Shown here: in pieces, positions 1 through 64,000 of the stretch
Layout: every line of letters begins with the position of its first letter
Numbering within the stretch: position 1 is the first letter of the stretch
Source: Hydrangea macrophylla
Lineage: Eukaryota; Streptophyta; Magnoliopsida; Cornales; Hydrangeaceae
Direction: 5' to 3'
DNA length: 64,000 nt
Assembly: GCA_033977485.1 (NCBI GenBank)
Contig: CM066984.1
Location: 25,565,001-25,629,000, forward strand
The notes under the pieces: model-generated
What the model saw: only the letters and a program-made list of their open reading frames with translations
Told to the model about the DNA's origin: nothing
Databases searched by the model: none
Made by a program: the position numbers and the translations under genes

Positions 1-1100
1 AAATGGTTTTTCATACATGACATTGACATTCATTGCACTCACGCATGTTATATAATAGATGTTATTGTGTGGTTATGTGACTATACGAGCCTTTTGGCTT
101 ATGGACTATTAAACCTTTCTTTCAGGTGATATAGATAAGGGTAAGGCCCCCGAGATTTAATGAACCTCCGCTTTGTTTGAAGATCGAGTTTATGGGACTT
201 TAATTTAAATGATGGTTCAAAGAGCATGTTATGATTTAATTGGACAAGTGTTAGTCCACCCACTTGTAAATAGCATGATAGCCTAACTCTGATTTTTCGT
301 TGCTTATCTTGAAAACGATTTGTTTCAAGAAGGGATAGTTTCCAAATGAAAACCCGATTTCTGTTTTATTAATGTTTTCCAAATGATGACCATATTTTTC
401 AAGCTCGGAGTAGAGTTTACTCGTAAAGATCCCGTCTAGGGAAGAAATTATGAGATCATGATTCTTTGTATTGATTTCAGAACATTAATAAAAACCTTGG
501 GTTTTTATTTTAAGAATTTCTAAAGATTGAGAAAAAGAAAGTAAATCATTTTATTACTTTTTGATATGTGAAACCAAGTTTGAGTTTCTATTTAAAAGTT
601 ATTTTATAAAGCTGGTGAAGAAGTCTGATAAATGCTTATCAGATCTGTATATTTTCCGCTGCACTGCTATTCATTTGATGAGCCGATAAAGATTTCTGTT
701 AATGTCTTTTAAATTGACAAGCAAATATTTTCAAAAGAATAATTGAATGCTTTTGCTAGAGTTTTACTCAGATCCGTGAGTCTTTAAAGATTTTGTTTTC
801 CCATCAAAGATTTTGAAAGGCTATTATATGCTTCCGCAGTAACCCTCGGAGTCTAGGACTCGGGGCATTGTAAAATGGTATCAAAGTTTAGAGGTTTCAA
901 AGTTTAAATGTTTCGAAGCTTCAGATTTTAAATGAAACGTTTGTTTTTTTTAAAGAGAAGTTTTTTTTTTAAGTAAGCTTCGGGTCTAGGACTCGGAGCA
1001 TTACCAACATGTTTAGTCCTTCCGCTCTTGTCTATTATTTTATTTTAGTTAGCACCCCCTCGCCTGCAGGACCAATGTCGTGGCGGGGCAGGGCGCTACA
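1..1100 (+). repeat. 3' portion of the 5' LTR of the LARD
   Basis: It is nearly identical to 4666-5738 apart from scattered substitutions and a short indel (about 25 bases absent from the 3' copy near 5049). It ends GGCGCTACA and is immediately followed by a tRNA-Met-like primer site. The start of this LTR lies upstream of the window. Confidence 0.85.
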
Positions 1101-1102
1101 GA

Positions 1103-1114
1103 TGGTATTAGAGC
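1103..1114 (+). promoter_or_regulatory. Primer-binding site of the LARD
   Basis: The sequence TGGTATTAGAGC begins two bases after the 5' LTR. It differs by one base from TGGTATCAGAGC, the usual plant primer site complementary to the 3' end of initiator tRNA-Met. Confidence 0.85.
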
Positions 1115-2141
1115 ATACCGGGTTAAATACTTCGGAAGGCCAGGTTATGTGCTCAAGTTGATTGAGAAATTGTTTTGTTGACATGTTAGTTGATGACTTG
1201 AAAAATGTATTATCATGTATTAACCTGTTACTTGATAACTTGTGATGTGTTGTTTAAAGTTTTAACTGCACGTATCTTTGAGAAGATGAATTAACCATGT
1301 TTACTTGCCTACGGGACTATGTGATATATCATGCTACGTTGTTTAAGATGCTTATATGCTTACATGTTTAGTTATGCAACAAGCATGCTAGAAATATATC
1401 TTTTTACGAATATGTTTATGCCATTATACATACCCATGAGACGTGTACACGATTGTGTTATACCCATGAGTGTGGCTTGAATTAGATTCTTGTGTGAAAT
1501 GGGTAGTGAGGGCATTATTGTAGTTCCTATTCCCCCTTGTTTTGAGAGGTCAGTTATAGGTAACTTTTTGACTTTTTGATGTAGCCTCTCCTTTCGGTTA
1601 GATCTCGATACTCCTTATTCTGTGGGAATTATTTTTAATGGATAAATTCACCCCTTTATGAGTTGGGTATGCTTGCCTTTATAGATCCTTGCCATTTGAT
1701 TTTTGGACCGGTTATGTTAGTGGAGCTTCTTGGTGTGACTATCTTTCTGTGCAAGTTCACACATTTTTCTGGAAAGAGTGTATCGTTTTGTGATCATGTC
1801 ATTCTATGGAATCTTTATTATATTGACCCTTGAATGTTTCAAACGTCATCAGAAGAAATGCATAGAGAACATCGTAATATGCAGTTACATGTGTGGTGAG
1901 CACAGGAATTTGAGACAGCATGTGAGGTGGAGTATAAAGTGCATCTACTATTTTGTCTAGACTTGGTCCTGGTAAGTATTTTGCGGTTCACACATTGGGA
2001 ACATTAATCTCTGTTTCGAACATGGGTTATGTGATGTGACGTGAGTACATGGGGATATGAGTTGAGTATATAGGGGATCGACGATAGCGTCATTGGAGAT
2101 ATTAATCATTTGAGATCAGTGTATTTCTGTAGATATTGGAT

Positions 2142-2510
2142 GGTTGAGGAATCTCTCAACCTATCTTATAGTATACTTTATGGTATTATCGTATGACACG
2201 ATATTGCAGTATTCTTTTACGATTTTGTTTACGGTTTATGGTGTATAGATGAGGAATCTCTCATCTTATATGATGGTGCATTCTAATACGGTATATATGG
2301 GGTGGTTGAGGAATCTCTCAACCTATTTACGGTGTTATCCTAATGTATTCTAATACGGTGTATATGGATAGTTGAGGAATCTTTCAACCTATTAACGGTA
2401 TTATCTCAGGACGTATTCTATTACAGTGTATATGGGATGGTTGAGGAATCTCTTAACCTATTCATTATCATATTATGGAATATATGAAGCGATTGAGAAA
2501 TCTCTCAACT
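2142..2510 (+). repeat. Array of six covarying short hairpins
   Basis: Six imperfect copies of a 20-base inverted repeat of the type GGTTGAG-GAATCT-CTCAACC start near 2142, 2247, 2304, 2370, 2439 and 2491. The loop GAATCT is constant in five copies and AAATCT in the last. Copy 2 is AGATGAG/CTCATCT, which changes two base pairs on both sides. Copies 4 and 5 change one arm only in ways that keep a G-U pair. The flanking text (ACGGT...TATATGG) also recurs, so this is a degenerate tandem repeat built around the stem-loop. Confidence 0.8.
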
Positions 2511-2787
2511 TGTATTACGATAGATATTGGACTCTGAGAATTTAATCTCATTTTGAATTTCGAGGAATGCTATTTGAGGATTGTATACTAGGCTTCTGAG
2601 AAAATTTCTTCAGGGGAGATGAAGTGTTATGACCTACTATGTATAAGGTTCTTATGATCCGACATTTCAGAATACTCGTAAATGATTATCCGTGTTGTAA
2701 GATAGAGTGTGAATCATCCCTTGGACTGTGTTGCGATTTCTTGGTTATCAGATGACCTTACTTGAATTTCGCGGACAAAATTCTTTT

Positions 2788-2800
2788 AAGGGGGGTAGAG
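2788..2800 (+). promoter_or_regulatory. Polypurine tract of the LARD
   Basis: AAGGGGGGTAGAG directly precedes the 3' LTR start TGTAATGACC. It is the expected primer for plus-strand DNA synthesis. Confidence 0.85.
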
Positions 2801-5738
2801 TGTAATGACCCGAAAATTAGAAACATATATTAAAAAAAATTATTCTTATTTTCGGCAAGAAAAAAATACCAGATTTGAAATTTGGCAGTATTAATTTACA
2901 TGTGTTTATGCGTGGTCGTGTGAGCTCAACACATGGGATGATCTCCCTCGTTGAACTTGGGCCCAAAGTTAAATCGTGCATAGTGTGGGCATGTGTGTTG
3001 GGCGTGTAATTTGTGTGTGTATTTCATGTGGTGTGTGTGTGGGAGGCTTAGGCTTGAAGCCTCTTAGAGGCCAAGCAATACTTTTTATATATACAAACAC
3101 CTCTCACTCTCAATTCAAGCAACTCTCTGCCTCTCTCTTAACTCTCCACTGACTCCCTCTCTATCTCGGCTACAAACACACACACATATAATTTCACATT
3201 TACATACACACACATATATGGACGGAAACATATATTTACCCAAGGGAATTGATTCAAAGCTTTGGGTAATGGAATTCTTTATATCTTTCTGAAATCTGAA
3301 AGTTGGGTAAGATTTTTACACCAATTTTAATTTGGTTTCAGTTTACATTAGACTTTATAGAAATTGATATATATGGAAGTTTATATATATATATAAATAT
3401 CGTTCAGGGTCCGAAATTAGCGGTCAGAAAAACTGTAATTAAAACTCGATTTCTTTATATCAAATGAAAGGTCTCAATCCCATGAGGCTCCATTTCAAAT
3501 TTCAAAAGCTAATTCGCAACAATTGCAACGAACAGTTGATTTTAAATTTTGTCGTCACTTGGTTTTTCAATTAATTTGAGAGCTATGATTTGATTCATAA
3601 AAATCCAATTCCATCTTTGAAATCTACGCGGAAAAAGGAAGAGATTCATATATTGAAAGTCCTATTTTGGTTAAGTTTTCAAAATGGGTCAAAAATCAAC
3701 CTTTGATTTCAAAACAGGGAAAGAACAAGGAAGAAGACGACTTTGTGACATCTCGCGCGCGCGACCCGCGCGAGCAGCCCAGGCTATTTTTCTAAAAATT
3801 GTTTTCAAATGCCACATGGTCTTTTTGCATGATATTCGCCCGAGCGGCCCGCGTGCGCGACCTCAGTTAGTTTAGTAAAACCTCCTGTTTTCTTATACTT
3901 GATTCAGAAATGAGCTAAAGGACCTTGTACCCTAAGCTTTATGAGTTGTTCTTCACTTTTATAGTAGACGGGCTTTTCGGGATTCTATTCCGTGTGATTT
4001 AGACTATCCTCGGTGAACGGTAGTTCCATATAACCCTCAATAAAGTTGTATAATATGTTAATAGCGTACTTATATGTGTTACTTGAGCTGTGATGTTTTA
4101 AGTGTTTACTTGAGCTGCTATGCCTTAAATGGTTACTATGTGTTATGTGTTTACCTAGGTGATTTCAGCATGTCTATGGTGTTGCTTTAAATTAAAAGCA
4201 TGGATTGATAATCTGTCTTATGGAATATTGAATATGTCTGGATACTTAGAGCTCGCATATGTCATAACATTTATAAGCATGAGCATAAACACAAAAATCA
4301 CGAAAATGATTTTGGGATGAAAGACCGTAGAGGCTTTCGATTTTTGAAAAGGGAAGACCTTAGAGGCTTCTAGGTTTTGAAAAGGGAAGACCGTAGAGGC
4401 TTTCATGCATAAAACCCTCAAGGAGGGATTTTGTTTTGAAAAGATAGAAATCCCGGATTTGTGGGTAGGCGTGTGAGATGGGTACTACTAGGAACTCGAA
4501 TTGTGGTATGTGTTGCAAGAAACCCCCGTAACGTGAAGGCTAGGCCTCCGTGTAATTCGTAAGGCCCAAAGTCCCACACGTTTGAGGCTAGGCCTACGTA
4601 GACAGGAAGCCCATGGTCTGGGTAATGATATTGACGATCAAGAGTGAGTGTTTGAAAATGCATGAAAATGGTTTTTCATATATGACATTGACATTCATTG
4701 CACTCACGCATGTTATATAATAGATGTTATTGTGTGGTTATATGACTATACGAGCCTTTTGACTTATGGACTATTAAACCTTTCTTTCAGGTGATATAGA
4801 TAAGGGTAAGGCCCCCGAGATTTGATGAACCTCCGCTTTATTTGAAGGTCGAGTTTATGGGATTTTAATTTAAATGATGGTTCAAAGAGCATGTTATGAT
4901 TTAATTGGACAAGTGTTAGTCCACCCACTTTTAAATAGCATGATAGCTTAACTCTGATTTTTCGTTGCTTATCTTGAAAACGATTTGTTTCAAGAAGGGA
5001 TAGTTTCCAAATGAAAACCTGATTTCTGTTTTAATAATGTTTTCCAAATAGAGTTTACTCGTAAATATCTCGTTTAGGGAAGAAATTGTGAGATCATGAT
5101 TCTTTGTATTGATTTTAGAACATTAATAAAAACCTTGGGTTTTTATTTTAAGAATTTCTAAAGATTGAGAAAAAGGAACTAAATCATTGTATTACTTTTC
5201 GATATGTGAAACCAAGTTTGAGTTTCTATTTAAAAGTTATTTTATAAAGCTGGTGAAGAAGTTTGATAAATGTTTATCAGATTTGTATATTTTCCGCTGC
5301 ATTGTTGTTCATTTGATGAACCGATAAAGATTTATGTTAATGTCTTTTAAATTGACAAGCAAAGCTTTTCAAATGACTAATTGAATGCTTCCGCTAGAGT
5401 TTTACTCAGATCCGTGAGTCTTTAAAAATTTTGTTTTCCCATCAAAGATTTCGAAAGGCTATTCTATGCTTCCGCAGTAACCCTCGGAGTCTAGGACTCG
5501 AGGCGTTCCAAAATGGTATCAAAGTTTAGAGGTTTCAAAGTTTAAATGTTTCGAAGCTTCAGATTTTAAATGAAACGTTTGTTTTTTTTTAAGAGAAGTT
5601 TTTTTTTTAAGTAAGCTTCGGGTCTAGGACTCGGAGCATTACTAGCATGTTTAGTCCTTCCACTCTTGTTTATTATTTTATTTTAGTTAGCACCCCCTCG
5701 CCTGCGGGACCCGTGTCATGGTGGGCCGGGGTGCTACA
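2801..5738 (+). repeat. 3' LTR of the LARD (2938 bp)
   Basis: This complete LTR has TG...CA ends. It carries a TATA box near 3086 followed by a pyrimidine-rich leader, and GC-rich patches around 3750-3860 rich in CGCG. The remaining sequence has no convincing gene. The last 1073 bases match the partial 5' LTR at the window start. Confidence 0.85.
3086..3093 (+). promoter_or_regulatory. TATA box in the LARD LTR
   Basis: TATATATA followed by ACAAACACC and a CT-rich stretch gives the usual plant core-promoter layout. It would mark the U3/R boundary about 300 bases into the LTR. Confidence 0.6.
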
Positions 5739-6081
5739 ATTTTTATGTGCATTTACTTTTCCAATACACATCAAAGTTGTTCACAACTCTCAACTCTTTG
5801 TAAATGTGGATGCTTTTTTTATACTTATTCCGTTGTACAGTTATAATTTTAGTGTTATGATATTCTGTGTTTTAGTTTTATATTTTGTCTTTACTGAATG
5901 TTAATTCTATGACTTGTATGTTTAGCATAACAATAGTGTGTTGTATCTTAACTATGTTTTTGAAGTTTTATCATGCTTAAAATTCAAATTCTGAAATTTC
6001 AGCACTTTCAGTTTTATTCATCATATGTTTTTTATATCATCAATGTAATGTTTAAATATGTAAATATTTTTAAATGTGCAG
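5739..6081. other. AT-rich sequence between LARD and protease relic
   Basis: No gene is seen. The tract ends in a pyrimidine-rich stretch and TGCAG that serves as the splice acceptor of the protease relic's first visible exon. Confidence 0.6.
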
Positions 6082-7045
6082 GAGTGGGTCAGAAAATATG
6101 ATGTTGATGGAATAAAAAATTTTATAAATAATTTCTTGGGTGCGAAAACAAACATGCATCGATACCATCACTTTCCATTATTCTCAGAAGCATGAAGAAT
6201 TTACAAAGATCATTGGACGATTGGTGTCCTTGATAATGAGGAAGGAGCATGGAGGTTCTACAATTCCTCCCGTCCAAGGTCAAAAAAGCATAAAGATCCT
6301 TACAAGAAGGATGTTGAAGACATGGTACTTTCTATAACTATTAATCTTTATGTACTTGTAATGATAGTTTAAAAATATTTTATATATGTTTTGATTTTCC
6401 AAAAAATGACTAGTTTCTTTTTTGAATTTTAATTAATTGATGTCCATTTTTCTGTACACAATAGCTGTCTATTTTTATGTTCACTATGTGTCTGAAGTTT
6501 TCTCATGTTTAGGATCAGAACTGATGAAATTTCACCTCTTTCCGATGGTGAAATTTAACGAGATTCCCATTTTTTCATCACATGTTTATTCTTAACTCCT
6601 TCCATTTCAGTATGTTAATTATTTCTTGAAATATTGGTACAGTGAGTATAGTTTACATTTATGTGAGAGAGATAAATGCTTCTGCATAGTTACATCAAAA
6701 TTAAGATAGTATTCATCAATTGCAATTCTGTTTAATGTTTTTATCATAGTTGTATAAATTTTCATATTCATGTTAATTTTAAGACACGAAGTTTATTCTT
6801 TCTTTGTTTTGCAGAAGAAGTATGTTGATTCATATCATATGAGAATGAAGGTTCAAGCAAAACCAACGAAGCTTATTGAAATAACAGACACCCCACAACA
6901 GGATTCTGGATCTGTTGATTGTGGGGTGATTGTTTGCCATGTGATGAGATCTATATTTTACAATGATCTAGTGACTTCATTTTGTGATGTGCACAAAATG
7001 CATGCTGAGCTCATTCATGAATTTCTAGTTGGTTATGGTGGATGA
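6082..7045 (+). pseudogene. Ulp1-type (peptidase C48) cysteine protease relic, two exons
   Basis: Two exons (6082-6324 and 6815-7045) with GT-AG ends and phase 0 encode the C-terminal catalytic part of a Ulp1/SUMO-protease-like domain. Exon 1 carries the catalytic histidine in DHWTIGVLDN and the strand WRFYNSS. Exon 2 carries the oxyanion glutamine and catalytic cysteine in PQQDSGSVDCGVIVC, then a stop. An in-frame TGA at 6193-6195 lies 18 bases before the histidine codon, and no upstream exons are seen, so I call it a pseudogene. Such domains occur in plant Mutator-like and other transposons as well as host genes. The LARD inserted about 340 bp upstream may have cut the original gene. Confidence 0.75.
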
Positions 7046-7203
7046 ATTCTGTGCTTGTGGACATATTTTGTATTTTTAATTTGATGATATGACTGGTATG
7101 TTTACTAAATGTTAATTACATAACTGATAAAAAAATTTGGTATATAAGAACTTTGTTTTGAATGTTCACCTAATTTTTGAAGCTTTTATATTTAGAATTC
7201 GAA

Positions 7204-8617
7204 GTGGTGAAATTTCACAACAATTATATTTGTTTATTATCTGTTTTTTCATAGCATCCAAGAGTTAAATGTGTTGAATTTCTAGAGATGATGTGATTAC
7301 ATTGTGAAATTTATGACTCTATTTTTGCATGTTCTAAGATACATGGTGATATAATTTCATTATATTTGACCACATTCATTGAGTTTTGTTTTTCCTAATC
7401 CTAAGAGTAATTGACAAATATGACTTTGTTGAAATGTGGTGAAATTTCACCACAGTTATTTTTGCAATTAGGCTCGGGAATTCTTAATGTGTTGGAATGA
7501 TATTGTCTAATTTGAAGTGCTTTGTTAATGATGATATTGTCACATAATTATGTGAAGAAATATGATAATAATATTCAATTTGATCATCATTTTTTGGTAA
7601 AATATCATCGTACCTGCACAATAAAAAGGGTAAAGCTATTGCGAGAAGCTTCTCATATGAGAAGCTACTCACTATAGCCTTACCCTGTAAAAAAATATGA
7701 CTTCATTTATGTATCTTTTAAGACATAGGTGTATGTGTTTTGAAATAATGTGTAATATCCTCAAATTTCACCACATTCAGATGTCTTGACAACACTGAGG
7801 AAGCAGCTTTTAATGTGTTCAATTTTTTTGTATTTTCACCAGTCATGAAAAATGAATATGCTGAATTTTTAATAGTCACATTTATCAATTAGGCTCATAT
7901 TTCAAAAGTGTTATTACCAAAGTTTGCTAACCTATAATCCAGTCCATTTTATATTTGCAAAGTGGTGAATTTTAATACATTCGTCAAAACTATGAAATGT
8001 AGATTTGGAACTGTTCACTTTGGTCAAATGTGATCATGATTACAATGTCAAAAATATGATTTCATGTATGATTATTTTAAGGCACAGACTGATATGTGGT
8101 GAAATAATTTGTTAATGTCATGAAATTTTACCACAATTATATTTCTCGACAACATTGAGAAACGAGCCTTAAATGTGATCAAATTTTATGTTTTTCAAAG
8201 TGGTTACATTTATGTGGTGAAATTTCACCACATTCATATATGAAAAATGAATGTGATGATTTGTTAATGAGGTGCAGTACATATTGTGTGATTTCTCTAT
8301 ATTCATTGACGGACTAACCTTAAATGTGATCAATTTTTATGTTTGTGAAAGTGGCTACATTTATGTGGTAAAATTTCACTACATTGATATATGAAAAATG
8401 AATCTACATTGATTGATGGACTAACCTTAAATGTGATCAATTTTATGTTTGTGAAAGTGGCTACATTTGTGTGGTGAAATTTCACTACATTGATATATGA
8501 AAAATGAATGTGGTGAATTTCGACCACATTATTCTGACTGCTATTATCAGATGTGGTGAAAATTGAATATATTGAATTTAACCACACTCTTTATTCCCAA
8601 TTTATGTGGTGAATTTA
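7204..8617. repeat. Dispersed 20-bp palindrome (TGTGGTGAAATTTCACCACA) and half-sites
   Basis: The perfect 20-bp palindrome occurs at 7435-7454 and 8213-8232. Near-perfect copies are at 7204-7221, 8364-8383, 8470-8489 and 8509-8528, and half-sites (GTGGTGAA or TTCACCAC) at about 6523, 6545, 7763, 8121, 8551 and 8604. Recurrent short motifs in both orientations are typical of subterminal repeats in some DNA transposons, where transposase binds, but the element's ends were not found. Confidence 0.7.
8158..8508 (+). repeat. Three degenerate tandem units of about 100 bp carrying the palindrome
   Basis: Units begin near 8158, 8310 and 8412. Each contains CCTTAAATGTGATCAA, then a GTGGCTACATT-like segment, the 20-bp palindrome, and ATATATGAAAAATGAAT. 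The second and third are nearly identical. Confidence 0.75.
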
Positions 8618-9257
8618 GCACTACTATTTGTCAATTATCACTTTATTTGACTTCCATTATCAGATATGCTAGAAATTGACATCTTATAAAATGTATACTC
8701 GTAAATATTCAATTTTGAAGAGTATACAACATAAAATTATCATATTTATTCATCATTATTTGGTGAAAGTTCAACAGTATATAAAATTCTCATATTGCTT
8801 CTTTTGTAATCTTTGCCATATTTCCATTTATACAATATGCCAACTTTAAAATGTGAATTAGAGCAACATGATTATTTGGTGCTGTAATTAATGCCAACCA
8901 ACTTACAAAAACAGAGCTAAATTTTGAGTCTATGAAGAATTTGACGAACCTCTGAATATTGTAATGGTGTTTCATTTCCAATTGATCATTGTCATTGGTC
9001 ATTCCAAGTTGTAGTTTGGTTTAGATTGCTGATTTCGACGACAATGGTGATGGCGGCTGAAGACTCTTCAATGTTATTGGCAATTTCGATGGCAATGTCG
9101 ATCCGAATTGCAATGGTGATTGCGATGGCGATTCTAATACCGATTCCGATCACGATGGCGATTCCGTTGTTTTGCGGCAGGTTGGTTGATGGCGATGCCG
9201 ATGTAGATTGCAATGCATCGCAATTGTCATCGCGATCTTAGTCGGGGATGGCTATGG

Positions 9258-9311
9258 GAGAGAGAGAGAGAGAGAGAGAGAGACAAAGCGAAAGAGAGAG
9301 AGAAAGAGAGG
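9258..9311. repeat. GA microsatellite
   Basis: An uninterrupted GA run (9258-9283) is followed by an interrupted GA-rich stretch to 9311. Confidence 0.9.
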
Positions 9312-9582
9312 CGCTGAACTTTGTTTGGTCAAGGATGATTAGGTTAAGAAGGATAAATCTTTCCAAAATAATTTCAGCGACTTAAATCTACATATGTTTT
9401 TTTCTTACCCTTAAAACCAATATATTTTCATTAAAATATCCTTATATGTAATTGACCCTGTTATTTAAGGCATGAGCTTAGTCTTATTGAGTAGTCAAGT
9501 TTTGTTTTTTACTCTCACTTATTCTGTTTATAATTCCGCTTTCATTTGTAAGTTTTTAAATAAATCAAGTTCTTCTATATTA

Positions 9583-9826
9583 ATCAAATCTTTGGTAGCC
9601 CAAATGGGGAGGCGGACCAAGACAGGGGGTGTTCTACCCTCTTGGTTTTGTGTTCGAAACTTCTCATGAGGGGTCGTGTAAGCTAGTTGGAGGGATGAAT
9701 CTCAAGATGGACTTTAAAAATGTCCAGCTTGGTGCGCATATTGTGGGGTCACGACAATAGGTATCGATCCCGAAGTCGCGGAGCACAGACATGAGATTTG
9801 TCCTCCTATTAAAAAAAAATAAAAAA
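9583..9826 (+). mobile_element. tRNA-derived SINE with 16-bp target duplication
   Basis: A 244-bp element is flanked by the perfect direct repeat AAGTTCTTCTATATTA (9567-9582 and 9827-9842). Near its 5' end TAGCCCAAATGG fits the RNA polymerase III A box, and GTGTTCGAAAC about 50 bases later fits the B box. It ends in an A-rich tail. These are the diagnostic parts of a plant tRNA-derived SINE copied by LINE machinery. The exact target duplication suggests a fairly recent insertion. Confidence 0.85.
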
Positions 9827-9975
9827 AAGTTCTTCTATATTATTCTTACCTCGATCCTTTTTCTTTTTTTTGTTGTGATATTGCAAATATCACATAAGTG
9901 TTGCTGGAGATTGGCTAATGAGGATCCGAACTTCTTTATAACTGTTCGGTTAAATTAAGAAGATGACCTTTAAAA

Positions 9976-10142
9976 ATGGCTCCTCCGAGTAAGAAAGGCA
10001 AAGCGAAGGCCAACTTCACCGAGTCGACTCAGCGTCTGGCCTCCGATAATTCCAAATTCCCTGCGTGTATTCGCTTCGTTGCACCATCGTCCGTCGCCAT
10101 CACCGTCCACGCCAAGCCCGGTTCCAAAGTCGCCACCATCAC

Positions 10143-10214
<72 letters not shown>

Positions 10215-12057
10215 GCACTTCTTCTTTTCTCTCTCACTAAAATAGCTTTGGAATTTGTTTGTGTTGTGATGATGATGGATGGTTTGGGGCCCATGATATA
10301 ATCAGATTTCGACGACGAAGCAGTTGGAGTACAGATTGACGCTCCTGCTAAGGACGGAGAAGCTAATGCTGCACTTATTGATTACATAAGCTCGGTGAGT
10401 CCCTTCGTTACTTACCCTAATTGACTTACTCTTAAAAATTCAGCTCATTTTTGTGGGTGTATAATATGTATATATGTTGTATTGCCTGCGGGAACCAAAA
10501 GGAAAGCAAGTTTACTTTTCATGGCCAAGAAAACAAGTTATTATGATTGAACAGCCAAACAATGCCTTGATATTTGAGAGTACAATATCATTGGAATTTT
10601 CAAAAAAACATGATAGATTTGAGGCCAAATAATTTCGAATAGCGACCGACCCCAATTAACGTGGGATAAAGACTTAGTTGAGTGTGATAAAATGAGGCCA
10701 ACTTACATTTTCATAGTATTTCTTTTGTTTTTCCCCCCTCCTCATTTTCTTAGATAATTTGCATTTCATTGGGCATTAGATGAACATATGTTTTCTGGCA
10801 TTGTGGGTTTGTATTGTACTTATATGCATTGTGGATTAGAAATCAGACAGATTCATTCATAAATCAAAAAATGTTTCTTTGTGAATTGAGAAAGATGCTA
10901 TCAGATGCAATTATCCAAATGGTGTAGGATGTACTTAATCGCAGCGGAAGGAGATGGATTTTTTCGTTTATGATTCAAAGTGCCTTTGTGATACAATGAT
11001 AGAAAACATTGGTCAGCTCTTACAACCTGGACATTGTGTGTGTGCCACGAGAGGCCATTGGTGAGAAAGTAAAAGATGCCAAGCATATTATCCCAAATCA
11101 TATTATCCGACTTTCTCTCCTTACAATAATTCCGCAATGTTCTAACTCCGATCTTATTAACTCTTTGTGGCTTATCTTGAGGTTGGAACGTAAATGTACA
11201 TTAGCACTTTTATATGTAAAAGTTTCAACATATAGGTCATTAAAAGTTCTTTTTTCGCAGTACAATCTTGTAAATCTCACCAGGCTCTTCAGATTCCCAT
11301 GCATCACCCTCATTTTCGTTATCACCTTCGACACGGCATAACGATTTACTAGCCTTTCCTAGGGATCAATGAAGCACGGATGTGGGTGCGGGGAGTTTGG
11401 CAAATTTCCCAAAATCAAGAGTGCGGGTGCGGTGGGGTACTTATGTAAATAAAATATTAAAAATATATTTTTATATATTACCATACTTGAACTATTCTAG
11501 CACTACAGACTTGTTTTCAAATTTTTTTTTTTTGATTAAGACCTAATATATTATATAATAGAATTTATGTTAACCTTTCTTGTCTACAACTCTGCATTAT
11601 GTAATGGTTAAAGTAGTGGTAGTGGGTTAATACCGTAGATATATAAAATATACTCATCTACAAACAAACAAACAAACAGTCTCCAAAGTAGAATATTAAA
11701 AACTCAGAAAATGGGTTTCAGATATAGATACACACAAAAGCAAGACTCCAAAAAAAGAAGAAGATAGATAATGGGTTTAGGTGATCCACCAACGAAGAGA
11801 GAGAGAGAGAGAGTAGGCGTCGTGAGGACGACGTCGACGGCAGCACCACTAGTCAGTGATGCTGATGGCGACGATCAACTAGCGAAGTGAAATCGAAGAG
11901 GTTCGCCGTGAACCGGTTAGGGCGGTGGATCCCTTGTGCGATTTCAAACTCTGTCTAATGGTTTGAGAAATGTCTTTTAAAGGTAGGTTTTACATAGATG
12001 TGTCGTTAAGAGAGAGAGAGAGAGATGGACAAAGACGATCGGGAGACAGAGATGAAC

Positions 12058-12098
<41 letters not shown>

Positions 12099-15000
12099 AC
12101 CTCAGGGTTTTTATTTTCTACTATTTGTTTTTTGGACCACCAGTTTTATCAAACTTTGTTTTTTTTTTATATACAGAAGTGCCCCACCGCACCCCAAAAG
12201 TGTCCCTCCCACACCCCTAACGCACAAAGCCGCACCCAAACCCACAAAGAACTCAGGAAGCACTGCGAAGAACTACCCGCCGCACCCGAACTGAGTGCGC
12301 ACTAAGTGCCCCTGTGGCTTCATTTTTGAAGTGTCCGTGCATCATAGCTAGGGATGTAGTGCAAGCTAAAAAGTTGCTCTCCTGCTCGGAGGGTGAATGA
12401 GGCTTCATATTCAGTGCAACTCAAAGAGTTTTTCAATGCTTTCTATTCATCTTTCCTGTTTTCAAGGTTTGGACGGTTATTAGCAATGTGTCCATAACTG
12501 TGACACTCACAAGATTGTGCCTTGGGTGTGCTAGTGACCCCTCTCTGAGCTTTTTTGTTACTGTTGTATTCCTATAAAGATTTAGATGGTCTATCCTCTG
12601 AATTCCTTTTACTAACACATTTAACGTAGAGTTTTTAAGCTACATCGCAAATAAGGCCAACTCTCTCTTATCAAGTTCAAACTCATCAGAATCTGATTTA
12701 TTCTTCTTAACAGATTTGAACGCTATCCCCCCGATTTTCTTAGTGGATGAGAGGTGAGTTTAAGCGTCTATAAGGAACCGACGAACTTCTTGACCTTAAT
12801 CGAGTTAACATTTTTGTTGTCTTTCATAGCTGTGACCTTGAGTTGGAGTTCGTCAAGTAGAGATCTTAAGATCTTTCCACCTATCTTGTGATAAGAAATT
12901 ATCTCACCTAGATTTAAGGATGAGTTCACTATTTCACTGAGTTCAGCGTAAAACTCAGAGAATATTTTGTTTTTCCATCCTTGTAGTCTCTAACATATTG
13001 TGAGTATTTGAAGCTTGAATCTTTTGACAACGTTTGTACTCTTTGAGGGATGTCCCAATCATCTTTAGACATCATAGTAGGCATAAATTCATCTAGAGTG
13101 ACGTAAGTATATATGAGTTGGGACCTTTATTGTTTAAATCACTCTTTTCAAAACCAATTTTAGGCCTCTTGTGGTTTTGGAACAACTGTAGTATTTTTTG
13201 AATAATAGAAATAACAAAGAATAAGGAAAAGATGAGAAAGATAAAAACACTCAGCAATTAACATGGTTCGGTCCAAAGGACCTACATCCACATCTCAAAG
13301 CCCCTAGGGCTACATCTTGTATTCACTCTTGAATAATAGTACGCTGTTATGTGTTATAAGACTTTCAACCCTATTTACAGGGTGAGAATGAGCAATAAAA
13401 TCATATCCCTTAATAATATGGATAACAATGATATCTCATAATAAATGGGATTACATTACAATCAAATCAAATCTTTGTAGATATATGGATTCTCTCTCTT
13501 CAAATCCCCATCAAATCTATGACGATGCAGGTTAAGAAAACTGTCTTGTAGCCGCCTTCTCAGTCGACCAGCTCAGTCTTCTGAACATATTCCAACACTC
13601 CCCCTCAAGTTGGTACACGAAAACTTATCTTGTTGAAGTGTCCAACTTGAACGTGAATATAGAGGATTATTCGTATCGAACTTTCCTCTTTCAAACTCTA
13701 CCTTATAAGGTGGCCCCTTTTGGGTGGTCCCGTTGCCCGTGCGATGTAGCGGTCCCTCTTGGATTGCCTTAGCACACACATCAATAGCTTCAAGATCACA
13801 TGGAGAAAGGTAAGTTGTGTGCAACTGAATACCCCATCGTGCTAACACAAGTAAAGAGGTGCAAGGAACTGCATCTTAGTGTCTGTTGGTATCTTTAACG
13901 CTGCCCCTCAAACTGAAGGTGGTTGTGACCACTGAAGTTTGGAATACTTACAACATCAGCAGACTGTTCAAAGAAAGCAATAATGGTGGAAAACTCTGTT
14001 AATAGTGTGTATTACTGTATATGTGTTGTCCCACATCGCTTAGTTAGTGATTTAGTCTAGGTGTTGGAAGCCTATATATAGGCTCTTGTAATCTTCTTTT
14101 TATTCATTCAATATATTGTGATTCCACACATTTACATGGTATCAGAGCAATCGTTCTTGGGTTTGCTCATCTTGCCGATCCTTAGTTAGGATTCGAGAGT
14201 TCATTATCATTGCCGGATTTCCGTAAGAAATTCGAGAGCTTCTTTCTCACTCAACCGCAGCCCCTACAGTCAAAACCCTAACCCTAAAAGTCAAACAAGC
14301 AGCCGCTGCACCATCCCTTCAGCCCACCCTCCGGCAACCCTCGCCTGACTCCAGCGACCCTCTAGCAGCTCCGGCGACCCTCCAGCAGCTCCGGCGACCC
14401 TCCGGCAGCCTTTTGGCTTCTTTTTTTTCAAGGTTTTTGGGCTCCGATCTGCTTCTGTGTTACGTTTTTTGGCTTCTTTGCGCTTCCATTTTGTTTCTTT
14501 CAATCTCCATGGAGTCCAAAGCTCTTCCTCAACTCACCACTAGGAAGTTGAATGGATCTAATTTCCTCCAATGGTCCCGGGCTGTCAATATTGCTCTCAC
14601 TGGCTTGGGGTTTGATGATCACCTTACCGAGTCTTCTCCCACCACCGATGACAAGGCCATCAAGACATGGAAACAAATGGATGCCCAAATCGTTGCCCAA
14701 ATCGCTTGTCTTACTTCCCATACTCGTCCTTGGGTAATTGACTCTGCTGCCACCGATCATCTCACAGGTATATCCACCCTTTTTTCGTCTCTTGAACCGT
14801 CCTCATCTTTACCTCCTGTTACTTTGGCAGATGGCTCTTCTATGCCCGTTGAAGGCATAGGGACTGTCCAATTATCCCCGTCTTTATTCTTATCATCTGT
14901 TCTTTTTATTTCTCGTTCACCTTTTAATTTGATATCTGTTGCGAAGTTGACTAAAGATCTTAATGCTTGTGTTTCCTTTTTCCCTGATTCTGTTCTTATT

Positions 15001-18000
15001 CAGGATTTGACGACTCGGAGGACGATTGGCGTCGGGCATGAATCCGAAGGTCTTTACTACTTTGATGAATTGCCTACTTCTTCTACTCCAACAGCGTGTC
15101 CTGCCACTGTGTCTCCTCACCAGATCCACTGCCGTCTTGGTCATCCTTCCTTGGCCAATCTGAAGCTTTTAGTACCTAGTTTCAGTAATTTATCTACTTT
15201 AGAGTGTGAGTCCTGTCAATTGGGGAAGCATCACCGTGTCCAATTTGCTCCCCGAGTTAATAAACGTGTGACTAGTCCATTTCAATTAGTGCATTCCGAT
15301 GTTTGGGGTCCACACCGTATTACCTCTGTTAAGGGATATCGGTATTTTGTTAGTTTTGTTGATGATTTTTCCCGAACTACGTGGCTTTATTTAATGAAAA
15401 ATCGTTCTGAGTTATTTTCTATTTTTTCTACATTCTGTAATGAAATAAAGACTCAGTTTAATGTTCCTATTAAAATTCTCCGTAGTGACAATGCACAAGA
15501 ATATTTTTCCCATCCTTTCACCACATATATGGCACAATATGGCATGCTTCATCAATCCTCGTGTGTTCATACCCCTCAGCAAAATGGGGTTGCCGAAAGA
15601 AAAAACCGTCACTTATTAGAAGTCACCCGTACATTGTTGTTTGAGATGAGGGTCCCCAAGAATTTCTGGGGAGATGCAGTTCTTACTGCTTGCCATTTAA
15701 TTAATCGTATGCCGTCTTCCATCCTTGATGGGGGCACACCCCATGCCACTTTGTTTCCTACTACCCCACCTTTCCCTGTTGCTCCATGTGTGTTCGGGTG
15801 TGTCTGTTTAGTGCATCAACTTACTCCAGGTACCGATAAATTGGATCCCCGTGCTATCAAGTGTGTTTTCTTGGGGTACTCCAGAACAAAGAAGGGTTAT
15901 CGTTGTTATAGTCCTTCCTTGCGTCGCTTCTTTGTTTCTGCTGATGTTACCTTCTTTGAATCTACTCCATATTACTCTGAGTCTCACTCTATTACTGATC
16001 CTGACTTTATGGTTCCCCTTCCCCTTCCCCTCTCCCTACCTCCCAAAGCTGGGCTGGACCGTCCTGACCTCCAGACATACACCCGCCGTCATCAGCATGT
16101 TGAGACTATTTTGGATTCAGCTACAGCGCCTGTCGCCTCTGTGTCTTCAGAACCGCCTCCGTCAGACTCAGACCTTCCGATTGCTCTCCGGAAGGGTAAG
16201 CGTACTTGTACTTCTCATCCTATTTCAAATTTTGTCTCTTATGATCATTTGTCTCCTACTTTCTCTTCGTTTGTTGCGTCTTTGTCTACTTTCTCTATTC
16301 CTAAATCTACAGCAGAGGCACTTTCCCATTCCGGTTGGAAACAAGCTATGGAGGATGAGATGCTTGCCTTGACAGAAACTGGTACTTGGGAATTGGTACC
16401 TCTTCCTTCTGGGAAATCTGTGGTTGGGTGTCGTTGGATTTTTACTGTTAAAATGCATCCTAATGGTACCCTTGATCGATTGAAAGCACGTCTTGTTGCC
16501 AAGGACTATACTCAGGTTTATGGTCTTGATTATTCCGAGACGTTCTCTCCGGTTGCCAAGATTGCTTCCGTTCGTCTCTTTATCTCTCTTGCTGCTACTT
16601 ATCACTGGCCGTTACATCAGTTAGATGTCAAAAATGCATTTCTCAATGGCACTCTTTTGGAGGAGGTTTATATGGAGCAACCACCTGGGTTTGTTGCTCA
16701 GGGGGAGTCTAGTATGGTTTGTCGGTTGAAGAAGTCCCTATATGGTCTGAAACAGTCCCCTCGTGCTTGGTTTGGAAGATTTAGTGAAGTCGTTGCACAA
16801 TTTGGTCTCCAGCGGTGTGGTGTTGATCATTCTGTCTTTTATAAGCACTCTTCGGCAGGTAAAATCCTACTTGTTGTTTATGTTGATGATATTGTTATAA
16901 CTGGAGATGATTCCAAGGGAATTCAGGAGTTGAAGCACTTCTTGCAAAAGCAGTTCCAAACTAAAGACTTGGGACAACTTAGATACTTTCTGGGCATTGA
17001 AGTGGCTAGATCTAGTGAAGGGATTTGTCTCTCTCAAAGAAAGTATGTTCTTGATCTCCTCTCTGAAACAGGCATGTTAGGATCCAAGCCCTTGGATTCT
17101 CCTATGGATCCTAATATTAAGTGGTTACCAGATCAGGGAGAGCTCATTGATGACCCAGGACAGTACAGACGTCTAGTAGGGAAGCTTAATTATCTAACAG
17201 TAACTAGACCTGATATTGCATTCGTTGTGAGTGTGATTAGCCAGTTTATGGATTGTCCTCGAACAACCCATTGGGATGCAGTGATGAACATTTTGAGATA
17301 TCTCAAAGGTGCTCCAGGACGTGGTTTGTTATACAAAGACCATGGTCACATACGAGTTGAAGGTTACACTGATGCAGATTGGGCAGGTTCTCCTGGTGAT
17401 AGGAGATCCACTACTGGCTATTGTGTTATCGTTGGGGGCAACCTTGTTTCATGGAAAAGCAAGAAACAAACCGTGGTAACTCGGTCTAGCGCAGAATCGG
17501 AGTACAGAGCAATGGCCCACACTACTTGTGAGCTAGTATGGATGAAGCATTTATTAGAGGAACTTGGGTTTACTCAAACTACTCCAATGAGTTTATTTTG
17601 TGATAATCAAGCTACAGTTCATATTGCTTCTAATCCCGTTTTTCATGAAAGGACAAAGCACATTGAAGTCGATTGTCACTTTGTTCGAGAGAAGCTTTTG
17701 GAAAATGTTATTCATACAGTGCATATGAAGTCTGTCGATCAGTTAGCCGATTTATTTACTAAAGCATTAGGAGGGATTCGAGTGAAATATATTCGTAACA
17801 AGCTTGGCGCATATGACATGTATGCTCCAGCTTGAGGGGGAGTGTTAATAGTGTGTATTACTGTATATGTGTTGTCCCACATCGCTTAGTTAGTGATTTA
17901 GTCTAGGTGTTGGAAGCCTATATATAGGCTCTTGTAATCTTCTTTTTATTCATTCAATATATTGTGATTCCACACATTTACAAACTCCATCCACCAGTTG

Positions 18001-21000
18001 AGTTTTACAATAGATTCTAGGGTTTGAAGAAAGATGAAGAAGAGAAGGAGATTGATATAATTACGGCAGCGTAATCTACTAGCCTGTGTATTTCGCATAT
18101 ATATATATATAAAGCAAGAGACAATTACAATACTACCCTTAATATGAAAAAATAAACTCTAACACGCCCCTCATGCTGGAGCATACACATCAAACATGCC
18201 CAGCTTGGAACAGAAATAGTGAAAAGGCACACGAGCTAAGGCCTTGGTAAGAATATCACCCATTTGATTATCCGAGCAAATGTAGGCGGTGACAATTTGT
18301 TTCTTCACTAGCAAGTCACGAATAAAATGACAATCCACTTCAATATGTTTAGTGCGATCATGAAAAATCGGGTTATTGGCAATGAAAATTGCAGCTTGGT
18401 TGTCACAATACAGTGACATAGGGGATGAAAGAACAACACCAAGATCCCGAAGATGAGAACGCACCCACAACATCTCAGACGATGTATGAGCCATAGCTCG
18501 ATACTCAGCCTCGACACTAGAGCGGGCAACAACATTTTGTTTTTTACTCCGCCAAGTAACCAGATTCCCACCAACAAGTGTACAATAGCCAGAAGTCGAC
18601 CGTCGATTAGCCCAATCAACATCCCCAAAACCAGTGACAGAGAGAGAAGGAGGCTTGTACAAGAGGCCTTTCCCAGGAGCAGTCTTAAGATAACGTAAAA
18701 TACGACAAACTGCTTCAAAATGAGGTTTACGTGGAGCATGCATATATTGACTCACCACACCAACGACATAAGAAATATTTGGTCGAGTAACCGTGAGATA
18801 AATCAATTTCTCAACAAGACGGCGATATCGACCAACATCAGGGAAAGGATCACCGTGCTCCACTTCAAGTCTAACCGAGGGCTCCATAGGGGTATCAACA
18901 GGTTTAGTGCCCAACAAACCAGTCTCAGACAAAAGGTCCAAAGTGTACTTCCGTTGAGATATGAAGAGGCCCTGACGAGAACGGGCAACTTCAATCCCAA
19001 GGAAACACCAAAGAGTACCCAAATACTTAGTCTGAAAATGTTGCCCAAGATGTTGTTTTAAGTAGGCAACACCTTTAGAGTCACTCCCAGTGATGATGAT
19101 ATCATCCACATAAACGATGAGGACAATAGTGCCCAAAGAAGAATGACAAACAAAAACATAGTGATCACAAGCAGAATGGCTAAACCATATGCAATAACAA
19201 CAGGACTGAATCGATCAAACCAAGCACGAGGAGACTGTTTGAGGCCATATAGAGCTTTTCGTAGGCGACATACGAGGTTTGCATTACCACCAACAACATA
19301 ACTAGGCGGCTGATACATGTAGACCTCCTCCTGAAGATCTCCATGCAAAAAAGCATTTTTTATGTCAAGCTGATACAAGGGCCAAGAACGACTAACAGCA
19401 GTAGAAAGTAAGATTCGAACATAATTGAGACGAGCCAATGGTGAGAAAGTCTCAAAGTAATCGACACCATATGTCTGGGTATATCCCTTAGCAACCAAAC
19501 GAGCCTTAAGATGCTCAATAGAACCATCTGGAAGCTACTTAACGGTATAAACCCAACGACAGCCAACAGTCTGCTTCCTAGGAGGTGACCCGCTAGTTCC
19601 CAAGTCTGATTCTTACGAAGAGCACTCATCTTCTCATCCATAGCATGTTTCCAACCAGAAGAGGACAATGCTTGCTGATAAGAAGTAGGAATAGAAATAG
19701 AGGACAGAGCACAAGTAAAGGACTGCAAAGTCGGAGAAATACGATTATATGACACAAAGTTAGCAATAGGATGCTAAGTACAAGTACGTTTACCTCGTCG
19801 AAGAGCAATGGGTAAATCATCAGTGATAGGCGTAGGGACCTTAGACGGTAAAGAAGCGGCTGGCGGGCCATATGAAACAACAGGCCTATCTTGGGATCAT
19901 TGTTAAACCTGTAAAGGAGGCAGAGATGAAATATGTATAGGAAGGGTGGGGGATGAAACCGAAGACGCCCCATCACAACAGGCAATGAGATCACTGGCTA
20001 AGGTCTGACCTGATGGAGAAGAGAATGGGGTGGACTTGAAAAAGGTAACATCGGCACTGACAATCGACGAGTGTCAGTACTATAACAACGGTAACCTTTC
20101 TGGGTCCGAGAGTACCCGAGAAAGACACATTTGCGAGCACGTGGGGACAACTTATCGTGACCAGGATCGAGGATATGAACAAATCCCACACAACCAAAGA
20201 CACGGGGAGTAAGTCGAAAGGAGGAGACATTTGGGTATAACAAGGAGAAAGGAGACATTTGGGTATAACAAGGAGAAATGATCACTGTTCATCGGTTACT
20301 ATTCACGATCACTGTTCATTGGTTACTATTCACGATCACTGTTCATCGGCTACTACTCACAGTCACTGTTCATCGACTACTATTCACAGCCACTGTTCAT
20401 CGGCTACTATTCACAATGACTACTATTCACAATCACTGTTCACGGCTATTGTTCATTATTTTTCAACAACTATGGATTCCAGAACCACTACCCAACTCAC
20501 TAATCGTAAGTTGAATGGTAACAACTTCCTTCAATGGTCCAATGCTATTACCATGTCCCTTATGGGCTTAGGCCACGATGCCCATCTTACTGAGTCTCCA
20601 CCTACCGCCGATGAAAAGGCCGCTAAGGTATGGAAACAACTGGACACTCAACTTGTGACTCTTATCTGGAATTCCATGGATCCGAATGTTGCCAATTTAT
20701 GCAATCACTTGGGCTCTGTTAAGGCACTTTGGGAGTATCTCCACCTTCTTTACTCTAGTAACTTAACACGGATGTATGATTTGTCCTCTCAGTATTTCAA
20801 GCTCGAGCAGAATGATTTGTCTGTTATTGATTATTTTGCTGCTATGAAACGGTTACATGAAGAGTTGAATACTGTTATGCCCCCTACCACCAGTGTTCAG
20901 GATCAACAGAAACAGAGGGAACAAATGTTGGTTATGAAGTTTCTTGCCGGTTTCAAACTTGAATATGAGGCTATTTGGTCTCAAATTCTTGGAAGTGATA

Positions 21001-24000
21001 GTCTTCCAACTTTTGCCGAGACATATCAGCATGTTCTACGGAGCACCCCTCTAACCCACCTCCCTCCCCTTCGCTTGTTGATCGCTCCGCCCTTATTACT
21101 CAGACTCCACCAGCTCCTGGTAGGGGTGGTGGTCCTAACCGTGGAAGACGTGGAAGGGGATTTCGGGGTGGTCGTCCTGGCCGTAGTAGAGGTCAGACTC
21201 TCCAGTGCACTTATTGTTTTCGGGATGGGCATAGCATAGACACATGCTGGCAACTCCATGGTCGTCCCCCTCAGGTTGCGAATGCTATCATCTCTGATTC
21301 TAGGTACTCTCCTGTTACTACTCCTATAGATACTGTTTCTGTTCCTCGCGGGGAATACTCTCAGTTGCTTTAGTATCAGGCAGCACACCAAGCATCCACC
21401 TCATCTGCTTCCTTAGCTCAGCATGGAGGTACACATACTGCTTGCATTGTTTCAGGTTCTTCCCCATGGGTAATTGATTCTGGCGCGAGTAATCATTTGA
21501 CAGGTATATCTAGTCTTTTTACATCTATCCGACTGTAATCGCCTCTTCCCCCAATCACTTTAGCGGATGGGTCCTCGACTCTTGTTGAAGGAATCGGGAC
21601 GGCTCAACCCTCTTCGTCTTTATCCTTGTCTTCTGTTTTGTACATACCTCGTTTGTCCTTGAATTTAATGTCTGTTGGTCAGTTGACTAAGGATCTTAAC
21701 TGTTGTGTCTCTTTTTCTCCTGATTCTGTTCTTATTCAGGATTTGACGACTTGGAAGACGATTGGCGTCGGGCATGAGTCCAATGGCCTCTATTACTTTG
21801 ATGGTGATCCTGTCCCTGCTCCTTCACCCACTGCCAGTCTTGCTACCGTTTCACTTCATTAGTTCCACTGCCGCCTCGGTCACCCTCCATTGGCTAATTT
21901 GAAGCTCTTTGTTCCTAGTTTAAGTTCTTTATAGTCTTTAGAGTGTGAGTCGTGTCAGTTGGGAAAGCATCACCATGTTCAATTTGCTCCCCGGGTCAAT
22001 AAAAGAGCATCTTCAATTAGTGCATTCTGATGTATGGGGTCCTCACCGTATAACCTCCCAAAAGGAGTATCGGTATTTTGTTACTTTTGTGGATGATTGT
22101 TCAAGAGTAACTTGGCTATATTTAATGAAAAATCGTTTTGAGTTATTTTTTATTTTTTGTGCTTTTTGTGTTGAAATTAAAACTCAATTTGGTGTGCCAA
22201 TTCGTGTTCTTCGAAGTGATAATGCAAATAGTACTTTTATGACACATTCTTGCATGATTCATCAATCTTCTTGTGTACACACACCACAACAAAATGGTGT
22301 TGCCGAGAGGAAAAACTGGCACGTATTAGAAGTCACACGCACCCTGTTATTTGACATGCGTGTTCCAAAATTTTTTTGGGGAGATGCTGTCCTCACTGCT
22401 AGGTATTTGATTAACCATATGCCATCTTCTATCCTCAATGGCCGCACACCACACTTCGGCTTATTCCCTGTTGAGTCACCCTTCTCGATCGTTCCTCGTG
22501 CTTTTGGGTGTGTTTGCTTCATTCATCAGCTGGCTCTTGGTACTGACAAATTAGATCCACGAGCCATTCAGTGTATTTTCTTGGGATACTCTAGGACTCA
22601 GAAAGGGTACCGTTGTTACAATCCTTCCCTTCATCGGTACTTTGTCTCTGCCGATGTCACATTCTTCGAGTCTAAACCCTTTTATTCAGAGTCCCACTCG
22701 GCTGTTGATTCGGATTTTATGCTTCTTGTTCCTCTTCCTGTCTCTCCTGTCCCAACTACTACACCACCTACTCATGATGCTTCCACCCGCTTGTCTCGGC
22801 CTGATTTGCAAGTTTATACTCATTATCCACATCTAGAGACTCTATTGGACTCTGCTGCTCCGCCTCCGCCTACCGTGTCCTCAGATCCGCCATCTTCTTT
22901 TCCAGAACCGACTGATTTAGATCTTCTCATCGCTCTCAGAAAGGGTAAGCGTTCTTGTACTACTTCTCATCCTATTACTAACTTTGTGTCTTATGATCAT
23001 TTGTCTCCTACATTTTCTTCATTTGTTGCTTCCGTGTCTACCATATCTATTCCTAAGAATGTTGCAGAGGCACTTGCTTATTCTGGTTGGAACCAAGCTA
23101 TGCAGGATGAGATGTGTGCCCTTAAGGAAACTGGTACTTGGGATTTGGTCCCTCTCCCGCCAGGGAAATCTGTGGTTGTTTGCCGTTGGGTGTATGCAGT
23201 TAAAGTTCATCCAGATGGCACTCTGGATTGGTTGAAGGCACGCCTTGTTGCCAAAAGCTACACTCAAGTTTATGGACTTGATTATTCAGAGACTTTTTCT
23301 CCCGTGGCCATGATTGCCTCTGTTCGCCTTTTCATCTCACTAGCCACTATTTATCACTGGCCCCTTCATCAGTTAGATGTTAAGAACGCGTTTCTGAATG
23401 GTACCCTCCTTGAGGAGGTTTACATGGAGCAACCACCTGGGTTTATTGCTCAGGGGGAGTCTACTCTGGTTTGCAAATTAAAAAGTCTCTTTATGGTTTG
23501 AAGCAGTCTCCTCGTGCTTGGTTTGGCAGGTTCAGTGATGTAATTGCTGAGTTTGGTCTTCAGAGATGTGGTGTTGACCATTATGTTTTCTATAGACACT
23601 CTGTAGCGGGGAAGATCCTGTTAATTGTTTATGTTGATGATATCGTCATTACTGGTGATGACCCTAAGGGCATTCAGGAGTAGAAATCCTTCTTATAAAT
23701 CACGTTTTAGACCAAAAACTTGGGGCAGCTTAGGTATTTCTTAGGCATTGAGGTGGCCAGGTCTAGTGAAGGGATCTGCTTATCTCAGAGAAACTATGTT
23801 CTTGATTTGCTGACTGAGACAGGAATGTTGGGATCAAAACCTTTGGATACTCCTATGGATCCAATTCCAAATTATTGCCATATCAGGGGGAGCTACTTGA
23901 TGATTCAGGATAGTATTGACGCTTATTTGGGAAACTTAACTATCTAACGATCACGATACCTGATGTTGCCTTCGCAGTTAGTGTAATTAGTCAGTTTGTG

Positions 24001-26748
24001 GACTCTCCTCGAACTACACATTGGGATGCAGTGATACGAGTCTTGAGGTACCTCAAGGGGGCCCCAGGTTGTGGTTTGTTGTATAAGGATCATGGTCACA
24101 TTTGAGTTGAGAGCTATACAGATGCAGATTGGGTCGGATCTCCTAGTGATAGAAGGTCTACAATAGGGTACCATGTACTTGTTGGAGGAAATCTTGTGTC
24201 CTGGAAAAGCAAGAAACAAACCGTTGTTGGTAGATCTAGTGCTGAGTCAGAATATAGGGCTACGACGCATACTACTTGTGAGTTAGTATGGATGAAGCAT
24301 TTGTTGGAGGAACTTAGGTTCAGTCAGTCCGAACCTATGAACCTATTTTGTGATAACTAGGCAGCGGTTCATATTGCTTTTAATCCTGTGTTTCATGAAA
24401 GGACGAAACACATTGAAGTTGATTGTCACTTTGTTCGTGAAAAGCTCCTATAGAAAGTGATTAATACAGTTCATGTTAAATCTGTAGACCAGTTAGCGGA
24501 TTTGTTTACTAAAGCATTGGGTGGGACACGTGTGAAATATTTTTGTAACTAGCTAGGTGCATATGATATGTACGCTCCAACTTGAGGGGGAGTGTTAAAG
24601 GGTATATGTGTAAATATAGTATATGTATATATGTGGTTGTCCCACATCGGTTAAAGAGTAAACTGTCTAGGTTAGACCAAGCCTATATAAAGGCTCGTTG
24701 TATTCTCTCATGTTATGTTGAATATACCAAAAGAGATATTCCCATCATATTTTTTATCTTTACAAGTATTAATGTAATGATACAATATTATATATGTACA
24801 TAAATATATATGATATTTTTACTTAATTAATTCTCTAGTATTATATATAACATATGTACTTGTTTAATTATTTTTGTTTTAATAATAGTTACTAATATGT
24901 ATCAATCAAACTAAATAACAATGTATGAAATACTAGTATTACAATGGAAGGGACCAATTGTGTTTTCACTCAAAGTCACTTCTTCATTAAGTGAACACTT
25001 ATATAATCTATTCTGCCACCATAACCACTTTTACAATTCATTACCTAAACACCACAACTGTTATAATCTGTTAGGATCAAATTCTATTATGATAATGCTA
25101 TTGCAATCGCAACGCATAAGTTGTCCCGAACAGGGTCTTAATTACATTTGTTAGAAGGTGGAACAATTTGAAGGTTTTAATCTCAACATCATGCTTTTGG
25201 GCTAATTTAAAATGAATGTGGCATTATCAGATAATTGTTGCATAGAAATAGGTAAGAGGTTTTGGCATGGTTCTCTGGAAAAGATTTGCATTCTTTCGCA
25301 GACTGCACCATTATTGTATATAACGATGATGTTGGTTTTGCATTCCACGATGCCAAGTTAAGTCTATATGCAGTATCTCTAGGCGAATCTCTGTGTAGTA
25401 CTGTAGTTAAATGTGGAATTGGTAGGCTGTTTCATTTCTGATGTTCTTGAACAAGCGGACTAAACACAACACTACTTGGTATGTTGAATTTAGTATCATG
25501 CTATATTCTATTGATTGAGGTGTCATTGCTAAGAATTGGTGTTCCTAGATGTCCAACTTGCTATGCCATATTCTATGGGCTGATGAATGAATGGTAAACT
25601 TTTGATAATTGTTTTCTTCTATATCGAAAGCAAAATGAAGTCTGTATTTGAATTACTCAATCCAAGGAAGATAGTTGGTATGATCTTTTATGCTTTGGTT
25701 GGATTATCAGGGAGCGTTGATGTGGTGGAGCATATGGCTATGCAGATCGTAAATTTTTTCTGTTGAGATTGTCCCACATGGGGAACTTATAACCTAGCTG
25801 CTCAATATATAAGTTCAAGGGGGCGGCTACACCCTTTGCCAATTGGTTTTGGGTTGGATGCTCCAATTTAACATAGTATTAGAGCAGGTTATTGTTGGGC
25901 CCAATTTGTCCACGTGTGCTCCACGTCACCCTATCTCAGTAATCCACATGTTTGGCTGTCAGTCATGCCACACGTGCGGGGATGTGTTGAGATTATGATC
26001 CCACATCGAGAATTTAAAGCCTTGCTACTCAATATATAAGATCATGGGGCTACTCCACCCATATCCAATTTAACATGGTATTAGAGCAAGTTATTATTGG
26101 GCACAATTTGTCCACGTGTGCTCCATGTCACCCTATCTCAGTAATCCACGTTCTTGGCTCTCAGTCATGCCACACGTGCGGGGGCGTGTTGAGATTCCCA
26201 CACCGAGGACTTATAACCTAGCTACTCAATATATAAGTTCAAGGGGCTACTCCACCCATTGCCAATTGGTTTTGGGTTGGATGCTCCAATTTAACATTTT
26301 CAAAAGAGCTTTTGTTTCAAGACTGGGGGAGGGTGTTTCATTCTTTCTTGTTAAGAGGATTTAACCCATTAAAAGTTTTGGCTAAAACGATTGGTGGCAT
26401 GAAGTAGAATTTATTTTCACAAGTTGCATAATTTATCCTCGGATAATTCTTTGGATGTGTATTATACAGAAGGCATTTAGTGGGTAAATTGCTCTACTTA
26501 ATAAATTTAGCAAAGACAAATCTTTCCGTTGTTTTATCATTCCATCTTCATTCAAAATTTGTTTCCATGTTTAATGAGGAAAAAATATTGTTACTTACGA
26601 ATTTATTAATAAACAGATTATTGGAGTGAAAAGAAGGCAGGTTTCTATAGGTTCTGGTGCTAAATCAAGAGACAAAGTTGTCATTGTAGAAGAGGTAACT
26701 TTACAAACTGTTTTTGATTCCTTGAACAGAGTTCTCACGTGCCATTGA
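9976..26748 (+). CDS. DUF167/YggU-family (UPF0235) small protein, three exons, giant second intron
   Basis: The coding exons are 9976-10144, 10306-10394 and 26617-26748, all with GT-AG ends. They give 258 plus 132 nt, or 129 codons and a stop. The N-terminus is Lys-rich ([12 protein letters not shown]). The domain follows as [14 protein letters not shown], then [18 protein letters not shown], then [18 protein letters not shown] and a short C-terminal helix. These are the conserved blocks of DUF167, a compact fold of unknown biochemical role found from bacteria (YggU) to humans (C15orf40); the length matches plant homologues as I remember them. Phases join exactly across both introns. Intron 1 is 161 bp and contains CT/AT repeats. 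Intron 2 is 16,222 bp and contains the transposons annotated from 11367 to 26296. The frame is intact, so the gene could still function if the long intron is removed. Confidence 0.85.
10147..10214. repeat. CT/AT compound microsatellite in intron 1
   Basis: A long CT run is followed directly by an AT run, starting a few bases after the exon 1 donor site. Reading frames across it are artefacts of the repeat. Confidence 0.9.
10306..10394 (+). CDS. Exon 2 of the DUF167-family gene
   Basis: The acceptor is ATCAG and the donor is G/GTGAGT. The exon completes the split Asp codon from exon 1 and encodes [17 protein letters not shown] and onward, the best-conserved block of the family. Confidence 0.85.
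10395..11358 (+). other. Intron 2 sequence before the first transposon
   Basis: AT-rich intron without a gene. A fragment near 10640-10690 (GACCCCAATTAACGTGGGAT) resembles the 3' end of a plant SINE, but no tail or target duplication was found. Confidence 0.5.
11367..12347. mobile_element. Non-autonomous hAT element, 981 bp
   Basis: It is flanked by the perfect 8-bp duplication CTAGGGAT (11359-11366 and 12348-12355). Imperfect terminal inverted repeats (CAATGAAGCACGG and the complement of CTATGATGCACGG) fit the hAT pattern. Subterminal regions are inverted too: GCGGTGGGGTACTT at 11429-11442 against AAGTGCCCCACCGC near 12177. The interior holds GA microsatellites and no transposase. Confidence 0.8.
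12430..13187 (-). pseudogene. Copia gag relic
   Basis: On the minus strand, degenerate frames give [19 protein letters not shown] and [19 protein letters not shown], matching the Copia-type Gag (UBN2) region. A knuckle remnant [10 protein letters not shown] near 12500 has lost its last cysteine. Frameshifts and stops are frequent. The fragment ends near the hAT element on its left and abuts an LTR-like sequence on its right. Confidence 0.7.
13189..13604 (-). repeat. LTR of a minus-strand Copia relic
   Basis: Read on the minus strand it starts TGTTGGAATATG and ends AATACTACA, about 416 bp. A polypurine tract (CTTGAGGGGGAG on the minus strand) precedes it at 13603-13616, and gag remnants follow it. 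It therefore acts as both a 3' and a 5' LTR, as in a tandem or permuted copy. A TATA-like CTGTAAATAG is present. Confidence 0.55.
13605..13964 (-). other. Unrecognised remnant upstream of the minus-strand LTR
   Basis: It lies where the 3' end of a Copia pol would be expected. A minus-strand frame at 13573-13848 gives no RNase H motif I recognise. It may be a degenerate or rearranged internal segment. Confidence 0.35.
13965..13996 (-). repeat. Outer end of the Copia B LTR, split by Copia A
   Basis: TGTTCAAAG at 13965 is the complement of an LTR end in TTTGAACA. Joined across the Copia A insertion to 17988-18164 it forms a TG...CA LTR of about 210 bp, with AACTC duplicated at the break. Confidence 0.55.
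13997..14136 (+). repeat. 5' LTR of Copia A
   Basis: It is 140 bp with TGTTAATAG...TTTACA ends and contains GTCCCACATCG and a TATATATAGG promoter motif. It is identical to the 3' LTR. Confidence 0.95.
14137..14148 (+). promoter_or_regulatory. Primer-binding site of Copia A
   Basis: TGGTATCAGAGC directly after the 5' LTR matches the plant initiator tRNA-Met 3' end complement exactly. Confidence 0.95.
14509..17835 (+). CDS. Copia A Gag-Pol polyprotein with in-frame gag deletion
   Basis: The open frame runs without a stop from upstream of the likely start (MESKALPQ at 14509) to 17835, just before the polypurine tract; it is about 1108 residues. In order it shows a Gag N-terminus ([13 protein letters not shown]), a protease site ([13 protein letters not shown] near 14731), an integrase zinc finger ([17 protein letters not shown]), the integrase core ([24 protein letters not shown]), reverse transcriptase ([11 protein letters not shown] near 16879) and RNase H ([17 protein letters not shown]). 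Compared with the related copy at 20472, roughly 0.75 kb coding the rest of Gag and the zinc knuckle is missing, yet the frame is kept. The protease motif reads DSAA rather than DSGA. It acts in reverse transcription and integration; Gag would have to come from another copy. Confidence 0.9.
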   Translation: MESKALPQLTTRKLNGSNFLQWSRAVNIALTGLGFDDHLTESSPTTDDKAIKTWKQMDAQIVAQIACLTSHTRPWVIDSAATDHLTGISTLFSSLEPSSSLPPVTLADGSSMPVEGIGTVQLSPSLFLSSVLFISRSPFNLISVAKLTKDLNACVSFFPDSVLIQDLTTRRTIGVGHESEGLYYFDELPTSSTPTACPATVSPHQIHCRLGHPSLANLKLLVPSFSNLSTLECESCQLGKHHRVQFAPRVNKRVTSPFQLVHSDVWGPHRITSVKGYRYFVSFVDDFSRTTWLYLMKNRSELFSIFSTFCNEIKTQFNVPIKILRSDNAQEYFSHPFTTYMAQYGMLHQSSCVHTPQQNGVAERKNRHLLEVTRTLLFEMRVPKNFWGDAVLTACHLINRMPSSILDGGTPHATLFPTTPPFPVAPCVFGCVCLVHQLTPGTDKLDPRAIKCVFLGYSRTKKGYRCYSPSLRRFFVSADVTFFESTPYYSESHSITDPDFMVPLPLPLSLPPKAGLDRPDLQTYTRRHQHVETILDSATAPVASVSSEPPPSDSDLPIALRKGKRTCTSHPISNFVSYDHLSPTFSSFVASLSTFSIPKSTAEALSHSGWKQAMEDEMLALTETGTWELVPLPSGKSVVGCRWIFTVKMHPNGTLDRLKARLVAKDYTQVYGLDYSETFSPVAKIASVRLFISLAATYHWPLHQLDVKNAFLNGTLLEEVYMEQPPGFVAQGESSMVCRLKKSLYGLKQSPRAWFGRFSEVVAQFGLQRCGVDHSVFYKHSSAGKILLVVYVDDIVITGDDSKGIQELKHFLQKQFQTKDLGQLRYFLGIEVARSSEGICLSQRKYVLDLLSETGMLGSKPLDSPMDPNIKWLPDQGELIDDPGQYRRLVGKLNYLTVTRPDIAFVVSVISQFMDCPRTTHWDAVMNILRYLKGAPGRGLLYKDHGHIRVEGYTDADWAGSPGDRRSTTGYCVIVGGNLVSWKSKKQTVVTRSSAESEYRAMAHTTCELVWMKHLLEELGFTQTTPMSLFCDNQATVHIASNPVFHERTKHIEVDCHFVREKLLENVIHTVHMKSVDQLADLFTKALGGIRVKYIRNKLGAYDMYAPA
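17843..17982 (+). repeat. 3' LTR of Copia A
   Basis: It follows the polypurine tract (TTGAGGGGGAG) and is identical to 13997-14136. The target duplication AACTC follows. Confidence 0.95.
17988..18164 (-). repeat. Main part of the Copia B LTR
   Basis: On the minus strand it begins TGTTAGAGTTT after a polypurine tract (GCATGAGGGGCG). It contains a TATATATATA motif. Its outer end lies beyond the inserted Copia A at 13965-13996. Confidence 0.7.
18171..20278 (-). pseudogene. Copia B pol relic (integrase C-part, RT, RNase H)
   Basis: The minus strand encodes, from 20278 downward, the C-terminal integrase region ([28 protein letters not shown]), reverse transcriptase ([25 protein letters not shown]) and RNase H, ending at a stop next to the polypurine tract. 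Frameshifts occur near 19180 and in the 19500-20000 segment. A 28-bp tandem duplication lies at 20224-20279. Gag, protease, the integrase core and the 5' LTR are missing: the relic stops where a plus-strand Copia leader begins. Confidence 0.9.
20279..20450 (+). repeat. 27-bp minisatellite in a Copia leader
   Basis: About six units of the type GATCACTGTTCATCGGTTAC followed by TATTCAC run up to the gag start of Copia D. Similar CACTGTTCATCGG text occurs in the leader of Copia C near 31060, so it is probably part of the untranslated leader. Confidence 0.8.
20472..24585 (+). pseudogene. Copia D gag-pol, disrupted
   Basis: Gag starts at 20472 ([14 protein letters not shown]) and stays open to about 21050. 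A frameshift follows; the zinc knuckle [14 protein letters not shown] is near 21204. Protease ([13 protein letters not shown] near 21465), integrase ([18 protein letters not shown]), reverse transcriptase ([11 protein letters not shown]) and RNase H follow with stops near 21371, 21535, 21860, 23682, 24358 and 24451, plus frameshifts. Unlike Copia A, it keeps the full Gag and the DSGA protease motif, so it shows the ancestral layout. Confidence 0.9.
24593..24764 (+). repeat. 3' LTR of Copia D
   Basis: It starts TGTTAAAGGG right after TTGAGGGGGAG and ends CTTTACA. It contains GTTGTCCCACATCGG and CTATATAAAGG, a likely TATA box. Confidence 0.8.
24765..25760 (+). other. Intron 2 sequence between Copia D and the TRIM
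   Basis: AT-rich intron; no gene, repeat array or element boundary is recognised. Confidence 0.5.
25761..26296 (+). mobile_element. Tandem TRIM: LTR-internal-LTR-internal-LTR
   Basis: Three short LTRs (25761-25873, 25985-26075, 26187-26296) start TGTTGAGATT and end TTTAACA. Each of the first two is followed by a primer site (TAGTATTAGAGC, TGGTATTAGAGC) and the same internal stretch of about 110 bp ending in a G-rich tract. The whole unit is flanked by the 5-bp duplication TTTTC (25756-25760 and 26297-26301). LTR2 lacks about 25 bp. The insertion lies 320 bp before exon 3 of the DUF167-family gene. Confidence 0.9.
26617..26748 (+). CDS. Terminal exon 3 of the DUF167-family gene
   Basis: It follows the acceptor AAACAG and reads [18 protein letters not shown], then [18 protein letters not shown], to a TGA at 26746-26748. 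These are the missing C-terminal blocks of the domain begun 16 kb upstream, in the right phase and order. No other exon of this kind is present in the window. A GTAACT within the exon (26695) could look like a donor, but the frame continues through it as family-like protein. Confidence 0.85.
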
Positions 26749-27329
26749 ACGAAAGATGAGAGATGTAACTTCCATCCATGAATATTATATAAAAGCTCTC
26801 TTTTTGTTTTATTTTATTTTATTAAAGGCTCTTAACAAAGAAGTTATAGCTTTTGAGATAAGTTATTTGCTTGATCATCAAAAAATGTTCCTGATTGGTA
26901 CACAAGGCTTGGTTTGGTTTGGTTTGGTTTGGTTTATCATAAAATGTTCATACTGATGCTTGAGAGACTTCTATCAAGTGTCATACTTCGGGAAGAAAGA
27001 GGCACTTTGCTTATTGAGTTTGACTGTAATAGCAACAAATGTTCTATCCGTTGTTTTATGCTTGTAATAGAAGGATTTTTCATAATACATAAACTTTGTG
27101 GATACGCGCATTTCTTCATCGTTTTATCATGTCAATTTCATATTTAGTTCTCCAATCTCACCTTTTGCATCCGTCACTCTTTTAGGGTGTTCTTGATAGA
27201 ATTCTTGCTACATGTTTGTTATGCCAAAAGATGAGAGATGTTCATATAATATCTTCTAATGCACTTAGGGGTGGTAATGCTAATTGTTAGGAGAACTATT
27301 ATATATCTATGCACCATTGTTCAAAGTCG

Positions 27330-27620
27330 TGGTAGCACACGTCGTCTTGAGAGGCTTCGAGACGAATTGGTCAAGCCTTCGCAGAGTTGATGCGCACAAT
27401 AGAAAGATCGCCCCTGTACTGTATCAACAGGGAAAGCCCAACAAGGGGAGGGAGCCCAACTTAGCTCCGATACCAAATAGAAAGACCAATGGGCTTACCT
27501 CACCCTCAAAGGACGCCTTATGAGGGGAGGATTACCAAGGCTTATAAGGAGCATAGACAGGGCCTATGCTCGGGCAATGTGGGACTATCCATTATGCACG
27601 GTATGAAGGTTTGAGATGTA
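27330..27620 (-). mobile_element. Possible minus-strand TRIM/LTR fragment
   Basis: On the minus strand TGGTATCGGAGC (complement of 27465-27476) resembles a tRNA-Met primer site. It is preceded by LTR-like text with GTCCCACATTG and a TTATAAG motif, and followed by a GC-rich leader. No second LTR or target duplication was found. Confidence 0.4.
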
Positions 27621-28024
27621 GAAAATTGGAAAGAAACAAAAATCTAAGAAACAAGATGAACAACAAAATTGGTCCATAGAAAACACAAAATAAACTCTCA
27701 ACCCCATTTAGTATACAGTCATTATGAAACAAGTCTATGACAAGATTAATAGCATATGTAAAAGGTTTTTATAACATTTTAAAAGTACTTGTTATCTGTA
27801 AAATGCACTAGATATACGCAAACCCTATGTTGTTAGAATCTTATGATTCGATATGATTCACTCCCTAAATGATTCGAATCGGTATATCGAATCTCTCTAC
27901 TAAAGTAATTGCGCAGGTGAATCTTACGATTTGAATCCACATTAGATGAATCTTGTGGCTCTTATAGTTCTTAGTTCTTACGATTCACCATATTGTCGGA
28001 TATGACAGCTTTTTCTTTTTTCTA

Positions 28025-28050
28025 CCCCCCCCCCCCCCCCCCCCCCCCCC
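28025..28050. repeat. Poly-C homopolymer, 26 bases
   Basis: An unbroken run of 26 C residues. Its true length is hard to sequence and may be wrong. Confidence 0.8.
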
Positions 28051-28330
28051 TAACCCAACCAGCTATTATTATTATTTGTATTCTTTTTATAAAATAAAAT
28101 AAAAATAAAAAAAAGAACGAATCCGAGTTCTCTTTTAAGCCACTTAGGATTCGTTCGTAAAATTCCCGACCATTTTTCTTTCCCTTCCTTCAATATATTC
28201 AAGTGCTCACTTTCGAGAGGAACACATTGAAATAACTTTTTCGGAAAGAGTCCAAATAGAACTTGTTTTTTTTTTTTTTTTTTCCTTTCTTTCTTTCATG
28301 TGTTTCTACTTACAAGAGGAAGTAGAAACA

Positions 28331-28841
28331 TGTAATACCCTGTATTTCCGGATACATGTACATGGTTATATAAATAAGACTTTGTATGCTTGTGTGAACT
28401 CTTGGTGTAGAACCTTTCTCGATCGATCGAAGCCTTCTCAATCGATCGAACTTATGCTTTCTCAATCAATCGAACCCACTTCGAGCGATCGAAACTCTGC
28501 CGACCTGATTCTGTGACGTGGACATTTCCTCAAGCGATGAACTTCTTTGAATCAATCGAACCTTGACCGACCTGTTCTCAAGCGATCGAACTCACTTCGA
28601 TCGATCGAAAGTGTTATTATTCCTATCTTACATGTTTGCCACCTGCACCTCTTTCCCTCCCTATATATATATGTTAGTTCGTGTATGTGTGTGGGGTTTT
28701 TGGCAGTTTAGAGAGTCAGAGAGAGAGTTTGTGTGTGTGTGTGTTCCGTATATATGTATATAACCGTGTGTGTGTGTGTGTGAGATATATATATATACTT
28801 GGTCAGAGGGAAGAGAAGGAGAACAAGAAGAGGAGTAGAAG

Positions 28842-28872
<31 letters not shown>

Positions 28873-29600
28873 TCAGAGAAGGAGAGGAGAGAGAAAGCTT
28901 GCCGCCACCATAGTCGCCGCCGCGAAGCTCGGGAACGCCGCCACCGAACCGCCGAAGTGAGGTGAGTTCATTAACTCTCTCAAGGGATGATTTTAGGATG
29001 CTCGTAGTATGTTTAGATGTGTATTTAGTGACCCCGAGACCTTTGTTCGTCTCTGCCAATTTCTGGGTGCTATGTCCGTGAGTGACGTTACTGTTAAGAG
29101 ATTAACCGCATTTTAAGATGCTGAACAGTTACAGGCGAGGAGTGTGTTTGATGTACTCTCTCAACTATGTATTCAAAGCTGTTTATGCCCTGGACATTCC
29201 AATGTCTAGAGCTTTGCAGGTCTTGAGGACGCAAGACTGGTGTTCCGTCAGACTGGGAACTGAAGGCTTGAAGACGAAGACTTGCTGCTTTGTAATAGTT
29301 AGTTTGTATATCTGTTGTACTGCTGTTATAATTGTTATAGGCCTCAGACTCTAAGTCAGCTGTTGTAATAGTTTTAGTAAACTTTTATAATTGGTACTTG
29401 GGCACATGTTGCTTCCAAACCTTTTATATTTCCGCTGTAGTCTCTGATTATGTTGATAAGATGTGTTTTATGAATAGCATCCTCCCTATCATTGTGTTTA
29501 TTGGTTTGAGTAGATGACAATGCGGTTATTCACCAGTCACGAACCTATGGGACCAAAAAGGAACTTGTTTTCTCTATTTTTGCTTCTCCGGGGCGTGACA
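28331..29600 (+). mobile_element. Solo LTR, Ty3/gypsy type, 1270 bp
   Basis: It starts TGTAATACCC, ends GGGGCGTGACA, and is flanked by the perfect 5-bp duplication AAACA (28326-28330 and 29601-29605), so the interior was lost by LTR recombination. It carries an array of TTCGATCGATCGAA-like palindromes (about 28417-28610), then a TATA box (TATATATATATG near 28662), then a leader with GT and GA microsatellites. Confidence 0.9.
28417..28612. repeat. GATCGATCGAA palindrome array upstream of a TATA box
   Basis: About eight copies or variants of CGATCGATCGAA or CAATCGATCGAAC are spaced irregularly at about 18-30 bp, some with one or two changes. The TATA box lies about 50 bp downstream. Confidence 0.75.
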
Positions 29601-29605
29601 AAACA

Positions 29606-30808
29606 TGATATCTGCCTTTTTCTTCTCTTGATTTGATTTGACTGAACCCTTAGAATAGCCACATCAACTTCCCATAATGAGCTATACTTCAGGAGTCTAG
29701 CCTTTTTTCTTCAATTTCCCCGAAATTATCGAGAATCTGATTCATCTTTTCTCTTAGAAAAATAAAATTCTTAGATAAGCAAGGCAATTCTTAGAGTTAC
29801 GCAAGTCCTTTGGCTCCTATAAGCATAATTTATGACTTTAGCATTTACAATGAAACGTTTGAAGCCACTTATTTTGACAGTGGCATTAGTCTTATATGTT
29901 TTACTTTTGTAGCTAACTCCTGCAGATATTTTGCTTCGGATTCCTATTAATCGACAACAAAATTTTTATTTATTTATTTATTATTTTAAGAAAAAGAAAA
30001 CATATTTTGCTTCAGATTCCTATTAATCGACAACAAACTTTTATTTATTTATTTATTATTTTAAGAAATAGAATACGAATTTAAGTTATTTATTGTTTAT
30101 TTCATCATTTTGGTATATAGAAGAAAACCTGTCAGGATCATTGTGCAAATGCCTTTATAAGAATGGAGAGGTATTAGTTTATTTTTATTTTCATTTATTA
30201 TTTTATGAGAGTGATATTCGTTAAATGGCTAAATATTTACTTAGTTTCCAAGTTCATCCATCATGATCGTTGACATTCTTGTTAAACTTTTATGTTATGA
30301 GTATTTTCTTATTTATTTCTAGACAAATTGTGTTTCTGCCTTTTTCGACAGGAAATCTGTGAGCAATACTTTCAAATGCCAAAAGTTCTAGTGCAAAGAA
30401 AAACTGAAAGTTAGACAAGGAACACATTAATTAGCTTAAGTACCAGATTCTGTTCGTTAAAACTTATGGACAGCAAACTTAATAATTTTTTTGTTAGAAT
30501 GGTAATATAACTCTTACTGGACCAAGTACTTTAATCATTGACTCCACTTAGTAGCAGCAAACTATTTTCTGATCATTAGAATAGAACAATTGTTTAGGCC
30601 GATAAGGTTTGGAATCACGCTTGGTGAAAACCATATTATTGACCAGTTCCCATTTGATCTAGTAGATACTAGGACAAATTGGATATCCCTTCTTGGTCAA
30701 TCTTCGTAGGGAAGAGCTTACAACATCTTCCAGCTGTTTGAATCCTTCTGTTCAAACAAATAGCGGTGATAAAGTTTAGATGGCCATTTTTCATTAAGAA
30801 GTAATGTT
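29606..30808. other. AT-rich intergenic sequence
   Basis: No gene is seen. A tandem duplication of about 72 bp (GATTCCTATTAATCGACAAC and following TTTA repeats) lies at about 29930-30070. Confidence 0.6.
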
Positions 30809-30813
30809 AAATA

Positions 30814-33800
30814 TGTTGAAAGAAATCTTTTTTCTTTTCTTATCTTTATGTTATTATTTAGAGTTTGACGACTCAATTGTAATTTCCTTTTCTTTCATTA
30901 TAAATAAAAGAGAGACTCACAATTGTGAGCTCTAAGCCTGAAAAATACTCTCTCAAAAATCCAACATGGTATCAGAGCCACCTTGAATTAGGGATTGACT
31001 CATCTCAACAACAACCACCACCATCCACACTATTCACGCGACACTGTTCTGGAGACACTGTTCATCGGTGGGCTGTTTTGATCGGTTCTTTGTTTTCGGC
31101 AATTTTTGGTCCTTCTATGGACCACTGATCAGTTCTAACTGATCTGTTAGCACCCTATATGGTGTTCTAATCTCTTTCTCTAGTTTTCAGCCCTAGGTAA
31201 GTTGTCTACAATAGAATCCTAGGGTGCTGATTGTCTTCTTTCTTTTCGAGTTTTTTAGGTCCGTGATCGGACCAATGATTTGTCCATAGATTACTAGGAC
31301 TGCCTTGACTACCTTCGTTTACTTGTGAAGCGGGTGTGTGTTCAACTTTCAACATGTCTAAGGATGGTGTGACACCCGAAAAAACTTCGAAGAGTGCCGA
31401 ATCCTCTAGATCTCCTATAGGTAATGAGAGACAACCCTTCATTACCGAGAATCTTGGTTCTAAAATCACCACTATCTTGTTTAATGGTGAGAACTACATG
31501 TCATGGTCTCAATCGGCAACTCTCTGGCTCCGAAGTCGAGCCAAGTTTGGTTATGTTGATGGTACAGTCAAGGCCCCTAGTCACGATGATCCCTCTTATG
31601 CAAAGTGGGAAGTTGATAATTACTTGATCATGAATTGGTTAGTTCGTTCCATGGAGCCTGAACTAGCAGATCCGTTTCTGTCTTTGGAAACAGCGCAAGA
31701 TATTTGGGACATTCTGACTCAGACTTACTCCCAGAAGGAGAATGTAGCCTAAGTTTATGAGTTTCGCCATAGTGGTGATCGGGGTAGTGGACCCCGGGAT
31801 CAGTTGACTACCGGATCCGAGTCTACTCATCATGAGGATTCTCATACTTCCTCACCTTCATTCGCACATAGAGGTATTGGCCATACTAATATTGAGACAC
31901 TGCATTGTATTATGGCTCAGCTTGACACTCCCACGAGTGCCTCTACTACTTTTGCCTAAAAAAGGTAATTTTGCTAATTGTTCAAGTGCTTTAAGTGCTA
32001 ATTCTAGGCAGCCATGGATCATTGACTTCGGAGCTTCGGATCATATGACTGGTAGAGAGGAGAATGGTCTTAACTACAGCGTAACTTTTTTTCCTACTCA
32101 CTGTGTCTTTCAGGATCTCTCCACGAAGAAGGTGATTGACAGTGGTAGAGAGGAGAATGGTCTCTATTTTTTGTTGCCCGATGGAGCTACTAGTGCGAAC
32201 TTGACACAAGCTGCTCATCATTCATAGAGCGAGACACTCCCTCGAGAGGCTTGGCTATGGCATCAAAGATTAGGACATCCCTCCTTTTGTTTGCTTCGTT
32301 TTTTGTTTCCTTCCTTAGTCAAAAATTAAAGTGTTTCCGAGATTTCTTGTGAGGCCTGTGAGCTCGGAAAACACCATCGTGCTATATTTAATTCTAGTTT
32401 TAATAAAAGTTCTATTCCCTTTGCTATTATTCATATCGATATTTGGGGTCCTTCTTCTGGTATTTCTTTGAAGGGATATAAATGGTTTGTCACCTTTATC
32501 GATGATTGCACTCGCACTACTTGGATCTATTTGATGAAAGAAAAAAGTGATGTGTTTTCTCTCTTTCAAACATTCCATAAAATGATATGTACGCAGTTTA
32601 GTACAGTTGTCAAAATTGTTCGGTCGGATAAAGGGGGGGAATATATCTATGGTGGTCTCACTCACTATTTTTCCGAGCATGGCATGGTCTATCAGACGTC
32701 GTGTACTAATACTCCACAACAGAATGGAGTAGCTGAGAGAAAAAAAACCCCACTTGTTAGAGTCTGCTAGGTCCATGTTGTTCTCCATGCAACTTCCCAA
32801 GTCTTGCTAGGGACAGGCCATCCTAACTGCTGCATATCTTATTAATTGTCTGCCTACCCGTGTGCTTGGTAAAAGAAGTCCAATCGATCTTCTTACTAAT
32901 CCGTCCTCAATTTTCCCCATTCCTCCTAAAGTATTTGGTTGTGCTTGTTTTGTCCACAATCACTCTCCTTTCCGAAGAAAGTTAGATCCTTGTTCTCTTA
33001 AATGTGTTTTTGTTGGGTATTCACCTACACAAAAAGGGTACAAGTGTAATCATCCTCCCACACGTAAATGGTATGTGTCTATGGATGTTACCTTTGATGA
33101 GACATTGTCATACTTCCAGCCTTCCCAACCATGTCTTCAGGGGGAGAAAGAGAACAACGAAGAGATGCCTGTAGAAATTGTTCCATTTACTATAGGAAGA
33201 GACGAGGGTGAAAGAGAAGAAAAGAAAGGAGAGATAAGTGAAAGTGAGAAAAAGAAAGGAGAGATAAATGACAGTGAGGAAAAGAAAGAGGGAGAGTGGA
33301 GTGGAAGTGAAGAAAAGAAAGAGGGGGAAAATAGAGAAGGAAAAGGAAATGAACTACTCACCTATTCAAAGAATAAAGGAAGGAAAATTTTTGGGACAAC
33401 AGAAAAGAGGACCATCTCTCTCCAATCCCATTACAATTGTCTTCTTCAAGTGATGATGGTGCAGGTATTTCTAGTCCTTTGATTCCTTCGACTCCTATTC
33501 CTAATTCTCCTTCTTCTATTTCTTCCTCTGATGATGAATTAGACATAGCTATTGCTCTTCGCAAGGGTATTAGGGAGTACTAAACATCCGATTTCTAAAT
33601 TTGTTTCGTACTCTCGATTATCTTCATCACATAGGGCCTTTGTGTCGAAACTCGATACTACTATTCCTAACCATGTGCAGGAAGCTCTATATGATCCTAA
33701 CTGGAAATTTGCCATGCTTGAAGAGATGAAAGCACTTCACAAGAATGGAACTTGGGAATTTGTAGAACTACCTCGAGGGAAAAAGACAGTGGGGTGCAAG

Positions 33801-35363
33801 TGGGTGTTTACTATGAAGCACAAAGCAGATGGAACAATCGAAAGGTATAAAACAAGGTTGGTTGCTATGGGCTTTACTCAGACTGATGGGGTAGACTATT
33901 AGGAGACCTTTGCCCCCGTTGCTAAGATGAACTCCATCAGGGTTCTGTTATCCCTAGCAGCAAATCTAGAGTGGCCTTTACATCAGTTTGTCGTGAAGAA
34001 TGCATTTTTGCATGGTGATTTGGAAGAAGAGGTGTACATGTATATTGCTCCTGGTTTTGAGAATAGCAAGATTGGAGGCAAAGTGTGGCGTCTTAAGAAG
34101 TCTTTGTATGGACTAAAATAGTCACCGAGAGCGTGATTTGATTAGTTCTCTCAAGTTATGGTCAGGTGTGGTTTCAGGCAAAGCCAATAGAATCATGCTC
34201 TTTTTATTAAACACTCGTCACAGGGTAAGGTGACTGCTTTGATTGTCTATGTAGACGATATTGTCCTCACAGGTGATGACTTGGAGGAGATGAAAAAATT
34301 GAAATCGTATCTTGCTAAGGAGTTTGAAATTAAAGACTTGGGAAATCTAAAGTACTTCCTTGGAATCGAAGTGGCGAGATCCAAGGAAAGAATATTCATA
34401 TCCCAGAGAAAGTATGTTTTGGATCTTCTAAAGGAAACATACATGTTGGGGAGCAAGGCGGTGGATACACCAATGGACTATAACTCAAAGTTAGGGGATG
34501 ATCCAGATGGAGAACTAGCTGATAAGGGCAGTTACCAGAGATTGGTAGATAAACTGATTTACTTAGCCCATACTAGACCGGATATTGCTTTTGCAGTCAG
34601 TGTAGTTAGTTAATTTATGCATGCCCCTAAACAAACTCATCTTGATGCCGTGTTTCGGGTCATTCGATACCTTAAGTCAGCACCAGGGAAAGGACTATTC
34701 TTTGCTAAGAATGGTCATACATCAGTTGAGGCCTATACTGATGCTGATTGGGCTGGTTCAATAAATGATAGGAGATCGACTAAGGGTTATTGTTCGTTTG
34801 TTGGAGGTAATTTGGTAACGTGAGGAGCAAGGAGCAGCCAGTAGTGACTAGGTCCAGCGCAGAGGCAGAGTTTAGAGCTATGGCGCAAGGAGTATGTGAG
34901 TTATTATGGATCCAGATTGTGTTATCAGATCTTGGGTTTGGACCCAAGGACTCTATGAAGCTACACTGTGATAATAAGGCTGCTATTAGTATTGCTCACA
35001 ACTCGGTCCAACATGACTGAACAAAACATGTGGAGATTGATAGACATTTCATCAAGGAGAAGCTAAACAATGGAAGCATTTGCACACCTTTTGTGAAGTC
35101 AGGAGAGCAGTTAGTAGATGTTCTGACAAAGAGTCTTACTAGTCGTTCGTTTCACTTTATTCTTGCCAAGCTGGGCATGAGAGATATCTTTGCACCAGCT
35201 TGAGGGGGAGTGTTGAAAGAAGTCTTTTTTTCTTTTGTTATCTTTATGTTATTATTTCGAGTTTGAGGACTCAATTGTAATTTCCTTTGCTTTCATTATA
35301 ATAAAAGAGAGACTCACAATTGTGAGCTTCAAGCATGAAAAATACTCTCTAAAAAATCCAACA
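30814..35363 (+). mobile_element. Ty1/copia element C, full-length but decayed
   Basis: LTRs of 153 bp (30814-30966 and 35211-35363) are flanked by the perfect 5-bp duplication AAATA (30809-30813 and 35364-35368). The primer site TGGTATCAGAGCC follows the 5' LTR, and the polypurine tract TTGAGGGGGAG precedes the 3' LTR. The LTRs differ at roughly ten positions, so this insertion is clearly older than Copia A. Confidence 0.95.
31354..35203 (+). pseudogene. Copia C gag-pol, disrupted
   Basis: Gag begins at 31354 and keeps the retrotran_gag-like start (ILFNGENYMSWSQSA, WDILTQTYSQ) to 31752. Most of the rest of Gag and the zinc knuckle are missing. Protease (WIIDFGASDHMTG, Ser changed to Phe), integrase ([23 protein letters not shown]), a Glu/Lys/Ser-rich spacer (about 33140-33340), reverse transcriptase (YVDDIVLTGDD) and RNase H (DADWAG, SSAEAEFRAMA) follow with many stops and frameshifts. 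Confidence 0.9.
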
Positions 35364-36944
35364 AAATATATCATCTTGCACGTGTATGATCCTAGTAAAG
35401 CTCGGTTTGATTCATGGATTTAGTGTTGGGAAAGGAAACAAAACAATACTCCTCTTTGTTTCGTTTGGTTAATAAGATAAACCGTGAAGAGAAAGGAAGG
35501 ATAAAGCAATATGTTGAAAACTAAATCAAAATTACTGAATTTTGTGAGCCATTCCTTTCACCTGTCCTTTATTTTTATTTTATTTATTTATTTTTTATTT
35601 TTCATTTTCATGTTTTGGAATTTTTTAATTTCGAATGTTCTTTAACCATTAAGGAAAACATGGAAAAAAGCTAGGGAAATAGCCTTCTCTTTCTCCTTCT
35701 CTAAATCGATAAACCAAAGCAAGCCTAATACGATTCAGCTGTATTGGAGCTTTTACTGTGAACCAGACAAGGTGGCCATCCTTCTGCTTCTTGAACAAGA
35801 AATTTCTGATAAAGTGGTTAGTTTACAAAATGCTAAACATTTACTGCTTTGCCAAGAGATGCGAACCGGTAGAAGGGTACGAGTCGAGGGGGATTTGAAA
35901 ACTAGGTGATATAGTCTTATGGTTGAAGTTCTAGATTAAGATATTTCTTAGATCAATCGCTAAAGCTGAAGGAGGAAATTGGTTACGGTTAGTATGTCTT
36001 CTTTCTTGACCTCGTGTAAGTTGCAAGATGAGCACGTTAGTTGTGAATTCAAGAACACACTTCTGGAGACTGAGTCGTCGTCCTGTTTCGAAGTCATATA
36101 TTTATCTGTTGGGGATTGGTTAGACTTGGTTATGATTATATGATTATATGATTAATAGCCATATAGCCTGTACAGTAACTTGTTGCATGTATGAATGTGG
36201 TGGTGTTGTAGGCATTCCCAAATACGACCTAGTGAAGGAAGAGGAAAGGAAAATGAGGACAACTATTTCCCTTGTGGTTTCCTGCATTCTTAACATAGAA
36301 ATAAAAGAAACTCCAGAATATTATAGAAACTCTAGGAAAGGGGAAGGGATATGACTCAAAAATATTTCTTTATAGCAGAATGTCTTACACTTGTTAAATA
36401 TTTAGTTATGGTTTATACCAAGATAAAATGTTATGACCAATTGAAGTTTTAGATATGTGTTAGTTTGGAAGTAAGTTAATTTTCTTTTCTGCTTTACAAC
36501 AAAATTTGGACCAAATGTGCCTTTAAGTCAGAAATCAAGTCCCCAAACACCCAACTCTCTGGTTAAATATAGTGAGCTAGAGTTGTAGGCAATGTTGTGT
36601 ATGTTTTTACATGAAATCCTTTAAGAAATAGGCATATATGTACTGTATCTTTCATTCGCGACTCTACGCCTATTCCCATTTGGTTTTAAATTTTTTTTAT
36701 CATTAGGAATTCTTATATTTGCACCCAATCATGTCACCATGCAAAAAAATGTTAAAGGGCTAGAATTGAATATTATTTCTAACTTCATTGCCATGCCACA
36801 ACAGTTACATGTGAAGCTCCCTCAACAAATGTTATCTGAAAGCCTTCACTGATAGATTTAGCTTATAAATTTTTTCGCACTCTCGTAGACTGATCAAACC
36901 AAGTTCCAACTGAGACAACCCTTGGACAAGGTTTTGATCAGAAG

Positions 36945-37027
<83 letters not shown>

Positions 37028-37942
37028 GCACGCGTGGGCATATCAAGCGCCTTATAGACAAACACAAGCAAAACCTAAAAAACATACGCCATTTTTTAAA
37101 ACCGAATTCCATCGTTTAGACCTTGAAAAATGCAGTTCTTCCGTTTTGGAAAGTTTTGTTTCCTTAATAACTTCCTACAGGAATTTCCCTTTTGTCTCTA
37201 GTTTGTTTCCAGAGTCTGAGGAGAATATATAGTTTCCAACTATGAGCCTAACTCAAACTCACCTATTTTGGTAATTTTCTTTCCTTAGCTGCATTATGAC
37301 AATATTATTATTTAAAGAATTGTCTCCAGCAAAGGAATTTACTTTATTATCAATAATAAACCAGTTCTAAGATATTTTTGGAGTTCTTGGTGGATTCCAA
37401 TAAGTTCTTTTGATATATTGACGTGCTTGTATAGCTTTTCCTTTTGTATTGCATCATTGAAAAATCATAGACTTGGACAATTCAGATGCCCTAGAGATCT
37501 CTCATAGTCAAGGTCTAGAAGGAAGTTTTGTTCACATTTCTTTTTTTCAAAAGTGGCTGCCGACTCTGCCCAGCTCTTGGGAAAATGCACAACTATGTAG
37601 GGCTAGCTCAAAAAATCTAAGATGTATATATTGGGGTACCTAGATAATAAAAGTTGACTTGAATTTTGTTACATCCGGGGTCAGGGAATGTATGGAAAAG
37701 TATAGGCCAGTGGCCACCGTGTATTCTTGGCCAGTAAATTGTATGGTTCTGATAACTATGTTAAACTTGCTGAATTTTCATAGCTTTCTAGGCTTCTAGA
37801 TGTATACTAGTTTAGTAGTTGTTGTAGATAATGATCCAAGTGCTCAGTGAGCCACGGAACAAATATGTGTCCAAAAAAGTGACAACTCAAAAAATATAAC
37901 TTCAGTACTTGCATGGTAATCTGTACCTGTTGTCAATTGTTA
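35364..37942. other. Intergenic sequence with a long CT microsatellite
   Basis: No gene is seen on either strand. The segment begins with the AAATA duplication of Copia C and contains the 77-bp CT run at 36949-37025. Frames across that run are artefacts. Confidence 0.5.
36949..37025. repeat. CT microsatellite, about 38 units
   Basis: An uninterrupted CT dinucleotide run ending in CTCTCATG. Confidence 0.95.
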
Positions 37943-37950
37943 ATTGCTAG

Positions 37951-38920
37951 TTGGGTTGGTCATGGGTCGGGTGAGTCAGGTTTGACTCCCACCCATTCAT
38001 CCACCCGAATGTCATCGGGTTGAACACCAACCACCCGTCATCCATCCATCTAATCGGGTGAAACCGACTCGTCGGTTTCAGGTGGATTCGGGTCGGGTCG
38101 GGTGAAACTGACAACTTTGATGAAATAAGTTTCTCACAAGATTTGCAAGTCAAATTGATGCTAATTTACCTGAGTCAACCAAATGACAGAAATCAACAAG
38201 GGGATAAAGAGTTAAATCCCATAAAGGTTTAAATCACCTACAGAAATATAGCATCAAATCTACAATACACCCCCCAAAAACTACAAATCCAGAGTTTTGG
38301 TGAAGTACCTTGGCAACTCCAGCGGTGGTGGGGTCGCACGACCCTTGGCAGCGACGGCGAGGTGAGGAGAATCCATCTAGAGAGGTGACCACTGAGATAT
38401 CCTCTGCTAGCACTTCGATATAAATGGATACATCAACACTAGTGGGCCACTCTCTCTTGTTAGTTCAATCAGACATTTGTTGCAGAAAGAATGATTACAT
38501 TTAAAAATTTGCAGAAAGAATAATTCCATTGGATCCTCAATGATTAAAGCTTTCAACATGACAACCATCCGAGATGGTGACCATGACATATGGACAACGA
38601 ACGGCGGCAAGAGAACTCAGAGAATCTTCGGTTTGTGTGGAATGGGAGTGAGGCGGCTATATCTCCTCTCTTGAAGTTGTGAGGCCTTGGGAAGAGTCAA
38701 ATGTGATTTGGGTTTTGTGTGTAAATTAGTAAATGAAGTGATTGGGTGGGTCGGGTCTAGTCGGGTTTCGTAGTAGAACCGACATCCGAACCAAATGCAT
38801 TCGGGTTTGCCTTGCAAAACCCACGACTCAACCGACGAGTTACCAAACCCGCTGAAATGCCTTCGGGTCGGTCTGGTTGGGTCTGGTGGTTTGGGTCACG
38901 GGATTTGTTGATCACCCCTA
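37951..38920. mobile_element. Non-autonomous hAT element, 970 bp
   Basis: It is flanked by the perfect 8-bp duplication ATTGCTAG (37943-37950 and 38921-38928). The ends TTGGGTTGGTCA and the complement of TAGGGGTGATCA form imperfect inverted repeats. Both subterminal regions are rich in GGGTCGGGT-type repeats in opposite orientations. No transposase is encoded; the middle may carry a captured gene fragment. Confidence 0.8.
38407..38610 (-). pseudogene. Possible captured RING-finger fragment inside the hAT element
   Basis: A short minus-strand frame contains IFKCNHSFCNKCLIELTR, which fits the central Cys-x-His-x2-Cys-x2-Cys part of a RING finger of the RBR/ARI ubiquitin-ligase kind. The first cysteine pair and the rest of the domain are absent, so it would be a non-functional fragment if the match is real. 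Confidence 0.35.
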
Positions 38921-38928
38921 ATTGCTAG

Positions 38929-40925
38929 GATTATTGCTTTCTTATGCCAATTACTCAAATATTATTCATAGAATTATATTGCTTTCTTAAGTCACTTGCT
39001 CAAATATTTTCTTGGTAAGTAACAGACTCTCTAATCTCTATGTTCTATTACTGACGATTGTATTTAGAATTGTTAGGATTTGCTAGTATTTCTGTTCTCA
39101 CTGTTCATCTTCATTATCTTCTCACAGCAATAATGCAAAAGTTCAAAATTCCCATCTTTTCTTTTGGATGATTGCTAGTTTTCTTCGCCAATTGAGTTTT
39201 ATCTAGTGCAGCTCAGTGAAATTGGTGTGTATTTGTGTTTCTAATACTACGAGATTTATATGTTAGAGCATATGAAGGATTTTAGTGCTTTGTTTTCTGG
39301 TAGAAAATAATTATGAATTGACAAATCTCATGAGCACAATTCGACACTATTACATAGTCAATCAACGAGGCACAAGGTCCTTTTTAATGATGCTCGACTC
39401 GACTTGACTCAAATTAACTCAAACTATGCCTTTGTCCCAAATTTTGGGGTTTACACTCCATGCTAACACAATTTATTTTTTTTTTTTTTTTCCTACTTCC
39501 TTCATCAGTTCAACACTTTGAATTTGAGTGAAATACGTGGTTGGTACTTAGAACAATTGGCCTTTGTTACCTGTGGCTCTCATGAATGACCGTCCTTGTG
39601 TTTTATTGAGTTGTTGTCACAGACCTTCATTTTTTAGTGCATCCTTTCTTATGTCGTCACCCAGCCATTCTGACATCCTAAAAGCAACAAGATAAACTTG
39701 CATGCTTCATGACTCTCCAACTTCTACCATAAAGAATCAATACCTTAAATTTCTTTGTAAAACTTTTCCGTTAGGCTATATACGGTTTACAAATTTAGTG
39801 AAAGAAAGAAAAACTTGTCTTTGTTTTGTTAAAAAGAAAACAATGAGGAGCAAGAAAGGAAAATAGGATGAAAAATTAAGTAAAAACTTTGAATTTTCTT
39901 AGTCACTTTCCTTCTTCTTTTCTTGAGTTCGCATTATATTCGGAAATTTTGTTATTGCTTATGTTCTTTAGGCATGAAGGAAACCACTAGAGAAATGTTT
40001 ATTGTTTCCTTGTATAATTTCTTCTCTAAGTAACAAACCAACTGGATTGGTTATGTACGACCACATGACTATGGGGGTTAGTTTACTTTCTTAGAGTAGT
40101 AGTAGAGAAATGATTCATGTTGTAATGGAGCATCTGCCAGTATCCACAATTTTGTGTATTTCATTGTGACACTCATCTTCCTTTTTTCATGTTCTTTCTG
40201 CTTTAAAGCATCTCCGAACTTGAGGTAGCAAACGTGTACTTTGCTACCTCAAAGTTTTGCACTCCAACCCAAGATAGCAAATTCCATATCATATTATTGT
40301 TTAGCCCTTTCGCTGGATGAGACCCAAAGAATGGCGGTAGTGATCTATGGTGGTGGCGGTGGTGTGAGTGGTGGTATCATTTTGATATCCTTGATACATA
40401 TATGATACTATGATAGTGACTTCTTCATTTCTCTAATTCTCTTTGTAGTCTACCAGCTTGTAACAATGGTGGGGATTGCTAATAAAATCAACTTTTCAAA
40501 ACTACCACAAATCATTCCCAAAAAAAAAACTAGCCTAATCCACTGAACATTCATAACAGAAATCCTTATTTCATCAATTGGCAATTCGAGAACCTTCAAA
40601 AGCAAACAGAGTAAAGAAACCAAATATGCTAGACAAAGCTCTCGTTCTCGCTCTCGCGAAAAAATTTGGTTATTTTTCTGCATTCTCTCTCTCTCTCTCT
40701 CGATCTTGATCTCAAAAAAATTTGGTTATTTTTCTGCATTCCAATACCAAGTATAGAGTCAGAACTCGAGTGTTATTTCACTAATTCACCATCTAAAATC
40801 TTAAATTTTGCCAATTATTCAAACAAATCTTAATTCACAATTATTTGAGCTTTAGATTATAGGCACACTAATGCGATGAAGATAAGAAAATTGTGCCCAA
40901 AACAGAAAATAAAAGAAATGCTATA
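38929..40925. other. Intergenic sequence downstream of the receptor kinase
   Basis: No gene is seen. TTTGTCCCAAATTTTGGGGT near 39430 resembles a SINE 3' end on the minus strand. A 27-bp direct repeat (AAAAAATTTGGTTATTTTTC and onward) lies near 40661 and 40716, either side of a CT run. Confidence 0.5.
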
Positions 40926-43271
40926 CTATATGGTACTCAGAAAAGATGTAGGACTGGGAGGTATAGGTATGTCTACTGTCCCTTCTAGCATCAATAGAAC
41001 TTTCTTCATCGAAGGCCTCAGCGATGGCTCGTCTTGGATGCACCAAAGTCCCACTCTCACCATTCTCTCCAGTTTTCTCTTGTCAACCTCCTCATCCCCC
41101 ACTAGTTTCCCCACCTCACCTGATTGGAAACACTCATAAACCCATTCTTCAAGAACAGCCTCATCCTCAGACAGGCTCCAATCCACACTCCTCCGACAAC
41201 ATATTATCTCAAACAACACTATTCCATAGCTATAAACATCTGCTTTAACCGTCACAGGCAATTTTCGGTGCCACTCAGGTGCAACATAGCCACGTGTTCC
41301 TCTAATCCCGGTAAATGTATTAGTCTGATCTGGTTTTAATAGCTTCGCCAGTCCAAAATCAGCAATCTTTGCACACCTATACTCGTCCATGAGTATATTT
41401 TGAGGTTTGATGTCACAATGAATGATCTGAGTCTCACACTCTTCGTGTAGATACAAGATTCCTCTTGCTATATCCAGAGCAATACTAATTCTTTCATCCC
41501 AATTATATGTCCTTTTCTCTAAAGATGTCGGAAATAGTAAATCTGCAAGTGACCCATTGGCCATGAACTCGTACACTAGGAGTCTCTTAGGTCCATTGAG
41601 GCAGTAACCGAGTAAACGGACTAGATTACGATGATGGGTTTTTCCGATCACTTTCATTTCTGTTTGAAACTCTCTTTCTCCTTCTGCTAAAACTTTGTCT
41701 AGTCTCTTCACGGCCACGACCTTCTGGTTTTTCATTATGATCCCTTTATAAACCGTTCCAAATGATCCTTTACCCACCTCTTCTTTGAATCCGTCTGTGA
41801 CTTTCTCTAGTTCTGCATAAGTAAATGCCCGTGGTGCAACGTCCTCATAAAGTTCAACATTCCCGGTCTCGGAGATTTTCCTATATGCATATACATGGTT
41901 TCTGTATATAAAAGCTCCAGAAATTACCAGGACAATAAATGCGATGACTAAAAATGAAACACTCACAATTAGGATGCCAACTCTTATCTCTTTCTTTCTC
42001 TCTCCAGGGAGATCATCTTTGATGGCAGGTGTAGAAGATGTAGCAACCTTGATAAGAGCAATGGTTGGATCACTCAGTAACCTTCTTCCATATCTCAAAG
42101 GAAGCCTTTGCTTTCTACATTCCTCATCTCTGAATAACGCAGCTTCACAATTACAGTCCTCCAAGCAGGCCTTTTCACAATTTTCTTTGCTTATTGACAA
42201 AGATAAATAAGAAATATCCTCCCACCAGGTATTATGCAATTCTGTCATGGTGTAAACGACCTTTCCGTCACCGTCTTTGCAACTTTCTGCTGTGAAATTT
42301 CTTTCACATCCCAAACTCCAATTGCCAGGACTGACAGAATCAAATCCCGGAAGACATATACAGTCAGGTACGTCGTCCAATAAAATACAATACCCATTTA
42401 GCCCACATAGACCTTTGGGACTACACCTATCACTCGAAGACGACCATATAGCTGAAAAATTGCCTCTCTGATCCAAACCACGAGAATAAAGCCGGAAAAT
42501 ACCATCAACATCGAGTTTCAAAAGATAAAGTTTTCCTTTTGTGGAAGACGCTTGTGTTAGATTCATTAAACTGGTATTTGAATTGAGTAAGTAGAGACGA
42601 CCATTATCATCGAGGTTCAGTGTCACATTCTCACCAACTCCATTCGTGCCTGATGCCCAATACGAGTACTGCGCTTCATCAGGTGTGTTCACCGGGTACT
42701 GAACCAAATGCCCATCAGCTTGCATATTGAGACGAAAAATCCCAGTTGTGCGGTCAGTTGCTGAAGAACTAGAAAACAGTTGTTGCCTTGCTTTGAGCCT
42801 CTGTCCAGGAAGCAATGTGTCGGTTGGGTGATTGAAACTCTCCCATATAATCATTTGGTTTGAGTTGTAGATTACAAAATTGCCCGAATCAAGCATGGAT
42901 GCGAAAGAAGCAGCAGGTTGGGAAGAATCAGCAATGTTTATACCTTGGCCTTGAGTTGATTGTAGAATGAGCCTTCCATCACTAGTTAGTGTCAAGGTGG
43001 CGTTTCCGGGGACAGGAGGGTGATTTCGGTTGGCAGTCCACACCACGGTCTGTTCTGGAATTCCGGCAAGAAAGACTCCGACGGCAAAGCCATTACCTTG
43101 CCGGTAGAATCCAAAGGCGTAGAGACCGGAGCGTGACAGCCATGAGGAGTTGGTGGTGGTGGGTGTTAGAGAAGAGCCTAGGCTTATTATGTTGGATTGT
43201 CTTTGTTGAGCTTCTGCTGCTATAGTACACAATGCATAGAGAAGAAGGGAGAGAAAGATAGCAGCTGCCAT
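40926..43271 (-). CDS. G-type lectin S-receptor-like serine/threonine protein kinase (LECRK/RLK1 type)
   Basis: A single-exon, 781-residue intact frame encodes a type I plasma-membrane receptor kinase. A signal peptide (about 1-22, cleavage near AEA/QQ) is followed by a bulb-type mannose-lectin region (about 30-150, VVWTANRNHPPV, LDSGNFV, WESFNHPTDTLLPGQ). Next come an EGF-like stretch (about 283-322, CSPKGLCGLNGYC, CLPGF), a PAN/apple-like cysteine cluster (about 331-386) and a transmembrane helix (about 430-456). The kinase domain (about 493-765) has GKGSFGTVYKG, Lys522 in VAVKRL, HCDIKPQN (618-625) and DFG (638-640). Cys in place of Arg before the catalytic Asp makes it a non-RD kinase, common in immune receptors. 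Family members act in defence and stress signalling; the ligand is unknown. All catalytic residues are present. Confidence 0.95.
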   Translation of the reverse strand: MAAAIFLSLLLYALCTIAAEAQQRQSNIISLGSSLTPTTTNSSWLSRSGLYAFGFYRQGNGFAVGVFLAGIPEQTVVWTANRNHPPVPGNATLTLTSDGRLILQSTQGQGINIADSSQPAASFASMLDSGNFVIYNSNQMIIWESFNHPTDTLLPGQRLKARQQLFSSSSATDRTTGIFRLNMQADGHLVQYPVNTPDEAQYSYWASGTNGVGENVTLNLDDNGRLYLLNSNTSLMNLTQASSTKGKLYLLKLDVDGIFRLYSRGLDQRGNFSAIWSSSSDRCSPKGLCGLNGYCILLDDVPDCICLPGFDSVSPGNWSLGCERNFTAESCKDGDGKVVYTMTELHNTWWEDISYLSLSISKENCEKACLEDCNCEAALFRDEECRKQRLPLRYGRRLLSDPTIALIKVATSSTPAIKDDLPGERKKEIRVGILIVSVSFLVIAFIVLVISGAFIYRNHVYAYRKISETGNVELYEDVAPRAFTYAELEKVTDGFKEEVGKGSFGTVYKGIIMKNQKVVAVKRLDKVLAEGEREFQTEMKVIGKTHHRNLVRLLGYCLNGPKRLLVYEFMANGSLADLLFPTSLEKRTYNWDERISIALDIARGILYLHEECETQIIHCDIKPQNILMDEYRCAKIADFGLAKLLKPDQTNTFTGIRGTRGYVAPEWHRKLPVTVKADVYSYGIVLFEIICCRRSVDWSLSEDEAVLEEWVYECFQSGEVGKLVGDEEVDKRKLERMVRVGLWCIQDEPSLRPSMKKVLLMLEGTVDIPIPPSPTSFLSTI

Positions 43272-43314
43272 ATTTTCTTTTCTGTGCCTCTTCTATGTTC
43301 TCCACTCTGCAGTT

Positions 43315-43326
43315 CTTAATATAATA
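43315..43326 (-). promoter_or_regulatory. TATA-like box of the receptor kinase gene
   Basis: On the minus strand TATTATATTAAG lies about 45-55 bases before the start codon, a short but plausible distance for a plant core promoter and leader. Confidence 0.45.
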
Positions 43327-43684
43327 AAGGTCCCCCAATGTGAAAAGTGTTTAGAAATCTTCATAGAAAAGTCTATAAGTTCTGTTTGTTTTGGTACAAT
43401 GGTTTATATGAAATGAGGAAAATAAAACTGTCCTAGCTGGTTGAAGGTTCATACCCGAGTAACCCAACCCTATTGGCAGCATGGACTAATACTAATAGCA
43501 CTATTCTCTGATCCAATTAGAAAATTTTTAAAGGGTATTTTGATAACTTTTACGTACAACTACAAATTCTATAGCAGTAAATCTATGTTATTTAAGGAGG
43601 GCGTGTTGTTGATGTATTCTATAATTCTTTTTCGACCTCTTAGCATGGGGAAAATATTTTGGCATCTCTGTGGACTTAGTTTTA

Positions 43685-43968
43685 GGCTTAGTTTGGCCCC
43701 CACGTGGTGCTTCTCCTTTTTTAAAGTCCAATTTCATGTTAATTCATTTGGTAACTAGTTTATGAGCTTTGCAAAAATTGAACTTAGGGCTTTTTTGGAG
43801 GGAGCTTTTAAAAGCTCTAGAATGGAGCTTTTAAAAGTTCAAGGTTGCTTTTTGGTTTCATGATGTCTTTTTGACGAGTAGTGTGTTACTTGTATAAAAT
43901 TATCAAAGAACTTAGTAATAAATTTCATAAGCTCCTTTTAAAAAGCCGCGTGGGGGCCAAACTAAGCC
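43685..43968. mobile_element. MITE, 284 bp, with perfect 20-bp terminal inverted repeats
   Basis: The ends GGCTTAGTTTGGCCCCCACG and its exact complement bound the element. TTAGTTTTA (43676-43684) is repeated at 43969-43977. The 9-bp duplication suggests Mutator-like, while TTA plus a GGCNTNGTTTGG-like end also fits PIF/Harbinger. It lies about 410 bp upstream of the receptor kinase start, in its promoter region. Confidence 0.85.
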
Positions 43969-44006
43969 TTAGTTTTAGTTTTAGTTTTAGTTTTAGTTTT
44001 AGTTTG
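43969..44006. repeat. TTAGTT hexamer repeat abutting the MITE
   Basis: About six units of TTAGTT start exactly at the MITE's right edge and include the right target duplication. Confidence 0.85.
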
Positions 44007-44305
44007 AGATCAACCACCTAAATTTGGTTTCTCATTGGCTATGTAGTGCAAGAACAGTAGTGCGATTTACCGGGAGTAGTCTATACAAAATAGTGCCCTT
44101 ACTCTTATCTTGATGGCAGGAGAAGTCTATGTAGAGAAGTCATCCAGTACTAGCAATTAGTCAATACACCCACCACCACCTTCATTTATGGACCATTAAT
44201 CTGGTTGCGTAGTGGAGAATGAGTTGTTGACTCTCTCTCTCTCTCTCTCTCCAATTATGCATTGTAGTTGATACATAACAGTATAATACTTGTATACAAT
44301 ACATA

Positions 44306-44499
44306 CAGGGCTGGTCCTGAGATTTTGAGGACCCTACTCAAATTTCAAATGGGGGCCCTCTGTATATTAGCATAAATATTACAAATATTACTTATTGATT
44401 ACTTAAATAATAAATTTGAGTTAGTATTTTTTTAGTGTGAGCCCTGCCTAAAGGGGGGCCCTACGCGGCCTCGTGTCCCGCTTCCCTCAGGCAGCCCTG
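44306..44499. mobile_element. hAT-type MITE, 194 bp
   Basis: It is flanked by the perfect 8-bp duplication AATACATA (44298-44305 and 44500-44507). The ends CAGGGCTGGTCCTGAG and the complement of CAGGGCTGCCTGAGGG are hAT-like inverted repeats. Confidence 0.9.
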
Positions 44500-44507
44500 A
44501 ATACATA

Positions 44508-45269
44508 TGATGTGGTGATGTTTCTAATTTGATAGATCACCCACCAAAAAAAGAAAAAAAAAAAAAACAAAAATAAAAAACAAAAAAACAAAAAGAAGAG
44601 AAGAAAGGCGAGTTATTTTTACAACTTTTTAGGTGATTGAAGAATAGCAACTTTGTGAATATTCCTTGTACTCCTAGTCAATAAATAAGAAGTCCTTCAA
44701 ATTTTATGAAGATATGTACCAGTAATCATGTTAATAAAATTCACTCCTGTATATTCATCATACTCTTAAAATATGAATTCTTGTTTGGAATTTTATCTGC
44801 AACTGTAACTTGATCTAAATATATATATATATATATATATTCGCAAGGTGACAATCAACATCACACCTTAATCGATCTTGGGTGTAAGGGCATAGTTCGG
44901 AGAACCTGTTGAACAAGTTAAAATTTTCCGAATTGACTATCAACATCCCATATTATTCAATCTTGGGTCTGAACACGGGTTAAGAGTAACCCTTGGAACA
45001 CGTACTTTAAACTTCAGAAATTTTCACTAATCTCACTAGAAGTATTTGACAATGTCCTTCATAGTTGTAAAACCTAGTCATGAACCGTGCGACGCACGGG
45101 AAGTTGTCGTGTAGTTACAGCCAATTAACACGGAATCAAATTAATTAATAAATGATGTTAAAACAACATTAGACAATTAGAAAAAGTAAGAGTAAGAAAA
45201 ATTGACCAAATTTCCTAGAGGCTCAATGGTATCACCTCTTCTCCCCATGTGGGAGGGGAGGGGTGGGGT
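44508..45269. other. Intergenic sequence with simple repeats
   Basis: No gene is seen. An A-rich stretch (about 44547-44595) and an AT run (44819-44840) are present. The palindrome CCGTGCGACGCACGG lies at 45085-45099 with perfect 7-bp arms. Confidence 0.55.
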
Positions 45270-45685
45270 CAGGGGCGGACCGAAGTGTACCCCATGGGTG
45301 GCACAGGCCCCTCTTGAACTTTTGAAAATTACATAATTACATGTAATATTTTACAAATTTTACAAATAGGTCCTCCTAAAATTCACACAGGCCCCTTCTG
45401 AACTTCTAAAAATTCTAGATTTACATACAATATTTTATAGGTTTTAGACACAGGCCTCCCTAGACTTTTGAAAATTCTAAATTTATATGTTATATATTAC
45501 AGGTTTTAGAAATAGGCCCCCTAAAATTACATGATTTATCCCCAAATTAGGGGTGTTAAACCAATTTTACAGTTTTACACATAATTGTGTATAAGTAGAC
45601 CTAAAAAAATTCGCCTCGGGGGCGCTGCCCCCAAACCCCCATATAATTTAGACCCCCCTAACCAAAAATCTTGGATCCGCCCATG
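45270..45685. mobile_element. hAT-type MITE, 416 bp
   Basis: It is flanked by the perfect 8-bp duplication GGTGGGGT (45262-45269 and 45686-45693). The ends CAGGGGCGGACC and the complement of CATGGGCGGATCC match hAT ends. The interior holds about three degenerate units of roughly 90 bp beginning ACAGGCCCC or a close variant. Confidence 0.85.
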
Positions 45686-45693
45686 GGTGGGGT

Positions 45694-46789
45694 TCAAATC
45701 TCTCCAAGGGAGAGTAGGAGGGGTTTTTCCCATCTTTTAATCGTAGAACTACTCCATGTTCCCCATTTTGAATATATCTCTTGGGTCATGTTCATCCAAG
45801 TAAGTAATCCAAAAAAAAAAGAGTAAGAAGTATATATTTTTTTGTTTAGGAGATGACGACAAATCCCTCCACCTTTGCGGTCGGGATTTTACCGTCATTT
45901 TTTTAACAGAGTTACTGACACCGTTTTATCGAAGTAGGACAAAGGGCATATCTCGGGCACATGCATCAATCCCACAACACACAGCGGGTAAGTTAGGAAG
46001 GCAAGTAGGCGGTAGGATTCAAACTCATGCCAAGCTTTGGATATGATTTGTCTAGCTGTTTGAGATTCGTCCTTCAACCCACTTACTTCGGCCCTTGGAG
46101 TTTCGAACTCCTGATTTCCCTTAGAGAAGCCAGAGGCTGTGGTCAACTCGGGATTAAGATATATGTTGACACAACTTTGTTCTAGGGTCCCTCATATAAT
46201 TTTGGGGCAAAGATCGCCCTCCCATATTGTAGCGTTCAACCATATAAATTGCTTATCCACATGCATTGCCAGTCTACTTTATAATTATAGAAAACTCCAA
46301 TTGTACTTTTTCTAACAACTTTCTAAAATGTTTTTTTTTTTTCAAACGATAAAAATTGCTAACTTTCAATCTACAACATTTTCATTTTAAATTTATGTTT
46401 TTAGAATCTACTCGATGAGATATATATTAAACATATTAAACAAGTATCATTGTCGATATAAAATTTTGAAGAAAAAAAAAGATGAGAAATTTAAAATAAA
46501 AGGGAAATTTTTCATGACCGCAGTAAACTTTAATAACTTTACACTTGTGTTATCCCATATAACTAGTCCTTAAACACATTCAGTGAAGGTATACATTTTC
46601 CTCCTCCCTATCTAACGGGCGCAAGGTCAAGGACACACTCGTCTTTCATAGTGTTTGGAATTGTTAAATGTACACATCGTTATTGATGTTAAGTTATACC
46701 TTCAACATGGGAGGTCTTGTATTTATCAAGTACCTCACAGAGGTTAGTGAATGATACCTTTAAAGCTTATTCTTTGTTGTTGCATGTCG
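45694..46789. other. Intergenic sequence, no feature recognised
   Basis: AT-rich sequence on both strands without a convincing frame, element boundary or RNA gene. Confidence 0.5.
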
Positions 46790-47130
46790 CATCAGGGTTT
46801 TTGAAATAGCCAGCCATCGGGCCCTTGGCTCTTCGAAAATGGGTGAAATGTGATGAATTTGGGTGGGAGAGGATGAAAAGAGAATGGTAAGGTTCAAGTG
46901 AAATGTTCAGAGTCACCACCAAAATATTTGAGTGCTAGGATTCCTGCAAAGACGACAAAATCGTCTTTGACTTTTTTTTATCTATGATTTCTAAAAAGTG
47001 GGGCCCTTTAAAATAGTGACTCTGAATAGCCATGCGAAAACCAAAGATTCGGAGATGGGTTCAGGGTCTCGGTTATGTCGAGGGAAGGTATTAGACACCC
47101 TCGAATATTCGTGATAACACAGTTGTCGGT
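46790..47130 (-). mobile_element. Tat-type gypsy leader fragment
   Basis: GAGTCACCACC near 46910 and GGGAAGGTATTAGACACCCTC near 47083 are words typical of the untranslated leader of plant Tat-lineage Ty3/gypsy elements. A comparable leader at 59725-60007 reads outward from an LTR on the minus strand, so the same orientation is likely here. The fragment has no LTR of its own attached. Confidence 0.45.
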
Positions 47131-47739
47131 TTTAGTAATTTTCATTAGAATGGAGGCATATCAATTGATAAACGAGTTTTACGAGAAGGAGATGGAAATG
47201 ATGATGGGTATGGTCGCACTCTTAAGAGTTGCTTACGTATCCCAAGGCGGGAATCAGGCCAAACGTAGTTTTGACCTATGTGTGAGTGAGTGTACGCTAC
47301 AGACTAGAGTTTGGTCATTGGACCGTACGAGTGTGAAGTGTGAGTTGAGTGAGAGTCGGTGTATCTTGGAACTTTAACCTTTGTTGGTGTAATCCTAGAC
47401 TTTAACCTGAGATATGGGAGGATTGGCCGAAGTGGGCCGTGCAAGTGATGTGAAATATGCCAGAATTCCTTGTCTTCGAGCTATTGGTTAACTCGACGGA
47501 ATAGGGCCATTCGGGGTGATATGAAGTGGTTTTTTGTATTTTTATTTTTTTTTTGTATTTTTTATTCTTTTTTTGAATTTTTTTGGTCTTTTGTTTTATG
47601 CCGAAAGAAAGGGTGGGTGCCCAGGACCAGAAAAAGATTGGAAAGAAGTACAGTCATGAGTCAGTAGAGTTAAGAGTTAATACAGTCAGGAATTAGTGAA
47701 TTTAAGAATTTGCAAAGTTAGGAGTTAGAAGTTCGAATG
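47131..47739. other. Sequence before the first Tat LTR
   Basis: It contains T-rich stretches like those near 59490 and several short repeats of AGTTAAGAGTTA type. No polypurine tract precedes the LTR at 47740, and no target duplication matching the far end was recognised. Confidence 0.4.
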
Positions 47740-48018
47740 TGTAGACACCCCAATTTTGACCAACCGTAGAAATCAGGAGAGTGTCGCCTCCGTATCCGAT
47801 AATAACAAGGACCGGAAGATTCGAAGTATTCCAAGCTCTTCAGAAAGTTCTCTAAAACGCGGTAAAATTTCACAGAAAAGAGAAAATACCAGGTATTTAG
47901 GAGAATTCAGGTATAAAACACAATTTTCGGAAAATATCCTCACGAATCATTTGCTTTGAAAAAAAGAAAAATCTAAAAGGGGGAATTTTAGCTAAAAACG
48001 GCACACGGCGGACTGCTG

Positions 48019-48312
48019 CGGCACTCACAGAGTGCCGCACGGCAGTCACAGAGTGCCGGGCCGGCATTCACCAAGTGCCGCCTGAAATTTCTGAATGTCG
48101 TTCACTTTTAAAGTCTGTATTCTGCAGAGCAATACGTATGCGTATGCGAATAAGAACAAAAACTGATAAAGTAAGACTGACAAAAACGCGGCAATCAATT
48201 AATTGCAGCGGCGGTTGATGAGTGCCGCACGGCATTCACTGAGTGCCGGCACGACATTCATGGACTGCCGCGGCGGCATTCACGGAATGCCGCGGCAGTT
48301 TGTCGACTGCCG
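48019..48312. repeat. Phased GC-rich palindrome arrays in the LTR
   Basis: Nineteen-base units CGGCANTC-NNN-GANTGCCG start at 48019, 48040 and 48062, and again at 48230, 48252 and 48274, with a 20-base unit at 48293; spacing is 21-22 bp apart from the last. Perfect stems include CGGCACTC/GAGTGCCG (48019) and CGGCATTC/GAATGCCG (48274); CGGCAGT/ACTGCCG at 48293 swaps the same pair. The array in the second LTR (56363-56656) is the same with small changes. Confidence 0.85.
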
Positions 48313-48421
48313 CCCTGGGCAGCAGTCTGTCTAAATTCAGAAAGCACACATTGTACCACCAAATGAAAGAATTACACCTGTTTTTTGCTCCGAAATTCAC
48401 CAAAAATACCTGGTAATTTTG

Positions 48422-48431
48422 CCTATAAGAG
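48422..48431 (+). promoter_or_regulatory. TATA-like box of the PMD-element LTR
   Basis: CCTATAAGAG followed by GAAGGAGAG lies about 110 bp downstream of the palindrome array, a plausible U3/R core promoter. Confidence 0.5.
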
Positions 48432-50318
48432 AGAAGGAGAGTTATACAACAAAGGGGGACACTAGGTAGAACATCCATAACTACTACATCAACACATTTT
48501 TGGAGAGAAAAGAGAAGGGAGTTTAGAGAATTAAGAAGAAGAGTTTGGAAGATCTTCAAAGAATACTTTGAGGATAATTTGGAGGTGATCCCCTATGCCT
48601 TAGATTACTTGTTTACTCTTTTTCTTTTTGGACTAAAATCTTTTGTTATCTTTGTTTGTCAAGAAAGCTTAGGAGTTTCTATTTCTAATTCTCCCTTCAA
48701 TTTCTTGCATATATTCTTCTCTTGAGAGTCTTGGAGATCTTCAATATCTCTCTTGATTCTCTTGAGTATGATCCTTTGAACCTCATGTAAAGCTCATACT
48801 CTACATGGGAGTCAAGATTTGATCATCACTTTGTTTTACATAGTTGAATCCAAGTCCATGCCAATGACTTGGATCCTCTAAACTTGGTATTTAATGAAGT
48901 CATTCCTTTAATCTTCTTGAAACTTAGGAGTATTAGCCATGTCTTTGTCTCCCATGACCATCAAATGGTAGGAGTAATAAGTTTGAATTCAAGCTTTGGT
49001 CTATAAAGTTTTGAGTTCATTGTTTGGAATTTTGAGAAGCTCATTTCATACTTCATCAAAATCCATAAGCATAAAGTGACCTTTAGTCTTCAAGGACCAT
49101 CAAATGGTAAGAAAAGTAGTTTGGTTTAATCTCAACTTCATGTCTTCAATAGTTGAGGTTAACCAACAAAGTTGAACTAGCAAAATAAAAACAGTAAGTG
49201 CACGAACTGTTTTTGATCAAAGATTTTTAGTTCGAAATCTAACCGTTGAAATCAAGCGAAACCAACGGGAAAGTGTCAATAACACATCATTCTACCACTG
49301 CAATTTTGTTTTTGAGGTGGTTTTATGTTTAGAAAGGTTTGATCATGGGTTTTGTGAGACAACCACAATCTGTCCAGAATTTCAGAATAGTTTCAGAACA
49401 GCAAACCGATTTTAAAATTGATAGATCAGAGATCTAACCAAGTTTTCATGACCTCTAATATTTTTTTATAAGAACCTTAATGTGTTATTAAGGTTCCCTA
49501 AAAAGAATGAAGCAATTCGGACTTGTTTGCTATTTTTAAAAAATCATACAAGATCTCTGGACAGAGAGTTGTAAAGTGTTGAGTGATGCCTAGTGTTTTC
49601 TACATTCCCGGAGATCTAACCGTTCAAACCTTGATTTTCTTTCTGGGTTAGAAACTAGACTCACAGAGGCATAACATACCCAAAAATCATTCAGATCCAA
49701 CCGTTGGAAGTATTTTATTTCTATTTTTGAACATCTGGTCTGCTCTCTGTAATTCATAAAAACTGCTACTATTTTTTGTCTAATCTTACTTATTTCAACT
49801 CAAATGGTCTCTTAATGCCTTAGGACCCAAATCATACTTTGAATAATGGTAACTTAGCTTAAATCCAGAGGCTAGGTGACCCAAATTAGTGAATAAATCC
49901 ATGTCTTATTCTTGTTCACATCCATTCATTCATGTACATTAATGCTTATAATTAGAATTAGTAATTGGATAAAGTTGGATTTCATTGCTTGCTAGGTATA
50001 AGCTAGAGAATTAGGATTGATTGTTTGATATCATATTATTATTATGTGAAGCATGTGGACTAACCCTTTGTTTTGTAGCGCTATTAAGGTATGATTTCTA
50101 GGACTCCTCTTTAGTTTATCTTAATTTCTTGATTTTGTTGATTTTTCGACTTAATGCACGACACCTTAGAATTAGGTTTTGCCTTATGTGTATATGTGAT
50201 TAGAGACTCTTTTTTAGGATTTTCTTTTGTTCGCATGCATTGCACGTTTACTATCGCTGGTGGATCCCGGGTAAGTTCACTTGTTCTCTATTGCATATCA
50301 TATCGCTTGCTACCTGAA

Positions 50319-51242
50319 TTATGTGGCTTTTGAATGATATTTTGTCAATTGCAATTTTACACCCTTTGGACATGCTTTTTGTGATGTATATTCACTAATT
50401 TGGTCAGGAATGTAGAAAGTCGTAGCATGCAAACCCGACAGCCAGATGCCAGGTCGCCCAGGGAGGCGTACAGCAACAGAGCGACAGATCCACGACGGAC
50501 AAACCCAACAGATGTCACTAGAAGAAAGACCCTGAAGCCAACCAAGCCACGCGACGGCGGACTGAAACAAGCTGTGAATCTCCATGCGATCATAAGGAAG
50601 TGACCCACGGAGATGGGAAGCATGTATGAAGAGGTCTAGACGCTCCATGAGCCAAATTTGCAAGACAAAAGGTGCCCCAGCGGATAACATGACCCCAGTG
50701 GCATGAGCATGACCCAATCCAATCAGAGTTTCACCTAGGACTAGCATAACAACACTTTTCATCTCCCGCAAACCGCAGGCGATGGGTATGAGAGTGTCCG
50801 AAGATGATCGAAAGAGAAAGTAAGAGAGCATAGCAATCGACAAGGCACTACGTCGAATGATCTGATACTCACCATTGTAAGGGTCCCCTATGGGAGCATA
50901 AACAGAAGAAAGGCGCTCAAAGTCGATTTGCCTGTCATGAACAAAAGAGCCCGCCGCATTCCGAGACATGTGGAGAAGGGTGGCTAAGTCCCGAACATAC
51001 CCGGCCTGAATCTGAGGAACCATCAATTCAGCAGAAGGATCCGTGTGGAGAATAGCGCTAAACTCCTCAAATAAGGGACAGATCTCCTGAGAGCCGAAAC
51101 GAAAGACATTGAGAGCAGGATCCCAACATTGGACGGCGGCGCGAAGTAGACCCTCATTTAGATTCATCTGTTGGAAAGAGAAGAGATCGTTTAGTCTGAA
51201 GCACTCAAAATTGAGCTTGTCAATACCAGAGAGAGTATCCAT
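50319..51242 (-). CDS. DUF7745/plant-mobile-domain-like protein, C-terminus fused to LTR
   Basis: The 307-residue frame on the minus strand contains VQCWDPALNVFRFGSQEI (about 37-54), then EEFSAILH, then ALSIAMLSYFLFRSSSDT and VLGETLIGLGHAH. This is the pattern of the DUF7745/PMD-like family (FWDPxxxxFRFGxxELxPxLEEYxAxL) that is frequent in plant transposons. Its molecular role is unknown; related PMD proteins act in gene silencing. The final 24 or so residues and the stop codon are read from LTR sequence (50319-50390), so the native C-terminus is lost. A TATA box lies 90 bp upstream of the ATG, and a palindrome array lies just beyond it. It is antisense to the retroelement. Confidence 0.7.
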   Translation of the reverse strand: MDTLSGIDKLNFECFRLNDLFSFQQMNLNEGLLRAAVQCWDPALNVFRFGSQEICPLFEEFSAILHTDPSAELMVPQIQAGYVRDLATLLHMSRNAAGSFVHDRQIDFERLSSVYAPIGDPYNGEYQIIRRSALSIAMLSYFLFRSSSDTLIPIACGLREMKSVVMLVLGETLIGLGHAHATGVMLSAGAPFVLQIWLMERLDLFIHASHLRGSLPYDRMEIHSLFQSAVAWLGWLQGLSSSDICWVCPSWICRSVAVRLPGRPGIWLSGLHATTFYIPDQISEYTSQKACPKGVKLQLTKYHSKAT

Positions 51243-51330
51243 GGGAAGAGGATTTGAGAACTAATGGGGGCCATTTGGAGAGGAAATGAGAATAAATGAG
51301 AAGTGTTTTGCGGAACTTTGAGAATGAAGG

Positions 51331-51340
51331 GATATAAATA
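51331..51340 (-). promoter_or_regulatory. TATA box of the DUF7745-like gene
   Basis: On the minus strand TATTTATATC lies about 90 bp before the start codon and about 30-45 bp downstream of the palindrome array. Confidence 0.6.
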
Positions 51341-51368
51341 GAAGAATAAGGCTGCCTACCTACCTGCG

Positions 51369-51490
51369 GCACTCGATAAAGTGCGGCGGCACTCGATGAA
51401 GTGCCGCGCGGCAGTCAGTGAATGCCGTTGCGGCATTTACTGACTGCCGTAGCGGCTCTCACCGAGTGCCGCGGAGACCTAACCGAGTGC
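51369..51490. repeat. Phased palindrome array upstream of the DUF7745-like gene
   Basis: Units start at 51387, 51409, 51431 and 51453, exactly 22 bp apart, with partial units on both sides. CGGCACT/AGTGCCG (51387-51406) is a perfect stem; the others keep the CGGC...GCCG ends with mismatches in the arm tips. The motif is the same as in the LTR and upstream of the PMD gene. Confidence 0.8.
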
Positions 51491-51603
51491 CGTTCTGAGT
51501 TTTTCATTGGCCAGGATCTGTTTGTAACACGATCAGCCCACCTGCAAACAGAAAACTAATTGAGAAGCAATAAAAACGTGTGCATCATGCAGCACGTACA
51601 AAT

Positions 51604-51640
51604 ACATTCATTCATTCATTCATTCATTCATTCATTTCAT
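51604..51640. repeat. CATT tetranucleotide repeat
   Basis: About nine units of CATT, slightly degenerate at the right end, between the two antisense genes. Confidence 0.9.
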
Positions 51641-51903
51641 TTATTTTCCAAAAGATAAAAGAAGCAAGAACATTCAAAGATAAAATAAAGACGGGATCAA
51701 GCCATGATCCCACATACGGCAAGAATTGGACCAAGCTATGGTCACACATACGGTGAAAAGCAATAATGTAATAAAAGTATTAGGAAAGCCTATCCTACCA
51801 ACTATCAGGGAGAAGCTATCAAAATAAAGCATATGTGTATATATACAGTCATCCACCAAAATAAAAATCCTCTCAAAAGAAACAAAAAATGATAAAAGCA
51901 GGA

Positions 51904-54642
51904 TCAGCTCCGACCCCGACCCCGGCCGCGAGTCTGACGAGTCGTGCGCCTAAGAGGCTCCTCCTCTGACTCGGTCCCGCTGCCTCCACCACTCTTTCCA
52001 CGCCCGTTGCCTCGGCCTCTGCCACCGCTAGTGCCCTCGCCGACGCCTCCGCCACGCCCAGCACCGCTACCTCCGGGGGCATCGCTGAGAGAGATGCCAA
52101 ACTGCTGAAGCCGCTGCTGAAGCTGACCCACCTGCTGAGATAGGACTCTGATCTCCTCCGCCTGAAATGAGAAAAATAAGTCCAAGCAACGTTGAAACAA
52201 CGGATAAAATACTGAGAATAAAAGGAATAAAAGATCATACATGGGCCCTCAGCTGGGTCGCAGCAGTCGCCTGAGCTCCCTCAGCCTGAAAAACAAGTCC
52301 CGAGTAAGAAGGGGGACAATCAAAATCACCGTCAAAGTGAAAATGAAAGTGAAAGGTGGAGAGGAGTCTCTTACCATCCACTCGCGCCTGAGAACCCACT
52401 GTCGCACGCTATGGGCATACGTCAAACCCTCCTCCGCGTAGGCACGCGGGACGACGTCATAATGGATAGGAATTGTGGGGGCGCCCCGTGATAGCCGGGG
52501 GATCGTCGTCACGTGGGGCTCACCAAATGAGACGGTCGACATGGTCCAGTCCCACTCGGGCAAGGCAGGAGGTCGAACCGCGGCAGGAACAGGCTGCAAA
52601 CAAAGGTAATAAAACATGAAAAAGGAATAAAAGGAGAACTCACAGAGATAATAAAGGAATCATTTACTCACCCGAGTCACTTCCATCAGAGGGAAGTCCG
52701 GCATCAGCTTGGCGGCACGGAAGGCCGCATATCCATCAGGATCGTCCAAGAAGCCGTGGATACCGAAGCCGGCTCGAGCAGCCGTGAACTCGCTGCCCTG
52801 AAGTGTATCAGTGGCCCTCATAGAGTCGGGAGGAGGGAATGGCACGAAGAATCTGGGGGCCGCTAGTGACTGCCTGGTCACCCTCTCTCCTAGATACCAC
52901 GCCTGGCCCTCTGGCCTACATAGAATTCGCCTCGTCGGGTCATACCCGGCCGACTCTCGAATCCCCACACTAGCCTCGGGCAGCACCCTGAGCCACGGCT
53001 GCCAGTGTACATGCTCCTCCCGTAGGTTTGTCAGGAAGTTCCTGAACGAAACAAAGTCGTGAGCTCCGGTCTTCCGCCCAACCCTGTCCTTCGCCCATTT
53101 CAGCCCCTGAGGCATGGCGAGGGCGTCAGCATCGCGTGTCACTGGAGACATCATGCGAAAGTACTCGTGGGACCAGATCTGCAATAATAAAATGAGGGGG
53201 TTAGTTTCTCAAAATTGAATAAAATTCTGAAAGCATAAAAAGGGTAATGAAACGTGAAAATATACCTCCCACGCTCTCCAATACCCGCTGGTAGCAGCCG
53301 ACCTGTCCCGGGAGATGGCACTCATATGCCTGTACAGGATAGATAATCCTGCACCAGCCCAATCAAACTCAGCGACCCGGTCCAGACGCTCCAGCGACGC
53401 CACCAAGGTAGCAGAAATCCGGTCACCCTTGGTGCTCAACAAGGAGCACCCCAGCATGTACATCAAGAAGCCTCGGGCCATCTGCTCGTCGGTAAAGCCG
53501 GGTTTCCCCCGGAAGGTATCCATAAACCACTGGGCCGTGACCAAGGCCTCCTCCGGAACCACCCCTAACAACGGCTCCATCTGGTCCCACTCCTGGTCCG
53601 TCAAATACCTCAGAGGCTCTCCGCCAAAGGCGATCCCTGTGATCATGGAGAAGTCCAATGGCGTCAGCGTCATCTCGCCAAATGAAAAGTGAAAAGTACT
53701 CGTGGTATCCCACCACCGCTCAGCCAACGCATGCATCTGCTGTAGGTCGTTGGAGCTCTTCGTCAAGAGTTTGACGAAGTCTCCAAACCCTGCTGCGTCA
53801 ATAAGCCCCCGTATGGTCTCACTCAGCTCCGTATACCACTCGTAGCCATGAGCAAGGCTGCCATAACCCTTCAGCACCTTCGGCTGCAGCTGCAAGAAAG
53901 AATAAAAAGGTTTGTTGTTAGGGAGTGGATAAAGAAGAAAGCAACAACAGTAAATAAATGATAAATAAAGGAGTGTTCATAGGGGATTTCACAAGCAAAG
54001 CACTCGTTTGCATTCAAGAGGAAATGAATAATAATAAATAAAAAAAAGAAAGAGAAATAGTAGTTTGTTCACATTCTAGCAAGGTTTCGAAAAGAAAAGA
54101 AAGAGAAATAGTAGTTTGTTCACATTCTCTAAAATACACGCACATATAAGTTTTGAAAGAGATTTTTGGGCCCGAAAAAGTACAAGTTTCGAAGAGAAAT
54201 GCGTAATTGCAAACATTCAAGAATCAATAAATGGCACTTGAAATGCTCAAAGAAAACCCGCCAGTGTAGTAAGAACAGGAGAAGTGTTCGGAATATTCAA
54301 ACATAACATCCAGTTTCCGAGGTTCAAGAGAATTGAAAAGAGAATAAAATAGATTTCCTTTACAAAAGGCATGGAATAAATTATTCGAGACGCTCGGGGA
54401 CGCCACGAGCACGACACTCGGGACAGGGTATCTAAGGAGTCGTGGCAATCCTACGTTACATTCACGTAAAGAAGGAAATGCGGGAAAGAAATACGAAAAA
54501 TAAATAAAAGGGGAGCGTTTACCTCGCGCTTGAACGCGCGGGCCGAAAAATGCTCATCGGGGTCCCTCAGTAGAAGTGTAGCGTCCGGGTGATGAGTAGC
54601 AGTGTATCTGGCCTTCTTCTTACGCCCTGAACCACTCGCCAT
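51904..54642 (-). CDS. Plant mobile domain (PMD) protein, six exons, intact
   Basis: The minus-strand exons are 54523-54642, 53266-53889, 52672-53178, 52375-52593, 52241-52285 and 51904-52161. All introns are GT-AG and all phases are 0, giving 590 codons uninterrupted to the stop. The N-terminus is basic (MASGSGRKKKARYTATHH). The PMD core spans about residues 42-330 with DAAGFGDFVKLL, ERWWDTTSTFHFSFGEMTLT and PLDFSMITGIAFGGEPL. A Gln-rich coiled-coil-like segment (LSQQVGQLQQRLQQFG) precedes an Arg-Gly-rich, acidic-patched tail ending RQTRGRGRGRS. PMD proteins such as MAIN/MAIL work in the nucleus in transposon silencing and genome stability, and related domains are carried by transposons. It lies antisense to the surrounding LTRs, which explains how introns survive in a retroelement. 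A 5' UTR intron (54646-54746) is likely. Confidence 0.85.
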
Positions 54643-54645
54643 AAT

Positions 54646-54746
54646 CTGTCAAAGGAAAAGAGAAAATCCGCGCGTTAGATTAATGAAAATTCGAAAAAAC
54701 AATGAAATAAATAGGTTTAATCAAACTCTGATCTAGCAGAACTAAC
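54646..54746 (-). other. Likely 5' UTR intron of the PMD gene
   Basis: On the minus strand ACAG/GTTAGT at 54747/54746 and TTTGACAG/ATT at 54646/54645 give canonical ends for a 101-bp intron, ending 3 bases before the ATG. Confidence 0.55.
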
Positions 54747-54905
54747 CTGTGAATGTCGTAGATCAATATAGGAGTGAGGAAAGAAAAAGAGAAAATTTTC
54801 TCCAGAGAGATTTCGAGATGAAGAGAGTGAGAGAATGAGAAAAATGTTTTGAACCCGGCGGTTTAAGCCACTGCCGCTCAAACGCGACACTCATTTTTTC
54901 GTGCG

Positions 54906-54989
54906 CGACAGTCAGTCAATTGCCGCGCGGCACTCGCCGAGTGCCGCACCGGCACTCCGTGAGTGCCGCGCGGCAGTCACGGACTGTCG
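54906..54989. repeat. Phased palindrome array upstream of the PMD gene
   Basis: Units start at 54906, 54928, 54950 and 54971 (spacing 22, 22, 21). CGGCACTC-GCC-GAGTGCCG and CGGCACTC-CGT-GAGTGCCG are perfect 8-bp stems with different loops; CGGCAGTC-ACG-GACTGTCG has one G-U pair. The array ends about 265 bp before the ATG. No clear TATA box follows; a pyrimidine-rich leader does. Confidence 0.85.
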
Positions 54990-55172
54990 CTAAAAACCGC
55001 GTGTGCCGCGATTAAGGCGGTTCAAGGATATTTACTTTCCCTCCAAAAATTCAAATCAAGTCCCGAAAATTGAATTTGAGGCCCCAAAAATTGCCCTCAT
55101 TGCACTTTTGGCCCTCAGGGTCGTTTTTTAGGTACACATTTGACTACAAATTTTGGAATTTAAGAGTATATA

Positions 55173-55308
55173 TGAGCCCGTGGGCCCCCAATTTTTTGAA
55201 AATTGAAGATGATTGAGCCCGTGGGCCCCCAATTCTGAAAGGTGAAAATATTTGAGACCAGTGGGCTCCCAATGTTTGAAAGTTGAAAATATTTGAGCCC
55301 GTGGGCCC
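55173..55308. repeat. GAGCCCGTGGGCCC degenerate repeat
   Basis: Four copies of GAGCCCGTGGGCCCCCAAT or variants start at about 55173, 55217, 55252 and 55294, separated by TTGAAA-rich text. Confidence 0.8.
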
Positions 55309-55620
55309 AGATTTATATTCTCGGTTCTCGCAACGGATTTGCGTTAACCCCCGTTTTGAGAATATAACAGATTTATATTCTCGGTTCTCGCAACAGATTT
55401 GCGTTAACCCCCGTTTTGAGATTATAACAGATTTATATTCTCGATTCTCGCAACAGATTTGCGTTAACCCCCGTTTTGAGAATATAACAGATTTATATTC
55501 TCGGTTCTCGCAACAGATTTGCGTTAACCCCCGTTTTGAGAATATAACAGATTTATATTCTCGGTTCTCGCAACAGATTTGCGTTAACCCCCGTTTTGAG
55601 AATATAACAGATTTATATTC
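55309..55620. repeat. 60-bp tandem array, 5.2 units
   Basis: Units of exactly 60 bp begin AGATTTATATTCTCGGTTCT and differ by one to three bases. Each unit junction forms GAGAATATAA-CAGAT-TTATATTCTC, a perfect 10-bp stem with a 5-base loop. Because 60 is divisible by three, frames stay open on both strands; these are not genes. It sits in the 3' untranslated part of the Tat element. Confidence 0.95.
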
Positions 55621-56069
55621 TTCCCCCGAGATCAAATCAAAAAAATAAAAAAAATCACGACCCCTGTAAGAGATCTTCGCATCGGTCACTGAATTAGGTG
55701 ATTTTCCTTAACTAACACGTCACACAAGATGCGTAAGAGAGACATGATGAGCATGACATTTGTACAATCGGTTCAATTCAGAAAGAACCATGGCATGGCA
55801 TTTGCATCACGATTGGATAGGTGCATTCATCCGTGTGACTACTTGCGTTTGTGTGTGTTCGGTCCCCGTGTTTGAACTACGCTTTGGTCTGATTCCCCGA
55901 TGGGATACGTAGGCAACTCGCCATCGAGCACGACCAGCATGAACCGTTCGTACAGCCGATTTTTGCAACGCATTTTGTTTTTACCTAAATTCGACAGTCT
56001 GGTCAAAGGCTTGTCTTCACACAGGCTTTGACAATCACTTATGGGACGCGTTGCCCCACAAGCTCTGTC
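55621..56069 (+). other. Tat-element 3' untranslated region
   Basis: No gene is seen. TTTGAACTACGCTTTGGTCT and GGGATACGTAGGCAACTCG (55871-55920) are words typical of the region just before the 3' LTR in plant Tat/Ogre-like elements. Confidence 0.6.
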
Positions 56070-56083
56070 AAAGAGGGGCAAAC
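56070..56083 (+). promoter_or_regulatory. Polypurine tract of the PMD element
   Basis: AAAGAGGGGCAAAC directly precedes TGTAGACACC of the second LTR and fixes the element's orientation as plus. Confidence 0.8.
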
Positions 56084-58734
56084 TGTAGACACCCCAATTT
56101 TGACCAACCGTCGAATTCAGGAGAGTGTCGCCTCCGTATCCGATGATAACAAGGACCGAAAGATTCGAAGTATTCCAAGCTCTTCAGAAAGTTCTCTAAA
56201 ACGCGGTAAAATTTCACAGAAAAGAGAAAATACCAGGTATTTAGGAGAATTCAGGTATAAAACACAATTTTCGGAAAATATCCTCAAGAATCATTTGCTT
56301 TGAAAAAAAGAAAAATCTAAAAGGGGGAATTTTAGCTAAAAACGGCATACGGCGGACTGCCGCGGCACTCACTGAGTGCCGCACGGCAGTCACAGAGTGC
56401 CGGGCCGGCATTCACCAAGTGCCGCCTGAAATTTTTGAATGCCGTTCACTTTTAAAGTCTGTATTCTGCAGAGCAATACGTATGCGTATGCGAATAAGAA
56501 CAAAAACTGATAAAGTAAGACTGACAAAAACGCGGCAATCAATTAATTGCAGCGGCGGTTGATGAGTGCCGCACGGCATTCACTGAGTGCCGGCACGACA
56601 TTCATGGACTGCCGCGGCGGCATTCACGGAATGCCGCGGCAGTTTGTCGACTGCCGCCCTGGGCAGCAGTCTGTCTAAATTCAGAAAGCACACATTGTAC
56701 CACCAAATGAAAGAATTACACCTGTTTTTTGCTCCGAAATTCACCAAAAATACCTGGTAATTTTGCCTATAAGAGAGAAGGAGAGTTATACAACAAAGGG
56801 GGACACTAGGTAGAACATCCATAACTACTACATCAACACATTTTTGGAGAGAAAAGAGAAGGGAGTTTAGAGAATTAAGAAGAAGAGTTTGGAAGATCTT
56901 CAAAGAATACTTTGAGGATAATTTGGAGGTGATCCCCTATGCCTTAGATTACTTGTTTACTCTTTTTCTTTTTGGACTAAAATCTTTTGTTATCTTTGTT
57001 TGTCAAGAAAGCTTAGGAGTTTCTATTTCTAATTCTCCCTTCAATTTCTTGCATATATTCTTCTCTTGAGAGTCTTGGAGATCTTCAATATCTCTCTTGA
57101 TTCTCTTGAGTATGATCCTTTGAACCTCATGTAAAGCTCATACTCTACATGGGAGTCAAGATTTGATCATCACTTTGTTTTACATAGTTGAATCCAAGTC
57201 CATGCCAATGACTTGGATCCTCTAAACTTGGTATTTAATGAAGTCATTCCTTTAATCTTCTTGAAACTTAGGAGTATTAGCCATGTCTTTGTCTCCCATG
57301 ACCATCAAATGGTAGGAGTAATAAGTTTGAATTCAAGCTTTGGTCTATAAAGTTTTGAGTTCATTGTTTGGAATTTTGAGAAGCTCATTTCATACTTCAT
57401 CAAAATCCATAAGCATAAAGTGACCTTTAGTCTTCAAGGACCATCAAATGGTAAGAAAAGTAGTTTGGTTTAATCTCAACTTCATGTCTTCAATAGTTGA
57501 GGTTAACCAACAAAGTTGAACTAGCAAAATAAAAACAGTAAGTGCACGAACTGTTTTTGATCAAAGATTTTTAGTTCGAAATCTAACCGTTGAAATCAAG
57601 CGAAACCAACGGGAAAGTGTCAATAACACATCATTCTACCACTGCAATTTTGTTTTTGAGGTGGTTTTATGTTTAGAAAGGTTTGATCATGGGTTTTGTG
57701 AGACAACCACAATCTGTCCAGAATTTCAGAATAGTTTCAGAACAGCAAACCGATTTTAAAATTGATAGATCAGAGATCTAACCAAGTTTTCATGACCTCT
57801 AATATTTTTTTATAAGAACCTTAATGTGTTATTAAGGTTCCCTAAAAAGAATGAAGCAATTCGGACTTGTTTGCTATTTTTAAAAAATCATACAAGATCT
57901 CTGGACAGAGAGTTGTAAAGTGTTGAGTGATGCCTAGTGTTTTCTACATTCCCGGAGATCTAACCGTTCAAACCTTGATTTTCTTTCTGGGTTAGAAACT
58001 AGACTCACAGAGGCATAACATACCCAAAAATCATTCAGATCCAACCGTTGGAAGTATTTTATTTCTATTTTTGAACATCTGGTCTGCTCTCTGTAATTCA
58101 TAAAAACTGCTACTATTTTTTGTCTAATCTTACTTATTTCAACTCAAATGGTCTCTTAATGCCTTAGGACCCAAATCATACTTTGAATAATGGTAACTTA
58201 GCTTAAATCCAGAAGCTAGGTGACCCAAATTAGTGAATAAATCCATGTCTTATTCTTGTTCACATCCATTCATTCATGTACATTAATGCTTATAATTAGA
58301 ATTAGTAATTGGATAAAGTTGGATTTCATTGCTTGCTAGGTATAAGCTAGAGAATTAGGATTGATTGTTTGATATCATATTATTATTATGTGAAGCATGC
58401 GGACTAACCCTTTGTTTTGTAGCGCTATTAAGGTATGATTTCTAGGACTCCTCTTTAGTTTATCTTAATTTCTTGATTTTGTTGATTTTTCGACTTAATG
58501 CGCGACACCTTAGAATTAGGTTTTGCCTTATGTGTATATGTGATTAGAGACTCTTTTTTAGGATTTTCTTTTGTTTGCATGCATTGCACGTTTACTATCG
58601 CTGCTGGATCCCGGGTAAGTTCACTTGTTCTCTATTGCATATCATATCGCTTGCTACCTGAATTATGTGGCTTTTGAATGATATTTTGTCAATTGCAATT
58701 TTACACCCTTTGGACATGCTTTTTGTGATGTATA
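56084..58734 (+). repeat. Second (3') LTR-like repeat of the PMD element
   Basis: It matches 47740-50390 with about 15 differences counted by eye. Beyond 58734 it continues into leader-like sequence (to about 58990) that is shared with the inverted copy but absent after the first repeat. It may therefore also have served as the 5' LTR of a second, truncated unit. Confidence 0.8.
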
Positions 58735-58990
58735 TGTATATATGTATTAGTTGAGGGCATGCTTAGATTAATAAATTTGATTAAAAGGATGTTGAGTAGA
58801 GGTTTATCGCAAGATAGGGTGAGAGAGGGTGTTTTAGTCCGACGGACTCCTTCCTCTCTCATTCCATAATCCCCGGACCTAGTTAATCTCTGGTTTCTAA
58901 AAGATCAGTTTGCTTTTAAAATGGTTTCTTAATTTTCCTTTTAAAAAATTAAGTATCGACTCATTTGTTTTAGAAATTGATTTTGAAAAG
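58735..58990 (+). mobile_element. Tat leader fragment following the second LTR
   Basis: It aligns in inverted orientation with 59725-60007, for example CATGCTTAGATTAATAA, TCATTCCATAATCC and AGATCAGTTTGCTTTTAAAA. It breaks off near 58990. Confidence 0.65.
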
Positions 58991-59068
58991 CTGTGGGTAA
59001 GGAAAAATGCGATATCCACAGAATGCACAAGAAAAGAAAAAAGGACGGTTAAACCGACCGCGTGGATT

Positions 59069-59420
59069 ACCGAGAAGTCGAACCCCCAAGAAAAGGAAAG
59101 AAAACGGTACGTGGACTTACCGAGAATTCAAACCACTAAGAAAAGGAAAAGAAAACGGTGGACTCATCGAGAAGTCGAACCACCAAAGAAAGAAAAACAA
59201 AATAGTGGGCTTACCGAGAAGTCGTACCACTAAAGAAAGGAAAAAAGAAAACGGTGGACTTACCGAGAAGTCGAACCACCAAATAAAGGAAAATGGTGGA
59301 CGTATTGAGAAGTCGAACCACTAAAGAAAGGAAAAAAGAAAATGGAGGACTTACTGAGAAGTCGAACCACCAAAGAAAGAAAAATGGTGAACTTACCGAG
59401 AAGTCGAACCACCAAAAGTA
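59069..59420 (+). repeat. Minisatellite of 42-50 bp units at the centre of an inverted repeat
   Basis: Eight units each start with ACCGAGAAGTCGAACCACC or a variant and end in a GGTGGACTT-like segment; unit lengths vary through A-rich indels. Open frames across it are repeat artefacts. Confidence 0.9.
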
Positions 59421-59724
59421 GGGATAGAGAAATTTTACCTGTGAGTTCCGAGTGCAGAAGTGGCTATTGAAGTCTAATTAGTTATTTTTTGGTTTTTTGT
59501 ATTTTTTTTTTTGTATTTTTAACAAGAATATGTACGGAGAAGGCCAGGTTTGAGGACTTTACTTCGAGAAAACGTTATAGAATAAGAGTCGGGAGGCACG
59601 AGTTGAGTTGCATCTTCAAATGGGCTTACATGGATGTCACCGATGAGTCTGAAAGGGTCGAAATAGCTTAAAAGCCCACTAGTTCGGGCTGAATCGGGAT
59701 TGGGCTGAGCGAGGAGGGACTCGT

Positions 59725-60007
59725 TGTGGATATCGCAGGCTAGCCACGTTTTAACTTTTCCAAATTCAAAATACGAGTCGCCACTTAATTTTAAAGGAAA
59801 ATTAAGAAACCATTTTAAAAGCAAACTGATCTTTTGGAAACCAGAGATTTCTAGGTCCGAGGATTATGGAATGAGAGGGGAAGGAGCCAGGCAGACTAAA
59901 GCACCCCCTCTTATCTTATCTCATGATAGGCCTCTACTCAACACCATTTTTGATCAAATTATTAATCTAAGCATGCCATCAACTAATGCATATATATATA
60001 TATATAT
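59725..60007 (-). mobile_element. Inverted Tat leader copy
   Basis: The complement of 58735-58990 with moderate divergence; on the minus strand it ends in GTGGCGACTCGTATTTTG. It is contiguous with the inverted LTR at 61512-63706 once the intervening solo LTR is removed. Confidence 0.65.
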
Positions 60008-61017
60008 TGTTGGGTTTATGCCCTCAAACCATTGCTTTATGTATGACATTAGCATTTTAATATATGGATATCTGTTTTACATTTCATTATGTATGTTTCT
60101 TTCATGAGATGATTTTCAATCCTTAAGTATCATAGTAGGTAATTTGTGTGTGTATGAGATACATACGAGTTAGATATGAATTACCATCCTTTGATACTTT
60201 AAGCATGTCACAGTGGATGATGAGACTGGATATCTCATCAGGTATACACTGTAACATAATTAACTATCATTGGATGGAGTGATTAATCTCAATCACTAGA
60301 GTGTCACTCTTAGTTAATATGCTAGTGCTTATAGTGCATTGACGGACCTGAGCTTTCCTATTGACACTTAATGTTGTCAAACAGTCAATAGGAACTCATA
60401 ACTTGTGTAAGGTACGTGTTCTCAATCTTGCGACGATTATAAACACAGACTGTGGATATGGCTGCTTTGACTTACCAATCAATGAGGTCTACAGAAGATC
60501 AACACCTGGGTATCTTGGGTATGTCATGTGCATAGGGTTGTGAACATATATTGTCAAGACAGAATCTACCCTCTGTTTTAGAGTAAGCATTTCCTTGAGA
60601 ATGTCACCAAGTCGATTACTGAGTACTGCAGTCTTGTTGATAAAAGTTATTAACATGTTTGGTAATCATGAGAGGTGAATGGGACTCAAGGAATACAAGA
60701 AGTAATCATGATTCAGGTTGACAATAACAGTTATCCGACTACCTAAATATGATTACGGATGTTGAAGGTAGAGGGACATTAGTACAACATACAAGTCTAG
60801 TTATCGCTTCAGATATGTTCTTTTGCGTTGGAGTTCAGTTATCGTTTTATAGTGGAGTAAACGTTAACTGACCAGTTAGTTAGTTTGTTGATCAAAGAGT
60901 TTGGTCACGGTGATTAACAAACTGGTCTGAGCCAACAATAAAGAGCTTAGGAGGTCCCACTCTTAGCTCCTCTAGGAAGCTTAGAAGGGCACATGAGGAT
61001 CATGTCAAGGCAGGTTC

Positions 61018-61125
61018 AATTGATCGAAGGAGTTTTGATCGATTGAAGTCTAGGCAGGTTCGATCGCTCGAGGGTTGTTCGATCGATCGAAGGTTCAATC
61101 GATCGAATACACTTCGATCGCTCGA
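61018..61125. repeat. GATCGATCGAA palindrome array upstream of a TATA box
   Basis: Six variants of CGATCGATCGAAGG, including CGATCGCTCGAGGG and CAATCGATCGAAT, lie within about 110 bp, ending 24 bases before TATAAATAGG. Confidence 0.75.
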
Positions 61126-61148
61126 AGGTTAGGTCAAATCTGGGAATC

Positions 61149-61157
61149 TATAAATAG
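61149..61157 (+). promoter_or_regulatory. TATA box of the solo LTR
   Basis: TATAAATAG lies 24 bp after the palindrome array and is a textbook plant core promoter sequence. Confidence 0.7.
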
Positions 61158-61511
61158 GGCAGTTGCGTACTGAATGTTTTGAATCGTCATTTTATACGTA
61201 GAAGCTGCAGAAACTATTTAGGTTTCCCTAAATCTTCCCAATCCTCTCCATTAGGGTTCCCACCAACCCTAGTCTTTCCTGCGAGCATCCATAGGAGTCA
61301 TAAGAGTGAAGGCCATCTAGTGGAGGCCGCTGGAAGTTGAAGATTTCAGAATTGGGTTCAAGACACAAAGGTATAATACTTGTCCCCTCAGTGAAATTAG
61401 TACGCATCTATGGAATTGACGGGTAGTAGATCCTGGGCTACCAATAAGTTTTTATAACTTGTTTTTCCGCTGTGCGTTTATACTTTTAATTTAAACCGTT
61501 TTTTTCCATCA

Positions 61512-63706
61512 TATACACACATTCCAAAAGCATATCGAAAGGGGTTGTAAGATTGCTAACGGTAAAAGGCGTAGTTTAAATAATAAGCAAAATGACATGC
61601 AATAGGAAGCCAGAAAACTTACCCGGGATCCAATTGCGATATAGAAACATGCAATGCATACAAAAATAGAAAACCTAGAAAAATAGTTTCTAACACATAT
61701 ATACACATAAGGCAAATCCTAATCTAAAGTGTCGCGCATGATGTCGAAAATCAATAAAATCAAGAAATGAAATAAATGAATGAAAAGTCGAGAAATCATA
61801 CCCCAATAGCGCTAAAAAAACAAATATTAGTCCACATACCTTGAACAAAATATAATATCAAATCTTAAATATTATACCAAACTCCTATCTTAAAATCTAA
61901 CAAACATGGAGAAAGTTGACAAAATCATGAATTTCTACCAATTTGTTGAAATCAGAACATCTCTATAGATATACAAGTCTCAACTAGGAGCTAATATAAT
62001 GTCTATATAGAGATGATACAATCTGAACATGATTAAAAAGGAATCCATGACTAAGCTCAACCAATTATGGCTTATCACAATACAAAACAATGTTCTAAAT
62101 TACAAGAATCAATACACATGTGATAATAATGAATGCATGAATATGAACAAGCTGAGAATAATTCATTGATTTGGATCATTTAGCCTCTGGATTTAATCCT
62201 AATTAACTTTGTTCAAAACATTATTTAAGTTTTAGGTCATAGAAAAGTCATTTGGATCATCATTTACAAAGTTTATCAAATCTATCACAGAATTTCAAGA
62301 ATTACAAAGAATGAATCAGATATTCAAAATAATAAACTCAAGGTTCCTATGGCTTGATCTTAATGATTTTTGGATATGATGTGCCTCTGTGAGTCTAGTT
62401 TCTAACTCAAGAAGAAACTCAAAGATCAAACGGTCCAATCTCCGGGAATTAGACCAAGACTAGACACTACTTATTTATCAACTCTGTGTCCAGAGATTTT
62501 GTATGATTTATTAAAAATAGCAAACGAATCTGAATTAGTTCAATCTTGTTAGGGGATCTTATTGACTCATGAAACTTCATAGAAAAAAAAAATTTAAGCT
62601 TAAAATGTTTGATTAAAGCTTTGATCCATTCATTTTAAAAGATGTTACTGTTCTGAAATTCTGGACAGAGAACAATTGGGTTGCAAAACCCATGACCAAG
62701 TCATGTTAACCATAAAATCTCATCAAAACAAAAATTGCAGTGGTACATCAATGAGTTAGGAACAAATTCCAATTGGTCTCATCCAAATTCAACGGTTCAT
62801 GATTTAACTAAAAATCTTTGATACCGGGTCGTCATTGGAATCACTACACTGTTGTTGAATTGTCATTTCTCATTTTCGAACCCTAACATCTAAGCAATGC
62901 AAATTGGCTTCTCCTAAGCCTAATCCCTCTCTCAAGTTAATGATCCTTGAGGGATTTGAAACCTAACCCATTCATTCCTCCTCTCAAATCAATGGTCCTT
63001 GGAGGTTGTATGTACTAATCCTTATAATTTTCATTGAAACATGTGATAGCTTCATGAAACTTAAATATGATGAACCTAAGTCATGGATATGGACTTAAAC
63101 ACATCATTTATATAAACACATAACCAAAATTAATCTCAACTTTCATATAAATCATAATTTTACAGAAAATTGAGAGATTAAATCAAGTTATCTCAATGAG
63201 ATATGGAAGATCTCATGAGTTTTCAAAAGAAGAGCATAGACAAAGAGAAATAAAATCTACGCCAATTAATGATCCAAATCAAATTTCACTTTGAAAAACT
63301 TGTTTTACTTTAAAACCCAAAGCTATTTAGATCCAAATCAACAAACACAAGAAGGAATTCAATCACAATTCAAGTGGTGTGTGATGAACTGAGGCGGGAA
63401 GAGTCTTTTTGAAAATTGTGTAAAAGATCCTAGAATTCTATGAATTGTGATTGAATTTAGACTCAATACTAATCAGAATTAAAGGATTACCTCCAAATAT
63501 CCTAAGATTTTATAGGTTTTTGATGAAGATCTTCAAATATCTTCAAGTTCTTCTTCAAGCTTCTCAAACTTCAATGGCTTCTTCTTCCAATTCTCTTTTA
63601 AGCTCACCAAATTCACTCTTAATTGCTAAAATTGTTCAAATCAAGGACCCTCCTCTTTCAATGGAGACATACACCTTCTTATATAGACCCATTGGGAGAG
63701 GTTAAA
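61512..63706 (-). repeat. Diverged inverted copy of the PMD-element LTR
   Basis: On the minus strand many words match 56700-58734, including TTGGATCCCGGGTAAGTT, TAGCGCTATTGGGGTATG, CAAATGACTTTTC-like and GAGGCACATCATATCC-like segments, in the same order but with frequent substitutions. The LTR start (TGTAGACACC) is missing: the copy is cut off at 63706 by another LTR. No palindrome array is seen in the retained part. Confidence 0.7.
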
Positions 63707-64000
63707 TGTAATACCCGTACCCGAAAAATGGAAGTAATAATTATTTTGCATACATTAATTAGTATAATTAATCCCATGTGATGATTTGGGTAAGTTTCAG
63801 TTACCCCGATGTGATAAGTGCTTGATAAAGGGCATAGTTGAAAGTTCCACTAGAGGTGGGACAGATATGAAAGTGTGACCCAAGAGAGGTTTGGATAATA
63901 TAAATTGCATAAATGTGCATTTATGTGATTAAGTGGTAGACATGTAAATGTAAATGTGTGCTTTATAATAGTTATTGATACCATATGATTGTTTAATTGA
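63707..64000 (+). repeat. Start of another LTR, continuing beyond the window
   Basis: TGTAATACCCGTACCCGAAAAAT is a typical gypsy LTR start, placed where the inverted Tat LTR breaks off. The other end is outside the window. Confidence 0.55.

Follow-up and report, generated by a model that had tools for sequence, protein, structure and literature searches.

The closest described systems come from transposons and retroelements with proteins or extra genes of their own. VANC21 and VANC6 are anti-silencing proteins of the VANDAL (MULE) transposons of Arabidopsis, according to the available parts of PMC5735166 and PMC10398659. Among LTR retrotransposons, the accessible text of PMC6317226 reports a PMD gene as an extra open reading frame (ORF) in 57% of Ogre elements, and that of PMC11963269 places antisense extra ORFs between pol and the 3' LTR in Retand, the sister lineage of Ogre. 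Host proteins with a PMD domain, MAIN and MAIL1, form a complex of which the available sections of a 2023 paper say that its interaction with chromatin is not known (PMC9899485). PMD genes are a common cargo of plant retrotransposons, and the proposed operator described here bears on what they may do for the element. It concerns a stretch of 64,000 nucleotides from Hydrangea macrophylla, hereafter called the window.

The window contains an LTR retroelement that extends from 47740 to beyond 58735, with an internal sequence of 5.7 kb. Its LTRs both start with TG and are on the forward strand, and a polypurine tract, AAAGAGGGGCAAAC, can be read from the sequence immediately 5' of the 3' LTR (56070–56083, forward strand). 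The 5' LTR (47740–50391) is truncated, because its homology with the 3' LTR stops at 50391 and internal sequence follows; the homologous span of the 3' LTR is 56084–58735, and by eye this LTR runs on to about 58955. The two are 99.4% identical over 2652 bp, with 15 differences. The junction that ends the 5' LTR lies in the middle of an antisense DUF7745 gene, which means that the 3' end of the LTR, the intervening sequence, and the end of the gene are missing from this copy. Its ORFs, as far as tested, matched neither gag nor pol in domain searches, and we read the copy as a deletion derivative of its family. A relative (L006/L007) retains Retrotrans_gag, RVT_1, RVT_3, Integrase_H2C2, and rve, beside the LTR, PMD, and DUF7745 matches of L005–L007. 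The LTRs, the polypurine tract, and the relative's gag and pol indicate that the element is probably a Ty3/gypsy LTR retrotransposon, even if its own copy lacks gag and pol among these ORFs. The PMD extra ORF, a feature of the Ogre lineage (Tat clade), is present. Another Ogre feature is a second RNase H (aRH) between RH and INT; L006 has a single RVT_3 domain directly 5' of Integrase_H2C2.

Several observations concern the surroundings of this element and of its relative. An inverted, diverged copy of the same LTR lies downstream (58728–62822), in pieces that are 71–86% identical (59775–60005 and 61585–62822), and is apparently interrupted by an insertion at about 60006–61560. The second LTR is seemingly followed by a stretch resembling a primer site, which suggests a rearranged tandem arrangement. 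Between the inverted LTR copies, at 59062–59416, there are tandem repeats of 42–49 bp with an imperfect inverted repeat, GTGGACTT...AAGTC..CCAC, that differ from the arrays described below. Elsewhere in the window, Copia-type pol ORFs (RVT_2, SH3_retrovirus, rve) occur in both orientations at 14227–24726 and 40926–43292, the latter span being an ORF in which lectin, S-locus, and kinase domains are found. In the full-length relative, the ORFs that adjoin gag (L007:3277–5877 and 9203–9823) match DUF4283 in one case and zf-RVT in the other, and may belong to a nested non-LTR element.

Two genes lie antisense within the element. The PMD gene (51904–54642, reverse strand) is intact, with its ATG at 54642 and six exons (54642–54523, 53889–53266, 53178–52672, 52593–52375, 52285–52241, and 52161 to the stop); the predicted splicing leaves all introns in phase 0 and yields a protein of 590 aa whose translation reads as basic at the N terminus and rich in glycine and arginine at the C terminus. 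It matches PF10536 with 125.3 bits (E 4.2e-36), against a curated cut-off of 34.9. The DUF7745 gene (50392–51242, reverse strand, ATG 51242) is represented by its first 283 codons, the 3' end having been lost at the truncated-LTR junction. The preliminary description had called both genes PMD-family. This holds for the first one, but the second passes the cut-off of its own Pfam family (PF24924, 27.7 bits against 26) and is not called as PMD; an ORF of one relative matches the PMD domain below the cut-off (21.1 against 34.9 bits), and BLAST gave no credible match between DUF7745 and PMD proteins (best E 0.28). Both genes are constrained, with dN/dS near 0.1 when compared with diverged relatives. 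Between distinct lineages the ratio is 0.07–0.19 for PMD exons 2 and 3 and 0.05–0.14 for DUF7745, for which some pairs have saturated dS and hence no ratio. Near-identical pairs exceed these values (0.30 for L005–L012 and 0.82 for L006–L012).

The palindromic pattern CGGCANTCNNNGANTGCCG matches the whole window 20 times with at most two mismatches, where 100 shuffles give 0.04 matches on average. All 20 matches are inside the LTR element and none elsewhere in the window. The half-site is CGGCANTC, and its successive copies alternate in strand, mostly every 10–12 bp. They form four unique arrays, at all the places named in the preliminary description, and these are longer than it had claimed. 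Array A of the LTR (47999–48100) has nine half-sites with at most one mismatch and sits at a constant offset, 257–268 bp from the LTR start in all seven LTRs compared. Array B (48189–48327; 11 half-sites, at most one mismatch) precedes the LTR promoter's TATA box (TATAAG, 48424–48429, forward strand, position 684 from the LTR start). The array of the DUF7745 promoter (51367–51492; 10 half-sites) is 125 bp upstream of the ATG and adjoins the CTATTTATA box, and that of the PMD promoter (54869–55008; 11 half-sites) is 227 bp upstream of its ATG. Together these arrays contain 41 half-sites, 9–11 in each, against means of 0.5–0.9 and a maximum of four in local dinucleotide shuffles. Both LTR arrays are copied in the 3' LTR (56343–56671), so the recurrence that had been proposed for the second LTR is borne out, as are the placement ahead of the LTR TATA box and the 22-bp period (full palindromic units are 21–22 bp apart). 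The interval from the PMD promoter array to the 3' LTR also contains five tandem repeats of 60 bp (55308–55621).

Palindromes of this kind could be RNA hairpins, or targets of siRNAs and RNA-directed DNA methylation, with no protein operator involved. We consider this very improbable, and the geometry of the arrays is one reason. In the window's four arrays, the strand alternates in 29 out of 29 neighbouring half-sites that are 8–13 bp apart, and among 143 plus-to-minus neighbours in the window and 20 genome stretches, the gap within the palindrome is 3 bp in 111 and 4 bp in 18. Steps of 10–12 bp on alternating strands put each half-site about one helical turn from the next, and the arrays are placed ahead of the LTR TATA box and upstream of gene starts. 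The preliminary description had also stated that the arms vary but compensate, and this did not hold up. The variable base is the same in both arms in 6 out of 15 units in the window (two of them 20-mers read in a 19-mer register), against 5.0 expected after shuffling (P 0.38), and in 38 out of 97 distinct units of a wider sample, with relatedness not removed, against 31.0 expected (P 0.06). The lack of significant covariation between the arms and the alternating spacing of about one turn fit paired half-sites for a protein rather than RNA stems. What speaks for an RNA-based explanation, apart from the palindromes themselves, is that PMD genes are sources of phasiRNAs in tea, with 175 PHAS loci in the available text of PMC10673657, and that differences between the LTRs are concentrated around array A. 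The 116 bp at 47990–48105 hold 5 of the 15 differences, four of which are C/T changes, the pattern that decay of methylated cytosines would give; array B has none.

Minisatellites are common in transposable elements (PMC11963269, accessible part). The arrays are short tandem repeats and could be functionless ones, spread neutrally as the element amplified. This explanation seems to us extremely improbable in view of the conservation of the arrays. We aligned the window with relatives for the DUF7745 promoter (five relatives), the PMD promoter (five), and LTR arrays A and B (six each), which gives 22 comparisons. The fixed half-site positions are more identical than the spacers and linkers of the same array in 21 of them, and more identical than the flanks in 18. 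Half-site identity is at least 84% in 16 comparisons, while it ranges from 35 to 94% for spacers and linkers and from 22 to 91% at the N position. Conservation of the half-sites is weaker in L024 (70 and 52%), in L008 (78%), and in array B of L017 and L016 (77 and 83%); array B of L010 has lost units, and its half-site identity (45%) is below that of its own spacers. Lineages whose dS is high to saturated have the arrays at the same three promoters. Their flanks in the window share no similarity clearly beyond shuffles, with the exceptions of the LTR A/B flank pair, which overlaps itself, and of the pair labelled LTR_B/geneA, whose score of 21.5 exceeds the highest shuffle score (18). A single satellite-borne GAGTGCCG in sugar-beet minisatellites (PMC2820488, available text) was considered as a related array and rejected.

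We used the source genome (2.22 Gb) to assess the association between the motif and PMD elements, a check that had been named beforehand. The exact palindrome occurs 34,181 times and its reversed-pattern control eight times. We sampled 188 kb in 20 stretches at the palindrome places that come first in the list for contig 1, with the listed clusters near 0.67–0.69, 2.262, and 2.733 Mb left out, and found 36 arrays of at least four half-sites. For 35 of them, an LTR, PMD, or DUF7745 match is no more than 1.5 kb away. The last, in L013, has an LTR at a distance of 1529 bp and would suit the promoter of the PMD gene that begins at the end of the neighbouring stretch (L012) with its first exon, so that, once this array is assigned across the stretch boundary, all 36 sampled arrays belong to the family.

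We also started from PMD itself, using protein searches of the genome in which 94 to 150 hits were scored among 11,838 to 15,436 first-look candidates. Eighteen hits were hand-picked for their divergence, and 16 were usable because the stretches of L026 and L027 stop before the promoter. An array lies upstream of PMD in 13 of the 16, which supports the co-occurrence seen from the motif side: it is of the CGGCANTC type in 12 (L025, L028–L036, L045, and L047) and a variant in one (L046). These loci are not independent, since L025, L028, L030–L032, and L036 are close copies. In their PMD clade, which is 55–57% identical, arrays are also found at the LTR (L037) and at the DUF7745 promoter (L038, L040); an LTR match and an array occur together in three of the four LTR-side stretches, and both are absent from L039. 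No recognised array was found upstream of PMD in the remaining three loci (L043, L044, and L048), all from one clade. The exon 2 tree, which has long branches and several weak forks, groups these loci with full support, and the array labels require two changes, the minimum for three groups. As the array-less clade illustrates, PMD elements can dispense with the CGGCANTC operator, or use another one that is unrecognised here. A motif-free count of palindromes was too noisy to be informative (5–6 per 90 bp at array loci, up to five in shuffles). Dozens of very similar copies of the L043 clade (L043 being G000:C11:28653000–28660000) are listed, which have one TGA and one TAG in common within the matched stretch. 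Upstream of L043, at 1.3–2 kb, 32-bp tandem repeats carry GATTGCTG at a spacing of about three turns; it is one mismatch from the half-site and in a single orientation only, and we rejected these repeats as an array. Scans of IMG/VR for the array and for PMD found nothing.

The variant array offers a view of how operator and protein change together. The PMD of L046 is 41% identical, and its promoter has six alternating half-sites of the type CGGCA(C/G)T(G/T) in exact 11-bp steps, two of them with one mismatch. The corresponding pattern, CGGCANTGNNNCANTGCCG, occurs 10,326 times in the source genome, and its reversed control never. Of the two places from this list that we analysed, L051 is a PMD promoter, and the PMD concerned shares 96% identity with that of L046; L050 is in an LTR of the same family (88.9% identical to L046 across the LTR boundary). 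The L050 array is about 870–930 bp inside the LTR, beyond the aligned block; of its six half-sites, all in phase, five belong to the new type and the sixth is CGGCACTC. Since the variant half-site is present both in this LTR and in the PMD promoters of L046 and L051, the clade has changed its operator at both places, as seen in L046 and in two of the 10,326 places. Motif and PMD protein thus diverge in parallel in the L046 (CGGCANTG) clade.

This bears on a further explanation, in which the three promoters owe their activity to a host transcription factor specific for CGGCANTC palindromes, and the element has merely collected its sites. Other plant LTR elements collect sites of stress factors. 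Here, all three promoters carry a CGGCANTC array, and the half-site is identical across PMD clades at 56% identity, which is what one would expect of a conserved host factor. One such factor accounts for the unchanged half-site of the first two clades, but the joint change in the L046 clade, where the half-site differs in both the LTR and the PMD promoter, would need a second one. The confinement of the 36 arrays to the family, within the 20 sampled stretches, and the predicted fold of a homologous PMD, which matches a protein–DNA complex, are also at odds with it. On balance, we regard a host factor as unlikely.

That fold match is to VANC21 bound to its DNA (structure 9LNJ; 207 chains aligned), and the predicted structure of the homologous PMD shares the fold of the VANC21 DNA-binding region. 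Sequence searches of solved structures returned no credible relative, one of them giving nothing under E 1; the best matches (E 4.6e-8) were to designed proteins with only 32 residues covered and were rejected. The DUF7745 protein might instead be the binder, or both proteins might act together, with PMD acting on chromatin. DUF7745 is equally constrained (dN/dS about 0.1), has an array at its own promoter, and adjoins PMD in the array-bearing elements whose neighbouring stretch was read (the full copies of the CGGCANTG and array-less clades lie outside this set). The predicted match to a DNA complex was obtained for PMD, the only one of the two to be folded, and makes a DUF7745 binder quite improbable in our view.

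In summary, we think it likely that the arrays are an element-specific operator within a self-encoded, VANC-like circuit, with the antisense PMD protein as the most likely binder. Pairs of CGGCANTC, in 8-3-8 palindromes with about one half-site per helical turn, would be bound side by side by this protein, presumably as dimers. Since this operator is shared by the LTR promoter, in sense, and by the promoters of the antisense genes PMD and DUF7745, one protein could read all three, and in all copies of the family. The preliminary description had proposed an operator of the element's own PMD: the co-occurrence, the homologue's predicted fold, and the parallel change of motif and protein agree with this, while the three array-less PMD loci do not. 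By analogy with VANC21, the likeliest effect would be activation or anti-silencing of the family to which the element belongs, together with positive autoregulation, and the alternative would be autorepression. Provided that the protein binds, we lean towards anti-silencing because of the likeness to VANC. If the circuit is real, a retrotransposon has a regulator and an operator of its own, in a family of very great size (34,181 palindromes). The predicted fold and the clade-specific operators make it directly testable which PMD binds which array, and whether silencing is lifted in every copy.

How does this proposed circuit compare with known systems? It was not found described in the literature on PMD, Ogre, LTR palindromes, MAIL1/PP7L, DUF7745, and VANC21 to the extent that these sources were available, subscription journals and preprints being outside this scope. 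Foamy viruses, in which we know of no palindrome array, resemble it in mechanism, although protein and virus are unrelated. Their Tas is one protein, encoded by the element itself, with two targets, the LTR and an internal promoter (PMC8670036 and PMC4929722, accessible text). The Ogre-lineage Ty3/gypsy elements share PMD (PF10536) as an extra ORF, but the available parts of PMC6317226 describe no operator arrays or palindromes common to the LTR and extra-ORF promoters. MAIN and MAIL1 share the PMD domain and, in the available text of PMC5418596, PMC7156037, and PMC9899485, are linked to transposon silencing and to gene expression through the promoter motif DOWN; unlike the PMD genes studied here, they are host genes. 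The DOWN motif of the MORC1 promoter, CATGCAGTTT (PMC9899485, accessible part), has GCAGTT in common with half-sites such as CGGCAGTT, a lead only, with a rough chance of about 2%. The VANC systems also combine a protein with a short tandem motif in non-coding regions of the same element, but that element is a VANDAL (MULE) DNA transposon, and we thus describe the LTR element as working like VANC and do not file it as a member. The VANC motif is 9 bp long, whereas the units here are palindromic, 8-3-8, and phased near one helical turn; the motif is held across large protein divergence, and the same array is shared by the LTR and the promoters of two antisense genes, where anti-silencing is suggested by analogy only. 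More generally, we see about even chances that LTR retrotransposons encode, in antisense, PMD proteins of the VANC fold as anti-silencing factors, with palindromic operators proper to each clade at LTR and antisense promoters that co-diverge with them, and that MAIN and MAIL1 use the same DNA-binding fold.
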